Shown here one piece after another: positions 1 through 64,000 of a DNA stretch of 64,000 bases. Position numbers and translations under genes: made by a program. Below the pieces are notes generated by a model that worked only from the letters and a program-made list of their open reading frames with translations, did not search any database and was not told the DNA's origin. How positions within the stretch are numbered: position 1 is the first letter of the stretch; every line of letters begins with the position of its first letter. The stretch is taken from the NCBI RefSeq assembly GCF_006346325.1, contig NZ_VDYR01000001.1, forward strand, positions 620,001 to 684,000, given 5' to 3'. The stretch comes from Sphingomonas japonica (GTDB taxonomy: Bacteria; Pseudomonadota; Alphaproteobacteria; Sphingomonadales; Sphingomonadaceae).

Positions 1-1100
1 AACCGCCCGGCGAGAAGCCCGATCGCGGCGCTTTCGACATAGCCTTCGCAGCCGGTGATCTGTCCGGCAAAGCGCAGATGCGGCCGCGCCTTGAGCCGCA
101 GGCTGCGGTCGAGCAGTTCGGGCGAGCGGATGAAGGTATTGCGGTGCAGTCCGCCGAGCCGCGCGAATTCGGCATGTTCAAGGCCGGGAATGGTGCGAAA
201 GATGCGAACCTGCTCGGCATGCTTGAGCTTGGTCTGGAACCCGACCATGTTCCACAACGTCCCCGAGGCGTTGTCCTGGCGCAGCTGGACGCAGGCATAG
301 GGCCAGCGGCCGGTGCGCGGATCGTCCAGCCCGACTCCCTTCATCGGGCCGAAGCGCGGCGTATCGACCCCGCGCTCGGCCATCACCTCGATCGGCATGC
401 ATCCGTCGAAATAGGGCACGTCCTCCCACTCGCGAAATTCGGCCTTGTCGCCATCGAGCATCGCTTGGTGGAATGCCAGATACTGATCCTTGTCGAGCGG
501 GCAGTTGATGTAATCCTTGCCGTTTCCGCCCGGCCCCGCCTTGTCCCAGCGCGACTGGAACCATGCCACGTCCATGTCGATCGAATCGAAATGCACGATC
601 GGCGCGATCGCATCGAAGAAGGCGAGGCTGTCCGACCCCGTCGTCGCGCCGATGCTTTGCGCAAGCGCTTCGGCGGTCAGCGGACCGGTCGCGACGATGG
701 TCACGCCGCGCTCGGGCAGGCGATCGACGCGTTCGCGCACGATCTCGATATTGGGATGCGCCGCGAGACGCGCCGTCACGCCGTCGGCAAAGCCGTCACG
801 ATCGACCGCCAGCGCCGATCCGGCGGGGACCTGCGCGCGGTCGCCCTCGGCCATGATGATCGAGCCCAGCTGGCGCATTTCGGAATGGAGCAGTCCGACC
901 GCGTTGCGCTCGGCGTCGTCCGATCGAAAGCTGTTCGAGCACACCAGCTCGGCCAGCCGGTCGCTCTGGTGCGCAGGCGTCATGCTACCCGATCCGCGCA
1001 TCTCCGACAGGCGCACGCGAAGGCCCGCTTCGGCGATCTGCCACGCCGCCTCGGACCCGGCGAGACCGCCACCGATGATGTGAACGTGAGGATCGGTCAT
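1..1100 (-). CDS. trmFO: TrmFO, folate/FAD-dependent tRNA (uracil-54-C5)-methyltransferase, 3' end cut off
   Basis: Makes ribothymidine at position 54 of the tRNA T-loop using methylenetetrahydrofolate and FAD. The reading frame starts at the ATG at 1100 and is open to the window edge (about 366 codons; the family has about 450, so roughly 80 C-terminal residues are missing). The N-terminus has the FAD dinucleotide motif [13 protein letters not shown], followed by the family signature [19 protein letters not shown]. The last visible part ([18 protein letters not shown]) is also typical of TrmFO. It lies 4 bases after the aminotransferase stop, so the two are probably co-transcribed. The product assignment is firm. 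Confidence 0.93.
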
Positions 1101-1104
1101 GGCG

Positions 1105-2322
1105 TCACGGCGCAAGGTGCGGCCGCAGCGCATCGACGAACGGCGCAACGTCGTCGATGCCGAGTCCGGCGACGTTGATGCGCCCGCCGTCGGTCATGTA
1201 GATGCCATGCGCATCGCGCATCGCGTGAACTCCCGTCTTGTCGACCGGTAGCAGCGCGAACATGCCGCGCTGCTCAGCCAGATAGGCGAGCCGCGGATCG
1301 GCGGAGGCCAGCGCCTGGCGCAGCCCGCCCAACCGCTCGCACATCGCGCTGAGCTCGGTGCGCCAGTCCGCGGCGAGCTCGGGATCGTCCAGCACGATGC
1401 GTACCGCGGCAGCGCCATGATCGGGCGGCATCGACCACAAGGTGCGCGCGAGCGCGAGGATATTGCCCCGCGCGATCGCAGCGGTATCGGCATCGGCGAA
1501 GCGTCCCCACATCGCGCCGGTGCGCTCGCGGTAGACGCCGAAATTCTTGTCGCAGGAATAGGCGAGAAGCACTTCGGGCAACGCAGACCACGCCTTGCGC
1601 AGTCCGGCAGCGTCGGCATCTAGCCCGTCGCCCAGCCCCTGATAGGCAAGGTCGATGAACGCGACGAGATCACGCTCTGCGATACGCTCGATGACCGCGT
1701 CCCACTGCTCGATCGACAGATCGGCGCCGGTCGGGTTGTGGCAGCAGCCGTGCAGCAGCACGACGTCGCCAGGCGCGGCCTTGCCCAGTGCCAGCATCAT
1801 CTCGTCGAACCGGATCGTCCGCGCGCGGGGATCGTAAAAAGGGTGCGACGCGACGGTCAGGCCGGCGGCACGCAAGATCGGCGTATGATTGGGCCAGGTC
1901 GGATCGCCGGTCCAAACCGTGGCGTTTGGCCGCGCGCGCGCGATCAGTTCCGCGCCCAGCCGCAAAGCGCCGGTGCCGCCGGGCGTCTGGATACCGATAC
2001 GGCGGGCAGGATCGCCCAACGCGTCGCCAAACACGATCGGCTCGAGCAGTTCGACGAAGCGGATGTCGCCGTCGCCGCCCAGATAGCGCTTGCTGTCCTG
2101 ATCGGCGAGCAGGCGCGTTTCGGCGGCCTTGATCGCGCGCATCACCGGCGTCTTTCCGTGTTCGTCCTTGTAGACGCCGACGCCCAGGTCGAGCTTGGCG
2201 TCGCGCGGATCGGCGCGGAACGCGGTCATCAGTCCCAGCAGCGGGTCGGAGGGGCGAGGTTCGAGGCCGGAAAACAGCCGCGCGGCGGCATCGGTGCCGC
2301 GATCGATCGTGATACTGGTCAT
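1105..2322 (-). CDS. Aromatic amino acid / aspartate aminotransferase (class I, PLP)
   Basis: A 405-residue fold-type I aminotransferase that moves the amino group between aspartate or aromatic amino acids and 2-oxoacids in the cytoplasm. Visible features are the N-terminal [18 protein letters not shown] segment typical of the AspC/TyrB group, the [13 protein letters not shown] block, the [12 protein letters not shown] block, and the PLP-lysine region [16 protein letters not shown] (Lys in SCDKNFG). The length is normal. AspC and TyrB share these motifs, so substrate preference cannot be decided and I give no symbol. The ATG is at 2322, just downstream of tRNA-Asn, and trmFO follows after 4 bases. 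Confidence 0.9.
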
Positions 2323-2389
2323 GCGCTCGCTATCGCACGAACGCCCGAGAAAGCGAACCCCGCGAGGGTAAACCGGCGATGCTGGAAAA

Positions 2390-2464
2390 TGGCTCCCTGA
2401 GTAGGATTCGAACCTACGGCCGCTCGATTAACAGTCGAGAGCTCTACCGCTGAGCTATCAGGGA
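2390..2464 (-). tRNA. tRNA-Asn (GTT)
   Basis: Read on the minus strand the segment folds as a full cloverleaf. The acceptor stem is TCCCTGA/TCAGGGA, the D-arm contains AGCTCAGCGGTAGAGCT, the anticodon loop CTGTTAATC carries anticodon GTT, and the T-arm is GTAGG TTCGAAT CCTAC. The discriminator is G, and CCA is encoded at 2392-2390. It lies between nadK and the aminotransferase gene on the same strand. Confidence 0.96.
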
Positions 2465-2533
2465 ACATGTCGAGGGCGCGCGTATAGCAGCGGGTTTTCG
2501 GCGATGGCAAGCGCCGTTTAGCGGATTTTCGGA

Positions 2534-3313
2534 TCAGGCGACGAACTGTTCCATGGTGATCCGGTCATCGAGCGCATGTTCGGGATCGAACAGCAGCGAC
2601 AGGTCGCGCGTGCGGTCGATCGCTACCTCGACGCGCGTCACGTCGCGCACTTCGCGCTGGTCGGCGACGGCGCTCACCGGGCGCTTGTCGGCTTCGAGCA
2701 TGGTGATGACGATCCGCGACTTTTCCGGAAGGATCGCGCCGCGCCAGCGCCTCGGGCGGAACGGGCTGATCGGCGTCAGCGTCAACAGCGCCGAGCCGAG
2801 CGGGAGGATCGGGCCGTTGGCCGAAAGATTATACGCGGTCGACCCAGCGGGCGTCGCAACGAGGATGCCGTCGCATACAAGCTCTTCGAGGACGACGCGA
2901 TCATTGACCGCGACCTGCAGCTTGGCGGTCTGGCGAGTCTCGCGCAGCAGCGACACCTCGTTGATCGCTGGCAGCACACGGGTCTCACCGTCGATCGTCG
3001 TCGCCGTCATCTCGATCGGGCTGACCGTGAAGCGCTTCGCCCGTGACAGCCGCGCCCCGAGCCCGTCGAGCCGCCAGTCGTTCATCAAAAAGCCGACGGT
3101 GCCGAGGTTCATTCCGAACACGGGGAGGATGCGGCGCCGCTCGACCATGGTGTGCAGCACCTGCAGCATGAAGCCGTCGCCGCCGAGCGCGACGACCTGA
3201 TCGGCTTCGCTAAGCGGCACCCAGTCATGCGCCTGCGACAGGTCGGCGTAGGCCGCCTGCGCCGCTGGAGTTGGCGAGGCGAGGAGCGCGCGACGCGGCG
3301 GTGGATCAGCCAC
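2534..3313 (-). CDS. nadK: NAD kinase
   Basis: Phosphorylates NAD+ to NADP+ with ATP in the cytoplasm, the only route to NADP. The 259-residue protein has the GGDGFML motif near residue 45 (family GGDG), the NLGTVGFLMN motif, the nucleotide-site segment VCDGILVATPAGSTAYNLSA, and a late HALDDRI segment. The length fits the short alphaproteobacterial form. It lies 45 bases downstream of moaA on the same strand and probably shares its transcript; tRNA-Asn follows. Confidence 0.95.
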   Translation of the reverse strand: MADPPPRRALLASPTPAAQAAYADLSQAHDWVPLSEADQVVALGGDGFMLQVLHTMVERRRILPVFGMNLGTVGFLMNDWRLDGLGARLSRAKRFTVSPIEMTATTIDGETRVLPAINEVSLLRETRQTAKLQVAVNDRVVLEELVCDGILVATPAGSTAYNLSANGPILPLGSALLTLTPISPFRPRRWRGAILPEKSRIVITMLEADKRPVSAVADQREVRDVTRVEVAIDRTRDLSLLFDPEHALDDRITMEQFVA

Positions 3314-3358
3314 GGTCGCTCACGAATGGGATAGGCCAGGATGCCACCGCAACCCGCA

Positions 3359-4381
3359 TCACCCGCCGGTTACGCTCATGTGGCGCCCGACGGCGGGAGC
3401 GCTAGCGGCGATATCGAAATCGTGCCGCGCCGGTTTGGCGAGCAGCGCGGCGTCGATCGCCGCATCGACGGCACCGAGCCCGCCGCTGCGGATCGCGGCC
3501 TTGAGATCGACGCGATCGTCATGGCCCAGGCAGGAATAGAGATGTCCCTCGGTCGTCAACCGCACGCGATTGCAGCTATCGCAGAAATTGCCGGTGAGCG
3601 GCGAGATCAGCCCCAATCGCGTGCCATACTCGCCGACGTTCCAATAGCGCGCCGGACCTCCGCTGCGATGCGCATCCCGGGTCAGCGTGAACTGATCTGC
3701 CAAGGTGTCGAACACAGCGCCGAGCGGTACGAAGCGATCGGTGCGGTCTTCATCGATATCGCCCATCGGCATGGTCTCGATCAGCGTCAGGTCGAGCCCG
3801 CGTTCGCCGCACCACGCCAGCATCGCCGGGAAGGCGTCGTCGTTGAGCCCCTTGAGCGCGACCATGTTGATCTTGACGGCAATGCCCGCCGCGCGCGCCG
3901 CTTCTATCCCGGCCAGTACCCGGCCAAGATCGCCGGTGCGGGTGATGAAGCGGAAACGGTCGGGATCGAGCGTATCGAGGCTGACGTTGATGCGGCGAAT
4001 GCCTGCATCCGCCAGCGGCCCCGCAAACTCGTTCAGCCGGGTCGCGTTGGTCGTCATGGTCAGTTCGTCGAGTCCGGCCGGATGCGTACTGACATGCCGC
4101 CCGAGCCGCCGGACCAGGTCGACGACATCGCGGCGCACCAGCGGCTCGCCCCCGGACAGCCGGATCTTGGTGATCCCGCGCGCAATGAACCGCTCGGCGA
4201 TCAGTGCGATCTCTTCGAGCGACATCAGCGCGCTGCGCGGCAGAAACGTCATCTTCTCGGCCATGCAATAGCGGCAACGCAGGTCGCAGCGGTCGGTGAC
4301 GGAGATGCGCAGATAGGTGATCGCACGGCCGTGGCCGTCGATCAGGCCAGCAGCAGGGGCCGAAGAAGCGCTGGACAGCAT
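3359..4381 (-). CDS. moaA: GTP 3',8-cyclase MoaA (radical SAM, molybdopterin step 1)
   Basis: Converts GTP to 3',8-cyclo-GTP with MoaC at the first step of molybdenum cofactor synthesis. The N-terminal radical-SAM cluster motif is CDLRCRYC (CxxxCxxC). The second 4Fe-4S site is CDSCNRVRLTTEGHLYSC (CxxC plus a distal Cys). The protein ends in the conserved GG tail (MSVTGG) needed for activity in this family. At 340 residues it is full length. The other moa/moe genes of the window (moaC, moeA) lie about 23 kb away at the end of the trp block. Confidence 0.95.
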   Translation of the reverse strand: MLSSASSAPAAGLIDGHGRAITYLRISVTDRCDLRCRYCMAEKMTFLPRSALMSLEEIALIAERFIARGITKIRLSGGEPLVRRDVVDLVRRLGRHVSTHPAGLDELTMTTNATRLNEFAGPLADAGIRRINVSLDTLDPDRFRFITRTGDLGRVLAGIEAARAAGIAVKINMVALKGLNDDAFPAMLAWCGERGLDLTLIETMPMGDIDEDRTDRFVPLGAVFDTLADQFTLTRDAHRSGGPARYWNVGEYGTRLGLISPLTGNFCDSCNRVRLTTEGHLYSCLGHDDRVDLKAAIRSGGLGAVDAAIDAALLAKPARHDFDIAASAPAVGRHMSVTGG

Positions 4382-4423
4382 AACGATCAGCTAAGGCTTG
4401 CGCGCTAGGGGTACAAGTCACGA

Positions 4424-6466
4424 TTGGCGGCGGACTCGCCGCACGCTACGCTCGATCATTCCGAACCACGACCGCTTGGGGGGTCCTTGAACCGCGCCGA
4501 ACCGATCGCCGAGCATGCCGCCCCACTGTTCATCCTGTCGTTTCGGCAGCGTGACGAACTGGCGGCGCTCGCCGCCGGGGCGGGGTGGCATGTCGTCGCG
4601 GCGCGGCGAGCGGAGGGAGCGCCCCGGCGATGGCTGGCGAGCGGATCGCCGGTCGCGGTGGTCGACGCCCGCGGCGCGTTCGACGACGGGCTTGCCGCGA
4701 CTGCCGCGCTGGCTGAAGTCGGCCAGCCGGCCGGCGGCGCGATCCTCGTGCTGGTGTCGAGCAGCGATCAGCATCGGTTAAGCGCGTTGTACGATGCGGG
4801 GGCGACGCAGTTCCTGGTCAGCCCGATGCGCGACGCGGTGCTGCTCCAGGCGATCCGCTTTGCCGCCCGCCAGGCCGAACGCGGCGGCAGCGACTGGCGT
4901 CGGGCGCCGCTTTCGAGCGCCGAGCCACTGGGCTGGCGCTATGACCCCAAACGCAGGTCGCTGCAGCTGACGCCGGGACTGGCGACGATCGTCGATTTGC
5001 CGGAGTCGACCGCTCCGCGCGCTGCGTTGCGCCGCCTGAACCCGATCGATCGCATCGCCGGGGTGGCGGCGCTACGCCGACTGGGCGACGGGCTTGCTAC
5101 GACTGCATTCGCCCACGACATCCACGGGCTGGGACGCGTGGTCGAGCATGTCCAGCGCGACACGCGCACGGGGAGGGTGCACGCCTTGATCGAGCCGATC
5201 GGCAGCGTGCCCGATGCCGGCGCAGCGCTGCGCGACGCGTTCGGCGGCATTCGCGACGAGATCGGAGCGCGGCGCTGGATCGGCGATCATCTCGGCGATG
5301 GGCAGGTCACGCTGGCGCTGGTCGGGCTCTCGCGGCTCGATCGCATCAACACCGAACATGGCAGATCGGCGGGCGACGCGGCGCTGCGGGCGGCATCGCG
5401 GCGGATCGGCGACATCGCACGCGAACTTCTGGGGCGCGACGGCATCGTCGCGCGGCTGGGGGGCAGCGAATTCGTGGTCGCGACCGCGACGCAACCCGAT
5501 CGGCTGCGGCTCGCTGCCGGACGCATCGAGACCGCACTGGCGCGTCCGTTCGTCGCCGGCGATGCGATCGCGCCGCTCGGAGTGCGCGTGATGGTCCTGT
5601 CGAGCCGGGCAGGCGATACCGCATCGGACCTGCTGCGCCGGGTCGGTGAACAGCTGGCCGAGCGCGCCGGCGGGCAGACGCCGTCGGGGGATCATCCGCT
5701 GGACGGCCTGGCGCTCGATCTACGCGGAGCACTCGATCGCGACGAGATCGCCATCCGCTTCCAGCCGCAGGTCGCGGTTACCAGCGGCGCGATCGTCGGG
5801 GTGGAAGCGCTGGCGCGATGGAATCACCCCTCGCTGGGCGAGCTCGGTGCCGAAACCCTGCTCGCCACCGCACAGCGCGGCGGGATGGATGTCGCCTTGT
5901 CGGACCACCTCCAGACGCAGGCGCTGCGGTCGGCTGCGCGCTGGCCGGCGGCATTGTCGCGCTTGCGGCTGGCGATCAACATTACCGCCGACGATGTCGC
6001 GCGTCCGGGCTTTGCCGACATCCTGCTCGACCGGATCGACAGCAGCGGGTTCCCGCGCGCCCGGCTGACCATCGAAGTCACCGAAAGCGGGCTGATCGAC
6101 GATCTCGGTTCCGCGGCGGCATTGCTGTCGGAACTTCGCGCCGCTGGCTGCCGCGTGGCGATCGACGATTTCGGCACCGGCTATTCCAGCCTCGCCTATC
6201 TCAAGGCGCTGCCGCTCGACTATCTCAAGATCGACAAGAAATTGTCGCAGGATATCGCCGGGACCCCGCGGGACCGGGTAGTCGTGCGCGGGGTCATCGA
6301 CATGGCGCGCTCGCTCGGACTGGCCGTCGTGGCCGAGGGGGTCGAGACGGCCGAGCAGCTCGATCTGCTCGCCAAAGAGGGCTGCCAATATTATCAGGGG
6401 TTCCTGTGCGCCGAACCGCTCGATGCAAACGGGCTGCTCGCGCTGATCGAGGGGATGACGACATGA
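4424..6466 (+). CDS. EAL-type cyclic-di-GMP phosphodiesterase with receiver-like N-terminus and degenerate GGDEF
   Basis: About 680 residues in a cytoplasmic multidomain layout. Residues 35-150 look like a receiver fold without an obvious phospho-Asp pocket. A PAS-like segment follows. The GGDEF domain has its signature altered to RLGGSEF (near residue 345), which should not support cyclase activity. The C-terminal EAL domain (about 440-675) keeps the catalytic set: VEALARW, the Asn of LAINIT, the Glu of EVTES, DDFGTGYSSL, KIDK and AEGVE. It therefore probably hydrolyses c-di-GMP, perhaps with the GGSEF domain as a GTP sensor. The start is uncertain: TTG at 4424 or TTG at 4487 after a G-rich run. 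The stop overlaps the next ATG (ATGA). Confidence 0.88.
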   Translation: MAADSPHATLDHSEPRPLGGSLNRAEPIAEHAAPLFILSFRQRDELAALAAGAGWHVVAARRAEGAPRRWLASGSPVAVVDARGAFDDGLAATAALAEVGQPAGGAILVLVSSSDQHRLSALYDAGATQFLVSPMRDAVLLQAIRFAARQAERGGSDWRRAPLSSAEPLGWRYDPKRRSLQLTPGLATIVDLPESTAPRAALRRLNPIDRIAGVAALRRLGDGLATTAFAHDIHGLGRVVEHVQRDTRTGRVHALIEPIGSVPDAGAALRDAFGGIRDEIGARRWIGDHLGDGQVTLALVGLSRLDRINTEHGRSAGDAALRAASRRIGDIARELLGRDGIVARLGGSEFVVATATQPDRLRLAAGRIETALARPFVAGDAIAPLGVRVMVLSSRAGDTASDLLRRVGEQLAERAGGQTPSGDHPLDGLALDLRGALDRDEIAIRFQPQVAVTSGAIVGVEALARWNHPSLGELGAETLLATAQRGGMDVALSDHLQTQALRSAARWPAALSRLRLAINITADDVARPGFADILLDRIDSSGFPRARLTIEVTESGLIDDLGSAAALLSELRAAGCRVAIDDFGTGYSSLAYLKALPLDYLKIDKKLSQDIAGTPRDRVVVRGVIDMARSLGLAVVAEGVETAEQLDLLAKEGCQYYQGFLCAEPLDANGLLALIEGMTT

Positions 6467-6912
6467 TTCGATGGTTGAGTGCAATCGTCCTGCTGGCGCT
6501 GGCGGTTCCGGCCGCTGCGCAAGGCGACGAACCGCGCGCCGCGATCGAGGCGGCGATGACGCAATCGGCCAGGGGCTGGAACGCCGGCGATCTCGACGCC
6601 TTTCTCGGGGTCTATTCAGACGACCCCTCGACCAGCTTTACCGGCAGCACCGGCGTCGTGCGCGGCAAGGCGGCGATCCGCAAGAAATACGTCGCCGATT
6701 ACGCCGCAGTGTTCGGCCCGTCGGCGAACCGCGCCGCGATCCCGCCGCTTAGTTTCGAATATGTCGATTTCAGGCCGATCGGGGCCGATCACGTCCAGGT
6801 CATTGCGCGCTGGCGGCTCGGGAGCGGCGAATGGGCACAGTCCGGCATGACCACCGTGCTGTTCCGCCGCGAGGCGGCGGGTTGGCATATCGTTGCCGAT
6901 CACAGCAGCTGA
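6463..6912 (+). CDS. Secreted SnoaL/DUF4440-like protein (NTF2 fold)
   Basis: A 149-residue protein with an N-terminal signal peptide (MIRWLSAIVLLALAVPAAAQ). An NTF2-like cone fold follows, recognised from the pattern of the AAMTQSARGWNAGDLDAFLGVY helix, the FTGSTGVVRGKAAIRKKY strand-helix and the closing WRLGSGEWAQSGMTTVLFRR to WHIVADHSS strands. Such proteins are often called ketosteroid-isomerase-like or calcium/calmodulin-kinase-II-association-like, but no catalytic residues can be assigned. It is likely periplasmic. Its start overlaps the phosphodiesterase stop by 4 bases and its stop overlaps the next start, so the three genes form one transcript. Confidence 0.75.
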   Translation: MIRWLSAIVLLALAVPAAAQGDEPRAAIEAAMTQSARGWNAGDLDAFLGVYSDDPSTSFTGSTGVVRGKAAIRKKYVADYAAVFGPSANRAAIPPLSFEYVDFRPIGADHVQVIARWRLGSGEWAQSGMTTVLFRREAAGWHIVADHSS

Positions 6913-7313
6913 TGCCCAACGACCGCGACGTATCGGGCGTGTGGTACGGTAGCTACAGCTCGACGAACCGATGGGTTCGGCCGAACCGGTTCATCGCCCT
7001 GCTCAGCGAACAGGGCGGCGCTTTCGCCGGCACCATCACCGAACCCGACGCTGAGGGGATCACCGATATCCTGCGCGCGGACGTCACCGGGACGCGGAGC
7101 GGGGCGACCGTGCACTTCACGAAGCGCTATGACGGCGCGTCCTGGACCCGCAACATCGTCCAGTATTCGGGTCGCATCGATGATGCGGGGACCGAGATTA
7201 CGGGCGAATGGTCGTTTTCGCATTATTCCGGAGGCTTCGTGATGACCCGCGAGAATTTCGCCACAGAGCAGCTGGAAGACGAAGCCAGCGACCTGATGCC
7301 GTTCGATTCCTGA
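6912..7313 (+). CDS. Conserved hypothetical protein, beta-rich
   Basis: 133 residues, coupled to the preceding gene (TGATG overlap). There is no signal peptide. The sequence is predicted beta-rich, with repeated strand-turn units (VSGVWYGSYSS, FAGTITEPDAEG, GATVHFTKRYDG, IVQYSGRIDDAG, ITGEWSF) resembling small lipocalin/avidin-like barrels, but I recognise no named family. The ORF ends 5 bases before the mfd stop on the other strand. Confidence 0.65.
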   Translation: MPNDRDVSGVWYGSYSSTNRWVRPNRFIALLSEQGGAFAGTITEPDAEGITDILRADVTGTRSGATVHFTKRYDGASWTRNIVQYSGRIDDAGTEITGEWSFSHYSGGFVMTRENFATEQLEDEASDLMPFDS

Positions 7314-7318
7314 CGGCG

Positions 7319-10300
7319 CTACCCCGCGGCCGCCTTGGCCAGACCCCGCGAAATCTGCAACGCGGCGTTCAGCCGCGCTTTCGACGTCGCCCATTGCCGC
7401 GCCACGACCAGCTTCATGTCGGGGCGCAGCTTTGCGGTTCCGTCGAGCCGTTCGACATAGGCAAGCAGCCCGTCGACATTGGAAAACTTGTCCTCGTGGA
7501 AGCTCACCAGCGCGCCCTTGGGTCCGACATCGAGCTTGGCGACGCAGGCCTTCTTCGCATTCAGCTTGGTCTCGATCAGCGTCAGCAGGTTCTCGGTCGG
7601 CTCGGGCAGCTTTCCGAAGCGGTCGATCAGCTCGGCCGCGAACGCCTCGACGCCCTGGCGATCCTCGACCTCGTTGATGCGGCGGTATAGTCCCATGCGC
7701 AGATCGAGATCCGGAACATACTCTTCCGGAATCAGGATCGGCGCATCGACGGTGATCTGCGGGCTGAATTCCTTCGGGCGGTCGTCGCGAATGCCGCCGG
7801 CTTTGGCGTCGAGGATCGCTTCCTCGAGCATCGACTGATAGAGTTCGTAGCCGACTTCCTTGATATGCCCCGATTGTTCGTCGCCGAGCAGGTTGCCGGC
7901 GCCGCGGATGTCGAGATCGTGGCTGGCGAGCTGAAACCCCGCGCCCAACGATTCCAGATCGGCCAGTACCTTCAGCCGCTTTTCCGCCGCTTCGGTCATC
8001 AGCCGCTCGGGCGGCGTGGTCATATAGGCATAGGCGCGCGTCTTGGCCCGCCCGACGCGGCCGCGCAGCTGATAGAGCTGCGCGAGGCCGAACTTGTCGG
8101 CGCGGTTGATGATCAGCGTATTGGCGCTCGGGATATCGAGCCCGCTCTCGACGATGGTGGTCGAGATCAGCAGATCGTAGCGCTTGTCGTAGAATGCCGA
8201 CATGCGCTCCTCGACTTCGGTCGGCGCCATCTGGCCATGGGCGACGACATAGGTGATCTCGGGAACGTCCTCGCGCAGAAACTTCTCGATATCGGGCAGG
8301 TCGGCGATGCGCGGCGTCACAAAATAGGCCTGGCCGCCCCGATAATGCTCGCGCAACAGCGCCTCGCGCAGCACTACCGGATCCCACGGCATCACATAGG
8401 TGCGCACCGCCAAACGGTCGACCGGCGGTGTCTGGATCACCGACAGGTCACGCAGGCCCGACATTGCCATCTGCAACGTGCGCGGGATCGGCGTCGCGGT
8501 CAGCGTCAGCACATGCACGTCGGCCTTCAACGCCTTGAGCCGTTCCTTGTGGGTGACTCCGAAGCGCTGTTCCTCATCGACCACCACCAGCCCGAGCCGC
8601 TTGAACTCGATGCTCTTGCTCAGCAACGCATGGGTGCCGATGACGACATCGATCTGGCCGTTGGTCAGACCTTCCTTGACGGTCTTCGCTTCCGCCGCGG
8701 TCACCAGCCGTGACAGGCGGCCGACATTGATCGGAAATCCTTCGAACCGCGCGCGGAAATTGGTGTAGTGCTGGCGCGCGAGCAACGTCGTCGGGCAGAC
8801 GATCGCAACTTGCATCCCTGCCATCGCCGCGACGAATGCGGCGCGCAGCGCCACCTCGGTCTTGCCGAAGCCGACATCGCCGACGACCAGCCGGTCCATC
8901 GGCTTGCCCGCGCCGAGGTCTTCGAGCACGTCGTTGATCGCGCGGTCCTGATCCTCGGTCTCCTCGTAGGGAAAGCGGTCGAGGAACGCCGGATAGCCGC
9001 TGGCATCGGGCTCGACGACGTCGGCGGGGCGGGTCGCGCGGACCGCAGCGGTGACGATGAGCTCGCCCGCGATCTCACGGATGCGCTCCTTCATCTTCGA
9101 CTTGCGCCGCTGCCACGCTTCGCCGCCCAGCTTGTCGAGATGCGCGCCTTCCTCGTTCGCGCCATAGCGCGACAGCACGTCGAGATTCTCGACCGGGACG
9201 TAGAGCTTGTCTCCGCCCGAATAGCTCAGCGCGACACAGTCGTGCGGGCTGGTCCCGACGGGAATCGAGGTCAGCCCGTCATAGCGGCCGATGCCGTGGT
9301 CGACATGTACCACCAGGTCGCCCGGCGACAGCGTCGCCAGTTCGTTGAGGAACGCGTCGGTCGATTTGCGGCGCTTCTTGCGGCGGACCAGCCGGTCGCC
9401 AAGCATGTCCTGTTCGGTCAGCACCGCCACGCCCGGCGCGGTGAAACCGTGGTCGAGCGGCAGCACGATCAGCGCGGTCGCCGTCGCCGCCTTGGCGATC
9501 GCCGCCTGCCACGTGTCGATCTGGACCGCGCCCTTCAGCCCATGATCGGCGAGCAGCCCGCCAAGCCGCTCGCGCGCGCCTGCCGAATAGCTGGCGAGGA
9601 TAGTGCGGCGTCCGCCCTTGCGCAGTGCGGCGAGGTGTTCGATCACCGCTTCATAGACGTTGGTACCGCCCGCGCGTTCGGGCGCGAAGTCGCGCGCGTT
9701 GTCGACCTCGAAATCGAGCACGGTCGCGCTTTCCGGTTCGTGGAATGGCGACGTCAGATGCGCGGGCGCTTCGGCGAGCCGCTTCTTCCATTCGTCGGGC
9801 AGCAGATAGAGCTGGTCTTGGCCCAGCGGACGGTAGCTGCCCGGATCGCTCGACTGCGCGCGCACGCGGTTCGCCTGGTAATCGGCGATCGCCTCGAACC
9901 GCTGCTCGGCAGCGCCGGGCGTACCGGAATCGCGCACCATCACCGCATCGTCGGGCAAGTGGTCGAACAGCGTGTCGAGCCGCTCCTCGAACAGCGGCAG
10001 CCAATGCTCCATCCCCGCCAGCCGCCGCCCGTCGCTGATCGCCTGATAGAGCGGATCGCCGGTCGCGGTCGCGCCGAAGCGCTCGCGATAGCGTGCTCGA
10101 AAGCGCTTGATGCTGTCTTCGTCGAGCAGCGCTTCCGATGCCGGAAGCAGGGTGAACCCATCGACCCGGCCCGACGTGCGCTGGTCGTCGGGATTGAAGG
10201 TGCGGACCGTTTCGATCTCGTCGCCGAAGAAATCGAGCCGCAGGCCGTGTTCGGACCCCGACGGAAACAGGTCGACCAGCCCGCCGCGGACTGCGAATTC

Positions 10301-10780
10301 GCCGGCGTCATGGACGATATCGACGCGGACATAGCCGTTCGCCGACAGCAGCGACGTCAGCCGCTCGAGCGAAATGCGCTCGCCGGGGGCCAGCCTCGCC
10401 ACCAGTTGTCGAACGCGAAACGGCGTCAGCGTGCGCTGCGTCGCGGCGTTGACCGTGGTCAGGATCAATCGCGGCTTTTTCGAACCGGCCTGAAGCGCGT
10501 GCAGCGCCGCAAGCCGCTCCGACATGACCCTCAGCGTCGGCGACGCGCGATCATAGGGCAGGCAGTCCCACGCCGGATACTGGATCACGTCGAGTTCGGG
10601 CGCGAAGAAGGGAGCGGTCGAGGCCACCGACCGCATCGCCGCTTCGTCCGGCGCGATGAACACGCATCCGCCCTTCGCCGCGCGCGCAAGGTCGGCGAGC
10701 AGCGAGGGCAGGAACCCGGTCGGGACGCCCGACAGCGTCAGCGCGGTCTTGGCGGAAATGATCTTCGAAAGGTCGGGCAT
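7319..10780 (-). CDS. mfd: Transcription-repair coupling factor Mfd
   Basis: Releases RNA polymerase stalled at DNA lesions and recruits UvrA for strand-specific repair. About 1,153 residues, in canonical order: a UvrB-homology N-terminus (YPAWDCLPYDRASPT), the RNA-polymerase-binding CarD-like domain (LVVHVDHGIGRYDGL), an SF2 translocase with Walker A GDVGFGKTE and Walker B VVDEEQRFG, motif ALTATPIPRTLQ, QLRGRVGR, and a C-terminal TRCF domain. I chose the ATG at 10780 (MPDLSKII); an in-frame TTG 39 bases upstream is less likely. It follows sdhE by 28 bases on the same strand. Confidence 0.95.
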   Translation of the reverse strand: MPDLSKIISAKTALTLSGVPTGFLPSLLADLARAAKGGCVFIAPDEAAMRSVASTAPFFAPELDVIQYPAWDCLPYDRASPTLRVMSERLAALHALQAGSKKPRLILTTVNAATQRTLTPFRVRQLVARLAPGERISLERLTSLLSANGYVRVDIVHDAGEFAVRGGLVDLFPSGSEHGLRLDFFGDEIETVRTFNPDDQRTSGRVDGFTLLPASEALLDEDSIKRFRARYRERFGATATGDPLYQAISDGRRLAGMEHWLPLFEERLDTLFDHLPDDAVMVRDSGTPGAAEQRFEAIADYQANRVRAQSSDPGSYRPLGQDQLYLLPDEWKKRLAEAPAHLTSPFHEPESATVLDFEVDNARDFAPERAGGTNVYEAVIEHLAALRKGGRRTILASYSAGARERLGGLLADHGLKGAVQIDTWQAAIAKAATATALIVLPLDHGFTAPGVAVLTEQDMLGDRLVRRKKRRKSTDAFLNELATLSPGDLVVHVDHGIGRYDGLTSIPVGTSPHDCVALSYSGGDKLYVPVENLDVLSRYGANEEGAHLDKLGGEAWQRRKSKMKERIREIAGELIVTAAVRATRPADVVEPDASGYPAFLDRFPYEETEDQDRAINDVLEDLGAGKPMDRLVVGDVGFGKTEVALRAAFVAAMAGMQVAIVCPTTLLARQHYTNFRARFEGFPINVGRLSRLVTAAEAKTVKEGLTNGQIDVVIGTHALLSKSIEFKRLGLVVVDEEQRFGVTHKERLKALKADVHVLTLTATPIPRTLQMAMSGLRDLSVIQTPPVDRLAVRTYVMPWDPVVLREALLREHYRGGQAYFVTPRIADLPDIEKFLREDVPEITYVVAHGQMAPTEVEERMSAFYDKRYDLLISTTIVESGLDIPSANTLIINRADKFGLAQLYQLRGRVGRAKTRAYAYMTTPPERLMTEAAEKRLKVLADLESLGAGFQLASHDLDIRGAGNLLGDEQSGHIKEVGYELYQSMLEEAILDAKAGGIRDDRPKEFSPQITVDAPILIPEEYVPDLDLRMGLYRRINEVEDRQGVEAFAAELIDRFGKLPEPTENLLTLIETKLNAKKACVAKLDVGPKGALVSFHEDKFSNVDGLLAYVERLDGTAKLRPDMKLVVARQWATSKARLNAALQISRGLAKAAAG

Positions 10781-10808
10781 GCAATCCTGTCTGCTTGCTG
10801 GAGACGCG

Positions 10809-11075
10809 CTATCGCGCAATCGGCACGTAGTTCAGCGTTCTCAGCGCCGCCATGATCGGCCCTTCATAGGCTGCGGGAACTGCTTGCGTCCCCATTGCCC
10901 ACGCCATGATATCGACATCCTGTTCCTCGATCAGCGCCTCGAACGCGGCGACCTCGGCCTCGCTCCACTCGGCATGATGGGCATCGAAGAACCCGCCGAT
11001 CAGCAGGTCGGCTTCGCGGGTGCCGCGGTGCCAGGCGCGAAAGCGCAGGCGCTTGATGCGGGAGTTTCGGTCCAT
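10809..11075 (-). CDS. sdhE: FAD assembly factor SdhE (succinate dehydrogenase assembly factor 2)
   Basis: A small 88-residue helical protein that helps insert covalent FAD into the flavoprotein subunit of succinate dehydrogenase. The diagnostic RGTREADLLIGGF motif (family consensus RGxxE) is present near residues 17-29, followed by acidic helices (EWSEAEVAAFEALIEEQD) and DIMAWAMG. The length is typical. It lies upstream of mfd and divergent from recG, with a 55-base shared gap. Confidence 0.92.
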   Translation of the reverse strand: MDRNSRIKRLRFRAWHRGTREADLLIGGFFDAHHAEWSEAEVAAFEALIEEQDVDIMAWAMGTQAVPAAYEGPIMAALRTLNYVPIAR

Positions 11076-11130
11076 GGGCTCCAACGGCGAATGGCCGATG
11101 GCGCTGGCGGCGCGATCGGCGACGGGGTAG

Positions 11131-13206
11131 ATGCGCCAGATAGTCATGCGCCCCGATCTTCTCAATCCATTGTTCGCCGAAGTCACGGCGCTGAAGGGCG
11201 TGGGGGCAGCGCTCGCCAAGCCGCTGGAAAAGCTCGGCCTCGCCCGGGTCATCGATGTCGCGTTCCATTTGCCGAGCGGATGGATCGACCGGCTGCCGCG
11301 CGACGAACTCGATATTGCCGATGCGGGGCGGGTGATCGCGATCACGCTGACCCCGACCGACTATCGCATCAGCCGGGGGCGGGGGCCCACGCGGGTGCAT
11401 GCCGTCGATGCCAGGGGCAATTCCGTCAGCATCGTCTTCTTCGGCGGCAATGCCGGCTGGGCGAAGAAGCTGCTGCCGCTCGGCGAAGCACGGCGCGTTT
11501 CCGGCAAGCTCGAAACCTATGGCGACGAGCTGCAGATCGTCCACCCCGACCAGGTGCTGCCCCTGGAGGAAGCGGGCGAGGTGGCCGCGCGCGAAGCGGT
11601 GTATCCGCTTTCCGAAGGCATGACGTCGAAACGCCTGGCGCAACTGGCGGCGCAGGCGATCGAGCGCGCGCCCGACCTGCCCGAGTGGATCGAGCCGAGC
11701 GTCAGGGCCAAGCATGGCTGGCCGTCCTGGCGCGCTGCGCTGGCGGCAATCCATGCCGATCCCGCCGACGAAAAGGCACGCGCGCGGCTCGCCTATGACG
11801 AGATGTTCGCCAACCAGCTGGCATTGCTGCTGGTGCGCGGCGCGGCGCGGGCCAAACGTGGGCGGCCGTTGACCGGGGACGGGCGACTGCGCGATGCGCT
11901 GGTGCTGCCCTACGCCCCTACCGGCGCGCAGGCACGCACGATCGGCGAGATCGAGGGCGACATGGCGCAGACGCGCCCGATGCTGCGGCTGCTGCAGGGC
12001 GATGTCGGTTCGGGCAAGACATTGGTCGCGATCATGGCGTTGCTGATCGCGGTCGAGGGTGGCGCGCAGGGAGCATTGCTGGCGCCCACGGAGATTCTGG
12101 CGCGCCAGCATTTCGAAACGCTCAGCCGAACCCTGTCCGGCCTCGACATCCGGGTTGCGATCCTGACTGGGCGCGACAAGGGACGGGCGCGCGAGGCGAC
12201 GCTGATGGGACTGGCCGCCGGCGAGATCGACATATTGATCGGTACCCATGCAATCTTTCAGCAGGGCGTGTCCTACCGCGATCTTGGTCTGATCGTCGTC
12301 GACGAGCAGCATCGCTTCGGCGTCGCGCAGCGGATGATGCTCCAGGCCAAGGCGGAGCGCCCGCCGCATCTGCTGGTGATGACCGCGACTCCGATCCCGC
12401 GCACGCTGACGCTCGCGCAATATGGCGAGATGGACGTCAGCCGCCTCGACGAGATGCCACCGGGACGCCAGCCGATCGAGACGCGGGTGATGTCCGACGA
12501 ACGGCTCGGCGAAGTCGTCGACGCGCTCGGGCGTCACATGGACAGCGGCGGGCAGGCCTATTGGGTGTGCCCGCTGGTCGAGGAAAGCGAGAAGACCGAC
12601 CTCGCCGCAGCCGAGGGACGCGCCGCGGCACTGCGCGCGCGCTTCGGCGACAAGGTCGGGCTGGTCCATGGCCGCATGAAGGGGCCGGACAAGGATGCGG
12701 TGATGGCCGACTTCGCAGGCGGACGCACGTCGGTGCTGGTCGCGACCACGGTGATCGAGGTCGGCGTCGATGTCCCCAACGCGACGCTGATCGTGATCGA
12801 GGCGGCGGATCGCTTCGGCCTCGCCCAGCTGCACCAGCTGCGTGGCCGGGTCGGACGCGGTGGCGGGCGCTCGGTATGTCTGCTGCTGCGCGGAAGCCAG
12901 CTCAGCGAAACGTCTCGCGCGCGGCTTGCCCTGATGCGCGAGACCAATGACGGCTTCCGTATTGCCGAGGAGGATCTGCGCCTGCGCGGCGCGGGCGAGT
13001 TACTGGGGACCCGCCAGTCCGGCGATGCGCAGTTCCGGCTTGCCACGCCGGAAGCGATGGTCGAACTGCTCCCGGCCGCCAATGGCGACGCCCGGCTGCT
13101 GATCGATCGCGACGGGGGCCTGCACGGCGATCGGGGACAGGCCGCGCGAATTGCGCTGTATCTGTTCGAGCGCGATGGGGCGGTCAATCTCTTGCGGTCC
13201 GGATGA
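11131..13206 (+). CDS. recG: ATP-dependent DNA helicase RecG
   Basis: A branch-migration helicase acting on stalled forks and Holliday junctions. 691 residues: an N-terminal wedge/OB domain (LPSGWIDRLPRDEL), then SF2 motifs including Walker A LLQGDVGSGKTLVAI, DEQH box VVDEQHRFGV, motif III MTATPIPRTL, motif VI QLHQLRGRVGRG, and the TRG-region motif RLRGAGELLGTRQSG. The length is normal. The start is either the ATG at 11131 or the in-frame ATG at 11146; a G-rich stretch (ACGGGGT) just before 11131 slightly favours the first. Confidence 0.95.
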   Translation: MRQIVMRPDLLNPLFAEVTALKGVGAALAKPLEKLGLARVIDVAFHLPSGWIDRLPRDELDIADAGRVIAITLTPTDYRISRGRGPTRVHAVDARGNSVSIVFFGGNAGWAKKLLPLGEARRVSGKLETYGDELQIVHPDQVLPLEEAGEVAAREAVYPLSEGMTSKRLAQLAAQAIERAPDLPEWIEPSVRAKHGWPSWRAALAAIHADPADEKARARLAYDEMFANQLALLLVRGAARAKRGRPLTGDGRLRDALVLPYAPTGAQARTIGEIEGDMAQTRPMLRLLQGDVGSGKTLVAIMALLIAVEGGAQGALLAPTEILARQHFETLSRTLSGLDIRVAILTGRDKGRAREATLMGLAAGEIDILIGTHAIFQQGVSYRDLGLIVVDEQHRFGVAQRMMLQAKAERPPHLLVMTATPIPRTLTLAQYGEMDVSRLDEMPPGRQPIETRVMSDERLGEVVDALGRHMDSGGQAYWVCPLVEESEKTDLAAAEGRAAALRARFGDKVGLVHGRMKGPDKDAVMADFAGGRTSVLVATTVIEVGVDVPNATLIVIEAADRFGLAQLHQLRGRVGRGGGRSVCLLLRGSQLSETSRARLALMRETNDGFRIAEEDLRLRGAGELLGTRQSGDAQFRLATPEAMVELLPAANGDARLLIDRDGGLHGDRGQAARIALYLFERDGAVNLLRSG

Positions 13207-13249
13207 ACGCGAACCCGGCTATAATCGCCGAGCTTTAGGAACCAGCGAG

Positions 13250-13690
13250 ATGAACGCGTTGCTACCCCTGATGGTTGCCGTGCTGTCGGGCATCGGCGTT
13301 GCGCTGCAGCCGCCGACCAACGCGACGCTGTCGCGCGCATCGGGATCGCCGCTGCTCGCCGCGCTGATCTCGTTCGCAGCGGGCACGCTGATCCTGCTGA
13401 TCGCGTGGGCAGCCGTCGATCGCACGTCGCCCGCCACGTTGAAGGGGCTGCCGGCCTGGGCGTGGTTCGGCGGCGCATATGGCGCGTTCTTCGTGGCGGC
13501 AACCGCCTATGCCGCGCCGCGCCTCGGCCTTGCCCAGCTCCTGACGATCATGATCGCGATGCAGTTGATCACCGCGCTGATCCTCGACCATTTCGGTCTG
13601 CTTGCGCTTGAGCGGACGCCGGTCAGCGCGTCCCGGATCGTCGGCATCATGCTGGTGCTCGGAGGGGCAGTGCTCGTGCGCCGCGGCTAG
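13250..13690 (+). CDS. DMT-superfamily small membrane protein (YdcZ/DUF606 type)
   Basis: 146 residues with four or five hydrophobic helices (LLPLMVAVLSGIGVALQPP, LLAALISFAAGTLILLIAW, AWFGGAYGAFFVAATAYA, LLTIMIAMQLITALILDHF, IVGIMLVLGGAVLVRRG). The N-terminal LQPPTNATL and central ITALILDHFGL match the DUF606 (YdcZ) inner-membrane proteins of the drug/metabolite transporter superfamily. The substrate is unknown. The start ATG has an AGGA ribosome site. Its 3' end overlaps the convergent PilZ gene by 4 bases. Confidence 0.82.
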   Translation: MNALLPLMVAVLSGIGVALQPPTNATLSRASGSPLLAALISFAAGTLILLIAWAAVDRTSPATLKGLPAWAWFGGAYGAFFVAATAYAAPRLGLAQLLTIMIAMQLITALILDHFGLLALERTPVSASRIVGIMLVLGGAVLVRRG

Positions 13691-14004
13691 CGCTGCATGA
13701 GCCCGGCGAGCAGCTCGTAATAGCTGGCAAGATCGATCGCCTGATCGAACTGGCATCCCATGCGCCCGCCCAAGCACCAGCGAATTTCCGCGGCAATCAC
13801 GCCCGTCACGGGAAGTATGACCCTGATCCGCTGCCCTTCGGAAAAATCGCCTTCGACGCGCGCCATCAACCCGTGCGGAGACAGGTTGACGATCAGCAGC
13901 GTCAGCGTTTCCGCATTCGGGCCATATCCGCGCGCACGATAATGAACCGCATCGCGATCGACGGCGCGGGCATCGGCAATGGCGTGGCTGCTCGGTCGGT
14001 ACAC
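13687..14004 (-). CDS. PilZ-domain protein
   Basis: 105 residues resembling a stand-alone PilZ domain, a c-di-GMP-binding effector fold. The beta-barrel pattern is visible: LIVNLSPHGLMARVEG (from the D/NxSxxG motif, NLSPHG here) followed by QRIRVILP, IAAEIRWCLGGRMGCQF. An RxxxR motif is only partly recognisable near the N-terminus (YRARGYGPN), so ligand binding is unproven. It may read the c-di-GMP level set by the two EAL proteins in this window. It is convergent with the DMT gene. Confidence 0.72.
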   Translation of the reverse strand: MYRPSSHAIADARAVDRDAVHYRARGYGPNAETLTLLIVNLSPHGLMARVEGDFSEGQRIRVILPVTGVIAAEIRWCLGGRMGCQFDQAIDLASYYELLAGLMQR

Positions 14005-14107
14005 GGCGCTTCTCCCCTGCTAGAAGCGGTTACGTTTCAGCAGCCTAGCGCAGCGGATGTGAAGCGACCCGAAAGGAGCAGCCTCAACGGATCGTTGCGA
14101 TCGCTGG

Positions 14108-15334
14108 TTAACCGCGCGTCAGCAATCCGTGATGCTTCTTCCCGGCGGAGAGGCGCAGCGGTGCGTCGGCGACATCCAGGACCAGAGCATCGTCGTCGAC
14201 CTTGGCCCCGTCGACCCGGGCGCCGCCGCCCTTGATCAGCCGCCGAGCCTCGCCTTTCGACGCCGCCAGGCCAAGCGCGACGAGCGCATCGACCACGCCG
14301 ATCGGCCCTGTCACCTTATGGGTCGGCAATGCGTCGCCCGCCGATCCTTCCTCGAACGTCCGGCGCGCGGTTTCCGCCGCCTCGTCCGCTGCGGCGCGGC
14401 CGCGGCAAAGCGCCGTGGCCTCGTCCGCGAGAATCTTCTTCGCCTCGTTGATCCCGGCGCCCTCGAGCGATTCGAGCCGCGCGATTTCTTCCAGCGGCAG
14501 GTCGGTGAACAGCCGCAGGAAACGGCCGACATCCCGGTCGTCGGTGTTGCGCCAGAATTGCCAATAGTCATAGGCGGAAAGCTGCGCTTCATTTAGCCAG
14601 ACCGCGCCTGCCATGGTCTTGCCCATCTTGCCGCCATCCGCCGTGGTGATCAGCGGCGTGGTCAGCCCATAGACTTCGGTTCCCTCGACACGTCGCGCGA
14701 GCTCGATGCCGCCCACGATGTTGCCCCACTGATCCGATCCGCCCATCTGCAGACGGCAGTCGGCCCGGCGCGCCAATTCCAGGAAATCATACGCCTGGAG
14801 GATCATGTAGTTGAATTCGAGGAAGCTGAGCGACTGTTCGCGCTCGAGCCGCAGCTTGACCGAGTCGAAGCCGAGCATCCGGTTGACCGAGAAATGCTGG
14901 CCGATATCGCGCAGGAACGGGATATATTCGAGCGCATCGAGCCACTCGGCATTGTCGAGCATCACCGCGTCGGTGGGACCGTCGCCGAAGGTCAGGAAGC
15001 GCTCGAACACGGTCTTGATCGAGGCGATGTTCGCGGCGATCGTATCGCCGGTCATCAACTTGCGTGCTTCGTCCTTGAAGCTCGGATCGCCGACCTTGCC
15101 GGTGCCGCCGCCCATCAGCACGATCGGCTTGTGGCCCGCCTGCTGAAGCCGGCGCAGCATCATGATCTGGACCAGGCTGCCGACATGCAGCGACGGCGCG
15201 GTCGGATCGAAGCCGATATAGCCCGGCACGATCTGACGCGCGGCCAGCGCGTCGAGCCCCGCCGCATCGGTCATCTGGTGAATATAGCCACGCGACGCGA
15301 GGAGGCGCAGCAGGTCGGAAGAAAAGTCGGTCAT
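14108..15334 (-). CDS. tyrS: Tyrosyl-tRNA synthetase
   Basis: Charges tRNA-Tyr. 408 residues from the ATG at 15334. The HIGH-like motif is [13 protein letters not shown] (HVGS), the tyrosine/ATP site includes [13 protein letters not shown] and [11 protein letters not shown], and the KMSKS-like loop is [14 protein letters not shown]. The C-terminus has an S4 RNA-binding domain ([19 protein letters not shown]). The frame stays open for about 1 kb upstream of the ATG, over the divergent namZ gene, but that part is a shadow. It is divergent from namZ, 75 bases apart. Confidence 0.95.
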
Positions 15335-15409
15335 GACGGCGCCATATCGTCGATGCGCGGCGGCGTCATCCCTTGCGCCGCGCGGCGGATCGCGGCACGT
15401 CGCTGGATC

Positions 15410-16606
15410 ATGGATTTCGGTATCGATCGGCTGCTCGCCAGCCCGCAACTGCTCGGCGAACTCAAGGGGCGGCGGGTCGCGCTGCTGGCGCATCCCGCGT
15501 CGGTGACACGCGACCTGACGCATTCGCTCGACGCCCTGGTCGAGGCGGGGATCGACGTCACCGCCGCGTTCGGTCCGCAGCACGGGCTGCGCGGAGACAA
15601 ACAGGACAATATGGTCGAATCGCCGGATTTCGACGATCCGGTGCACCGCGTCCCGATCTTCAGCCTCTATGGCGAGGTCCGCCGTCCGACCGGACAGTCG
15701 ATGGGCACCTTCGATGTCGTGCTGATCGATCTGCAGGACGTGGGCTGCCGCATCTATACCTTCATCACGACGTTGCTCTACATGCTCGAGGCCGCGGCCA
15801 GGCACGGCAAGGAGGTGTGGGTGCTCGACCGCCCCAACCCGGCCGGGCGGCCGGTCGAGGGGATGGCGCTGCGCCCCGGTTGGGAGAGCTTCGTCGGGGC
15901 AGGGCCGATGCCGATGCGGCACGGCATGACGCTGGGCGAACTTGGCCACTGGTTCGTCGATCACTACCGGCTCGACGTCGCCTATCGCGTGGTCGCGATG
16001 GAGGGATGGCAGCCCGACGCGGCGCCGGGATTTGGCTGGCCCGACGATCGCATCTGGATCAATCCCAGCCCGAACGCCGCGAACGTCAACATGGCGCGGG
16101 CCTATGCCGGGACCGTGATGCTTGAAGGGACGACGCTGTCCGAAGGCCGCGGCACCACCCGGCCGCTCGAACTGTTTGGCGCACCCGACATCGACGCGCG
16201 CAGCGTGATCGCGGCGATGCGGTCGCTGGCGCCCCAGTGGCTTGCGGGATGCAGCCTTCGCGATTGCTGGTTCGAGCCTACATTTCACAAGCATGTCGGG
16301 CAGTTGTGCGCAGGTGTTCATATCCATGCCGAAGGTCCGCACTATGACCACACGGCATTCCGGCCATGGCGATTGCAGGCGCTGGCGTTCAAGGCAATCC
16401 GGGGCGCTGCGCCGGACTATCCGCTTTGGCGCGATTTCCCCTATGAATACGAACTCGGCAAGCTGGCGATCGACGTGATCAACGGGGGTCCCGGGCTGCG
16501 CGAATGGGTTGACGACCCACGGGCGACCCCGAACGACCTCGACGCTGCGACCGACCCGGACGAGGCGGCGTGGCGCGCGCTGCGCCAGCCCTTCCTGCTG
16601 TATTGA
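15410..16606 (+). CDS. Exo-beta-N-acetylmuramidase NamZ-like (DUF1343)
   Basis: 398 residues matching DUF1343, whose characterised member NamZ removes N-acetylmuramic acid from peptidoglycan fragments. Matching blocks are [68 protein letters not shown], the HGMTLGELG segment and [19 protein letters not shown]. No signal peptide is evident from the chosen ATG, so it may act in the cytoplasm on recycled wall fragments. That would differ from secreted homologues. The C-terminus ends PFLLY. Confidence 0.83.
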
Positions 16607-16655
16607 CCGACCTCATGCCGCATTGCCTGCCGCGTGACATCGCCGTATCGCCCGC

Positions 16656-17834
16656 ATGATGCTGGCGGGGCTCATTTTTGCGACCGAAGAAGCCGACGAC
16701 AAGCCGGGTGCGCTTGCCGCGACGCTGCCGTTCGGGGGCATGACGCTGATCGAATATCAGGCGCGGCTGCTCATCGCTTGTGGCGCGGGGCACCTGATGA
16801 TTGCGGTCGCGCGCGTGACGCCGGCGTTGCTGGGGGCGGTCAATCGCATCGCCAAGCGCGGCGTGGCGATTGACATCGTGCGCTCGGCCGAAGAGGCGTC
16901 GGCCAAGGCGCACCCGCTCGCCGCGGTGATCGTGCTCGCCGATGGTCTCGTGACGACCGAGGCCGCGGTGCGGCTCGCGGCGGGAAGCGCACCCGACACG
17001 CTGATCGTCAGCGAGGATGCGGGCAGCCAGATCGCGGTCGAACGGGTCGACGCCGGGCATGTCTGGGCAGGGATCGCCGCGATCGCCGCGCAGCGCCTCG
17101 CCGATACCGCCGCGCTTCCGCGGGAATATGACTTTCAATCGACGCTGTTGCGGGTCGCGGTGCAGGCCGGCGCGCATCAGGTGCAGCTGCCGACTTCCGC
17201 CCGGCGCGCGGGGCACGGGGTGGAACGCAACTCCTCGACGCTGGCCAGCCGAAGCAACGCCGTGCTTGCGGCGCTGGCGACCCGGCGGACGTCGTGGGCG
17301 GACCGTTTCGTGTTCACGCCGATCACCCGCCTGGCACTGCCGCTGCTGGTCAGTCGCGGCATTCCCCCGTGGAGCGTGGTGGCGACCGGCGGCGTGGTAG
17401 CGGTCGGCGCAGTGGCGATGATCCTGCTCGACTGGACGATCGCCGGTGTCGTCGGCGCGGTCGCTGCTGTTGCGACGTTGTCGACCGGGTCACTGCTGGG
17501 ATGGCTGCGCGGCGACGACCGGCTCGCCCGGCGGCAGGAGGCGGCGATCGCGATCGTCTCGGCGCTGGCGGCGATCGCGCTAGGCGCGATGACGGCCCGC
17601 GCGGAAATGACGCTGACGGCGCTGGTCCTTGCCATTGCCCTGGTCGTCACCGGTGCGATCGGCGAACGCGCCCGCGCCCGACCGGCATTCTGGTGGGGCA
17701 GCCCGGCGGGATATCTGCTGCTGCTCGCCGTCGCCACGATCGCCGGCTATCCCGCGATCGGGCTGGCGATCGTCGCGAGCTATGCCGCCGCCACGCTCGC
17801 TGCCGCGGTTGAGGCGCTTCGCGAAAAGGCTTAG
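16656..17834 (+). CDS. Unknown membrane protein: nucleotidyltransferase-like N-terminus plus degenerate CDP-alcohol phosphotransferase-like C-terminus
   Basis: 392 residues with no confident family. Residues 1-200 follow the outline of a sugar-nucleotidyltransferase Rossmann fold (LPFGGMTLIEYQARLLIACG, then AAVIVLADGLV), but the GxGTR nucleotide loop is missing. Residues 215-390 are membrane-spanning, starting FTPITRLALPLLVSRGIPP, which resembles the start of CDP-alcohol phosphotransferases. A short DDRLAR string stands where the DGxxAR catalytic motif would be, but the downstream GxxxDxxxD is absent. The layout recalls bifunctional inositol-phosphate cytidylyltransferase/phosphotransferases. 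Both sites look inactive or strongly diverged, so the reaction is unknown. The start could be at either of the first two codons (MM). Confidence 0.6.
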   Translation: MMLAGLIFATEEADDKPGALAATLPFGGMTLIEYQARLLIACGAGHLMIAVARVTPALLGAVNRIAKRGVAIDIVRSAEEASAKAHPLAAVIVLADGLVTTEAAVRLAAGSAPDTLIVSEDAGSQIAVERVDAGHVWAGIAAIAAQRLADTAALPREYDFQSTLLRVAVQAGAHQVQLPTSARRAGHGVERNSSTLASRSNAVLAALATRRTSWADRFVFTPITRLALPLLVSRGIPPWSVVATGGVVAVGAVAMILLDWTIAGVVGAVAAVATLSTGSLLGWLRGDDRLARRQEAAIAIVSALAAIALGAMTARAEMTLTALVLAIALVVTGAIGERARARPAFWWGSPAGYLLLLAVATIAGYPAIGLAIVASYAAATLAAAVEALREKA

Positions 17835-17869
17835 GGCCGTCTTAACGACATTTCCGCTAGCTGGAGACC

Positions 17870-18982
17870 ATGTCGCTCGATCCCGTCGATCCGCCCGGCG
17901 GCGCTCCCTACAGCGCCGAGACGTTGCTCGCCGCCGCTGCGGCGGCATCGATGCGCGTGCGCGGGCGATCGGCGGATGCGGCGCACGACCTGTTTCGCGC
18001 AGAACAGGATCGCATCGACGATGCGGTGCGCGCGGCATTCGGGCTCCAGCTTGCCCGCATCGTCGATACTGTCGCGACCGAATTGATGGCGTATGCGGGC
18101 CGATCGCTCGCTGCCGCGGGGCATCCCGAACTCGCCATGGCGCTGACCGCGGGCGATCGGCCCTATGACCTGCTCGTCGCGCATGAGCTTCTTGGCGACG
18201 CCGATCTCATCGAACAGTTGCTCGGCCGTATCGAGATAGACGCGATCGCCGACCGATTGCAGGGAGCTGCCGACGACGATCCCGAGCGCCCCAGCCTGCT
18301 CGCACGGATGGTCGAACATCCCGATCGCGTGGTCGGCAATGCCGCTCGCGCGCTGCTGGCGGCCGATTCGCGCCGCCGCGATGCGCAGGAGGGCTATCCG
18401 ATCGCCCACAGCGATTTGTCGGCCGAATGTCAGCATCGGCTGACGTGGCAGATCGCCGCCGTGTTGCGCGGACGCGGCGCACACGCCGATCGCTCCGAGC
18501 TTGCGGCGCTTGATTCGGCCCTGGCGGATGCAGTTCGGCGCAGCCTGCGCGCCTATGACGAGGGTGATCGCATCGAGACGGCTGCGATGCGGATGGCGAC
18601 GGCGCTCGATCCCGCTCCCGCCGAGCTCGGCACCTTGCTGCTCGAAGCGCTGGGTGATCGGCGCATCGCGCTGTTCATTGCATTCGTCGCACGCGCGCTC
18701 GGCAGCGATTATGCCGCGGTCCGGGCGCTTGTGCTCGATCGCGACGGCGATCGGCTGTGGGTGGCGCTGCGTGCGCTCAATCTTCCTCGGACGACGCTGG
18801 CGCAGATCGGGTTCGTGCTGAGCGAAGCCGATCCACGCCGTGATCTCGACCGGTTCGTCGACCGCCTAGATCCGGCGATGTTGCTGAGCCCCGATGATGC
18901 GCGCGCGGCGCTGATGATCCTTCGCGCCGACCCGGTCTATCGCGATGCGGTCGCGGCGATGGCGCAGGGGCGGGGGGTATGA
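17870..18982 (+). CDS. DUF2336 domain protein
   Basis: 370 residues, largely alpha-helical, with HEAT-like helical repeats (ERPSLLARMVEHPDRVVGNAARALLAADSR, split over two helices). It resembles the DUF2336 proteins of Alphaproteobacteria, which have no biochemical role I can name. A ribosome site (CTGGAG) precedes the ATG. The stop overlaps the next start (ATGA), so it is translationally coupled to the kinase-like gene and the two products probably work together, for example as regulator and sensor. Confidence 0.75.
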   Translation: MSLDPVDPPGGAPYSAETLLAAAAAASMRVRGRSADAAHDLFRAEQDRIDDAVRAAFGLQLARIVDTVATELMAYAGRSLAAAGHPELAMALTAGDRPYDLLVAHELLGDADLIEQLLGRIEIDAIADRLQGAADDDPERPSLLARMVEHPDRVVGNAARALLAADSRRRDAQEGYPIAHSDLSAECQHRLTWQIAAVLRGRGAHADRSELAALDSALADAVRRSLRAYDEGDRIETAAMRMATALDPAPAELGTLLLEALGDRRIALFIAFVARALGSDYAAVRALVLDRDGDRLWVALRALNLPRTTLAQIGFVLSEADPRRDLDRFVDRLDPAMLLSPDDARAALMILRADPVYRDAVAAMAQGRGV

Positions 18983-20349
18983 ACGCCCCCGATCACTTGC
19001 AGCCGATCGCGACGGCGTCGATCGATATGGTGGGCCGCCTGGTCGCGGCCGATCCCCGCATCGCCGAACTCAACGATCATGCCGGGGGCACGATCGGCGA
19101 CACCTGCGCGCTGCCGCAACTCGCGGAAATCGCGCGACTCGCCAGCCGACTTGGCATCATCGTATCTCGAGCGATCGTGGTTGCGGATGGCGAAGAGGAC
19201 CTGGAACTCTGGGTCCGCGCCGAACCCGGCGATAGCGGCGTTCGGCTCGAAGTTACCGGCTGGCGCCAGCGCAGCCCCTGGCGGCAGGTCGGCGACGTGG
19301 CCAGTCGTGAACGCGATCATTTCCGCTCGGATGCAGACTTTCTGTGGGAAACCGACGCGGCGCTTCGCATCACTGCACTCGCTTCGGAAGCAGGCGCGCG
19401 CTTCGGCTTCGACGCTACCGCCCTCGCTGGTCAGCCGATCACGCGGCTGTTCGCGCTCGCCGAGGCGGGCGATGGCGAACTGCCGCTGCTGCGTGCAGTG
19501 TCGGGGCAGGGGCGGTTCGACGATCAGCTCGCCGAAATTCGCGGGACCGGCCAACATGTTACCCTGTCGGCCAGTCCGCGCATCGATCCTGCGGGACGGT
19601 TCGCCGGGCTGGTAGGCGCCGCCACTCGCCTGCCGGCACCCGAGCCGGCGCCGCGTCGGTCGAATTCGACGGCCGGGCTGCCCGATCGCTTTACCGAACG
19701 GCTCGAATCGGCATTGCGCACGCCGCTCGACAAGATCATCGCCAATGCCGATAGCATCAGCGCCCAGGCCGAGGGCCCGTTACGGCAGGACTATGCCGAA
19801 TATGCGGTCGATATCGCCAATGCGGGGCGGCATCTGCTGGCGCTGGTTGAGGATCTGGTCGATCTCGATGCGGTCGAACGGCCCGATTTCCGGCTCGATC
19901 CCGAGCCGATCGACCTTGCCGATGTCGCGCGCCGCGCCGCCGGGCTGCTTTCGGTGCGCGCTTCGCAAAAGGGCGTGCGCATCGATCGCCCCGATTTCGA
20001 AGCCGTCCTCCCTGCTCGCGGGGATTTCCGCCGGGCCCTGCAGATCGTCGTCAACCTGATCGGCAATGCCGTCCGCTATTCGCCGCAGGACGCGGCGGTG
20101 ATGATCGAACTGGCGCAGGATGGCGACCATGCCGCGCTGACCGTCACCGACGAAGGCAAGGGCATCGCTTCCGAGGACCATGCCCGGATCTTCGACAAGT
20201 TCGGGCGCGTCGATCCCAGCGAGCCGGGCGGCAGCGGGCTGGGGCTGTACATTGCGCGGCGTCTGGCGCGGGCGATGGGCGGCGACCTGACGGTGGCGAG
20301 CGCGCCGGGGCAGGGTGCCAGCTTCACGCTTCGCCTGCCCGCAGGCTAG
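18979..20349 (+). CDS. Histidine-kinase-like protein lacking the phosphoacceptor His
   Basis: 456 residues, no membrane segments. Residues about 110-215 look like a PAS fold (DFLWETDAALRITAL to FAGLVGAATRLP). The dimerisation helix reads RLESALRTPLDKII, so the usual H-E-L-R-T-P has Ser244 where the autophosphorylated His should be. The ATPase half is intact: N-box NLIGNAVRYS, G1 DEGKGI, F-box IFDKFGR and G2 GGSGLGLYIARRLA. It could bind ATP and signal allosterically, as DivL does with a Tyr at that site, or act as a partner for the DUF2336 protein. The stop overlaps the convergent small gene by 4 bases. Confidence 0.85.
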   Translation: MNAPDHLQPIATASIDMVGRLVAADPRIAELNDHAGGTIGDTCALPQLAEIARLASRLGIIVSRAIVVADGEEDLELWVRAEPGDSGVRLEVTGWRQRSPWRQVGDVASRERDHFRSDADFLWETDAALRITALASEAGARFGFDATALAGQPITRLFALAEAGDGELPLLRAVSGQGRFDDQLAEIRGTGQHVTLSASPRIDPAGRFAGLVGAATRLPAPEPAPRRSNSTAGLPDRFTERLESALRTPLDKIIANADSISAQAEGPLRQDYAEYAVDIANAGRHLLALVEDLVDLDAVERPDFRLDPEPIDLADVARRAAGLLSVRASQKGVRIDRPDFEAVLPARGDFRRALQIVVNLIGNAVRYSPQDAAVMIELAQDGDHAALTVTDEGKGIASEDHARIFDKFGRVDPSEPGGSGLGLYIARRLARAMGGDLTVASAPGQGASFTLRLPAG

Positions 20350-20546
20350 CGCCGCACCCGACGACCGATCAGCACCAACGCCAGCCCGAGCGCGGCGATC
20401 GCCGCGCCCTTGGTGACCCAGGGCGACCGGTCGATCATGAAGCTCGATTCCGGCCAGCGGATCACGCCCATCCCCTGACCGACGAACAGCAGTCCGAACG
20501 CGGCGATCACCAGCCCGATGCCGATCAGCAACCGCCGCAGCAGCAT
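20346..20546 (-). CDS. Small two-helix membrane protein
   Basis: 66 residues from the ATG at 20546, which begins 1 base after the gltA stop (TGAAATG). An in-frame start 24 bases upstream inside gltA is possible. There are two hydrophobic helices (LLIGIGLVIAAFGLLFVG and AAIAALGLALVLIG) separated by a short polar loop, and an Arg-rich tail. No family recognised. The placement suggests translation coupled to gltA. Confidence 0.6.
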   Translation of the reverse strand: MLLRRLLIGIGLVIAAFGLLFVGQGMGVIRWPESSFMIDRSPWVTKGAAIAALGLALVLIGRRVRR

Positions 20547-20547
20547 T

Positions 20548-21831
20548 TCAGCGCTCACCCACCGCGACATATTCGCGCTCGGCCGGACCGGTATAAAGCT
20601 GGCGCGGACGGCCGATCTTCTGCGCAGGGTCGGAAATCATCTCGTTCCACTGCGCCACCCAGCCGACCGTGCGGGCAAGCGCGAACAGCGCGGTGAACAT
20701 CGTCGTCGGGAATCCGATCGCTGACAGGATTACGCCCGAGTAGAAATCGACATTGGGGAACAGCTTCTTTTCGACGAAATATTCGTCCTTTAGCGCCATT
20801 TCCTCAAGCTGCAGCGCAACGTCGAAGATCGGATCGGTGACGCCCAGTTCGCCCAGTACCTCGCGCACCGTCTTTTGCATCACGGTCGCGCGCGGATCGT
20901 AGTTCTTGTAGACGCGGTGGCCGAAGCCCATCAGGCGGAACGGGTCGTTCTTGTTCTTGGCACGATCGATATAGTGCGGAATCTTGTCGGGCGTCCCGAT
21001 CTCGCGAAGCATGTTGAGCGCGGCTTCGTTGGCGCCGCCATGTGCAGGGCCCCAAAGGCACGCGATGCCCGCCGCGATACAGGCGAACGGGTTGGCGCCC
21101 GACGAGCCCGCCAGCCGCACGGTCGAGGTCGACGCGTTCTGTTCATGATCGGCGTGGAGGATGAAGATGCGGTCGAGCGCGCGTTCGACGATCGGGTTGA
21201 CCTCGTACGGCTCGGCCGGGACGCCGAACGTCATGCGCAGGAAATTACCGGTATAGCTCAGGTCGTTCTGTGGATAGAGGAACGGCTGACCGATCGAATA
21301 TTTATACGCCATCGCCGCGATCGTCGGCATCTTGGCGATCAGCCGGTGGCTGGCGATCAGCCGATGCGTCGGATCAGTGATGTCGGTCGAGTCGTGATAG
21401 AAGGCCGACAGCGCTCCCACGACCCCGCACATGATCGCCATCGGATGCGCATCGCGCCGGAACCCGCGATAGAATTGCGCGAGCTGTTCGTGCAGCATCG
21501 TGTGACGGCTGATCGTGTAGGTGAAGGTGTCGAGTTCGTCCTTTGACGGCAGCTCGCCGTTGAGCAGCAGGTGGGCGACCTCCATGAAGCTCGAATGCTC
21601 GGCCAGCTGGCCGATCGGATAGCCGCGGTGGAGCAACACGCCCTCGTCACCGTCGATATAGGTCAGCGCCGAATCGCAGCTCGCCGTCGAGGTGAAGCCG
21701 GGGTCGTAGGTGAACATGCCGGTCTGGGCATACAGCTTGCGGATGTCGACGACCTCGGGGCCGACGGTGCCCGAAAGCACCGGGCAATCGATCGCATTGC
21801 CGGGAAGCTGAAGCGTCGCGGTCTCTGGCAT
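20548..21831 (-). CDS. gltA: Citrate synthase (type II)
   Basis: Condenses acetyl-CoA and oxaloacetate at the entry of the TCA cycle. 427 residues from the ATG at 21831. Catalytic regions are [32 protein letters not shown] (active His), [15 protein letters not shown] (active His) and [16 protein letters not shown] (active Asp). The N-terminal strand domain ([15 protein letters not shown]) is characteristic of hexameric type II enzymes. It follows gltX by 19 bases. Confidence 0.96.
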
Positions 21832-21850
21832 CGGCGGGAAATCCTTTCGT

Positions 21851-23302
21851 TCAGTCGGCGGCCGAAACGGCCATCTGGTCGGCGATGCGGCCCAGGCTCT
21901 CTTCGCGTCCCAGCAGGACGAGCACATCGAAGATGCCCGGTGAGGTCTTGCGGCCGGTCAGGGCCGCGCGAAGCGGCTGTGCGACCGCGCCGAGTTTCGC
22001 CCCGGTCTGCTCCGCAACCTCGCGTACCGCGGTTTCGAGCGCCTCCGTATCCCATGTGGGCAGCGCGTCAAGGCTCGCATGGGCAGCGGCCAGCAGCGCG
22101 CGGCCGTCCGCGGTGAGCAGCCCGGCGGCGGCGTCATCGAGCGTGAGCGGCCGCTTCGCCCACAAAAAGGCAGTCGCGTCCGCCAATTCGTTGAGGTTCG
22201 CCGCGCGCGGCTTGAGCGCGGGCATCGCCGCCTCGATCTGCGCCATCGAGGCCGGATCGGATCGGCCGAGCCGCAGCGCCGTCAGCGCCGCCAGGCGCGT
22301 GTCATCGGCCATCCGAATATACTGGCCGTTCAAATTCTCGAGTTTCTTGGTATCGAACCGCGACGGCGATCGGCCGATCGCTTCGAGCGTGAACCACTGC
22401 GTCGCCTGATCGCGCCCGATCAGTTCGGCGTCGCCGTGGCCCCAGCCCAGCCGCAGCAGATAGTTGGACAAGGCTTCCGGCAGGACGCCCATCTCGTCGC
22501 GATACGCCTCGACGCCCAGCGCGCCATGCCGCTTCGACAGCTTCGCGCCATCGGCGCCGTGGATCAGCGGCACATGCGCGTAGACCGGCTCGGGCCAGCC
22601 CATCGCACGGAGAATGCCGAGCTGGCGAAAGGCGTTGTTGAGGTGATCGTCGCCGCGGATGACGTGAGTGACGCCCATGTCGTGATCGTCGACCACCACC
22701 GCGAGCATATAGGTCGGCGTGCCATCGGATCGCAGCAGCACGAAATCGTCGATCTCGGCGTTCTGGACGGTGACGTCGCCTTGTACGCGGTCGGCGATCC
22801 GCGTCGCTCCGGTCTGTTCGGCCTTGAGCCGCACGACGTACGGGAGATCGGGGGTGCTTGCCGGATCGGCGTCGCGCCACGGGCTGACCACCTTGAACGG
22901 TCGCTTTTCGGCCTGCGCCGCCGCGCGCATCGCCGCAAGCTCTTCCTGCGTCAGATAACAGCGATAGGCGTGGCCGCTGGCGAGCAGCTGCCGCGCCACC
23001 TCGGCATGGCGATCGGCGCGGGTGAACTGGAACACCGCCTCGCCGTCCCAATCGAGTCCCAGCCAGCGCATGCCGTCGAGGATCGCGTCGATCGCGGGCT
23101 GCGTCGACCGCGCGCGATCGGTATCCTCGATCCGCAGCAGGAAACGGCCGCCATGATGACGCGCGTACAGCCAGTTGAACAGCGCGGTGCGCGCTCCTCC
23201 TATGTGGAGGAAGCCGGTCGGCGACGGGGCGAAGCGCGTCACCACGGGGCGCGGCTCGGCAGGCGTCGCGGCGCCGGTGTCGATATCGTCGGTTGCGCCC
23301 AA
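21851..23302 (-). CDS. gltX: Glutamyl-tRNA synthetase
   Basis: Charges tRNA-Glu. 483 residues. The class I signature is [20 protein letters not shown] (HIGH variant HIGG), and the KMSKS equivalent is [10 protein letters not shown]. The catalytic insert [10 protein letters not shown] and the C-terminal anticodon domain are present. There is no ATG near the conserved N-terminus. The best start is the TTG at 23302, which has a GGGAG ribosome site 9 bases upstream. The frame is open for about 900 bases further upstream, but that part lies over divergent comEC and is a shadow. The gap to comEC is only 27 bases. Confidence 0.93.
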
Positions 23303-23329
23303 GCGCGCTTGCTCCCAAGCTGTAAATGA

Positions 23330-25498
23330 ATGGCTCGTTTCGCCGCGCCCGCCCCTAGCACGGGGTTTCCCGCGCTTCAAACCGGCAGCGTCGGCCGCTG
23401 GCGGTACCCTGCGATCGAGCGCTGGCTGGAAGCGGAACGCGATCAGCTGCCGCTTTGGATTCCGGTTTTCCTGGGGGCAGGCGTCGCTGCATGGTTTGTG
23501 TTGCCCGATGCCGTGCGCTGGGCCGGCTTCATCGCGCTGGCGCTGGCGATCGCCGGGGCAGGTGCGGCGACGATGCGTGGCGGCCGAGCGGGACCGGCGG
23601 TCGCAATTGCCGGACTGGCGATGGCGCTTGGCTGCGCGCTGGTTTGGGGCCGGGCTGAACGGGTCGCTGCGCCGGTCCTCTCGCGTCCCGCGGTGGTCGC
23701 CTTTACCGGCAGGGTCGAACGCATCGAGGCACTGTCGGCGCGCGAACTGGTCCGCGTGCGATTGCGCGTGCAGCAGGTCGATGGCGAAGTGGAAGGCGGC
23801 TTGCCCCCGGTGGTCCGCGTCAACATCGCCGAACGCGATGTGCCCGATGGCCTGGCGCGCGGCGCGATTCTGCGCTTGCGGGCAAGGCTGATGCCGCCTG
23901 CCCCGCCGGCAGTGCCCGGCGCATATGATTTCGCACGCGTCGCATGGTTCGATGGCTTGGGGGCGAGCGGGCGCGCCTTTGCCCCGATCGCTATCGTCGC
24001 ACCCGGCGACCAGCCGGGCAGAGACCTGCGCAATCGCGTCGCGCGCCATATCGAACGCCGGGTCGAAGGCAGCGCCGGCGGCATCGCGTCGGCACTGGCC
24101 ACCGGCGACGAAGGAGCGATCAGCGAGGACGATGCCGAAGCGATGCGCCGTTCGGGCCTCGCGCATCTGCTGTCGATCAGCGGGTTGCATGTCACCGCCG
24201 TCGTCGGGGCGACCATGGTGCTGGTGCTAAAGCTGCTGGCGCTGAGTCCCGCGCTGGCGCTGCGGGTGCGGCTGCCGATGGTCGCCGCGGGAGCCGCCGC
24301 TGCGGTCGCGGTCGCCTACACGCTGTTTTCCGGCGCGGAAGTCCCGACGGTGCGCTCGTGCATTGCCGCATTGCTGGTGCTGGCGGCCTTGGCGCTGGGA
24401 CGCGAAGCGATCACGCTCAGGCTGGTTGCCGCCGGCGCGACCATCGTGCTGCTTCTATGGCCCGAATCGATCGCTGGGCCGAGCTTCCAGTTGAGCTTCG
24501 CCGCGGTCACCGCGATTATTGCCCTGCAGGAATATCCGCGGGTGCGGGGCTGGTTCGCACGGCGCGAGGAAGGCGGCATCCGGCGGATCGGGCGGGGCAT
24601 CGCGTCGCTGCTGCTGACCGGCGTCGCGGTCGAACTGGCGCTGACGCCGATCGCGCTGTTCCATTTCCACAAGGCCGGGCTGTATGGTGCGCTGGCTAAT
24701 ATCGTCGCGATTCCGCTGACTACTTTTGTGACGATGCCGCTTGAGGCGCTGGCGCTGGCGCTCGATCTGGTGGGGCTGGGCGCGCCGGTGTGGTGGCTGG
24801 TGGCGGCATCGCTCGAACTGCTGCTGTGGATCGCGCGGACCGTCGCGGCGGCGCCCGGAGCGGTGACCGCATTGCCGGCAATTCCCGCGGGTGCGTTCGC
24901 GGCGATGCTCCTGGGCATGCTGTGGATCGGTTTGTGGCGGACTCGCGTGCGGGCGTTCGGCCTGGTGCCGCTGGCAGTGGGGGCGGGCTGGGCGCTGACG
25001 ACTCCGCGGCCCGACCTGATCGTCACCGGCGACGGCCGCCACCTCGCGCTGCGCAGTGCCGATGGCGGGATGGCGTTGTTGCGCGATCGGGCGGGCGACT
25101 ATGTCCGCTCGATGCTGGGCGAAACCGCGGGCACCGACGCAGAACTCGGCGCGCTTGCCGATCGCGGCGACGTGCGCTGCAGCGCCGACCTGTGCATCGC
25201 CGATTATCGCAGTGCCACGCGGACCTGGCGCATCCTGGCGACGCGCAGCGGTTATTTCGTCGATGCGGGCGAGTTGATCGCGGCCTGCCGACAGGCAGAC
25301 ATCGTCATTGCCGACCGCGGCCTGCCCGCGGGGTGCGTACCGCGCTGGCTAAGGCTGGACCGCGCCGCGCTGGTGCGGACCGGCGGCGTTGCCATCGCCC
25401 TCCACGCCGGGCGCCTCGTCACCGTGCGCAGCCCCGGCGACCGCCACCCCTGGGTCACGCCGCCGATCGTCCGGCCGCCGCGCTATCGCCCTCAATAA
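23330..25498 (+). CDS. comEC: ComEC/Rec2-family inner-membrane DNA channel protein
   Basis: 722 residues. After an N-terminal hydrophobic pair and an OB-like extracellular domain ([24 protein letters not shown]), the competence domain begins with the signature [19 protein letters not shown] and continues through about eight membrane helices. The C-terminal soluble part (from about residue 560) occupies the place of the metallo-beta-lactamase domain, but no HxHxDH zinc motif is visible. It may thus be a degenerate nuclease domain. The presumed role is DNA transport across the inner membrane. The 3' end overlaps lexA by 7 bases. Confidence 0.86.
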
Positions 25499-26175
25499 CG
25501 GCGCAGCAATCCGGCGAGCCTGCCCTGCACGCGCACCTGATCGGGGCGATAGCGCTGCGGATCATGGCTGCGATTGGCGGGATCGAGCCGAACCATCGCG
25601 CCTTCATGCCTGAAATATTTCAGCGTCGCTTCATGATCGTCGATCAGCGCAACGACGATCTCGCCCTCGCGCGCCTCGTCCTGCCGCCGGATCAGCGCAT
25701 AGTCGCCGTCGAGAATGCCGGCATCGACCATCGAATCGCCCGCAACCTCAAGCGCGTAATGATCGCCCGAACCGAGCAGCGCGGCGGGGACGGGCAGCAT
25801 CGTGGCGCCCTCCATGGCCTCGACCGGCATGCCAGCGGCGATGCGGCCGTGCAGCGGAATCTCAATGACATCGTTGGCGGGGGACGGGGGTGTGTTGCGT
25901 GAAGTGGAGGAAGGTGACACCTGCGACAGTGTTTTCGCATTTGCCTTCTTGACGTCACCGCGCTCGGGCATGCGCAGCACCTCGAGCGCGCGCGCGCGAT
26001 TGGGCAGGCGGCGCAGAAACTGTCGCTCCTCCAGCGCGCTGATCAGACGATGGACGCCCGACTTCGACTTGAGATCCAGCGCATCCTTCATCTCCTCGAA
26101 CGAGGGCGATACGCCGGTTTCGGCAAGGCGGTCGGAAATGAAGCAGATCAATTCGTGCTGCTTGCGCGTGAGCAT
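25492..26175 (-). CDS. lexA: LexA, SOS repressor
   Basis: Represses DNA-damage genes and self-cleaves when RecA is activated. 227 residues: an N-terminal winged helix ([43 protein letters not shown]), a linker rich in Ser/Pro, and an S24 peptidase domain. The cleavage site is Ala114-Gly115 (RIAAGMP), the nucleophile Ser148 (AGDSMVDAG) and the general base Lys186 (HEATLKYF). An SOS operator lies 16 bases upstream, indicating autoregulation. It is convergent and overlaps comEC by 7 bases. Confidence 0.96.
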
Positions 26176-26190
26176 GGCGTACCTCCGTCG

Positions 26191-26205
26191 GAACAGACGC
26201 GGAAC
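26191..26205 (-). promoter_or_regulatory. SOS box (LexA operator), GTTC-N7-GTTC
   Basis: On the minus strand the sequence is GTTCCGCGTCTGTTC, a perfect alphaproteobacterial LexA direct repeat GTTC-N7-GTTC. It sits 16 bases before the lexA ATG and inside the 54-base gap after moeA, so lexA has its own damage-inducible promoter there. Confidence 0.88.
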
Positions 26206-26229
26206 ACCCTAGCAACGCCTGCGGACAAG

Positions 26230-27411
26230 TCAAGCGATGGGCAGAATATCCACGCGTTCGCCTTTGGCCATGGGCGGCGCATGGGGTTGTCGAACGATCA
26301 GGCATTGCGCCCTGGCGAGCGTCCGCAGCATCGAACTGTCCTGTGCGTCGGCAGGGGTGGCGACACCGTCTGCCAGCGTAGCGCGCATGTAATCGAGCCG
26401 ATCGCCATTGGCGGGAAGCGCGCTGCCCGCCACCGCGGGAACGGGAGTCGGCCACGGCATCGCCGCGCCGCCGAGCGCACGCACCATCGGCAGCACGAAC
26501 AGATGCGCGGTGACGAATGCCGACACAGGGTTGCCCGGCAGTCCCAGCACGACGGTGTCGCGCATCCGCCCCGCCAGCATCGGCTTGCCGGGGCGCAGCG
26601 CGATCCGCCAGAAATCGATCTCCGCGCCCGCTGCGGTCAGCGCGGGACAGATCAGGTCGTGGTCACCGACCGAGGCGCCGCCCGTCGTCACCAGCATATC
26701 CGCATCGATGCCCGCAAAGGCCTCGACCATCACTTCGAGCCGATCGGGCAGGATGCCGAGATCGACGATATCGACAGGCAGCGCCGCGAGCATTGCAGAC
26801 AGCATAACGCCATTCGATTCGGGTAGCTGGTCGGGCCCGAGGTCGCTTCCCGGCGCGACCAGTTCGTCGCCCGTCGCCGCCACCGCCACGCAAACCCGGC
26901 GTCGCACTTCCACCTGCGCGTGCCCGGCGACTGCAGCGAGTCCCAGCAGCTGCGGCGTCAGCTGTTCGCCCACCGCGACGAGCGGATCGCCGCAAGAGAA
27001 ATCGAGCCCGCGCCGCCGGACATTGCCGCCCGGCCCGCGCGGACCGTCACCGGCCAGCGTCAGCACTGCGCCGTCGCGGCGCGCTTCCTCCTGAACCAGC
27101 ACGCAGTCGGCACCGCTCGGCATCGCCGCGCCGGTGAAGATGCGCACCGCGTCCCCCGCCGTGATCGCCCCGTCGAAGCGGTGTCCGGCAGCGCTTTCGC
27201 CGACCACGCGCCATGGGCCGGGCAGGTCGGCATGGCGGATCGCATAGCCGTCCATCGCCGACAGGTCACTCGCGGGCTGGGTGCGAAGCGCCGCCAGCGG
27301 CTCGGCCGCCCAGCGGCCCGCAGCGTCGCGCAGCGCCACGGGCTCGGTCGCCAGCAGCGGCAGCAGCGCCAGCAGGCGCGCCTGTGCTTCGGCGACGGGG
27401 AGCAGGCTCAT
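26230..27411 (-). CDS. moeA: Molybdopterin molybdenumtransferase MoeA
   Basis: Inserts molybdate into adenylated molybdopterin. 393 residues. Diagnostic blocks are [14 protein letters not shown] (ASAMDGYA-like), [16 protein letters not shown], the MPT-binding [12 protein letters not shown] motif and the [11 protein letters not shown] motif. The length is normal. Its start overlaps the moaC stop by 4 bases (ATGA), placing it at the end of the trp/moa transcript. Confidence 0.95.
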
Positions 27412-27878
27412 GGCCGCGTCCAGTCGCCCGATTTCCCACCGCGCTTGGCCAGGACGCGGATGCCGTCGATGACCATCGCCTTGTCGATCGCCTTGGCCAT
27501 GTCGTGGATCGTCAGCAGCGCGACCGAAACCGCGGTCAGTGCTTCCATTTCCACCCCGGTCTTGCCGTCGGTGGCGACGGTCGCGGTCGCGGTGACGCCG
27601 GCGTCGTCGATCGTGAGGTCGATGGCGGCGCGGGTGATCGGCAGCGGATGGCACAAGGGGATCAGGTCGCTGGTGCGCTTCGCCGCCATGATCCCGGCAA
27701 TCCGCGCGGTGGCGAGCACATCGCCCTTTGCCACCGCGCCGTCGCGGATCGCCAGCGCCGCCGCGCGCGACATGCTGATCCGGCCGCTGGCGACCGCTTC
27801 GCGCGCCGTGGCCGCCTTTTCCGACACGTCGACCATGCGCGCGGCGCCGGTGGGGTCGAGATGGGTGAGGTCGGTCAT
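27408..27878 (-). CDS. moaC: Cyclic pyranopterin monophosphate synthase MoaC
   Basis: Converts the MoaA product into cyclic pyranopterin monophosphate. 156 residues. Recognised by [14 protein letters not shown] at the N-terminus, the [16 protein letters not shown] active-site segment and the [20 protein letters not shown] segment with Lys in MAKAID. The start overlaps the trpC stop (ATGA), so it is coupled to the trp genes. Confidence 0.95.
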
Positions 27879-28660
27879 GCGATCAGCGCACGGGTCGCCG
27901 CGGCGAGGTCGGCTTGGCGCATCAGCGTCTCGCCGACCAGAAAGCGGCGCACGCCGCGCGCGGCCATCGCGTCGAGATCGCCGCGCCCGGTAAGGCCGCT
28001 CTCGGCGACGAAGCTGCATTCCGGCGGCGCGCGATCGACCAGATCATAGGTTCTTTGAAAATCGACCGAGAAGTCCCTGAGATCGCGGTTGTTCACCCCG
28101 ATCAGGCGCGACCGCAACCGCAACGCGCGGTCGAACTCCGCAGCGTCGTGGACTTCGACCAGCACGTCCATGCCATGGTCGATCGCCGCCGCCTCGATCT
28201 CCGCCATCGCGCCGTCGTCGAGCGCGGCGACGATGATCAGGATCGCGTCCGCCCCAATCGCGCGCGCCTCGTCGACCTGCCATGGATCGACCATGAAATC
28301 CTTGCGCAGCACCGGCAGGTCGCAGGCGGCACGAGCGGCGACCAGATACTCCTCATGCCCCTGAAAATACTCGGCATCGGTCAGTACCGACAGGCACGCC
28401 GCTCCGCCCTCTGCATAGGCGCGGGCATGCGCGGCGGGATCGAAATCGGCGCGGATCAGACCCTTGGACGGGCTGGCCTTCTTGATCTCTGCGATCAGGC
28501 CGTATCCGTCGGCTGCCTTGGCATCCAGCGCCGCACGAAAGCCGCGCGGCGGCATCTGCGCGGCGATCCCGGCGGACAGATCGCCGCTGCCGATGCGCGC
28601 CCGCCGCTCGGCGACTTCGGCGCGCTTGGTGACGAGGATGGTGTCGAGCATGTCGGTCAT
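27875..28660 (-). CDS. trpC: Indole-3-glycerol phosphate synthase
   Basis: Closes the indole ring in tryptophan synthesis. 261 residues of TIM barrel. Signature residues are in [16 protein letters not shown] (catalytic Lys), [41 protein letters not shown] and FVAESGL. No PRA-isomerase fusion is present. Overlaps with trpD upstream and moaC downstream are 4 bases each. Confidence 0.96.
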
Positions 28661-29652
28661 GGATAGGCGATCCAGGCGTCGAGCAGTCGCTGCGCCGCGC
28701 CATCGTCGATCGCCGCGGCGGCGCGTTCGGCACCGCTCTTCAGATCGTCGTCGCGACCGGCGACGATCAGCGCGGCGGCGGCGTTGAGCAGCACCGCATC
28801 ACGATAGGCGCCGGGCGCTCCGCCGAGCAGCGCCCGCAGCGCCGCGGCATTCACATGTGGATCGCCGCCGCGGATCGCGCTGACCGGATGGATGGCGAGG
28901 CCTGCGTCTTCGGGGGCGATGCGCGCGGGCAGTCGCGCACTGCCGACACTGGCAACGACACTCGCTCCGCTGCCCGACAATTCGTCGAGACCTTCCTCGC
29001 CCGACACGACGAACGCGGCTTCGGTGCCGAGCTGCTCGAGCGCGTCGGCATAGATCGGCACATAGTCGGGCCGGGCGATGCCGATCAGCTGGCGCGAAAC
29101 GCGCGCCGGATTGGCGAGTGGACCCATCAGATTGAATATCGTACGGCGCCCGAGCTTCTGACGGATCGGCTGGATACGCTTCATCGCGGGATGATGATTG
29201 CCCGCGAACAGGAAGCAGATGCCGAGATCAGCGAGGGTGGCTTCGGCCAGTGCCCCGGCACGCGCCATGTCGAGCCCCAGTGCCTCAAGCGTATCGGCAG
29301 CTCCGGCTTTCGATGACGCGGCACGATTGCCATGCTTGGCGACGGGAACGCCGGCGGCAGCGACCACCAGGCTGACCGCGGTCGAGACGTTGAGCGTATG
29401 GTGGCCGTCGCCGCCGGTGCCGCACACGTCGATCGTGCCGGGCGGCGCGGCGATCGGGATCAGGCGCTCGCGAAGGGCACGCGCGGCTTCTGCAATCTCG
29501 ATGCTGGTCTCGCCGCGCTCGGTGAGGCCGATCAGGAAGCTGGCGATCGCGTCCTCGCTGGTGCGTCCGTCGAGCAGGTCGGCAAAGGCCTGATGCGCGC
29601 TTTCGCGGCTCAGCGGCGTGGCGGGATCGGGGAGGAGGGCGAATGACGTCAT
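28657..29652 (-). CDS. trpD: Anthranilate phosphoribosyltransferase
   Basis: Joins anthranilate with PRPP. 331 residues. The PRPP site motif is [17 protein letters not shown], followed by [20 protein letters not shown] (KHGNR) and the substrate segment [15 protein letters not shown]. The 4-base overlap with trpG is consistent with a tightly coupled operon. Confidence 0.96.
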
Positions 29653-30248
29653 GCCGCCGCGTCCCTCGTCATTGCCCGAACCGGCAGCCCTGCGATCCGC
29701 AGGAAGTTGGCGAGCAGCGCATGGCCATGTTCGGTGGCGATGCTCTCGGGATGGAACTGGACGCCGTGGATCGGCAGCTTGGCATGGCGCAGCCCCATCA
29801 CCGAGGCATCGCCGGCAGTCGCGTTGACGATAAGGCAGTCGGGCACGTCCTCGACGACCAGTGAGTGGTAGCGCGTCGCGGTGAACGGCGAGGGCAGACC
29901 GGCGAACAGCCCGGTAGCATCATGGTCGACCGGACAGGTCTTGCCGTGCATCAGCCCCCCGCGAACGACGCGGCCGCCGAAATGCTGGCCGATCGCCTGA
30001 TGCCCCAGGCATACGCCGAGCAGCGGGCGACGCGCCTGCACGCACGCGGCGACTAGGTCGAGGCTGATCCCGGCTTCGTTGGGGGTGCACGGACCGGGCG
30101 AGATCAGGAACGCGGCGGCCCCGCTGGCGATCGCGTCGGCGGCGGTCAGTGCGTCGTTGCGCACGACCTGTACCTCTGCGCCCAGTTCCATCAGATAATG
30201 GACCAGGTTCCAGGTGAAGCTGTCATAATTGTCGATGACCAGGATCAT
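29649..30248 (-). CDS. trpG: Anthranilate synthase glutamine amidotransferase subunit
   Basis: Supplies ammonia to TrpE. 199 residues, class I glutamine amidotransferase: GPCTPNEAG oxyanion region, catalytic Cys in [17 protein letters not shown], and the His/Glu pair in [13 protein letters not shown]. It lies about 0.5 kb after trpE because a gene on the other strand separates them, so it may have its own promoter in the 30249-30351 gap. Confidence 0.95.
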
Positions 30249-30351
30249 GGATGTGCCTTAGCTGCTCAGCCGCATGGTGCAATCGCGCAGGTGTGCGTTC
30301 ATGCTAGCGCAAGGCTTCCGCGCCGACAGTGCCGAGGGTACAGGAGATCGA

Positions 30352-30759
30352 ATGCTTCGCTGGTTCATGCTCGTCGCGCTGGTCGCATCCCCGGCAGTGG
30401 CGGCCACGCAGGACAGCGAACAGGTCGCCAGCGCGCCGCCCGAACGCATCCGCAACGTCCAGGTCGTCGGCGACGAACCCTGTCCCAAGGCGGTCGGCGA
30501 GGAGATCGTGGTGTGCGCGCGTATCGACCAGGAGGATCTGTACCGCATCCCCAAGAAGTTGCGCAAAGCCAAGTACCACCCCGCCAGCACCGCGTGGGCC
30601 GCGCGCGCGGAGACGGTGAGCGAGGTCAACCGGATCGGCCTGCCCAACAGCTGCTCGCCCGTTGGGACGGGCGGGCAGACCGGATGCACGATGCAGTTCA
30701 TCCAGCAGTCGCGCGCGGCGCGGCGTGCGGACGACGCGGCGGCGCGGGCGATTCCCTGA
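30352..30759 (+). CDS. Small secreted protein of unknown function, inserted between trpE and trpG
   Basis: 135 residues from the ATG at 30352, which has a good AGGAG ribosome site; an in-frame ATG at 30301 has none. A signal peptide (MLRWFMLVALVASPAVAA) precedes a mature part with four cysteines. Two are in EPCPKAVGEEIVVCARI (Cys-x11-Cys) and two in NSCSPVGTGGQTGC, suggesting disulfides in the periplasm. I recognise no family. It is read against the trp genes and ends 4 bases from the trpE stop. Confidence 0.7.
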   Translation: MLRWFMLVALVASPAVAATQDSEQVASAPPERIRNVQVVGDEPCPKAVGEEIVVCARIDQEDLYRIPKKLRKAKYHPASTAWAARAETVSEVNRIGLPNSCSPVGTGGQTGCTMQFIQQSRAARRADDAAARAIP

Positions 30760-30763
30760 CGCC

Positions 30764-32272
30764 TTACTGGCCGAAACCGGCGTTTCCGGCCGTGGCCATC
30801 GCTTCGCGGGCAGCGGCGAACAGGGCGCCGGCCTTGGCCTCGCATTCGCGCTGCTCATAGGCTGGGTCGCTGTCGGCGACGATGCCGGCACCCGCCTGGA
30901 CGTGCATGACGCCGTCCTTGACCACCGCGGTGCGCAGCACGATGCACGAATCCATCGATCCGTCGGGCGAGAAATAGCCGACTCCGCCTGCATAGGCACC
31001 GCGCGTCTCCGGCTCGAGCTCGGCGATGATCTGGCATGCGCGGACCTTGGGTGCGCCCGATACGGTTCCCGCCGGAAAGCCCGCGAACAACGCGTCGAGC
31101 GCGTCGTTGCCCGGCGCCAGCTCCCCGACGACGTTGGAGACGATGTGCATGACGTGGCTGTAGAATTCGACGCCATAGCTGTCGGTGATGCGCACACTGC
31201 CCGGCGCGGCGACGCGGCCGACATCGTTGCGGCCGAGGTCGAGCAGCATGAGATGCTCGGCGCGTTCCTTGGGGTCGGCAAGCAAATTGTCGCGGTTGGC
31301 GCTGTCCTCGCTGGCGGTGCGCCCGCGCGGACGCGTGCCCGCGATCGGGCGGATGGTGACTTCGCCGTCGCGGGCGCGGACCAGGATTTCGGGGCTCGAG
31401 CCGGTCAGCGCAAAGCCCGGCAGGTCGAGATGATAGAGGAACGGCGACGGGTTGATCCGGCGCAGGGCGCGGTAGAGCTCGAACGGCGCGAGCGGGAAAG
31501 GCGTGGTGAAGCGCTGCGCCAGCACGACCTGAAAGATGTCGCCCGCGGTGATATAGGCCTTGGCGCGATCGACCATCGCGGCATAGGCCCCGTCCGCCAG
31601 GACGGGGGTCGGCGCGACCTCGGTGGCGGCGGCGCGGGCCGGGGCGGGGAGCGGTGCGTGCGCCAGCCGGGAGAGCGTCGCCTCGATCCGTTCGGCCGCA
31701 GTGTCGACACCATGCAGACCCGATTCCGCGCCCGGCCAAACCGGCGCGACGACGAACAGCGTGTCGTCAAGCCGGTCGAACACCAGCAGCACCGTCGGGC
31801 GGACGAACATCATGTCGGGCAGCGCCAGCGGATTGGCGGGCGGCCTCGGCAGGGTCTCGACGAGGCCAACCGTTTCGTAGCCGAAATATCCGACCAGACA
31901 GGCAAGCGCGCGCGGCAGCTCTGCCGGGACTTCGGCGCGGCATTCGGCGACCAGGTCGCGGAGCGCCGCCAGCGCAGGCTTGCCGCAGGGCGCGAAGGCA
32001 TCGCGATCGGCCAGCCATGCGGAATTGATCTCGGCGCGGTCCTGTTCGGCACGAAACACCAGGTCTGGGGCAAGACCGATCAGGCTGTGACGCCCACGTA
32101 CCGACCCGCCCTCGACCGATTCGAGCAGGAAATCGCCGCGGCCGGGTTCGATCAGCTTGAGCGCGGCAGCGACCGGGGTCTCGGTGTCGGCGACGATCCG
32201 GCTCCACAGCAGCGCCGGGCGCCCCTCGCCGAGGGCCCTGCGCCCCTCGGCGATCCCCTGGACGACCGTCAG
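30764..32272 (-). CDS. trpE: Anthranilate synthase component I, apparent CTG start
   Basis: Makes anthranilate from chorismate. 502 residues. Chorismate-binding motifs are GDIFQVVLAQRF, IAGTRPRGRT, LVDLGRNDVGRV-type LMLLDLGRNDVGRV, and FPAGTVSGAPKVRA. The conserved N-terminal half (RPALLWSRIVADTETPVAAA, LIEPGRGDFLLESVEGG) extends to the ppiD-like stop, and no ATG, GTG or TTG is in frame there. The only sensible start is the CTG at 32272-32270, in a CTGA overlap with that stop. The first standard start is a GTG at 32059, which would remove about 70 conserved residues. Confidence 0.9.
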   Translation of the reverse strand: MTVVQGIAEGRRALGEGRPALLWSRIVADTETPVAAALKLIEPGRGDFLLESVEGGSVRGRHSLIGLAPDLVFRAEQDRAEINSAWLADRDAFAPCGKPALAALRDLVAECRAEVPAELPRALACLVGYFGYETVGLVETLPRPPANPLALPDMMFVRPTVLLVFDRLDDTLFVVAPVWPGAESGLHGVDTAAERIEATLSRLAHAPLPAPARAAATEVAPTPVLADGAYAAMVDRAKAYITAGDIFQVVLAQRFTTPFPLAPFELYRALRRINPSPFLYHLDLPGFALTGSSPEILVRARDGEVTIRPIAGTRPRGRTASEDSANRDNLLADPKERAEHLMLLDLGRNDVGRVAAPGSVRITDSYGVEFYSHVMHIVSNVVGELAPGNDALDALFAGFPAGTVSGAPKVRACQIIAELEPETRGAYAGGVGYFSPDGSMDSCIVLRTAVVKDGVMHVQAGAGIVADSDPAYEQRECEAKAGALFAAAREAMATAGNAGFGQ

Positions 32273-34215
32273 GGCCGGACGCCCTGTCCGGCGAGCTGCG
32301 CCTTGACGCGGGCCAGCGCGGCCTCGTCACGGCGGACGCCGACGCTGCGCTGCGCGGCCATGGCGAATTGCTCGGCATATTCGCGACCGATGACGCTTCC
32401 CAACCCGGCGCGGGTCGACGCGATCGCGCGCTCATTGCCCTTGGCATCGCCGCTTTCGATCGCGTCGAGATAGACCACGAACCAGCCGCCATTGTTGGGC
32501 GCCTCGACCAGCTTTGCGGTCTTGGGCGCCATCGAGAACATCAGCGTGACCGGCGGCGGCAGTTGCTGACCCTGTGCGGCGAGCTGGGCGCGCGTGGCAT
32601 CGAGCGCTTCGGGCGCCGGCGCACGCACGCCCGACGTGGCGATCGCCTGCGCCAACGACGTCCCGCGATTGACCTTGGCGATGACGCCGAGCGCGATCTT
32701 GCGTGCCGCTTGCTTGGCCTGTTCGGATGTCCAGTCGGCGACGACGCGGTCGCGGATCTGCCCGAGCGGGCGCGGCGCGGGCGGCAGGACATTGGCCAGC
32801 CCGACCAGCGCGAAGGTGCCGTCCTGCGCGGTCTGGACCAGCTGCGGCGAGTCGCCCGGCTCGGTGGCGTAGGCGGCCTGAACGACGCGGGTCAGCGCGG
32901 GATCGATCTCCGCCTGCGGATTGTCGGGGTTGCGACCGTCGGCAGTGAGCGGCGGCGTGGTCACTGCCTGCAGCTTGGCATCGGCGATCAACTCGTCAAA
33001 GGTCGATCCGTCGGTGATGCCGTTGTCGAGCTGTTCTTGGAGCGCGGTCAGCGCCTCAAGTGCCTTCGTCCTCCGCAATTCGGTCACAAGCGTGTCCCGA
33101 ACGTCGGCGATCGACCGGCCGGCGACCTGTTCGACATCGGCCACGCGCAGCACGACGAAGCCGAGCGTGCCACGCACAGGTCCGACAACCGAGCCTTCGG
33201 GCGCGGCGAATGCGGCATCGGCGACCGCTGGCGAGCTTTGCGCGGCATAGGCCTGCTTGCGCACCGCGGTCTGGGTCGAGGCTTCCAGCCCGATCGCCTG
33301 CGCGGCCGCGGCCAGCGGCGTACCGCCCTGGACCTTGGCGGCGAGCTGGCTGGCGGCGTTCTGATCCGCGACGATCACCTGTTCGATAGTCCGCGTCTCG
33401 GTCGCGGCGAATTCGGCGCGGCGCGCCTGATACGCCGCCTGAAGCTCGGCGTCGGTGGGATTGATCCCGGCGGCGAACCGCTCCGGCGACACCAAGGCAT
33501 AGCGGATCGCGCGGCGCTCCGAGACGGTGTAGCGCGACCGATTTGCGGAATAATAGCTTGCGAGTTGCTGATCGGTCGGTGCCGCGGGGGCGGGGACCGC
33601 GCTGCTGGGAATGATGCCGACCGAGCCCTGGCGCCGTTCGAGCAGCAGCGAAGCATAGGGCAGCGCGAGCCTGGGCGAGACCTGGCTGGCGCCGATGGTC
33701 GGAGCGATCAGCCATTGCGTCAGGATTTCGCGGCGGATGTCGGTGCGAAGCTGCTCGGTCGTGATGCGGCGATCGGCGAGCAGCCGTTCATAGGTATCCT
33801 GGTTGAACTTGCCATCGAAACCCTGAAACGCCGGGATGCTGGCAATCTGACCATCGATCGCGGCCTGGCTTACTTCCATCCCGGCCATCGCCGCGAATTC
33901 CTCGAGCGACAGCGCCTGGATGACCTGCGACACCACGCTTTCGAAGCCGCCCGCCGCCACCAGCGCGCCCATGTCAAGCGTCGGCTGCTGCTGGCGCGCC
34001 TGATCGAGTGCATTTTGCGCGCGGGTCGTCAGTTCGGCGTCGGTGACGGTGGCATCGCCGACCTCGACGACGGTGCCGCCGACCAGCGCCGCGCCCTGCG
34101 GCCGCAAGCCGCTGATGTCGCCCGCCGCAAAGGCTAGTGCGATCAGGACAAGCACGATCAGCGTAAGGACTACGCCGACGCGCGAACGGACGAAGCTGCG
34201 AAACGAAGCGAGCAT
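32269..34215 (-). CDS. PpiD-like membrane-anchored peptidyl-prolyl isomerase
   Basis: 648 residues: a short cytoplasmic N-terminus, one membrane helix (VGVVLTLIVLVLIALAFAAG), a SurA-N-like chaperone region (about 40-240) and a parvulin-like domain (about 255-370, with GFVVLRVADVEQVAGRS). A long C-terminal chaperone part follows. It helps fold outer-membrane and secreted proteins in the periplasm. It opens the leftward trp block, with trpE starting inside its stop codon, and is divergent from tpiA. Confidence 0.88.
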   Translation of the reverse strand: MLASFRSFVRSRVGVVLTLIVLVLIALAFAAGDISGLRPQGAALVGGTVVEVGDATVTDAELTTRAQNALDQARQQQPTLDMGALVAAGGFESVVSQVIQALSLEEFAAMAGMEVSQAAIDGQIASIPAFQGFDGKFNQDTYERLLADRRITTEQLRTDIRREILTQWLIAPTIGASQVSPRLALPYASLLLERRQGSVGIIPSSAVPAPAAPTDQQLASYYSANRSRYTVSERRAIRYALVSPERFAAGINPTDAELQAAYQARRAEFAATETRTIEQVIVADQNAASQLAAKVQGGTPLAAAAQAIGLEASTQTAVRKQAYAAQSSPAVADAAFAAPEGSVVGPVRGTLGFVVLRVADVEQVAGRSIADVRDTLVTELRRTKALEALTALQEQLDNGITDGSTFDELIADAKLQAVTTPPLTADGRNPDNPQAEIDPALTRVVQAAYATEPGDSPQLVQTAQDGTFALVGLANVLPPAPRPLGQIRDRVVADWTSEQAKQAARKIALGVIAKVNRGTSLAQAIATSGVRAPAPEALDATRAQLAAQGQQLPPPVTLMFSMAPKTAKLVEAPNNGGWFVVYLDAIESGDAKGNERAIASTRAGLGSVIGREYAEQFAMAAQRSVGVRRDEAALARVKAQLAGQGVRP

Positions 34216-34367
34216 GAAGCCCCAATCAACCAGGAACAGGAAGCAAGCGCTTTAGGGTGCGTCGTTCGTGCCATCAAGCGCTCCCGCGACTTCCACGGCG
34301 TCGTTTCAATCTCTAAGCCCGGCAGCAGCAAATGATTGAACGGGCAATGGCTCGACGGGGGATGCCG

Positions 34368-35114
34368 ATGACGCGACGCAAGCTGGTGGTAGGAAACTGG
34401 AAGATGTACGGGCTGCGCGCCGATCTGCCGCAGGTTCGCGCCATCGCCGACGCTGCCGCCGCCAACCCGTCGGTCGATGCGGCGCTGTGCGTGCCGTTCA
34501 CGCTGATCGAGCGCGCGGTGGCGGTCGCGGGCGCGCTGACGATCGGCGCGCAGGATTGTCACGAGGCGGATGCCGGGCCGCACACCGGCTGCACGTCGGC
34601 GGCGATGCTGGTCGAGGCGGGGGCGCGCACCGTCATCGTCGGCCACAGCGAACGCCGCGCCGACCAGCACGAGACCAGCCAGGATGCGTGGGCCAAGGCG
34701 GCGGCGGCGCGGCGCCACGGACTGAACGTCATCCTGTGCTGCGGCGAAACCGAGGCGGAGCGCGATGCGGGGCGCGCCGAGCGCGTCGTGCAGGCGCAGA
34801 TCGAGAAATCGGTTCCGGAAGATGCCAGCGGTGACTGGTTCACGCTCGCCTATGAGCCGCGTTGGGCGATCGGCACGGGGCGGACGCCAACCCCCGACGA
34901 GATCGCCTCGATCCACGCGATCGCGCGCGCCAAGATGCGGCAGTTGGTCGGCGACGCCGCGCAGGGTATCCGCATCCTCTATGGCGGGTCGGTGACCGGA
35001 GCCAACGCCGCGGCGATCCTGGCGATGGACGATATCGACGGGGCCTTGGTCGGGGGGGCGAGCCTAACAGCGGAAAAGTTCGTGCCAATCATTCGGGCTG
35101 CCGCGTGCAACTGA
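34368..35114 (+). CDS. tpiA: Triose-phosphate isomerase
   Basis: Interconverts dihydroxyacetone phosphate and glyceraldehyde 3-phosphate. 248 residues from the ATG at 34368 (MTRRKLVVGNWKM); GGGGG lies 6 bases upstream and earlier in-frame ATGs (34332, 34362) are less likely. Catalytic Lys is in GNWKM, His in VIVGHSERR, Glu in LAYEPRWAIGTG, and the phosphate loop is YGGSVTGAN. The hinge loop has Arg where many homologues have Val or Ile (YEPxWAIGTG). Confidence 0.95.
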   Translation: MTRRKLVVGNWKMYGLRADLPQVRAIADAAAANPSVDAALCVPFTLIERAVAVAGALTIGAQDCHEADAGPHTGCTSAAMLVEAGARTVIVGHSERRADQHETSQDAWAKAAAARRHGLNVILCCGETEAERDAGRAERVVQAQIEKSVPEDASGDWFTLAYEPRWAIGTGRTPTPDEIASIHAIARAKMRQLVGDAAQGIRILYGGSVTGANAAAILAMDDIDGALVGGASLTAEKFVPIIRAAACN

Positions 35115-35212
35115 CGTCGCTGGTCGTGGAACTGTCTCGGTTCGTCTGTTTCGAAACGATTCGGCGGGTCGAGTGTTGCTATATCGAACCAGTTGAACCC
35201 AGGAGAACGACG

Positions 35213-35812
35213 TTGATTAAGAAGACGAGTATGATTGCTATCGCCGCCGCGCTGTCGGTCAGTGCGGCAGCGGCACAGACCCGTACCCCGATCCCGACCC
35301 CCGCGCCGCAGGCCGCCGCGACGCCGACCGTCGGCGCAATGCTGTACGATCCGCAGGGGATCGAAGCCGGCACGATCGACAGCATTCAACCGAACGCGAT
35401 CATCGTGTCCACCGGAACCGCCAAGGTCGCGGTGCCGACCACTGCGGTCGGCCCGGGCGAAAAGGGCCTGGTGGTGTCGCTGACCAAGGCGCAGCTCAAC
35501 GCCGCCGCGGCGCAGGCCGAGCAGCAGGCGCAGGCTGCCCTGCAGGCGCAGCTGGTGCCGGGGGCTCAGGTTCGCGGCGCCAATGGCACGACCGTGCTGG
35601 GCACGGTCAAGTCGGCGGGTGCGAATATCGTTCTGACGACGCCGAAAGGCGATGTCAGCCTTGCGCCGAGCGCGTTCGGGATGAGCCCGCGGGGAATCAT
35701 CGTCGGATTGACGCCCGAGCAGTTCGACGCTGCTGTCACGGGTGCGCAGACCGGGGCGGCACCTGCCGCGGCATCGACGGCGACCCCAGCCGCGGACGCG
35801 GCGACGCAATAA
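35213..35812 (+). CDS. Secreted Ala-rich protein of unknown function with repeated GAxVxxxxG-type units
   Basis: 199 residues from a TTG at 35213, which has an AGGAGA ribosome site 6 bases upstream; an internal ATG at 35231 has none. Signal peptide MIAIAAALSVSAAAAQ. Two similar beta modules follow (MLYDPQGIEAGTIDSIQPNAIIVSTG and QVRGANGTTVLGTVKSAGANIVLTTP), each linking a G.V/I turn to a strand pair and resembling a PRC-barrel-like duplication. An Ala/Gln helix lies between them and an Ala/Thr tail ends the protein. Function unknown. Confidence 0.72.
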   Translation: MIKKTSMIAIAAALSVSAAAAQTRTPIPTPAPQAAATPTVGAMLYDPQGIEAGTIDSIQPNAIIVSTGTAKVAVPTTAVGPGEKGLVVSLTKAQLNAAAAQAEQQAQAALQAQLVPGAQVRGANGTTVLGTVKSAGANIVLTTPKGDVSLAPSAFGMSPRGIIVGLTPEQFDAAVTGAQTGAAPAAASTATPAADAATQ

Positions 35813-35880
35813 CCGCCGGCCGAAGGTAGGCGCTGCGATCCGGCGCGTGCCCCACGCCATCCGATGCGATTCAAAAAGAA

Positions 35881-35926
35881 AAGACCCCGCATGCCCCCTG
35901 ATCGCTAGGGACGCGTGCGGGGTCTT
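35881..35926 (-). terminator. Rho-independent terminator of the metalloprotease gene
   Basis: The inverted repeat AAGACCCCGCA/TGCGGGGTCTT (35881-35891 with 35916-35926) is followed, on the minus strand, by the T-rich run TTTTCTTTTT. This is the expected layout for a leftward terminator. On the plus strand it lacks a T run. Confidence 0.75.
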
Positions 35927-35934
35927 GATCGTTC

Positions 35935-35961
35935 GGCCCGGCGAGATTGTCTCGCCGGGCC
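35935..35961 (-). terminator. Strong hairpin just after the metalloprotease stop
   Basis: A perfect 12-bp stem GGCCCGGCGAGA/TCTCGCCGGGCC with a 3-base loop lies 8 bases beyond the stop codon. There is no T run, so it probably stabilises the mRNA 3' end or assists the terminator about 10 bases further on. Confidence 0.55.
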
Positions 35962-35968
35962 GTCCTGA

Positions 35969-38629
35969 TCAGGCGAAGATGATGTCGGTCTGAATGATCG
36001 CCGCATTGCTCTGGATGACGAAGTCAGCGACGAGATCGCCGTCGGTATCGCCCGCGACGAAGTAGCTGCCGCCCTGCGCATAAGTGCGCAGTTCGCCGGC
36101 TGCACCGCTGAATGCGGCGCCGTCGATCCAGGTGAAGGCATCCTGCCCGCCGCCATCGACGGCATCGATTCCGCTGACGTCGATCTTGTCCTGGCCGCGG
36201 CGGAAGTCGCCGATGCGATCGGTTTCGCCGAGATCGCTGAACACGAACGTATCGCTCCCGGTGCCGCCGGTGAGGAAGTCGGCACCGGCACCGCCGTCGA
36301 GCACGTCGTTACCGATGCCGCCGTCGAGCACATCGTCACCAGCACCGCCGAACAGGGTGTCGTTGTTGGCACCGCCGAGCAGGCGATCGGCACCGGCGCC
36401 ACCATCCAGCGTGTCGTTGCCGGCACCGCCGTCGAGCAGGTCGAGCCCCTCACCGCCGAGCAACGTGTCGTTGCCGGCGCCGCCGGACAATGTGTCGTCA
36501 CCGCCATTGCCCGACAGGCGATCGTTGGTGGTGCCGCCGGTGATCGTGTCGGCGAAAGCGCTGCCATCGACCGCTTCGATCGCGATCAGCACGTCGCCGG
36601 CCGCTTCGCCGCCGCTGCCGCCGCGCGTGGCAAGCGATACGGTCACGCCGGACCCGGAGTTGAGGTAGCTCGCCGTATCATAGCCGGCACCGCCGTCGAG
36701 ACGATCCGCACCGGCACCGCCGAGCAGCATGTCATCGCCGCGACCACCGGTCAGGACGTTGGCGACGTCGTTGCCGAGCAGCACGTCGTTGCCGTTGCCG
36801 CCGCTGGCATTCTCGATGACAACGCCATTGGCGATGGTGAAGCCGCCAAAGATGCCGTCGGCGAACGAGATCGCACCGCCGCCGGTCGGCGAATAGTCGA
36901 GCGTCGCGGCAAGCAGGTCGATCCGTGCGTCCCGATTGCCGGTGTAGCTGATCGTGTCGGTGCCGCCGGTGTCGTAGATCGTCTCGTAATAGGTACCGCG
37001 ATCGTTGACGTCCTTGAGCGTGTAGGTGGTGTTGCCGGTCGCGTAGTCGGGACGGACGTCGTACCGCTCCTGCAGCTTGGCGATGTCGAAGGCGCTGAGC
37101 GTGCCCGACCAGCCCTGATCGATCGTCGCGCCGGTATAGGGCGAGGGACCGTCGGGGTTGAGCTGCCACGCGTCGTTGTACGACATGACCGTGTAGACGC
37201 CCTGGTTGAGGTCAAAAAGACCCAGCGACCCCTGCGCCGCGGTGACACCGAGCATGACGTCGGACCCGCCGCCGCGATCGTGCGGATGCGCCAGGCCATG
37301 GGCATGGCCGAACTCGTGCAGGATGACCGCGAACGAATAGCCTCCCTGTTCGAGGCTCTGCTGCTGATCGAAGTCCCAGCCGCCGCTCAGGACGTTGAAC
37401 GCGCCGATGCCCTTGGCATCGCCGTAAGCCGGATCCTGCGGATAGAAATAGGCGCCATATTGTTCCGACTCGGTCGTGATCAGGCGGAAGGTCGCCTGCT
37501 CGACATCGGTGGTGATCTCGTAATTGGTGCCGAGGATTTTCTCATACTGCTCGAGCGCCTCCATCACCTGCTGCTTCTCATAGTCGTTCCAGCCAAGCGA
37601 CAGGATCGGACTGACGCCGTCGTCTGCCGTCTCGCCAAAGGTCTCGCCTTCCATCGCGAAATAGACATAGGCGGTGTTGGTCTCGTCGAACGGGACGTTC
37701 TCGGCGTTGACCCAGTCGATCGAATCGAGCGGATCGAACCCTGCCAGGTCGATCTCGTTCGCGGTCAACGAATATCCACCCGTGGTCCCCGAATATGCGA
37801 GCGCATCGATGTAATATGTGCCGGACTCGGTCGCGAAGAAGCTGGCGGCCGAGCTGATATCGCCGGGGAATGCGACGTCATCGTTGAAGGCGACGACATT
37901 GCCCTCTTCGTCGTAGATCTGCAAAACGGTATCAAGTTCGCCATCGACCAGGTCGAAATAGTTGGCACCACCGCCGGCGAGTTCGATCGAATAGAGCTTA
38001 CCCGCCTCGACCTCGATTTTGTAGGTATCGACTTCGGAATAGGTCGCGCCGAATGGCCCAGCACCGGGGTCGATGAAGCCGTAATTCACCACCCCCGCCT
38101 CGATCTCGACTGCGCCCGCGAACGTGTCCGGAACTTCGTCCACGCCCGAATACAGGATCGCGTCGAGCGTGTAGGTGCCGGTCGCGCCCTGGCCCGGAAA
38201 TGCGCCGACGCCGATGATGTGGGTGCCGGTATAGTCCGCGGTGTAGGTCAGCAGCGAGTTGGTGGCGCTGCCGCCGTCGTCATCCTCGCCGAGCAGGGCG
38301 GTGGCGTCCTCGTTGAACACATAGAGATAGGTGTCGCCGAGTGGATCGGCTCCCGATCCGTACGCGGAGAAGAGATAGGTCTGGCCCGCGACCAGATCGA
38401 TCTCATAGCCGTCGATCTCGGACCCGTCGATATCGCCATCGACCAGGATTTCCGCCGGAACCGACACTGCTGGCGCGGTCGTCGTCAGGCGGCCCGCAAC
38501 GTCTGCCAGGTGCGACTCGGTCGAACCGACCGCGAACGGTTCCGCAAGCGATTTCGGCGAAGTGCAGGCAGCGCAACCGCAACCCCATGTCTCCGATTCG
38601 CCAATGAAAAATGATTGACCGGTTTTCAT
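35969..38629 (-). CDS. Serralysin-like RTX metalloprotease (peptidase M10) with two pre-peptidase domains
   Basis: 886 residues from the ATG at 38629 (AGAGGGGA ribosome site); a longer in-frame extension has no ribosome site. A Cys-rich start ([12 protein letters not shown]) precedes two PPC-like beta domains (about 50-150 and 165-290). The catalytic domain has the zinc motif [14 protein letters not shown] near residue 438 and the Met-turn VMSYND. From about residue 600 there are around ten RTX calcium-binding nonapeptides (GGxGxDxLx, such as GGAGNDTLL), then a C-terminal type I secretion region. There is no signal peptide. Expected to be a secreted protease; it is the next gene downstream of the curli cluster, which may be its setting. 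Confidence 0.88.
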
Positions 38630-39017
38630 GAAACTATCCCCTCTGCAAATAGCGCACGCCGAGCGCGATTCGCAGAGAAGATCATAAAATATGCGCCGCG
38701 ACAATCATTATTAACCAGATATTGCCAAGTCCCGAGTCAATGGCGGAAAGCATCCCAAAGCTGACGAGGGGATAGGCCGGAGTCGCGCTTGCTTAAGGGC
38801 TTGTGCGCAATATCGCGATGCTTGTGCCATGCCGATCGCATCGCGGATGAAGGCGATCAGCTTGGCATGAGGTCATAAAGCGTTTCAATTCGACCCATTC
38901 GACCATGAGTCGACGTCGCGGATCTACATGCGCAGATCGCCAAACCACGGGAAAAGGCGCCGCGCTGAACAAAAGCAACGGACGCGATCACACGTAATAC
39001 ATCTGGACTAGGCGACT
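38630..39017. other. Intergenic region upstream of the metalloprotease, no gene seen
   Basis: 388 bases between the metalloprotease start and the last gene of the curli cluster. The part next to the protease (about 38,680-38,740) is AT-rich for this genome, with TAATAATGAT on the minus strand, and probably carries its promoter. The remainder contains only short ORFs without family resemblance or ribosome sites. I see no RNA gene or repeat in it. Confidence 0.5.
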
Positions 39018-39377
39018 TTACTTCAAGAAACCAAACCTTTCCATGAGCTGTTCGCGCGTAGCGATCTCCCGTTTGGCATTCGGCATCCGGACGACGTGCT
39101 CGTAGACGCCTGGTTCGATTTCCCGCCACCACGGCAAATCGATCGCACCCTGTTGCTTAAGATGGGAAAGATAGGCGTCGAGGGTGCGGAACGCCTTGCC
39201 GCGCGCGAATGGGAGGTTCTGGACACCCTCGGCCGATTGCATGGCACTTGCCCCTGGCTTGCGCGCCGGCAGACGCGGCATGGAGGAATTGTCCTGGGCG
39301 AAAATACCGGTAGCCGCCCCGGTTCCGACGGGAGCGGCGGCCATCGCCAGCGCCGCGATCAGGATCATTCCGGCCAT
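39018..39377 (-). CDS. Small secreted protein of unknown function, last gene of the curli cluster
   Basis: 119 residues from the ATG at 39377 (AAGGA ribosome site 7 bases upstream; an upstream TTG is also in frame). Signal peptide MAGMILIAALAMAAAPVGTGA. The mature part is basic and partly helical (FRTLDAYLSHLKQQGAIDLPWW), with a charged C-terminal segment (NAKREIATREQLMERFGFLK). No family recognised. It lies 84 bases after csgH on the same strand and may be an accessory of the curli system. Confidence 0.65.
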   Translation of the reverse strand: MAGMILIAALAMAAAPVGTGAATGIFAQDNSSMPRLPARKPGASAMQSAEGVQNLPFARGKAFRTLDAYLSHLKQQGAIDLPWWREIEPGVYEHVVRMPNAKREIATREQLMERFGFLK

Positions 39378-39461
39378 CCGCAATTCCTTTCCATCATCCC
39401 CGAGCTATCGCGGTCTGTCCGATATGCCGATCGACCGTGGGTCGGGCAGCGGCCATGGCGA

Positions 39462-39821
39462 TCATCCCTGTGGCCCGCGCTCTTGCGTGTAGCTTGCCGA
39501 GCTGGTCGGAGTGACGTCGAGCTTTGCCGACCAGTCGTCCGATCCGCCGCGGCTGACCTTTAGGTTGATCAGCGTGACGCGGCGGCCGGGTTCCAGTCGG
39601 GCGCGCCCGCTCTGCACCGACCGGTTGCTGCCGGAGCCGCCGCTCGACACCGCCAGCGTGTACGTCGCGTCGGTCGCCGCGTCGGCATTGCCGACCACGC
39701 GGACGCTGACCATGTCGCCGTCGGTCTCGGTTTCCAGATAGATCGGCGCGTGCGCCTCCTGCGCGGCGGAAAGGGGGGCACCGATCGTCATGAGCATCGC
39801 TCCTGCAAGGATCAATTTCAT
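39462..39821 (-). CDS. csgH: CsgH-like curli chaperone
   Basis: 119 residues: signal peptide (MKLILAGAMLMTIGAPLSAA), then an immunoglobulin-like beta sandwich with LETETDGDMVSVRVVGNAD, YTLAVSSGGSGSNRSVQSG, RVTLINLKV and DDWSAKLDVTP. The pattern resembles alphaproteobacterial CsgH, which holds curlin monomers unfolded in the periplasm and prevents early amyloid growth, in place of CsgC. An AAGGAG site 8 bases before the ATG supports the start. Curli genes lie on either side. Confidence 0.72.
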   Translation of the reverse strand: MKLILAGAMLMTIGAPLSAAQEAHAPIYLETETDGDMVSVRVVGNADAATDATYTLAVSSGGSGSNRSVQSGRARLEPGRRVTLINLKVSRGGSDDWSAKLDVTPTSSASYTQERGPQG

Positions 39822-39848
39822 CTCAGGCACTCCTTGGCCAATCCGGGT

Positions 39849-40640
39849 TCATTGCGGCACAGCACCTTGCGCGTTCTGGACGATCGCCTCGATCAGATTG
39901 ACCGTTTCGGGGCTGAGGCCATCGGTCGGATCCTCGGCATCGACCGGTGCCGACTGGGTGGGATTGCCCGGCAACACCAGGGATGCGACGCTTTGCGCAT
40001 CGCGCGCATCGGCATCGACGTCGCTGCGGCCGAGCCGCCGGACGATCGCCGCGGGATCGCCGGTCACCTCGCGCTGCTGCTGATCGATCAGCAGCCGCTG
40101 TTCGGGTGACAGCACCGGTGCGGTGGCGCTGCGATATTCGGAGGACCGGTTTTCGATCACGCGCGCGCAGGCCTCCGAGCCTGCCGCCGGTGCGCCGGGA
40201 TCGCAGGCGTCGGCGCCTCTGAGGCGGACGACGGCTTGCGGGCGGCTCTGGCCGCGGCTGGACAGCGGCGCCGCCGCCTGTGCGCTGCGTCCGCCGGTTG
40301 AAAGCTGGCTGCCGCCGGTGGCGCGATCGCGGCCGCCGACCTGAACCAGCGGGAGGGCGGGGGCCGATCCCGTCGGAACCTGCGCCATCGCCGGATCGGC
40401 GGGGGCGGTTCCCAACTGATCGACACCGGTTGAATCGGTTTGCGGTTCGGCGGTCGCCGATGCCGTGTCCTCTTCAGCGGCGCTTTCGATCTGGCGGATA
40501 TTGGTTCGGCTATCCCGATCCGCATCTGCGGCCTGACGCTGTCCGGCCGACGCCGCGGTCGCCGCAAGCACGAAGCAGACCAGTGGGAGCGTCCAGCCGG
40601 TCAAGCCGTTCGATCTTGGCACCAGGGTCGCTTCCGCCAT
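39849..40640 (-). CDS. Unknown low-complexity exported protein of the curli cluster
   Basis: 263 residues. A hydrophobic segment near residues 16-33 (WTLPLVCFVLAATAASA) acts as a signal peptide or anchor. The rest is rich in Ala, Gln, Ser, Asp and Arg, mostly disordered, with a short segment around one Cys pair (DACDPGAPAAGSEAC) and a helical stretch (SPEQRLLIDQQQREVTGDPAAI). No family recognised. It starts 23 bases after the curlin stop and ends 27 bases before csgH, so it belongs to the same transcript. Confidence 0.65.
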   Translation of the reverse strand: MAEATLVPRSNGLTGWTLPLVCFVLAATAASAGQRQAADADRDSRTNIRQIESAAEEDTASATAEPQTDSTGVDQLGTAPADPAMAQVPTGSAPALPLVQVGGRDRATGGSQLSTGGRSAQAAAPLSSRGQSRPQAVVRLRGADACDPGAPAAGSEACARVIENRSSEYRSATAPVLSPEQRLLIDQQQREVTGDPAAIVRRLGRSDVDADARDAQSVASLVLPGNPTQSAPVDAEDPTDGLSPETVNLIEAIVQNAQGAVPQ

Positions 40641-40663
40641 TGCCTGCCCTTACCGGTTGCGCC

Positions 40664-41338
40664 TCAGCGCGTTTGCGTGATCTGCATCGCCTGGCCACCG
40701 CTCTGCACGATGCCGAGGTCGCTCAAGCCATTACCCGTCTGCGTCCACATCAGGCGGTTTCCGCCGCCGTCCTGGCTCGCCGTCATCGCGTTTCCGTCGC
40801 CGTTCTGGACCAGCACCGCCTGGTTGTCGGCACCCTGCTGCGACAGCGTCATGTCGTTGTCGTTGCCCATCTGGGCAAGGATCGCGCCGTTGTCGGTCGC
40901 CGCGACAGCATCCTGTAGCGCGCGCAGCCGGTTCGCTTCGCCTTGTTGTTGCACGAACAGCGTGTTCGCGCCACTGCCGCGTTGCGCGATGACGGCATCG
41001 TTGTCGTTGCCGGTCTGGCGCAGTTCGGTGAAGCTCGCCGCCGATTCACGCTGCTCGACCTGCGCCGAGTTGCGGTCGCCGTTCTGGCGAAGGTCGCTGC
41101 GCGCCAGCGATGCCGACTGTTCGACGGTCGCGGAATTGCTGGAGCCGATCTGGCTGATGAACACGCTGCGTCCGCGCAACACCGGTCGCTCGACAGCAAT
41201 CACGCCCGGCGCGGAATAGAATATGCTTTCGGCAGGGGGCGTTTCGCCGACCGGCTCGCCCGTTTGCTGCGCGAGCGCGGGGGAGGCGGCGCACAGCAGC
41301 GCGGCGCTCATCGCAGTCGCTATCCTGGTTCGCATCAT
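40664..41338 (-). CDS. Short curlin-repeat protein, CsgB-like candidate nucleator
   Basis: 224 residues from the ATG at 41338 (GAGGA site). Signal peptide to ALAQQ, a non-repeat N-domain of about 40 residues (FYSAPGVIAVERPVL), then about seven curlin-type units (Q-x-G-x2-N spacing: LRQNGDRNSAQVEQ, LRQTGNDNDAVIAQ, LVQNGDGNAMTASQ). The last unit ends MQITQTR. Shortest of the three curlins, it is a candidate for the minor nucleating subunit, but the CsgA/CsgB roles cannot be fixed from sequence. Confidence 0.8.
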   Translation of the reverse strand: MMRTRIATAMSAALLCAASPALAQQTGEPVGETPPAESIFYSAPGVIAVERPVLRGRSVFISQIGSSNSATVEQSASLARSDLRQNGDRNSAQVEQRESAASFTELRQTGNDNDAVIAQRGSGANTLFVQQQGEANRLRALQDAVAATDNGAILAQMGNDNDMTLSQQGADNQAVLVQNGDGNAMTASQDGGGNRLMWTQTGNGLSDLGIVQSGGQAMQITQTR

Positions 41339-41366
41339 CGCCAATCCTCACGCATTCGAACAAGTA

Positions 41367-41399
41367 ACCCGGCCGGCATCCGGACGATGCCGGCCGGGT
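41367..41399 (-). terminator. 14-bp hairpin after the 462-residue curlin gene
   Basis: A perfect stem ACCCGGCCGGCATC/GATGCCGGCCGGGT (41367-41380 with 41386-41399) begins 7 bases beyond the curlin stop. On the minus strand it is followed by TTACTTGTTCG, a weak T-rich run. It may be a partial terminator or 3' end stabiliser between two curlin genes. Confidence 0.6.
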
Positions 41400-41405
41400 G
41401 CGACA

Positions 41406-42794
41406 TCAGGGACGACCCTGCGTCACCGAGGCCGTCAGGTTGCTGCCATCCTGAGTGACGGTCGAGAAGTTGCCGCTGCTGTACTGCGCGACCGACGCGC
41501 TGTTGTCCGCGCCATATTGCTCGATCGTCGAGACATTGTCGTCGCCGTCCTGGATCGTCGCGGCGTCATGACCGTCGCCGCGCTGGAGGATCGACGAGAG
41601 GTTGCGATCGCCGCCCTGGGTGATCGACGCGAACTGGTCGATGCCCATGCCGTCACCCTGATCGACGGTGCCGGTATTGCGGTTGCCGATCTGCTCGACG
41701 AATGCGACCTGCGTTTCGCCGCGCTGCTGGACGTCGGCAAAGTTGACGTCGCCCGACTGGATCACGTCGGCATCCTGCGTGTCGCCGCGCTGGAAGGTGA
41801 GGGCGGTGTTGCGGTTGCCGCTCTGATCCACGGTGGCGAGGTGGTCGTTGCCCGCCGCGGCGCCCTGATCGACGCCGGCGAAGTTGCTGTTCCCCGACTG
41901 ATCGACATAGCCGATGTCGGCGGTGCCCCGCTGCAGCATGGTAGCGGCATTGTTGTTGCCGCCCTGGACGATCGTGCCGATGTGGTCGCCGCCAGCCGCG
42001 CCGCCCTGATCCATGTCGGCGAAGTTGCGGTTGCCCGACTGCTCGACCAGCGCATCTTGGAAGCCGCCGCGCTGGCGGATGTTCGATTCGTTGTTGTTGC
42101 CCGACTGGATGACGCCGCGAACGGTCGCCGAATAGCCGGTGCTGTTGAAGAAGCCGCCCTGATCGACGACCGACTGGTTGTTGCGACCGGTCTGCTCGAC
42201 GCTGGCGAGGTTGAGCACGCCGTCCTGCGTCACGATCGAGGTGTTGCCGCTTTCGGCCTGTTCGACATAGGCATAATTGATGCCGCCGCCCTGATCGATC
42301 TGCGACATGTTGGTGCTGCCGGTCTGCATCACGTCGGCCGTGCCGAACGATCCGGTCTGTGCGACCACCGAGTCGTTGTCATTGCCGTCCTGCGTGACGG
42401 TGGCGACATTGTCGCCGTCGCCGCCCTGGTCCAGCTGGCTGTTGTTGCCGGCGCCGGTCTGGTCGACGGTGGCGTCGTTGCGGTCCGAGGTCTGGTTGAC
42501 CACCGACGTGCTGTCGCCGGCCTGGGTGACGGTCGCTGTGTTACGATTGTCGCCGTCGCCATCGTCCTGAGTGATCGTCGAATCGGCGCTGTCGCGCGAC
42601 TGGGTGACGGTAGCTTCGTTGCGATTGCCACCCTGCGTGACCGTCGAGAGATGATTCGAGCCGGTCTGGCCGACCGTGACGACACCGTTGGAGCCGGTCT
42701 GGGTGACGGTCGATTGGCTGTCCTGCGCGAACGCGGGAACAGCAGCGAGGAGTGCGAGCGCCGAGACGCCGCCGAGCGTGAGATGCTTGATCAT
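41406..42794 (-). CDS. Curlin-repeat fibre protein, 462 residues
   Basis: Signal peptide (MIKHLTLGGVSALALLAAVPAFAQ) followed almost at once by about 20 curlin repeats, recognised by V/I-x-Q-x-G-x2-N units (VTQTGSNG, VDQTGAGNNSQ, VIQSGNNNES, IVQGGNNNAA). Each unit should form a beta-strand-turn of a stacked amyloid. Typical CsgA is about 150 residues with five repeats, so this is roughly three to four times longer. A terminator-like hairpin sits on each side of the gene. Expected to be secreted by CsgG. Confidence 0.85.
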   Translation of the reverse strand: MIKHLTLGGVSALALLAAVPAFAQDSQSTVTQTGSNGVVTVGQTGSNHLSTVTQGGNRNEATVTQSRDSADSTITQDDGDGDNRNTATVTQAGDSTSVVNQTSDRNDATVDQTGAGNNSQLDQGGDGDNVATVTQDGNDNDSVVAQTGSFGTADVMQTGSTNMSQIDQGGGINYAYVEQAESGNTSIVTQDGVLNLASVEQTGRNNQSVVDQGGFFNSTGYSATVRGVIQSGNNNESNIRQRGGFQDALVEQSGNRNFADMDQGGAAGGDHIGTIVQGGNNNAATMLQRGTADIGYVDQSGNSNFAGVDQGAAAGNDHLATVDQSGNRNTALTFQRGDTQDADVIQSGDVNFADVQQRGETQVAFVEQIGNRNTGTVDQGDGMGIDQFASITQGGDRNLSSILQRGDGHDAATIQDGDDNVSTIEQYGADNSASVAQYSSGNFSTVTQDGSNLTASVTQGRP

Positions 42795-42822
42795 GATCTG
42801 TTATCCTTTGACGAAAGAAAAA

Positions 42823-42852
42823 ACCGGCGCCTTCGCAAAGGAAGGCGCCGGT
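42823..42852 (-). terminator. Rho-independent terminator between the two long curlin genes
   Basis: A perfect 12-bp stem ACCGGCGCCTTC/GAAGGCGCCGGT with loop GCAAAG lies 11 bases past the giant curlin stop. On the minus strand it is followed by TTTTTTTCTTTCGTC. This is a strong intrinsic terminator inside the operon; partial readthrough, or a separate promoter, would be needed for the next curlin. Confidence 0.82.
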
Positions 42853-42863
42853 AATTCCAGTCG

Positions 42864-45857
42864 TTACATGCCGCCCTGCGTGACCATCGCCGAGTTGTTC
42901 GAACCCGACTGCATGATCACCGAGTCGTTCATCATGCCGGTCTGCAGCACGGTCGCCGTGTTGTCGGTCCCGCCCTGATCGATCGTCGACATGTGGTCGC
43001 TGCCGCGCTGCGTCACGTCGGCAAACCCGCCGGTGCCGGTCTGGCTGATGCTCGACATGTTGTCGAAGCCGACCTGCAGCGAATAGGCGGTGTTTGCGTC
43101 GCCCGCCATCGCGGCATAGCCGGTCTGGCTGATAGTCGAGCTGTTGCCCGAACCGTCCTGACGCGCCTCGGCGACTGCGCCCATCGCGAATTCGGCCGGG
43201 CTTGCAGCGAAGCCGTCCGAAATCTGGTCGATGAACACGCTATTCTCAGCACCGCCGCCGTTGTTCTGGCGGACGTCGGCGCGTGCGCTGCCGTTCTGGA
43301 AGTCCTGCTGGACGTCCGAACGGTTGCCCGTGCCGGTCTGGACGATACGCGCGTCGTTGTCGGTCGAGGTTGTCGATGCGTAGTTCGAGATGTTGTCGCC
43401 GCCGGTCTGGCGGACGACGACATCGCCGTTCGAAGCGTTGCGACCCTGGGTCACGTACGATTCGTTGCTGAGCGGGCCGTCATTCTGCATCTGGTTCACA
43501 TCGACCGTGCTGCCCAGGTTCACATTGTCCTGGAACACGTTCGAGATGTTGGCCTGTCCAGGCGAACCCGCCATGCCGGCATCGTTCTGCACCACGCGGA
43601 CCGTGTTGGCCGGAGGAGCGAGGTTCGAATCCGCCAGCGTCGTCACGGTCGAGGTCGAGCCGCTCCAGCCGCTCTGCCGCACGACGACGTCGCCGCCGGC
43701 CTGCTGCGTCACGGTCGAGGTGCTGTTGTCACCGTCCTGAACGACATTGGCGGTCGCGAACGAACCGGTCTGATCGATCCGCGAGACGTTGTCGTTGCCG
43801 TCCTGACGCGAAACCGCGTCGTTGGTCGAGCCGCCGCTCTGGAAGATGCGGCTCTGGTTGCTGGCGCCGTCCTGAACGATGGTCGCGATGTCGAGGTTGC
43901 CCGACTGCGAGATCTGGCCGATGCCGTCGGTGCCGGTCTGGACCAGGCGGGCCTGGTTGTCGCCCGACGAAGCGACGTCGGTCGTCGGCTGGCTGTCATG
44001 GCCCTTTGGCGGGAACACTTCGGGATCGGACACGCCGCCCTGGGTGACCTGTGCCATGTTGCCGTCGCCACCCTGGCGCAGCGTCAGCTGGTTGCCGCCG
44101 GCGCCGCCCTGATAGGTGTAGCCCTGGGCGTTGTCGCCGTTCTGGACGACCACCGCACCCTGTGCGCCCGCGCCGCGCTGGAAGCCTTCCAGCTTGTTCG
44201 CGTCGCCGTCCTGCGTGATCGAAGCCGACGAACCGGCGGCATTCGAGTTCTGCTGGAAGAAGGTGTAGTTGTCGTTGCCGGTCTGAGCGATGTCGAGCGC
44301 CGACCCGTCGACGCCGCCTTCCTGCTTGGCGATCGCGCCGTTGCGGTCGCCGTCCTGGTCGATCGACACCGTGCCGCCGATCGAGGACTGCTCGATCGAC
44401 GCGCTGTTGTCGTCGCCCAGCTGCGCTACGTCGCCGTTCGAACCCGAAGCGCTACCGGTCTGGTTGACGTACGAGCTGTTGCTGAAGCCGTCCTGCGACA
44501 CCGTCGTGAAGGCGCCCGACGACTGGAGCACGTTCGATTCGTTGCCATCGCCGATCTGGCGGACATCGGCATCGGCGAACGCTCCCGACTGGTTGATGAG
44601 CGAGGTGTTGGTCGGCGCATTGGCCGGTGCACCGATGTTGGCGCCGCGCTGATACACGCGAGCGTTGGCGTCGCTGGCCGACTGGGTGATGCGCGACGCG
44701 TTGCGACCGAAGTCGTTGGGCGCGACGCTGCCCTGGTTGACGGTGGCGGTCGCTTCGGCGGTCTGGTCGATCACCGAGGTGTTGTAGACGTCTGCCTGAC
44801 GGACATCAGCGGTCGCCGCTGCCGACTGGTTGATCGCCGAGCGGTTGAGCGTGCCGTTCTGGACCAGCGACGCATCGGCGCCGTCGGCATCCTGGTCGAT
44901 CAGCGAGACGTTGTTGGCATACGACGTGCCAGCCGACGACGGAGGCAGCGTATCGCCGTCCCAGTTACGTGGGCCAAGGCCGTTCGGGCCGCCGCGCTGT
45001 ACGACATTGGCGGTGGCGCCGGCCGACTGGTCGATGACCGAGGTATTGTCGTCGCTGCGCTGGGCGACGGTCGCGCTGGCGCCGGCGCCCGACTGGGCGA
45101 TGTCTGAAACGTTGCCGTTGCCGACCTGGGTGGCGGAAGCGAAATTGTCTTCGCCGGTCTGCTCGACGTCGGACAGGTTGTCATCGCCATTCTGGACGAC
45201 GAATGCTTCCTGGCTTCCGTTCTGGATCACGCTGTTCTGCAGCACGTTCGAATCGTTGCGGTTGCCCGACTGGGACACGTCGGCGCTCGTCAGGTTGGCA
45301 CCCGCTCCGCCATTCTGCTCCTGCTGGACGAACGACGCGTTGTCGTCACCGTTCTGGCTGACGGCAGCACGCGAATAGGCCGAAGGATCCTGATCTATGG
45401 TCGACGTGTTGCGATCGCCGCGCTGGATGACGCCGCCACGCGACGTGTTGAGCGCATTGCCGACGCCGTTGCTGTTGCCGTTCTGGAGCACTTCAGAGAA
45501 GTTCTCGGTGCCCACCTGATAGACTTCGGCTTCGCTCGACGTGCCGGCCTGGTTGACGCGCGAGGTGTTGTCGCCGTTCTGGAAGACCTGGACTTCGTTA
45601 CGGTCGGAGCCCGACTGCACGACTTCCGAGTCCGCGCTGTCGCCGCGCTGCTCGACGACGACTTCATTCTGGCGCGCCAGGTTGGTGCCGTTGCCGGACT
45701 GGGTAACGGTCGAGGTGCCGTTGCTGCCGTTCTGCGTCACGACGGCGTCGTTGAACGCGCCGCTCTGCGTAACCGTGGAGGTGCTGTCCTGCGCCATCGC
45801 CGGCATTGCGGCGAAGAGTGCGATCGATGAGACCGACGTCAAAATAGTGCGTTTCAT
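42864..45857 (-). CDS. Giant curlin-repeat fibre protein, 997 residues
   Basis: Signal peptide (MKRTILTSVSSIALFAAMPAMAQ), then roughly 40 repeats of the curlin type (Q-x-G-x2-N spaced about 22-24 residues, for example VTQSGNGTN, VFQNGDNTS, VVQDGDNST, VTQRGSDHM). Most repeats keep the inward Gln and Asn ladder. A few insertions (near 300-320 and 640-660) interrupt the ladder with Pro/Gly stretches. No other domain, anchor or C-terminal sorting motif is seen. It is about six times the size of E. coli CsgA. Gene order and hairpins suggest it is made separately from its neighbour. Confidence 0.85.
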   Translation of the reverse strand: MKRTILTSVSSIALFAAMPAMAQDSTSTVTQSGAFNDAVVTQNGSNGTSTVTQSGNGTNLARQNEVVVEQRGDSADSEVVQSGSDRNEVQVFQNGDNTSRVNQAGTSSEAEVYQVGTENFSEVLQNGNSNGVGNALNTSRGGVIQRGDRNTSTIDQDPSAYSRAAVSQNGDDNASFVQQEQNGGAGANLTSADVSQSGNRNDSNVLQNSVIQNGSQEAFVVQNGDDNLSDVEQTGEDNFASATQVGNGNVSDIAQSGAGASATVAQRSDDNTSVIDQSAGATANVVQRGGPNGLGPRNWDGDTLPPSSAGTSYANNVSLIDQDADGADASLVQNGTLNRSAINQSAAATADVRQADVYNTSVIDQTAEATATVNQGSVAPNDFGRNASRITQSASDANARVYQRGANIGAPANAPTNTSLINQSGAFADADVRQIGDGNESNVLQSSGAFTTVSQDGFSNSSYVNQTGSASGSNGDVAQLGDDNSASIEQSSIGGTVSIDQDGDRNGAIAKQEGGVDGSALDIAQTGNDNYTFFQQNSNAAGSSASITQDGDANKLEGFQRGAGAQGAVVVQNGDNAQGYTYQGGAGGNQLTLRQGGDGNMAQVTQGGVSDPEVFPPKGHDSQPTTDVASSGDNQARLVQTGTDGIGQISQSGNLDIATIVQDGASNQSRIFQSGGSTNDAVSRQDGNDNVSRIDQTGSFATANVVQDGDNSTSTVTQQAGGDVVVRQSGWSGSTSTVTTLADSNLAPPANTVRVVQNDAGMAGSPGQANISNVFQDNVNLGSTVDVNQMQNDGPLSNESYVTQGRNASNGDVVVRQTGGDNISNYASTTSTDNDARIVQTGTGNRSDVQQDFQNGSARADVRQNNGGGAENSVFIDQISDGFAASPAEFAMGAVAEARQDGSGNSSTISQTGYAAMAGDANTAYSLQVGFDNMSSISQTGTGGFADVTQRGSDHMSTIDQGGTDNTATVLQTGMMNDSVIMQSGSNNSAMVTQGGM

Positions 45858-45896
45858 GGTTGTCTATCCTCTGTTCGGACGTGATAACCATGTCGC

Positions 45897-45910
45897 CCCC
45901 GCAAGCGGGG
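45897..45910. repeat. Small extragenic palindrome
   Basis: CCCCGCAAGCGGGG, a short GC palindrome in the leader of the giant curlin gene, about 40 bases before its ATG. Palindromes of this type often recur between genes; copies elsewhere cannot be checked here. Confidence 0.45.
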
Positions 45911-45944
45911 CCAACATGATAGCTAAGTGCAACCCAGACTTCCT

Positions 45945-45976
45945 GCGCGCATCGGAGCTGCAACTCCGGTGCGCGC
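45945..45976. other. Strong 13-bp hairpin in the giant curlin leader
   Basis: GCGCGCATCGGAG/CTCCGGTGCGCGC with loop CTGCAA and one G-T pair. It lies in the 251-base gap between csgG and the giant curlin gene. There is no T run on either strand, so an mRNA structure is more likely than a terminator. Confidence 0.5.
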
Positions 45977-46108
45977 TTCGTTGTGGGGTTGGCGCCGACT
46001 GCAACCGGTCGTGCCCCACCCTGGAATTTCGTTTCCGAAAGGGACGCCAGGACGCCCCGTTCCGGTATTCGATCCGTTCCGGCGCAATTGCCGGTCCGGG
46101 GAATCTCG

Positions 46109-47095
46109 TCAGCGCGAACCGCCTGCGCTTGCCCCTCCTTCACGCCGTTCGGGAGGGGGAACATCGCGCGGCCGTACCTTTTCGGGCGGGGCCGCTTCGG
46201 CGCGTTTCATCGCCGTTTGAACCTGTGCCGCGTCGAACACGCCGTCGCGCTCCTGGCGATAGCGCCACAGCATCGGCCAGCCGGCGGTCTGGTCCGCGAA
46301 ATCCCACAGCTTGAGATCGACGCCTTCCATCACCAGGCCATAGACAGCCTTCTCGACCGCCTGCTGCAGCGCGAGCTGGTCGGGTTCGTTGGTGGTGACG
46401 CCGGTCTCGGCCTCGAGCAGCTCCTTGAACGCGACGAACTTGAATACGCTGGCTCCGATCGAGCGCGAGGCGATCGTCTTGGACGCGGTGACTGAGGTCA
46501 GCACTTCGCCGGTGCGCACGGAAACCGCGCGCAGATAGACGGTGACGGTGTCCTGCCGATACTCGCCGCGCGCGCCGATGCCGAGGAACGCGGCGCCCGC
46601 ACCGCCGGTGACGGTGTTGGTGTCGTAGCCGACAATGCCGCCTTCGATCAGCACGCCGGCGAACAGCAGCGCCGGCAGCGCCTGCGCATTGACGCCGGTC
46701 TCGCCCAGATAGCGTTCGCGCATCTCGCGGATGATCTGGCGCTCGCTCAGCAGGTTCTTGAGCGATTCACGCTCGACGATCGTGAACCACTGGCGGTTGC
46801 CGACATCCTGCAGCGCCTTGACCAGGATCGATCCGCCGCCCTGCGATACCGCGCGCGACAGCGTCTGGCCGACGTCGCTCGGCTTGAACTGGCCGGTCTG
46901 GTCGGTGAAGCCATAGACCGCGACCGCGACCGGGCGGGCAGGGGGCGGGATCGCCTCGAGCGCCTTTTGCGTCTGGGTCTTGGCGGGATAGACCGCCAGG
47001 CTGCTGGTTTCGGGGATCAGGTCGCGGCCGGAATTGCCGATCGTGGTGCACGCGGACAGCGATACGCCCGCGACGAGAAGCGCGAGCAGCCGCAT
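46109..47095 (-). CDS. csgG: CsgG curli secretion channel lipoprotein
   Basis: About 328 residues. Lipobox VSLSAC directs acylation at Cys. The protein then follows CsgG: VAVAVYGFTDQTGQFKPSD, TLSRAVSQGGGSILVKALQD, RQWFTIVERESLKNLLSERQ, ALLFAGVLIEGGIVGYDTN, and the transmembrane hairpins (GARGEYRQDTVTVYLRAVS). A nonamer of such units forms the outer-membrane pore for curlins. The C-terminal tail (PPERREGGASAGGSR) is longer and more basic than usual. The start is ATG 47095 or GTG 47098, overlapping the csgF stop. Confidence 0.93.
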   Translation of the reverse strand: MRLLALLVAGVSLSACTTIGNSGRDLIPETSSLAVYPAKTQTQKALEAIPPPARPVAVAVYGFTDQTGQFKPSDVGQTLSRAVSQGGGSILVKALQDVGNRQWFTIVERESLKNLLSERQIIREMRERYLGETGVNAQALPALLFAGVLIEGGIVGYDTNTVTGGAGAAFLGIGARGEYRQDTVTVYLRAVSVRTGEVLTSVTASKTIASRSIGASVFKFVAFKELLEAETGVTTNEPDQLALQQAVEKAVYGLVMEGVDLKLWDFADQTAGWPMLWRYRQERDGVFDAAQVQTAMKRAEAAPPEKVRPRDVPPPERREGGASAGGSR

Positions 47096-47577
47096 CACTG
47101 GACCTCTAGGAAGGTCGGGATCACGATCGTCGTGATCTCGCCGGTTGCATCGTTGGTGATGGTCAACGTGACTTCGTCGAGCGAGCGGAAGAAGTCGATG
47201 GTCTGCCCGCCGAAGCTGATCGTGCCGCTTTCCTGGGGATTTTCACCGAAGATCGCATCGACGATCTGCGAGGAGAGCGACGACAGCAGCCGCGATTGCA
47301 GCTGGCGCGCGAAGATGTCGGCTTCGGTGCTGTTCGACGCGACCGACGACGGGTCACGGAAATCATTCTGCGCGTTGGCGATGCCGAGCAGGTGCGACGA
47401 GTTGAACGGATTGCCGCCGAACGATGGATTGATCGGCGTATAGGTGATGTCCTGGGCGGCGGCCGGTGCGGTCATTGCAATCGCCACGATCGGCAGGGCG
47501 ATCACGACCAGCGTGCGACCGCTCAGCCGACGACGAATTGCGCGCCAAAAGGCGCCGGTTCGAACGAATTGCCCCAT
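47095..47577 (-). CDS. csgF: CsgF, curli secretion/assembly factor
   Basis: 160 residues from the ATG at 47577 (GGGGG ribosome site). After a signal segment (TLVVIALPIVAIAMTAPAAAQ) comes the diagnostic CsgF N-terminus YTPINPSFGGNPFNSS, which binds the CsgG lumen and couples export to nucleation. The remainder (IVDAIFGENPQESGTISFGG, DEVTLTITNDATG) follows the family helix and C-terminal strands. Translationally coupled to csgG. It is the first gene after a 342-base regulatory gap. Confidence 0.9.
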   Translation of the reverse strand: MGQFVRTGAFWRAIRRRLSGRTLVVIALPIVAIAMTAPAAAQDITYTPINPSFGGNPFNSSHLLGIANAQNDFRDPSSVASNSTEADIFARQLQSRLLSSLSSQIVDAIFGENPQESGTISFGGQTIDFFRSLDEVTLTITNDATGEITTIVIPTFLEVQ

Positions 47578-47630
47578 CTTACCCCCTCGGAATCCGCGGT
47601 GCACCCCATGCGACTCGCGGACCTGTTCTG

Positions 47631-47645
47631 TTAATCGCTTATTAA
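47631..47645. promoter_or_regulatory. CtrA-type motif TTAA-N7-TTAA
   Basis: TTAATCGCTTATTAA, a match to the CtrA full-site consensus of Alphaproteobacteria, 54 bases upstream of csgF. Binding is inferred only. Confidence 0.45.
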
Positions 47646-47775
47646 CGACCGTCACCTTGGGGCCGCATCCCCAACCTGGAGTAGGGAGGTGGTTAACGAA
47701 CCCTTTCTTTTGAGTCGTTCGGATTCGGGACAACGATGGGTGGCGATAACGGAATCAAGCCGATCGTTTCGAACA

Positions 47776-47820
47776 TAGTAAACAAAGCGGAATAGGATAT
47801 GATCTGCGCGATGTTTACTA
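47776..47820. promoter_or_regulatory. 9-bp inverted repeat in the curli leader
   Basis: TAGTAAACA (47776-47784) and TGTTTACTA (47812-47820) form a perfect inverted repeat with a 27-base spacer in the AT-rich part of the csgF leader. It could bind a dimeric regulator, for instance the adjacent LuxR-type protein. Confidence 0.4.
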
Positions 47821-47919
47821 CATCGACCGGACGAAATTATTCATATCGGTTGGTAGCTTACACCGATTTCAGGAAGGAATAGTTGCTCTGGTCCGGGAAG
47901 GCCCAAAATCGGCCTCGCC

Positions 47920-48534
47920 TCACAGAATGCGATAGGGCCGCAGCCTGCTGAACATCTCCTCGCGCGACCGGACCCCGACCTTCGAATAGATCCGTCGGAC
48001 ATGCGTGCGCACCGTATCGACCGAGATCAGCAGATCGGTGGCGAGCTGGCTGGCGGTGCGGCCGTTGAGCAGGCCGACCACGATGCGGTGCTCGGCGCGA
48101 GTCAGCGAAAAGACGCGGTCGATGTCGCTGTAGTTCGCCATGAATCCAGCCGTATCGCGCGTGAATTCAAGGCATGCCGCCGATCGGCCGTCGACGCCGA
48201 TCCGTCGCCCGCGGAACAAGAGATGCGCGGAGCGGTCGGGGTAGGGGATCGACACGGTCCCAAGCTCTTCCCCCAGCGCTTCGATGAAGTCGGTGAAGTC
48301 GCGCTGTGCGGTGGCGGAGGCAAAGGCCAGCGCGCCATCGCGCAGGACGACGCCCGCATCGTCGCCAAGCTGCTGCGATGCCGGCCGGTTCGACCAGAGC
48401 ACCTGCAGATCGGCCGCCACGATCAGCCTTGGGCGCGAATCCGCGCCCAACCAAGCAAGCGCCAGCGTCGCCAGGTCGGGCGCCTCGGCTGCATCCTGTT
48501 CGGCGATCCGTTCGTTGAGCACATCTTTCCCCAT
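47920..48534 (-). CDS. LuxR-family regulator, candidate curli regulator
   Basis: 204 residues: an N-terminal PAS-like half (RPRLIVAADLQVLWSNRPA, RDFTDFIEALGEELG, SAACLEFTRDTAGFMANY), then a LuxR-type helix-turn-helix (FSLTRAEHRIVVGLLNGRTA, DLLISVDTVRTHVRRIYSKVGVRSREEMF). CsgD in enterics is also a LuxR-type protein, though its N-terminus is a receiver. This one sits just upstream of csgF on the same strand, so control of the curli genes is plausible. It is divergent from the DUF389 gene with a 239-base gap. Confidence 0.85.
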   Translation of the reverse strand: MGKDVLNERIAEQDAAEAPDLATLALAWLGADSRPRLIVAADLQVLWSNRPASQQLGDDAGVVLRDGALAFASATAQRDFTDFIEALGEELGTVSIPYPDRSAHLLFRGRRIGVDGRSAACLEFTRDTAGFMANYSDIDRVFSLTRAEHRIVVGLLNGRTASQLATDLLISVDTVRTHVRRIYSKVGVRSREEMFSRLRPYRIL

Positions 48535-48773
48535 CGATGGCGTCCGTCAGCGCTGCGATCCTACCCCGCACGCCGATCGCACGGCCCACGAAACAATCGG
48601 GGATAGTGCAGATTAGGGACAGCCGCGCAACTAAAGGATCGTCATCGTCCCAATCGTGGACGCCGCAATTGACTATAGAGTCTTTGGCACAGGGTGAGCG
48701 CCCGCGCCGAGCCCGCCGCCAGCACAGATGGCACGGCTGGCATCGCGCGACGTCACCGCCTAAACCGCCCACG

Positions 48774-50276
48774 ATGACGACCAGTATCGCCCCGGCGCAC
48801 CCCATCCTCCATTGGTGGCGTAACCACGTCGTCGCGACGGTCGATCATTCGGTCGTCGTGCAAAAGGTCGATTCGGACAACGGCTTCAACGGCCGATACG
48901 TGTTCATGACGCTGATGTCGGCCGGGATCGCGGTGCTCGGCCTGCTGCTGTCGTCGCCGGCCGTCATCATCGGCGCGATGCTCATCTCGCCGCTGATGGG
49001 TCCGATCATCGGCCTTGGGTTCGGCGTCGCGCTGTTCGACGCGGTCGAAATCCGCCGCGCGCTGACCGCGCTGGCGCTCGGCACAATCCTGGCGATCCTG
49101 TTCTGCGCCATGGTCGTGCTCGTGTCGCCGTTGCAGACCGTGACCAGCGAGCTGGCAGCGCGCACCCGGCCCAACCTGTTCGACCTGCTCGTCGCATTGT
49201 TTTCCGGGCTGGCGGGCGCCTATGCGATGATCCGAGGGCGCGAGGGCGCGATCGTCGGCGTGGCGATCGCGACCGCGCTGATGCCGCCGCTCGCCACGGT
49301 CGGGTTCGGCCTGGCGACCTGGAACGGCACCGTCTTCTTCGGCTCGCTGCTGCTGTTCTTCACCAACTTCATGGTGATCGCGCTGTCGGCGGCGATCATG
49401 GCGCGGCTTTACGGTTTCGGGCCGCGATTGTCGCCGCGACAGACGGTGCTGCAGACGCTGCTGATGCTGAGCGTGTTCATCGCGCTGGCGGTCCCGCTCG
49501 GCTTCACGCTGCGCCAGATCGCGTGGGAAGCGACGGCGTCGCGGCAGGCGCGCGATGTGGTTTCGGCGCAATTCGGCGATTCGGCGCGCGTCAGCCAGAT
49601 CGACGTCGATTATGCCGCGCGGCCGCTGCGCGTGACCGCGACCGTTTTGACGCCGCAATTCGTGGCGCAGGCGGAACGTGCGGCAGCGGCGGAGCTGACC
49701 AAGGCGTTCGGACGGCCGGTCGGGGTGGCTATCGAGCAGTTCCGTGTCGAGGTAGGCAATGCCGAGGCGGCGCAGCTCGCGCGGGCGCAAGCGAACGAGC
49801 GCGCCACGCTCGAGGCGCGCATCGTCACGCAGGTTGCCGAGCAGCTCGCACTGGTCGCGGGCGTGCCGGCGGAGCAGGTGCTGGTCGATCGCGATCATCG
49901 CCGCGCGCAGGTGACCGCGACGCCGCTGCCTGGTGCCGACCTGGCGGCCTATCGCACGCTGGAAGCGCGCGTTGCCGCGGTCGCCGACGGCTGGTCGGTC
50001 GAGCTAATCCCGCCGGCAGTGCCACTGCCATCGGTCAGCGTCGGCGAGGACGGACCCGATGCCGAGGGGCAGGCGGCGCTGCGAACGGCGATCTGGGCGG
50101 CGCGGCGGCTGCGGTTGCCGCTCGGGGTCTCTGGCGCGCAGGCGGAGGCCGTGGCGGCGGCGCTTGCCGACGCCGGGATCGCGGCCGAGCGCCTGCCCGG
50201 CGAAGGTGCCGAGGTGGAACTGGAATGGCTGGCGCCGGGTCAGCCGTCCGAAGCGCAATTGGCGACGCAGGGATGA
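48774..50276 (+). CDS. DUF389 (TIGR00341-type) integral membrane protein
   Basis: 500 residues. The first half has about six hydrophobic helices with conserved DUF389 features: VFMTLMSAGIAVLGLLLSS, SPAVIIGAMLISPLMGPI, IVGVAIATALMPPLATVG. The second half (from about 250) is soluble, Ala/Arg-rich and ends in an acidic segment. The biochemical role of the family is unknown. The ATG at 48774 precedes the conserved part; no strong ribosome site is seen. Confidence 0.82.
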   Translation: MTTSIAPAHPILHWWRNHVVATVDHSVVVQKVDSDNGFNGRYVFMTLMSAGIAVLGLLLSSPAVIIGAMLISPLMGPIIGLGFGVALFDAVEIRRALTALALGTILAILFCAMVVLVSPLQTVTSELAARTRPNLFDLLVALFSGLAGAYAMIRGREGAIVGVAIATALMPPLATVGFGLATWNGTVFFGSLLLFFTNFMVIALSAAIMARLYGFGPRLSPRQTVLQTLLMLSVFIALAVPLGFTLRQIAWEATASRQARDVVSAQFGDSARVSQIDVDYAARPLRVTATVLTPQFVAQAERAAAAELTKAFGRPVGVAIEQFRVEVGNAEAAQLARAQANERATLEARIVTQVAEQLALVAGVPAEQVLVDRDHRRAQVTATPLPGADLAAYRTLEARVAAVADGWSVELIPPAVPLPSVSVGEDGPDAEGQAALRTAIWAARRLRLPLGVSGAQAEAVAAALADAGIAAERLPGEGAEVELEWLAPGQPSEAQLATQG

Positions 50277-50307
50277 CAGCGCCGCGCGGCTGGACTAGGG
50301 GCGCGGC

Positions 50308-50700
50308 ATGACGGGGTGGATTCGGCAGTCAGGGGCAGCGCGCGGCATTTTCGTCGCGGCCGCGTTCCTCGTCCTGCTGCTACGCACGCTTGTGCCGTCG
50401 GGGTTCATGCCGGTCGAGACGGGCGGCACGATCGTTGTCCAGATCTGCTCGGGCTACGGCCCCGCCAGCATCGAAATCGATCTCGGCAAGAAGGCGCCGG
50501 GCAAGCATCATAAGGCATCCGACCAGCCGTGCAGCTATGCGGGCTTCGCCGGGCCGCTGCTCGCGCAGCTGGGGCCGGCGGTGCTGTCCGCGCCGCTGCC
50601 CGTCATCATGCTTTCGTCGGGCGCGGCGATTGCCGACCTGACCGTCCACCGGCTTGCCGCGCCTCCGCCACCCGCGATCGGCCCCCCGCAAGATATCTGA
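50308..50700 (+). CDS. DUF2946-family membrane protein
   Basis: 130 residues with one N-terminal helix (GIFVAAAFLVLLLRTLVPSGFMP), a Cys/His segment (QICSGYGP, KHHKASDQPCSYAGFAG) and a second hydrophobic region. The spacing Cys ... His-His ... Cys is typical of DUF2946, found near copper- or iron-uptake genes, and may bind metal. It is followed after 126 bases by a TonB-dependent receptor and PepSY protein on the same strand. Confidence 0.75.
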   Translation: MTGWIRQSGAARGIFVAAAFLVLLLRTLVPSGFMPVETGGTIVVQICSGYGPASIEIDLGKKAPGKHHKASDQPCSYAGFAGPLLAQLGPAVLSAPLPVIMLSSGAAIADLTVHRLAAPPPPAIGPPQDI

Positions 50701-50826
50701 GTGCGTTCGCGCGACAGGCTTTCCTTGCCTGCCGCCATTTCGTGACCAGCGTCCGCGATCAGCTGCCGTTCGAGCACTGAGTGAAGCGGCGTCCGGCGCG
50801 GCTCTCGATATCTGAGGATCGTTCCA

Positions 50827-53088
50827 TTGCATATTCGCACTTTGGCCCTCGCCTCTGCGCTGGCGGCGCAGCCCGCGCTTGCCCAGCAGGCGCCCTCGAA
50901 TGAAACTCCCGACGACGATGCGATCCTGGTGGTCGGGCAGCGTGATGCCCCGATCACCGTCGTTCCGCGCGGCCTGTCGGTATCGCTCGGTGCCGAGGAG
51001 TTCGGCGCGATCAACGCCATCAACGTCGAAGACCTGATGAAATATGCGCCCAATTTCTATGTGCGCAAACGCTTTGCCGGCGACGACAATGCCGTCGTCG
51101 CGTTGCGCGGTGCCAACACCATCCAGAGCGCGCGCACGATCGTGCTGGTCGACGGCTTCGTGGTGTCCAACTTCCTCGGTAACCGCTGGGACTATCCACC
51201 GAAGTGGAACGTCGTAGGTCCGTCGGAAGTACGCCAGTTCGATATCGTCTATGGCCCGTATTCGGCGCGCTATGGCGGCAATTCGATGGGCGGGGTCATC
51301 TCGGTCACGACGCAGGAGCTCGAGGGAACGTCGGTAAATGGCTCCGTGCAGGGGTTTGCGATGCCGTTTCGCGAATATGGCTATGACTACACCTTCACCG
51401 GCTACAGCGCCGAGGGGAGCGCCGGGTGGAAGCAGAGGGACGGACCGTGGAGCGTCCGAGGCGGGATTCGGCATTTCGAGAATATCGGCCAGGCGCAGAC
51501 CTACAATCTGCTCAGCCGGGCGACCGGGGACGCGCCGTCGGTGCCGGTAACCGGCGCCTATGTCGACGAGCGCCTTGCCGCGCCGGTGTTCGGCGGCGCG
51601 TCGCCGGTCGATGTCGTCCAGGATCAGGGCCGCCTCCGCATCGGGTATGAAACCCGGGGCGGGTGGAAGCTCGAGGCGCTTGGCTTCGTGTGGAAGACGA
51701 GGCAGGAACTGACCGACCCGCGCAGCTTCCTGACCGATGCCGCCGGCGATCCGGTCTACCAGGGGCGCGTGCTGTTTGCCGGGGAGCAGTGGAACGCCAC
51801 CGGCCTCAATTTCTCCACGACCAGCCGGACCGAGTATCTGGTGGGCGCGAAGCTCGCCGGACCGATCGCGGGCTGGGATGTCTCGGCGAACCTGTCGCGC
51901 TACTGGATCCCCGAGCAGGACAGCCGGACATCGGCAAACTACCTTGCCGGGGAATCCGGCGGCGCGGGAACGCAGACGGTGCAGGACGTGCCAGGCTGGT
52001 GGACCGGCGACATCGCAGCCGAGCACGAAATAGGGGCGCACAAGCTGGCGCTTGGCGTCAACGCGAACCTGTACGCGACTGCGCAGGAGACCTTTGCCAC
52101 CGCGAACTGGCGCAGCGCCAGCGCACCGGTGTTTACCGCTGCCACGCGCGGCAAGACGAGCCTTTGGGGAATATGGGTCGAGGATGCCTGGTTGATCGGT
52201 CCAGACGTCACCCTGACCGGCGGTATCCGCTACGACCGCTGGCGCGCGTTCGGCGGCGGTCTCTCCGGGCTGGTCGCTTGTGTGCGCGAAGATGAGCGCT
52301 ATGCCGAGCGAACCGACGATTCGATCAGCCCCAAGCTGAGCATCCAAGGCGAACTGCCGGGAGCGATCGCGGCGCAGTTGAGTTTCGGCACCGCGACCCG
52401 GTTCCCGACCGTGGGGGAGCTATTCCAGGGGCGGTTCGACACCGATCTCGGCATCATCGATCCCGATAGCTTCGATCCCGACCTGCGGCCGGAAAAATCC
52501 CGCGACGTCAACCTGATCCTCGCGCGCAACTTCGGCAAGCTGCGGACCACTGCCAGCATCTTCTATCAGGATGTCGAGGACGCGATCTTCAGTTTCCAGG
52601 GGCTCAACCAGTTTGGCACGGTGGTCAGTTCGTACAAGAATGTCGATCGCACGCGGCAGGTGGGCGTCGAGCTGATCGGCGAGATCCGCGATCTGCTGCC
52701 GCGGCTCGATGTCGATGCCAATGTCGCGTGGACCGACGCCCGGACGCTCCGCAACACCCCCGACCCGCGCGCCGAAGGCGTGCAGTTCCCGCGCATTCCC
52801 CGCTGGCGGGCGAACGGCAATATCCGCTACCAGATCGCCGACCCGGTCAAGCTGTCGGCGGGATGGCGTTTTGCGACGCGACCGAACTCGGACCTGCTGG
52901 GGCAGGTGCGCGGCGGAGCCTATGGCTTCCAGACCGAGTATTTCTTCATCGACACGCGTGCGTCGGTGGCGCTCAGCGAGACGCTCGATCTGAGCGTCGG
53001 GATCGACAACCTGTTCAATGATCAAGCCTATGTCTCGCATCCGCTACCCCAGCGGACGTTCGTGGCCGATATCAAAGCGAAATGGTGA
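50827..53088 (+). CDS. TonB-dependent outer-membrane receptor
   Basis: 753 residues from a TTG at 50827, with GAGGA 8 bases upstream. Signal peptide to ALAQQ. A TonB-box-like DAILVVGQ is followed by the plug (NVEDLMKYAPNFYVRKR, VALRGANTIQSARTIVLVDGF, YGPYSARYGGNSMGGVI), then a 22-strand barrel ending in an aromatic residue (FVADIKAKW). The DUF2946 and PepSY neighbours favour a metal or metal-siderophore substrate. The PepSY gene starts 4 bases after the stop. Confidence 0.92.
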   Translation: MHIRTLALASALAAQPALAQQAPSNETPDDDAILVVGQRDAPITVVPRGLSVSLGAEEFGAINAINVEDLMKYAPNFYVRKRFAGDDNAVVALRGANTIQSARTIVLVDGFVVSNFLGNRWDYPPKWNVVGPSEVRQFDIVYGPYSARYGGNSMGGVISVTTQELEGTSVNGSVQGFAMPFREYGYDYTFTGYSAEGSAGWKQRDGPWSVRGGIRHFENIGQAQTYNLLSRATGDAPSVPVTGAYVDERLAAPVFGGASPVDVVQDQGRLRIGYETRGGWKLEALGFVWKTRQELTDPRSFLTDAAGDPVYQGRVLFAGEQWNATGLNFSTTSRTEYLVGAKLAGPIAGWDVSANLSRYWIPEQDSRTSANYLAGESGGAGTQTVQDVPGWWTGDIAAEHEIGAHKLALGVNANLYATAQETFATANWRSASAPVFTAATRGKTSLWGIWVEDAWLIGPDVTLTGGIRYDRWRAFGGGLSGLVACVREDERYAERTDDSISPKLSIQGELPGAIAAQLSFGTATRFPTVGELFQGRFDTDLGIIDPDSFDPDLRPEKSRDVNLILARNFGKLRTTASIFYQDVEDAIFSFQGLNQFGTVVSSYKNVDRTRQVGVELIGEIRDLLPRLDVDANVAWTDARTLRNTPDPRAEGVQFPRIPRWRANGNIRYQIADPVKLSAGWRFATRPNSDLLGQVRGGAYGFQTEYFFIDTRASVALSETLDLSVGIDNLFNDQAYVSHPLPQRTFVADIKAKW

Positions 53089-53092
53089 CGTC

Positions 53093-54478
53093 ATGGTGCT
53101 GACTATTGACCGCGCTGCCTTTCACCGGACGATCTGGCGCTGGCATTTCTATGCCGGGCTGTTCGTCATTCCGTTCGTGCTGTTGCTGGCGGTCACCGGC
53201 AGCTTCTACCTGTTCAAGCCGCAGGTCGAGCGCTGGGAAGAACGGGCGTTTCAAGGGTTGCCCACCACCGCGTCAGTCGGCCCGCGCGCGCAGGTCGATG
53301 CCGCGCTCGCGGCATTTCCGGGCGCGCGCTTCGCCAGCTATCGCTTGCCTGAACGCAGCGGCGACGCGGCGCTGGTGCATGTCGCGCTGCCGGATGGCGC
53401 GGGAATGCGCGACGTGTTCGTGGCACCGCAAGGCCGGGTGCTGGGCAATATCGCGCCCGACGACCGCCTGATGGAGATCGACAAGCGCATCCACGGCGAG
53501 CTGTTGCTCGGCAAGCGCGGCAGCTGGCTGGTCGAACTGGCGGCAAGCTGGGCGATCGTACTGGTGCTGACCGGTCTCTATCTATGGTGGCCGCGCGGAC
53601 GCGGGCTCGCTGGCGTGGTTTGGCCCAGATTGCGAGGCGGCCGGCGCGTCTTCTGGCGTGATTTGCACGCTGTGACGGGATTCTGGATTTCGGGCCTGGT
53701 GCTGGTGCTGCTCGTGACCGGGCTGCCCTGGGCTGGGGTGTGGGGCAGCGCCTTCAAGGCGGCGCGGGGCGAGCTCGGCTGGGTGCAGGGTCCGCAGGAC
53801 TGGACGCTGGGTGGCGCCGCGCCGGTGGCAGCCGCGGCCGATCTCCACGCTTCGCACGATCATGCAGCGATGGTGGCCGGGGTAAGCAGCGCGGCCGCGC
53901 CGCAAGCTGCCGGCATCGGGATCGACGCGGTCGTCGCCAGGGCGGCTGCCGAGCGGCTGGCGTTTCCGGTAATCGTCACCCCGCCGGGCGGACCGGGTCG
54001 CTTCGGAAAGCCGGGCGCACCGGTATGGACCGTGCGATCCGACGCACAGAACCGGCCGCTGCGCAGCACCATCACCTATGATCCGGCGACCGGCCGCGAG
54101 ATTTCGCGGGAGGGCTTTGCCGACGGGCACCTCGCCGACCGCGTCGTCGGTTATGGCATCGCCTGGCACGAGGGCGCGCTGTTCGGATGGGTCAATCAGC
54201 TGATCGGCGTGCTGACCGCGATCGGACTGGCGACGATGGCGGTGAGCGGCTTCGTGCTGTGGCGGCGGCGCAAGCCGCCCGGGTCGCTCGGCGCGCCGCC
54301 CGCGGCAGCGCTGCCCGCGCGGATGGGAGGCGTCGCGGCCATCCTGATCGCGTTGGCCGCGCTGCTGCCGCTGCTGGCCTTGTCGCTGGCCGGATTGTGG
54401 CTGTTCGAGCGGTTGCTGCTGCCGCGCCTGCCGGGGCTCGCGCGGTGGTTGAGCCAGGCGGCGCCGGGGGCAGCGTAA
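53093..54478 (+). CDS. PepSY-associated membrane protein
   Basis: 461 residues with four main helices. Markers are the N-terminal RWHFYAGLFVIPFVLLLAVTG, WPRGRGLAGVVWPRLRG, FWRDLHAVTGFWISG, and the C-terminal SGFVLWRRRK. The periplasmic part contains a His-rich loop (LHASHDHAAM). Similar proteins adjoin TonB receptors and are thought to reduce or transfer metal. It is coupled to the receptor gene. Confidence 0.86.
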   Translation: MVLTIDRAAFHRTIWRWHFYAGLFVIPFVLLLAVTGSFYLFKPQVERWEERAFQGLPTTASVGPRAQVDAALAAFPGARFASYRLPERSGDAALVHVALPDGAGMRDVFVAPQGRVLGNIAPDDRLMEIDKRIHGELLLGKRGSWLVELAASWAIVLVLTGLYLWWPRGRGLAGVVWPRLRGGRRVFWRDLHAVTGFWISGLVLVLLVTGLPWAGVWGSAFKAARGELGWVQGPQDWTLGGAAPVAAAADLHASHDHAAMVAGVSSAAAPQAAGIGIDAVVARAAAERLAFPVIVTPPGGPGRFGKPGAPVWTVRSDAQNRPLRSTITYDPATGREISREGFADGHLADRVVGYGIAWHEGALFGWVNQLIGVLTAIGLATMAVSGFVLWRRRKPPGSLGAPPAAALPARMGGVAAILIALAALLPLLALSLAGLWLFERLLLPRLPGLARWLSQAAPGAA

Positions 54479-54485
54479 TCGCTGC

Positions 54486-54513
54486 GACCCGGCGCGCGCC
54501 GAGGCGCTGGGTC
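54486..54513. terminator. Hairpin between convergent PepSY and tpsB-like genes
   Basis: GACCCGGCGC/GCGCTGGGTC (one G-T pair), without a T run, lies between the two convergent stop codons. A shared 3'-end structure is possible. Confidence 0.4.
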
Positions 54514-56164
54514 AGAAGCTCTTGGCGATGCGGAAATTGATCTGCGGATCGGCCTGGCCGCTGTCGAAGCGGTCGCCGGCCATCGGCACCGCTACCTCCA
54601 GCTCGACATTCAGCCCGCGCGTCACATAGCTGCGGATACCGCCGCCGCCCGAGGCAAGCGATCCGCTATTGCCGTCAGGGCCCAGATTGGTGACCCGGCC
54701 GCCGTCGAGATACGCGAACAGCTGGGCGCGGCGCGCGATGCCAAGCGGCTTGGCAATATCATAGCGCAGTTCGGCGCTCGCCATCGCGCCTTCGTCGCCC
54801 GAGCGTTCGTTATAGTCATAGGCGCGCAGAAACCCGGTCCCGCCGAGCCCGATTTCCTCGGACAGCAGCAGCGGATCGGACGATATCTGCCCGCGTGCGG
54901 CGAGCCGGGTGCTGAAATCGCTGCCAAGATCGCGGATCCAGTCGGTCCACACATAGAGCGCGGTGAAGGTGCCGTCGGCATCGTCGCGAGACCGCATCGG
55001 ATCGCCGGCGCGCGACGCTCCCAAACCGTCGAGCCCGCGCGTCACCGTCGCGTTGATGCGCAGGCGTCCGCCGGCCGCGAGCGCATTGCCCGAAAGCCCC
55101 GCGCGGAACGTCGTCACGCGATCTTCGCGGACACGGATGTCGCGGCGCGACTGGCGCAGGTTGCGTACCGCAAATTCGGCGTCGAACCACAGGCTGGCGG
55201 TACGGCGGCGCCAGATCGGCTGGAGCAGGCTAATGCCGGTCGACCAGCTCTGCCCCTCGATCTCGCGATCGGTCAGATACGCGCCCGGCGCTGTCGACGA
55301 GATCGACGCGACGACGCCAAGTTCGGTGCCCTGATCAGTCATCCGCTTGGCATAGCGCACGCGACCGTATTGCAGTTCTTCGGGTTCGAACGGAGTGGTC
55401 ACATAGGTCACCGCCAGCGTGTCGTCGGAAAACAGCAGCGCGTTCGCCGCGACGTCGAGCTGCAACTTCTCCGGACCGATCGGTGCCGACCCGTCATTTT
55501 CGAGCACGGCGCGCGCGACGACGCGCGATGCATCGACATCGACCACCAGCACGCCGCTATTCGCATCGCGTACGAAGCGGCTTCGGCGCACGTAAATGCC
55601 CTCGATATCGCCGGCGATCAGCAAGCGACGTTCGACCTCGTCAAGCGTCGGCGCGCGGCCGTTGGCGAGCGGGGCCAGCGTGGCGGCGACGGCGGCGTTC
55701 TGGTCACCTTCAATGCGGATGCGGTCGATGCGGCCTTCATCGATATGCACTACCAGCACGCCGGCGGTCATCCGCTGCGGCGCGATCCAGGCAGAGGCGA
55801 AGACCAGCCCGCGCGCGCGCGCGCGCTGAGCGATGCGGGTGGCAAGGCGCGCCAGCTCGTCCCCCGGCAGCGTCCGCCCGACATGGTCGGCGATGATGTC
55901 GGTGAAGTCGGCGGGGGTCAGCCGGTCGAGCCCGACCAATGTGACTGCGCCGACCGCGACCGCCGTGGTTGTGGCGGCGCTGGTTCCGCTTGGCGCCTCG
56001 ACGGTTATCGGCGGCTTCGGATCGGGTGTCGGCAGATCGGGCGAAGGGACGGAGCGCTCCTGCACGCTCGGGTCGGTGCGATCGAGCACTTCCTGGCTCC
56101 AGCTCGGCGCCGCCATCGTCAACAGCACTGCCGCCGCCACGGAAAATTTCACCATGTTACGCAT
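54512..56164 (-). CDS. TpsB/ShlB-type outer-membrane transporter (two-partner secretion)
   Basis: About 550 residues: signal peptide, a Pro-rich linker (PSPDLPTPDPKPPITVEA), two POTRA-like units (TLVGLDRLTPADFTDIIADH and GRIDRIRIEGDQNAAVAAT to YVRRSRFVRD), then a 16-strand barrel. The conserved loop-6 motif is partly seen in LGGTGFLRAYDYNERSGDEG (VRGY-type FLRAY). The last residue is Phe (RIAKSF). FhaC/ShlB-like proteins export one dedicated TpsA. No filamentous-haemagglutinin-type gene is adjacent. The start is ATG 56164 or 56155. It is divergent from the FecR-domain gene. Confidence 0.85.
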   Translation of the reverse strand: MRNMVKFSVAAAVLLTMAAPSWSQEVLDRTDPSVQERSVPSPDLPTPDPKPPITVEAPSGTSAATTTAVAVGAVTLVGLDRLTPADFTDIIADHVGRTLPGDELARLATRIAQRARARGLVFASAWIAPQRMTAGVLVVHIDEGRIDRIRIEGDQNAAVAATLAPLANGRAPTLDEVERRLLIAGDIEGIYVRRSRFVRDANSGVLVVDVDASRVVARAVLENDGSAPIGPEKLQLDVAANALLFSDDTLAVTYVTTPFEPEELQYGRVRYAKRMTDQGTELGVVASISSTAPGAYLTDREIEGQSWSTGISLLQPIWRRRTASLWFDAEFAVRNLRQSRRDIRVREDRVTTFRAGLSGNALAAGGRLRINATVTRGLDGLGASRAGDPMRSRDDADGTFTALYVWTDWIRDLGSDFSTRLAARGQISSDPLLLSEEIGLGGTGFLRAYDYNERSGDEGAMASAELRYDIAKPLGIARRAQLFAYLDGGRVTNLGPDGNSGSLASGGGGIRSYVTRGLNVELEVAVPMAGDRFDSGQADPQINFRIAKSF

Positions 56165-56315
56165 CACCTGACCGTCATCCCCCTTTGTCTCGATCGGACG
56201 GGTAGCGGCCAAGGCATTACGAAAGCGTGAGTTTATTTGTCGGTAACCATGACGGCGAACAGCATGGAAAGGGTGGGACGCTAATGCCGCATGCTCCAAC
56301 AAGGGGGCGTTCAGG

Positions 56316-58124
56316 ATGAAGATGGGGCTGAAGATGCTGTGCGGCACGGTGCTGCTCGCCAGCAGCAGCGGCGCACTGGCGCAGACCGGACCCTGGACGG
56401 TCAGCGAGGCGAGCGGGCGCGTCCAGGTGCGCGACGCCAACGGCACCCGCGCCGCGCGCCGCGGCATGACCGTCTCGCCCGGAGCGATGCTGCTGACCGA
56501 TACGGGTGGCCGGGCCGTGGTGGTGCGCGGGCAGGAATTCGTCACGGTCGCGTCGAACAGCCGCATCCGGGTGCCGATGGCAGGCGAGGCCAAGGGCTTC
56601 GTCCAGATCCTGCAAGACTGGGGCAATGCCGTGTTTCGGATCGGCAAGCAGCCCAAGCCGCATTTCGCTGTCCAGACCCCGTATCTGGCCGCCGTGGTCA
56701 AGGGCACGACCTTTTCGATCACGGTGACCGGCGAAGGCGCATCGATGCAGGTCGTCGAAGGCGCGGTGGAAGTCGAGACCAGCGACGGCGGCGCGTCCGA
56801 CCTGGTCCGCCCCGGCGCGATCGCCATGGTGTCCGCAACGGATCGCTATCGCCTTACCGTCCAGGGCAGCGAGACGAGGGTGATCGATTCGCCGGCACGC
56901 TCGGGCGCCCCCGGAGCCACACCGCCGGCGGCAGCGCCGACCGCACCCGCCGCGCCGGCAGCGTCGGCCCAGCCCAGCGCTCCCACGCTTGCCGCCACAG
57001 TGCCGGTTCCAATCGCGCTTGCGCCCGAAAGCATGGCGAGCGGCGGCGACGTCATCGACACCGTGATCACCAGCGAGCCGGGCAACCTGGGCGACATGAC
57101 CGATGGTCTCGTCGCCGGGAGCGTCGCGGCGCTCGCAACCGCGATCGTGGCCGATGAGGCCGATGACGGCAAGGAGCCAACTCCGGAGACGCCACCTGCG
57201 ACGGTGCCGGATCCCGAACCCCAGCCTGAACCGGAACCCCAGCCCGAGCCTGAACCACAACCGGAGCCGGAACCCCAACCTGAGCCTGAGCCACAACCGC
57301 AGCCTGAGCCTGAGCCCCAGCCTGAACCGGAACCACAGCCTGAGCCTGAGCCCCAGCCTGAGCCTGAGCCACAACCGGAGCCGGAACCACAACCGGAGCC
57401 AGAGCCCGAGCCGCAGCCACGGCCGGAACCAACCCCTGATCCGGAACCAACCCCTGAGCCCGAGCCCGAGCCCGAGCCCGAACCACAACCGGAGCCAGAG
57501 CCAGATAACGACCATGACGGTGACGGTGACGGCGACGGCGACGGCGACGGCGACGATGGCGATGACGACGGTCCCAAGCCGCCGAAGCCGGACAAGGACA
57601 ACGACGACGATCCCAAGCCGCCGAAGCCGGATAAGGACGACGACGACGATCCCAAGCCGCCAAAGCCGGACAAGGATGACGACGACGATCCCAAGCCGCC
57701 GAAGCCGGACAAGGACGACGACGACGATCCCAAGCCGCCAAAGCCGGACAAGGACGACGACGATGATCCCAAGCCGCCGAAGCCGGACAAGGACGACGAT
57801 GATGACCCCAAGCCGCCGAGGCCGGACAAGGACGACGACGATGACGATCCCAAGCCGCCGAAGCCGGACAAGGACGACGACGACGACGATGACGACGATC
57901 GGAGGCCACCAAGGCCAGATCGGGACGACGACGATAGCCGCGAGGAGGGTAATCGTATTGCCGCGCCAGAGATGCGTGCCGATGCAGTGGACGTCGAAGC
58001 CGACTTCGATCGGGTCGGTACGCTTGGCGGGGGGTTGTCGCGCAATGAAGAGGGCGCGCTGGTCAAACCCAACGGTGTCGTGATCGGCGGGAGCGATTTC
58101 GGCGGCGCGCCCGAGATCCGGTGA
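56316..58124 (+). CDS. FecR-domain protein with long proline-rich and acidic repeats
   Basis: 602 residues. Signal peptide to ALAQT. A FecR/LysM-like beta domain (about 25-190: [49 protein letters not shown]) may bind wall or sense envelope ligands. An Ala/Pro linker is followed by an (EP-EPQP)n region (about 299-396), a DG-rich stretch and nine [16 protein letters not shown] units (about 419-535). It ends with a short non-repeat tail. The repeats could span the periplasm or bind calcium. It is next to the divergent TpsB gene, and CHASE2-EAL follows after 61 bases. Confidence 0.78.
57210..57504 (+). repeat. Degenerate [14 protein letters not shown] tandem repeat
   Basis: About 295 bases coding for alternating Glu-Pro and Gln-Pro units. 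The 6-base core CCNGAA/CCNCAG is repeated with mixed synonymous codons, so the amino-acid pattern, not the DNA, is conserved. Confidence 0.8.
57570..57930 (+). repeat. 36-base tandem repeat coding for [12 protein letters not shown] units
   Basis: Nine units, mostly 36 bases with 3-6 base length changes near the end, coding for Asp-run plus PKPPKPDK. The DNA units are nearly identical in the middle, suggesting recent expansion or ongoing slippage. Confidence 0.85.
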
Positions 58125-58185
58125 CGATATGTTGACGAACCGGCGTTAAGGTGCGGCGCTGCGCCGTTGCGCGGGGGAGTTAGGG

Positions 58186-60486
58186 TTGCCGGGACGTGCA
58201 TTCGGACGCAGCGTGGTGTGGGCGATCGCTGCGCTCGCCGGGGCGGTTGCCGGCAGCCTCGGCTTCGGTGCCGGGATCGAACGCGGGTTGCAGGATCTGC
58301 GCTTCGAGGTGCGCAGCCGCGCAGCCAGCGGGGACGTGCATCTCGTCGAGATCGATGCCCGCAGCATCCAGGCGATCGAACGCTGGCCCTGGCCGCGGCG
58401 CAACCATGCGGCGCTGGTCGAGCGCCTGGACGCGGCAGGCGCCGAAGTCATCGCCTTCGACGTCGATTTCTCGTCACGATCGAACGCGGCGGACGACGCG
58501 GCATTCGCGCGCGCGCTGGACGCGTCGCGAACGCCGGTGATCCTGCCGACGCTGCGCCAGTCGGCGGGAGGCGGACGCAGCGGTGTGATCGATTCGCTGC
58601 CGATCCCGCAATTGCGCCGGTCGGTAGCGCTGGCGGCGGTCAGCGTGCTGCCCGATGGCGACGGGCAAGTACGCCAGGCGCCGCTGGGCGTGGTCACTGC
58701 CGGCGTGCCGCGACCGTCGTTGTCGGCAATGCTGTCGGGGCGCGCCGGAGTTGCCGATGCGGCATTCCCGATCGACTATGCGATCGATCCTGCGACAATC
58801 CCGCGTCACAGCTTCATCGATATTCGCGATGGCCACTTCGACCCGTCGGCATTGGCCGGAAAGCGGGTGATCGTCGGCGCGACCGCGGTCGAGAATGGCG
58901 ATCGCTATGCCGTGCCGCGCTATGGCGTCATCCCCGGCGTCGTCATCCAGGCGCTGGCGGTGGAGACGCTGGCGCGGGGCGTGCCGATCGCCGCGGGTTG
59001 GCAGGGTCCGTTGCTGCTGGCGATGCTGCTCGCCATCGGGTTTGGCATGGCGCGCTCGCGCGTCGCGCTCGGCACGCTGTTGGCGGCCGCACCGATGGGG
59101 ATGCTGGCGGCGGCGATCGCCTGCGAAGCGTGGTGGCAGGTCCAGTTTCCGATCGTGCCGGCGCTGATCGGCCTCGGCGTTGCTGGCGGCGGGATGGTCG
59201 CGCTGCGGATCGCCGCTGCTGCACGCGCGCGCCGCGGAATCGATGCGGCGACGGGGCTTCCCAACCGCGTCGCGCTGGGCCGCGACCATCCGGGGGGAGC
59301 ACCGGTCGCGATCGCAACCGCGCGCATCGCCGATTTCGACCGGCTGGTGGCGAGTATCGGTCCCGGCGACGTCGCGGCACTGGTCGCGCGCATTTGCGAT
59401 CGTATCGCGCTGACCACCGACGCTGCAACGCTCTACCGGATCGAGGACCGGCTGCTCGCCTGGCGCGTATTGGAGGATGCCGAGACGATCGGCGATCGCT
59501 TTGCGGCACTGCGCGCGACGATGCTGTCGCCGGTCGAGGTCGCCGGTCGCCGCATCGATGTGACGCTGGCGATGGGGTTTGCCGAGGATGAAGCGGGCGA
59601 CGCGCTGCGCGCCGCAGGGAATGCGGCGCTGGCCGCGGACCAGGCGATCGCCGCGGGCGAAAGCTGGCAGGTCCATGCCGCGGGCAGCGAGGCTTCGCTC
59701 GAGCAGGAACTGTCGCTGATGAGCGAACTCGACGAAGCAATCGACCGCGGCGAGCTCGCGGTGGTCTATCAGCCCAAGCTCGACCTTGCCTGCGATCGTA
59801 TCACCAGCGTCGAGGCGCTGGTGCGCTGGAACCACCCGGCGCGCGGGTTCCTGAGCCCCGATCACTTCATTCCGATGGCGGAGCGCAACGGCAGGATCGA
59901 GCGGCTGACGCTGGCAGTGGTGCACCAGACGATCGCCGATCTCGAACGCTGGGCTGCCGCCGGCCATGCCATTACCGGCGCGGTCAACCTGTCGGCAAAT
60001 CTGGTCAGCGACCAAGCGTTCAACCAAGCGCTGCGCGAATTGCTGGCCGATGCCAAGGTCGATCCCGCCATGCTGACGTTCGAAATCACCGAATCCGCGG
60101 CGATGATCGATCCGGAGGGCGTCGCCCGCGCGCTGGCGGAGTTCCGTAAGCTCGGCGTGCGGATATCGATGGACGATTACGGGACGGGTCAATCGACGCT
60201 GACCTATATCAAGCAGTTGCCGCTCGACGAGCTCAAGATCGACCGCATGTTCGTCCAGTTCGCGCATCAGGATCGCGGCGATGCCGTGCTCGTGCGGTCG
60301 ACGGTGGCGCTCGCGCATGAGTTGGGGATCAAGGTGGTCGCGGAAGGGATCGAGGTCGCCGAATGCCTCGCCTTCCTGCGAGCTGCAGGCTGCGACATGG
60401 CGCAAGGCTATTTCATCAGCCGCCCGTTGCCGCCGGATGCGCTGCTGGCGTTGCTGGCGTCGGGCGAGCGCCGCTGGGCAGCTTGA
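58186..60486 (+). CDS. CHASE2-domain membrane cyclic-di-GMP phosphodiesterase
   Basis: 766 residues from a TTG at 58186 with a GGGGGAG ribosome site. N-terminal signal-anchor helix, a periplasmic CHASE2 sensor (about 35-260: HLVEIDARSIQAIERWPWPRRNHA, VDFSSRSN, KRVIVGATAVENGD), then three membrane helices. A GGDEF-like domain follows with its signature lost (YRIEDRLLAW). The EAL domain (from about 520) is complete: YQPKLDL, VEALVRWNHP, Asn in VNLSANL, FEITES, MDDYGTGQS, LKIDRMF, AEGIEVAE. It should degrade c-di-GMP. It is probably co-transcribed with the FecR gene. Confidence 0.9.
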   Translation: MPGRAFGRSVVWAIAALAGAVAGSLGFGAGIERGLQDLRFEVRSRAASGDVHLVEIDARSIQAIERWPWPRRNHAALVERLDAAGAEVIAFDVDFSSRSNAADDAAFARALDASRTPVILPTLRQSAGGGRSGVIDSLPIPQLRRSVALAAVSVLPDGDGQVRQAPLGVVTAGVPRPSLSAMLSGRAGVADAAFPIDYAIDPATIPRHSFIDIRDGHFDPSALAGKRVIVGATAVENGDRYAVPRYGVIPGVVIQALAVETLARGVPIAAGWQGPLLLAMLLAIGFGMARSRVALGTLLAAAPMGMLAAAIACEAWWQVQFPIVPALIGLGVAGGGMVALRIAAAARARRGIDAATGLPNRVALGRDHPGGAPVAIATARIADFDRLVASIGPGDVAALVARICDRIALTTDAATLYRIEDRLLAWRVLEDAETIGDRFAALRATMLSPVEVAGRRIDVTLAMGFAEDEAGDALRAAGNAALAADQAIAAGESWQVHAAGSEASLEQELSLMSELDEAIDRGELAVVYQPKLDLACDRITSVEALVRWNHPARGFLSPDHFIPMAERNGRIERLTLAVVHQTIADLERWAAAGHAITGAVNLSANLVSDQAFNQALRELLADAKVDPAMLTFEITESAAMIDPEGVARALAEFRKLGVRISMDDYGTGQSTLTYIKQLPLDELKIDRMFVQFAHQDRGDAVLVRSTVALAHELGIKVVAEGIEVAECLAFLRAAGCDMAQGYFISRPLPPDALLALLASGERRWAA

Positions 60487-60711
60487 GGGGCGGGGCGTAC
60501 ACACGCCGAATTTGTCATCAAGTGCGCCGGGCCGAGCAGGCATTTGACGCTGCTGCATCCTGCGAACGCCATGTAATCTGCGAGGAGCGCCTGTGGGCGC
60601 GGATCAGCCTTATTGACTCCCGCTTCCCGCTTTCCGTCCGCCTGCTTTCACCACTGGCATTCGACGGTCGATCGCGCGTATTCGATGGTCCTACAACCGG
60701 GAGCCGCAGCC

Positions 60712-62640
60712 ATGGACAAGCCAATCCGACCGACGATCTTGACCATGAGCGCGCGCGGCGCCGTGGCCGTCCTCGCTGCAATGCTGGCGGGAGTGCCGGC
60801 CGCGGCGCAAGACGCGCAGGCGCCGCAGACCGACACGATGCTCAACGAACAGGTGGCCGAATATGACTGGGTCCGCCCCCAGGCGGATTACGTGCGGCGC
60901 ACCGTCATGATCCCGATGCGCGACGGCACCAAGCTGTTCACGGTCATCATCCATCGCAAGGGCGTCACCGACGCGCCGATCCTGTTCACGCGGACGCCGT
61001 ACAATGCCGACGGCATGAGCAGCCGCAATCGCAGCCAGAAGATCGAGGAGGTGCTGCCGGTCGCAGACGCCGAGTTCGTCAACGACGGATATATCCGCGT
61101 CTATCAGGACGTGCGCGGGATGTACGGATCGGAAGGCGACTATGTCATGAACCGGCCGCTGCGCGGGCCGCTCAATCCCACGCAGGTCGATCACGCGACC
61201 GACGCCTACGATTCGATCGACTGGCTGGTGAAAAATGTGAAGGAGAGCAACGGCAAGGTCGGGATCACCGGTTCTTCGTATCTCGGCTTCACGTCGCTGA
61301 TGGCGCTGGTCGATCCGCACCCGGCGCTCAAGGCTGCGGTGCCGCAAAGCCCGATGGTCGACGGCTGGATGGGCGACGACTGGTTCCACAATGGCGCATT
61401 CCGCGTGTTCGGGTTTGACTTCGGGTTGGGCCAGACCGTCGCCAAGGGCGGGGGCGCGGTGCCCAAGGGGACGGGCGACGAGTACGCCGCCTATCTCGCC
61501 GCCGGTTCCGCGAAACACTACGCCGAGAGCTATGGGCTGCTGCAATTGCCCAACATCCGCAAGATGCTCGAGCATCCGTCCTACGACGCGTGGTGGCAGG
61601 GGCAGGCGGTCGACAAGCAGCTCGCGGCGCGCAAGCTGACGGTGCCGACGATGCTCGTGGTCGGCCAGTGGGATCAGGAAGACAGCTATGGCGCCCCCGC
61701 CGTCTACCAGGCGCTGGAGCCGCAGGATACCAACAACGACATGGTTAGCCTGGTGATCGGGCCATGGCGGCACAGCCAGGTGAATTACGAGGCGCGTTCG
61801 CTGGGGCCGCTCGAATGGGAGGGCGATACCGGGCTGCAGTTCCGTACCCGCTATATGAAGCCGTTTCTCGACTGCCATTTGAAGACAGTGGCACCGCCCT
61901 GCGACACGCCGCCGGTCCTGACCTACGCCACCGGCGCGAACCGGTGGGAGGTGTCGCAACAATGGCCGGCGGGCACCTATACGCCGCTGTACCTGGCGGG
62001 CAATTTCGGGCTTTCGTGGACGAAGCCGGCGGCGGGCAGTGACAGCTATGTCTCCGATCCCGCCAAGCCGGTGCCGATGCTGCCGCGCCCGATCCACATG
62101 CAGGGCGACGAATGGCGCAACTGGCTGGTCCACGATCAGCGCTTCGTCGACGGTCGTCCCGACGTGCTGAGCTATACGACCGGCGTGCTCGACAAGCCGG
62201 TCCATATCAAGGGCGCGCCCAAGATCGATCTGCGGGCGGCAACCAGCGGACGCGACGGCGATTTCGTCGTCAAGCTGATCGACGTCTATCCCGAAGAGAA
62301 TGCCGCCGAACCGGAAATGGCCGGGTATCAGCTCGGGATCGGCATCGAGATCTTCCGCGGACGCTATGTCCATGGCTTCGCGACGCCGGCACCGCTCAAG
62401 CCGGGCAAGACCTATGCGTTCGAATGGGCGCTGCCCAATGTCGATCATGTCTTCCAGCCGGGGCATCGGATCATGGTCCAGGTGCAGTCGAGCCTGTTCC
62501 CGCTCTACGACCGCAACCCGCAAAGCTGGACGCCGTCGATCATGGAGGCGCAGCCGGACGATTATGTAAAGGCCACCCAGACGATCCATCGGGGAGGCAA
62601 TGCGGCAAGCGCCGTGCTGCTGCCGATCGCGACGGATTGA
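60712..62640 (+). CDS. CocE/NonD-family secreted serine hydrolase
   Basis: 642 residues: signal peptide to PAAAQ, then an alpha/beta hydrolase of the X-Pro dipeptidyl-peptidase/CocE type with the nucleophile motif GITGSSYLGF (near residue 220), acid in GQWDQEDSYG, and His in GPWRHSQVN. A C-terminal jelly-roll domain (FVVKLIDVYPEE) ends the protein. Likely acts in the periplasm on esters, amides or peptides; the substrate is unknown. The ATG has a GGGAG site 11 bases upstream. A halogenase remnant follows directly in the same frame. Confidence 0.88.
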   Translation: MDKPIRPTILTMSARGAVAVLAAMLAGVPAAAQDAQAPQTDTMLNEQVAEYDWVRPQADYVRRTVMIPMRDGTKLFTVIIHRKGVTDAPILFTRTPYNADGMSSRNRSQKIEEVLPVADAEFVNDGYIRVYQDVRGMYGSEGDYVMNRPLRGPLNPTQVDHATDAYDSIDWLVKNVKESNGKVGITGSSYLGFTSLMALVDPHPALKAAVPQSPMVDGWMGDDWFHNGAFRVFGFDFGLGQTVAKGGGAVPKGTGDEYAAYLAAGSAKHYAESYGLLQLPNIRKMLEHPSYDAWWQGQAVDKQLAARKLTVPTMLVVGQWDQEDSYGAPAVYQALEPQDTNNDMVSLVIGPWRHSQVNYEARSLGPLEWEGDTGLQFRTRYMKPFLDCHLKTVAPPCDTPPVLTYATGANRWEVSQQWPAGTYTPLYLAGNFGLSWTKPAAGSDSYVSDPAKPVPMLPRPIHMQGDEWRNWLVHDQRFVDGRPDVLSYTTGVLDKPVHIKGAPKIDLRAATSGRDGDFVVKLIDVYPEENAAEPEMAGYQLGIGIEIFRGRYVHGFATPAPLKPGKTYAFEWALPNVDHVFQPGHRIMVQVQSSLFPLYDRNPQSWTPSIMEAQPDDYVKATQTIHRGGNAASAVLLPIATD

Positions 62641-62905
62641 TCGACATCTTCGCTCGCGCAGAAAGTCGAGCTTTTTCGGGAGAGCGGACGCGTATGCCGC
62701 CGCAACGAGGAGCTGTTCGGCGAGAATAGCTGGGTGCAGGTGATGATGGGGCAGGGGATCCTGCCCGAACGCCATCGCCCGATCGCGGCCAAGCTGCGAC
62801 GACGAGCTCGATCGTCTGCTTGCCCTGTTGCGCCGCAATGTGGCCGATGCGGTGGCATCGATGCCAAGGCACGCCGATTACCTTGCCAGCTACTGTCCGG
62901 CATCA
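62641..62905 (+). pseudogene. C-terminal fragment of a tryptophan halogenase-like gene
   Basis: Directly after the CocE stop, translation gives KVELFRESGRVCRRNEELF, then ENSWVQVMMGQGILPERH, and after a one-base shift near 62,797 DDELDRLLALLRRNVADAV to HADYLASYCPA. These are the last ~85 residues of the tryptophan-halogenase family. The FAD-binding N-terminus and catalytic part are missing, so it is a remnant of a gene lost by deletion. Confidence 0.78.
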
Positions 62906-62933
62906 GGCCGTCCGCATCGGCGCGGGCGGCCTG

Positions 62934-63441
62934 ATGCCGCAACGCGGGCCAGGGGTCACGATCAAGCACGTGGCGGCGGATGCGGGCGTTTCGCTGCAGA
63001 CCGTAAGCCGCGTCATCAACAAGGCTCCCAATGTCAGGCCGGAAACGACCGCGCGCGTCCAGGCGTCGATCGACAAGCTCGGCTATGTTCCGCTGATCGC
63101 CGCGCAGCGCATGGGCGGCGCGGGCTCGCGCCTGATCCTGGCGCTGAACGACCGGGATCGTACGATCGCCGACTGGCGCAGCCGCCAGGGGGCCGACTGG
63201 GTCGATCAGATGCTGCTGGGCGGACGATCTGTCGCTCATCAGCTTCGACGACACGCCGATGACCCGGTTCGTTCAGCCGAGCCTGACTGCGATCGTTCAG
63301 CCGATCGCGGCCGTGACCTCGCGCGCCGTGGAACTGATCATCGCCGAACAGAATAGCCGGTCGATCGCGTGCGATGCGATCTCGATCCCGGCCACGCTCG
63401 TTGTGCGCGACTCGACGGCACCGCGCGCAGAGCACCGGTAG
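62934..63441 (+). pseudogene. LacI-family regulator with large internal deletion
   Basis: The first frame codes for a good LacI DNA-binding domain (VTIKHVAADAGVSLQTVSRV, hinge LGYVPLIAAQRM) and the start of the ligand domain (LILALNDRDRTIADW, then DWVDQMLLGG). At about 63,222 the frame changes and the sequence resumes at the family C-terminus (DDLSLISFDDTPM, FVQPSLTAIVQP, to the stop at 63441). About 180 central residues are missing, so the product is not a working regulator. Carbohydrate-use genes are usual neighbours of such regulators in sphingomonads. Confidence 0.82.
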
Positions 63442-63557
63442 GAGGTCGCTGATACCGAAGGGGTAAAGTGCATGCTCGCTCGGCAAATGCGCCGTCACAG
63501 CACCATCGCCCTCAACCGCAATTGTCGTTACGACAGGTGCGCGACAAAGGGCTGGCC

Positions 63558-64000
63558 ATGCGACAGAGGGATACAAGGGCGCTTGCCTTGGGCGCTGCGA
63601 TACTGATGCTGGCGGGGTGCGGACGTTCCGAAGGGGAGCGATCCCCGGTCACTCCGGACGCTGTCGCACAGCGCACGACCATCGATTTCGCAACCGTCGC
63701 CGATTACTCCGCGCGCAACCTTCCTGCCTATTTCGACGAGACGGTGAACGCGCTCGATCATAGCCCGTCTTCGAGCGCGAGCAACGATCGGGTGGCGACG
63801 CTCGGCCGGGTATTGTTCTACGACTTGCGGCTCAGCACCAACGACAGGGCGTCGTGCGCTTCCTGTCATCAGCAGGCGTTCGGCTTTACCGATCCGATGC
63901 GCTTCAGCAATGGCATCAGCGGGGCTGCCACTACCGATTTCCACGCGATGCGACTGGGCAATGTCCGGTACTGGAAGCCTGGGACGGCGTTCTGGAACCG
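63558..64000 (+). CDS. Cytochrome c peroxidase/MauG-like di-haem lipoprotein, 3' end cut off
   Basis: The frame is open to the window edge (147 codons). A lipoprotein signal ends at the lipobox LMLAGC. The mature part has the first haem site CASCHQQAFGFTD (CxxCH) preceded by LGRVLFYDLRLSTNDRASC, the pattern of bacterial di-haem cytochrome c peroxidases. The second haem site and C-terminus lie outside. Function would be peroxide reduction or oxidative substrate modification in the periplasm. Confidence 0.87.
   Translation, partial: MRQRDTRALALGAAILMLAGCGRSEGERSPVTPDAVAQRTTIDFATVADYSARNLPAYFDETVNALDHSPSSSASNDRVATLGRVLFYDLRLSTNDRASCASCHQQAFGFTDPMRFSNGISGAATTDFHAMRLGNVRYWKPGTAFWN

Follow-up and report, generated by a model that had tools for sequence, protein, structure and literature searches.

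In Escherichia coli, CsgE caps CsgG and its deletion strongly reduces curli secretion, and the N terminus of CsgA is bound by CsgG (excerpts of PMC6957492). A different pattern has been described for Alphaproteobacteria, in which csgE is absent and csgH is present (parts of PMC3521004 and PMC4838910). CsgA homologues with 4-62 curlin repeats have been reported (PMC10192328, in part). The locus described here lies in the window, the stretch of 64,000 nucleotides of Sphingomonas japonica that was analysed. On the best reading, it encodes a curli system without csgE, in which the long subunits are modular, the short curlin resembles CsgB, and a further component, not described before, belongs to the machine in a role that we infer.

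The preliminary description had placed csgF, csgG, three curlin genes, csgH and the genes of two unknown secreted proteins in a single leftward cluster. All of them were present, and every feature given below lies on the minus strand unless stated otherwise. CsgF (47095..47577, 160 aa), with a signal-peptide-like start, reached 120.5 bits on PF10614 (E 7e-35, cut-off 25.8) and was also matched to CsgF of PDB 6l7a. Its gene overlapped by 4 bp with csgG (46109..47098), encoding the secretion channel of 329 aa, which scored 201.2 bits on PF03783 (E 1.6e-59, cut-off 20.8) and matched CsgG of PDB 3x2r with E 9e-55. The start of CsgG was judged lipobox-like by eye. PF07012 was detected in three proteins of the window with 51-188 bits (cut-off 20.7). 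CsgH (39462..39830, 122 aa) was identified with 67.3 bits on NF041112 (cut-off 35) and 35.2 bits on PF21112 (cut-off 27, E 1.3e-8), which confirmed a CsgH-type chaperone in the cluster. The profile checks proposed for curlin repeats, CsgF, CsgG and CsgH thus each gave a match in the cluster, and the assignment to curli (type VIII) was upheld, with the CsgG, CsgF and curlin-repeat profiles all above their cut-offs. The cluster is a genuine operon for the secretion of curli (amyloid fibres), and operons of this kind have been described in Alphaproteobacteria before.

A stretch of 251 bp (45858..46108) separated csgG from the first curlin gene. It held a 13-pair hairpin at 45945-45976, on the plus strand in the scan output, and a scan for the sigma-70 consensus gave no promoter match. 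Upstream of csgF, a LuxR-type regulator was annotated by PF00196 (47920..48534). No CsgD was found over the cut-off; the LuxR-type protein scored 24.1 bits on the CsgD model, for which the cut-off is 250. At the other end, an unknown secreted protein of 121 aa (39018..39383) matched no Pfam or NCBIfam family over cut-off. It was found in one of the 147 genomes sampled from the order, its own, and none of the 39 further curli loci in the comparison matched it; it is not conserved in the operon and was rejected as a machine part.

The gene for CsgE was missing, as had been stated at first for the window. Nothing in the genome matched the profile PF10627, nor did anything in samples of 147 genomes from the order and 385 from the class, and the E. 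coli control was detected in every one of these searches. A hidden csgE was rejected on this basis for the genome and both samples. Among the stretches compared, csgE adjoined csgF in 15/15 non-alphaproteobacterial csg loci versus 0/25 alphaproteobacterial ones, a count in which less than 800 bases upstream of csgF were covered in L049, L055 and L058 and the stretch of L053 ends at csgG. The enteric type is excluded by this absence but the alphaproteobacterial type is not, because the lack of csgE is the published alphaproteobacterial pattern (PMC3521004, in part). It had been suggested that the special nature of the cluster would weaken if csgE and a short csgA existed elsewhere in the genome. 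No csgE was found genome-wide, but a second csgF-csgG locus (L026, about C1:1742591-1746465) carried curlins of 520 and 207 aa. This second locus possessed csgH and lacked the two-cysteine protein described below.

Two residues differed from E. coli in the alignments: the position of CsgG Phe71 was occupied by Leu and that of CsgF Asn36 by Phe. A compensation of the former change by the latter is suggestive only and confounded by lineage. In the loci with csgE, Phe was found at CsgF position 36 in 1/15 cases and the commonest residue there was Leu (8/15), not Asn. The CsgH of the window contained no cysteines, compared with two in 15/17 related loci and a CxC in L027; two distant cysteines of CsgH were used in the work of PMC4838910, as far as its cited part goes. 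As a single sequence, the window CsgH matched 2n59 weakly (E 0.035).

The two long curlins comprised 997 aa (42864..45857; PF07012, E 6.6e-53) and 462 aa (41406..42794; E 2.8e-56). The 997-aa protein showed 68 strand motifs, 31 of them at an exact spacing of 11 residues, whereas 500 shuffles averaged 19.5 motifs and 0.4 with that spacing; it also matched the curlin of PDB 8c50 with E 1.2e-19. Its AlphaFold2 model (mean pLDDT 68) contained 74 strands and therefore roughly 34-37 two-strand repeats. The repeats are real and far beyond chance, but their number had been put slightly high at about 40. The very long solenoid proposed for this subunit is consistent with the model, in which it is predicted as an all-beta repeat protein. 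With 999 codons between stops it was the longest of 48 long curlins in 17 related loci, followed by one of 865. As an exceptional kind of subunit it could not be maintained: curlins with 4-62 repeats are published (PMC10192328, in part) and curlins of 1160 and 1632 aa were among the matches listed, so length was rejected as a novelty.

The number of long curlins varied from 0 to 4 per locus among the 17 related loci, and the long curlins appear modular. The core locus of L057 held a short curlin only, and five long curlins were located at four other sites of the same genome, which ruled it out as a single-short-curlin genome. In the 14-18 kb examined around these scattered genes, matches to csgG, csgF and csgH were absent. 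Neither long curlin of the window carried a leader of the E. coli N22 type; by a heuristic prediction, the first repeat began 9 residues past the cleavage site. The same heuristic placed it 8-14 residues past that site in 39/50 long-type curlins, and recognition of these curlins may therefore differ from E. coli.

Hairpins followed both long curlin genes, one of 12 pairs with a T tail after the 997-aa gene (42823..42852) and one of 14 pairs after the 462-aa gene (41367..41399), both from the hairpin scan. Hairpins of at least 10 pairs were present after 34/48 long curlins versus 1/17 short ones, with 1.6% and 3.8% in shuffles. They also occurred after 12/27 curlins in loci with csgE and 8/16 in other alphaproteobacterial loci, and uniqueness to the lineage was rejected on these counts.

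The short curlin (40664..41344; PF07012, E 1.2e-13) comprised 224 aa from an ATG or 226 aa from a TTG and carried the C-terminal signature L.W.Q.G..L. In 17/17 loci with the two-cysteine protein, exactly one curlin, the short one, carried this tryptophan signature; counted from the first Met of their frames, these short curlins were about 197-258 aa long. It was found in 0/23 loci without that protein, the second curli locus of the same genome among them. Small size, a single copy per operon, little variation in length and special last repeats are CsgB-type traits, which make the short curlin a CsgB-like candidate; on the NCBIfam models it scored 65.9 bits for CsgB and 65.2 bits for CsgA, both under cut-off.

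Between the short curlin gene and csgH, 18 bp from the latter, lies the gene of a secreted protein of 263 aa with two cysteines (39849..40640), assigned to no Pfam or NCBIfam family. Its motif, GxDxC..C..[IL]E.R[SA], was retained in 99/99 sequence clusters of the family, including its own, and both cysteines were invariant. The gene occupied this position, after the last short curlin, in all 17 loci having it, which represent one lineage and were mostly chosen for holding the family. The gene set was also carried by Erythrobacter longus DSM 6997, Erythrobacter sp. NAP1 and Qipengyuania sp. S6317L1. The model of the protein was mostly disordered (pLDDT 61.5, pTM 0.25), and the best hit among solved structures was a designed protein with E 0.13, which is not a similarity. 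Comparisons with the accessory lipoprotein that follows the curlins of L042 and with a 178-aa protein of the second locus were unsupportive; the lipoprotein of L043 was compared by eye only. Several csgE-less alphaproteobacterial loci lacked the protein, namely L026, L042-L046, L076 and L090 by profile and L031 by motif. Secretion without csgE does therefore not generally need it. Absences from the single-sequence genome search are soft, since that search missed the member in G127 (L030), and so are those from a further search that scored at most six candidates per genome.

Taken together, the locus is probably a type VIII (curli) amyloid operon that works without CsgE and has the two-cysteine protein as an integral, undescribed part of the machine. 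Its named relatives suggest a bacterium of the Sphingomonadales that is Erythrobacteraceae-like. We infer the following course. Sec would export the curlins, and CsgH, being CsgC-like, would hold them unfolded in the periplasm until they thread the double-ring pore of CsgG and CsgF. The short signature curlin would act as a CsgB-like, cell-attached nucleator, and the long curlins would fold outside as solenoids and join the fibre, perhaps in amounts that differ because of the 3' hairpins. The two-cysteine protein would most likely be periplasmic and near CsgG, where it perhaps performs the capture or gating that is elsewhere the task of CsgE.

A sharper form of this explanation, in which the protein takes over the function of CsgE as an adaptor in the periplasm, capturing curlins and gating CsgG, is somewhat doubtful. 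It is favoured by the failure to detect csgE wherever the protein occurs, by the early first repeat in the 39 long-type curlins, and by a divergence that tracked CsgG most closely (distance correlation 0.94), although this value may reflect plain common descent. The protein shows no similarity to CsgE; as a remote CsgE it was rejected, with an hhalign probability of 0.1% against E. coli CsgE and no Pfam match. The csgE-less loci without it and its mostly disordered model also argue against such a role. The extended claim that the family is the missing replacement of CsgE in an entire lineage of csgE-less curli systems appears rather unlikely; in it, an intrinsically disordered adaptor would feed curlins that lack a leader and reach 1000 residues to a CsgG pore constricted by Leu instead of Phe71, with Phe instead of Asn36 in CsgF.

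Export of the two-cysteine protein and its pairing with the short curlin, to anchor or nucleate fibres on the cell surface, is likewise an unlikely account. The two genes are adjacent in 17/17 loci, the tryptophan signature and the protein are both present or both absent in 40 loci, and loose Q-[LV]-S-x-G repeats in the N-terminal half of the protein recall curlin spacing by eye. However, co-occurrence could be a single lineage marker, and the distance correlation between the two, corrected for CsgG, was not significant (r 0.09, p 0.23), which leaves a specific co-evolution beyond common descent unsupported. The corresponding value for the short curlin and CsgH was 0.30 (p 0.011).

An ordinary alphaproteobacterial curli operon with a long CsgA homologue and nothing new is improbable to a similar degree. 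Publications already cover the absence of csgE, the CsgC-like role of the chaperone CsgH, and curlins with as many as 62 repeats (PMC3521004, PMC4838910 and PMC10192328, each in part), but the two-cysteine family, the paired signature of the short curlin and the modular long curlins were not found described in the literature search. A co-chaperone of CsgH, or a passenger without a role in fibre assembly, is quite improbable: the gene lies directly upstream of csgH in 17/17 loci, but csgH was found without it in L026, and the motif kept in every cluster argues against a passenger gene.

The preferred reading of a csgE-less operon with an additional machine part thus keeps the curli system, the missing csgE and CsgH from the preliminary description and adds what that had overlooked: the conservation of the two-cysteine protein, the special character of the short curlin, the modularity and 3' hairpins of the long curlins, and the second locus. 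The apparent novelty lies in the two-cysteine family, which has no Pfam or NCBIfam model. The lineage supplies a defined gene set that includes a conserved candidate for a machine part and a candidate for the nucleator, and its modular long subunits are of interest for engineered fibres.

Compared with csgDEFG-csgBAC of E. coli, CsgG, CsgF and curlin-repeat subunits are recognisable by sequence. The window differs in lacking CsgE, in having CsgH where CsgC would stand, in subunits of 997, 462 and 224 aa versus about 150 aa, in the Leu and Phe at the positions of CsgG Phe71 and CsgF Asn36, and in long curlins that, by the heuristic, have no N22-like leader. The long CsgA homologues (PMC10192328, in part; e.g. 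PDB 8c50) belong to the same repeat family, and 997 aa falls within their published range. The NCBIfam and Pfam profiles assign the window CsgH to the family of its counterpart in Rhodopseudomonas palustris (PDB 2N59; PMC4838910, in part), but the window copy has no cysteines and matches that protein weakly as a single sequence. Closest are the alphaproteobacterial csgH operons (PMC3521004, in part), in which, as in the window cluster, csgG, csgF, curlins and csgH stand together and no csgE or csgC was found; the window cluster is also without a csgD over its cut-off. To this arrangement, the lineage of the window adds the two-cysteine gene between the short curlin and csgH, and combines 0-4 long curlins per locus with one signature short curlin.

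The curli cluster occupied positions 39018-47577 on the minus strand. Its order from 5' to 3' was csgF, csgG, three curlins of 997 aa (42864-45857), 462 aa (41406-42794) and 224-226 aa (40664-41344), an unknown 263-aa protein (39849-40640), csgH (39462-39830) and an unknown 121-aa protein (39018-39383). csgF and csgG overlapped by 4 bp, and successive intergenic gaps were -4, 251, 69, 61, 23, 18 and 78 bp. Gene content and layout thus matched the preliminary description, and the cluster is a real curli operon of known alphaproteobacterial type. The gene csgE had no match in the whole genome (2.86 Mb, 99.83% complete). PMC3521004 reports that csgC, csgD and csgE are missing from Alphaproteobacteria, that csgH adjoins csgA/B and that homologues reach 529 residues with 22 repeats. 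PMC10192328 gives repeat numbers of 4-62, as many as 30 copies in a genome and a solenoid in every model, and PMC4838910 presents CsgH as an amyloid inhibitor of the CsgC-like kind. Because of these publications, subunit length, csgE absence and csgH were already known, and the 997-aa length, initially taken as the surprise, falls inside the published range. Less expected were an undescribed component throughout the lineage and the split of the curlins into a fixed short one and several long, modular ones.

The secreted-looking 121-aa protein had 109 relatives, many of just 73-85 aa and covering approximately 55%-60% of it. An RTX/serralysin-like metalloprotease with PPC domains (35969-38704, minus strand) was located immediately downstream of the cluster on the same strand.

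The undescribed component was the 263-aa protein, which carries two cysteines and, by eye, a signal-peptide-like N terminus. It had no match in Pfam or NCBIfam, and a relation to CsgE was not detectable. A profile search yielded at least 99 clusters including its own, all with the two-cysteine motif and none with a precomputed Pfam domain; it scored the 8000 candidates with most shared words, which tilts the list to close types. Where given, the genus was Erythrobacter, Qipengyuania or, once, Parvularcula. In 385 genomes of the class, with up to six candidates scored per genome, only the own genome matched. Among the papers listed by searches of an open library, which covers few subscription journals, none described the family. 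The predicted structure was mostly disordered, with helices modelled at 179-193, 196-205, 213-219 and 244-258.

A genome contig scan that used 12 close sequences as queries identified 12 named loci. Together with the window, L027-L029 from a single-sequence genome search and L030, found by reading, they formed a set of 17, all fetched for holding the family or being the window, except L030 (via CsgF). The two-cysteine gene was located between the short curlin and csgH in 17/17 loci; in L048, L055 and L057, one of the two neighbours became apparent only on six-frame reading. csgG was present in all 17 and csgF in 16, the sequence of L053 ending at csgG. A profile of 22 members matched these 17 loci and 0/23 other curli loci compared. 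Locus L031, of the same order, held csgF, csgG and curlins, and neither the two-cysteine gene nor csgH was found there; at 9270-14946 of this AT-rich relative, curlin genes were interleaved with two ORFs that appeared sulfotransferase-like by eye. Two loci without the gene, L045 (9873-10409) and the window genome's second locus L026 (6023-6559), encoded secreted-looking 178-aa proteins without a Pfam match directly 3' of the last curlin. These may be accessory proteins of other types in the same position.

The short curlin was the only curlin never missing from the 17 loci. It measured approximately 197-258 aa, with conserved start and end. A signature, L.W.Q.G..L, occurred in the last repeats of exactly one curlin per locus in 17/17 loci, always the neighbour of the two-cysteine gene. 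It was carried by none of the curlins detected in the remaining 23 loci (L026, L042-L046, L075-L091); in L080, the motif used revealed no curlin. This behaviour is consistent with that published for CsgB, whose homologues are nearly constant in size according to PMC3521004; NCBIfam scores did not tell CsgA from CsgB. The 17 loci represent one lineage and are hence not independent. Across them, distances of the two-cysteine protein correlated with those of CsgG (0.94), CsgH (0.89) and the short curlin (0.69). Given CsgG, the correlation was 0.09 (p 0.23) with the short curlin and 0.13 (p 0.27) with CsgH. This agrees with vertical descent as a part of the machine and does not reveal a special tie to the short curlin.

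The long curlins varied from 0 to 4 per locus, 48 in total, with 332-999 codons between stops. The 997-aa curlin of the window was the longest, the next having 865 codons. It contained 68 strand motifs vs 19.5 in shuffles, 31 of them at an exact spacing of 11 vs 0.4. Its sequence matched that of the solved curlin 8c50. Its AlphaFold2 model, built on an alignment of 10 sequences, was all beta with 74 strands (mean pLDDT 68.1, pTM 0.57), better at approximately 30-290 and 315-520 and poor at approximately 760-890. The genome of L057 had no long curlin in the core locus and five at four other places, with no csgG, csgF or csgH matches within the 14-18 kb inspected. Hairpins of at least 10 pairs followed 34/48 long curlins vs 1/17 short curlins; they also followed 1/17 csgG, 1/16 csgF and 0/17 two-cysteine genes, with 1.2%-3.8% in shuffled sequences. 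Most were not classical terminators, because only 7/34 had a T-rich tail, and we infer partial termination or 3' protection. A terminator scan over the window's cluster alone gave no excess (5 sites vs 6.9 in shuffles). Elsewhere, hairpins followed 12/27 curlins in csgE-containing loci, 8/16 in other alphaproteobacterial loci and 4/5 of the unlinked curlins in the L057 genome.

In the preliminary description, the special nature of the cluster was expected to weaken if a separate csgE and a short csgA existed elsewhere in the genome. No csgE was found, but the second curli locus, L026 (contig C1, 1736000-1754000), comprised csgF, csgG, two curlins (520 and 207 aa), the 178-aa protein, apparently unrelated to the two-cysteine protein, and csgH. 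Based on an adjacent tyrosine recombinase (3748-5499, minus strand) and a more distant resolvase (331-909, plus strand), L026 is possibly a mobile island; no tRNA gene was found in its 18 kb. The distribution of the curli system is patchy. CsgF reached E ≤ 0.001 in 8/147 genomes of the order, seven over the cut-off and G060 with a weak match below it. It was detected in 0/9 other listed genomes of the genus and in 7/385 genomes of the class, six over the cut-off. One of the eight, G103, looks like a decayed remnant. Its locus L032 held a csgF fragment, a piece resembling by eye the C terminus of the two-cysteine protein, and csgH; the reading frames retained there matched neither csgG nor curlins.

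The window's CsgH had no cysteines, and that of L027 (9131-9475) carried CxC, the published mark of CsgC. The E. coli constriction lies at CsgG Tyr66, Asn70 and Phe71 and CsgF Asn36 according to PMC7304575. At the Phe71 position, the 25 alphaproteobacterial loci without csgE had Leu (19), Tyr (5) or Phe (1), and the 15 non-alphaproteobacterial loci with csgE had Phe (11), Ile (3) or Tyr (1). Two residues further, Thr in 15/15 loci with csgE stood against Arg in 23/25 without. CsgF position 36 was Phe in 20/24 loci without csgE vs 1/15 with it, where Leu (8) was most frequent and Asn occurred in 3. The contrast is a pointer only, because csgE status is fully confounded with lineage; this status was read from the available stretches, which extend fewer than 800 bases 5' of csgF in L049, L055 and L058 and are incomplete in L053. 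By a heuristic, the first repeat began 8-14 residues past the predicted cleavage site in 39/50 long-type curlins of the 17 loci and L026, with 10 farther off and one unmeasurable; in short curlins this distance varied (14 or fewer in 7/17). In contrast, the leader of E. coli CsgA spans 22 residues, and its start is recognised by CsgG according to PMC6957492.
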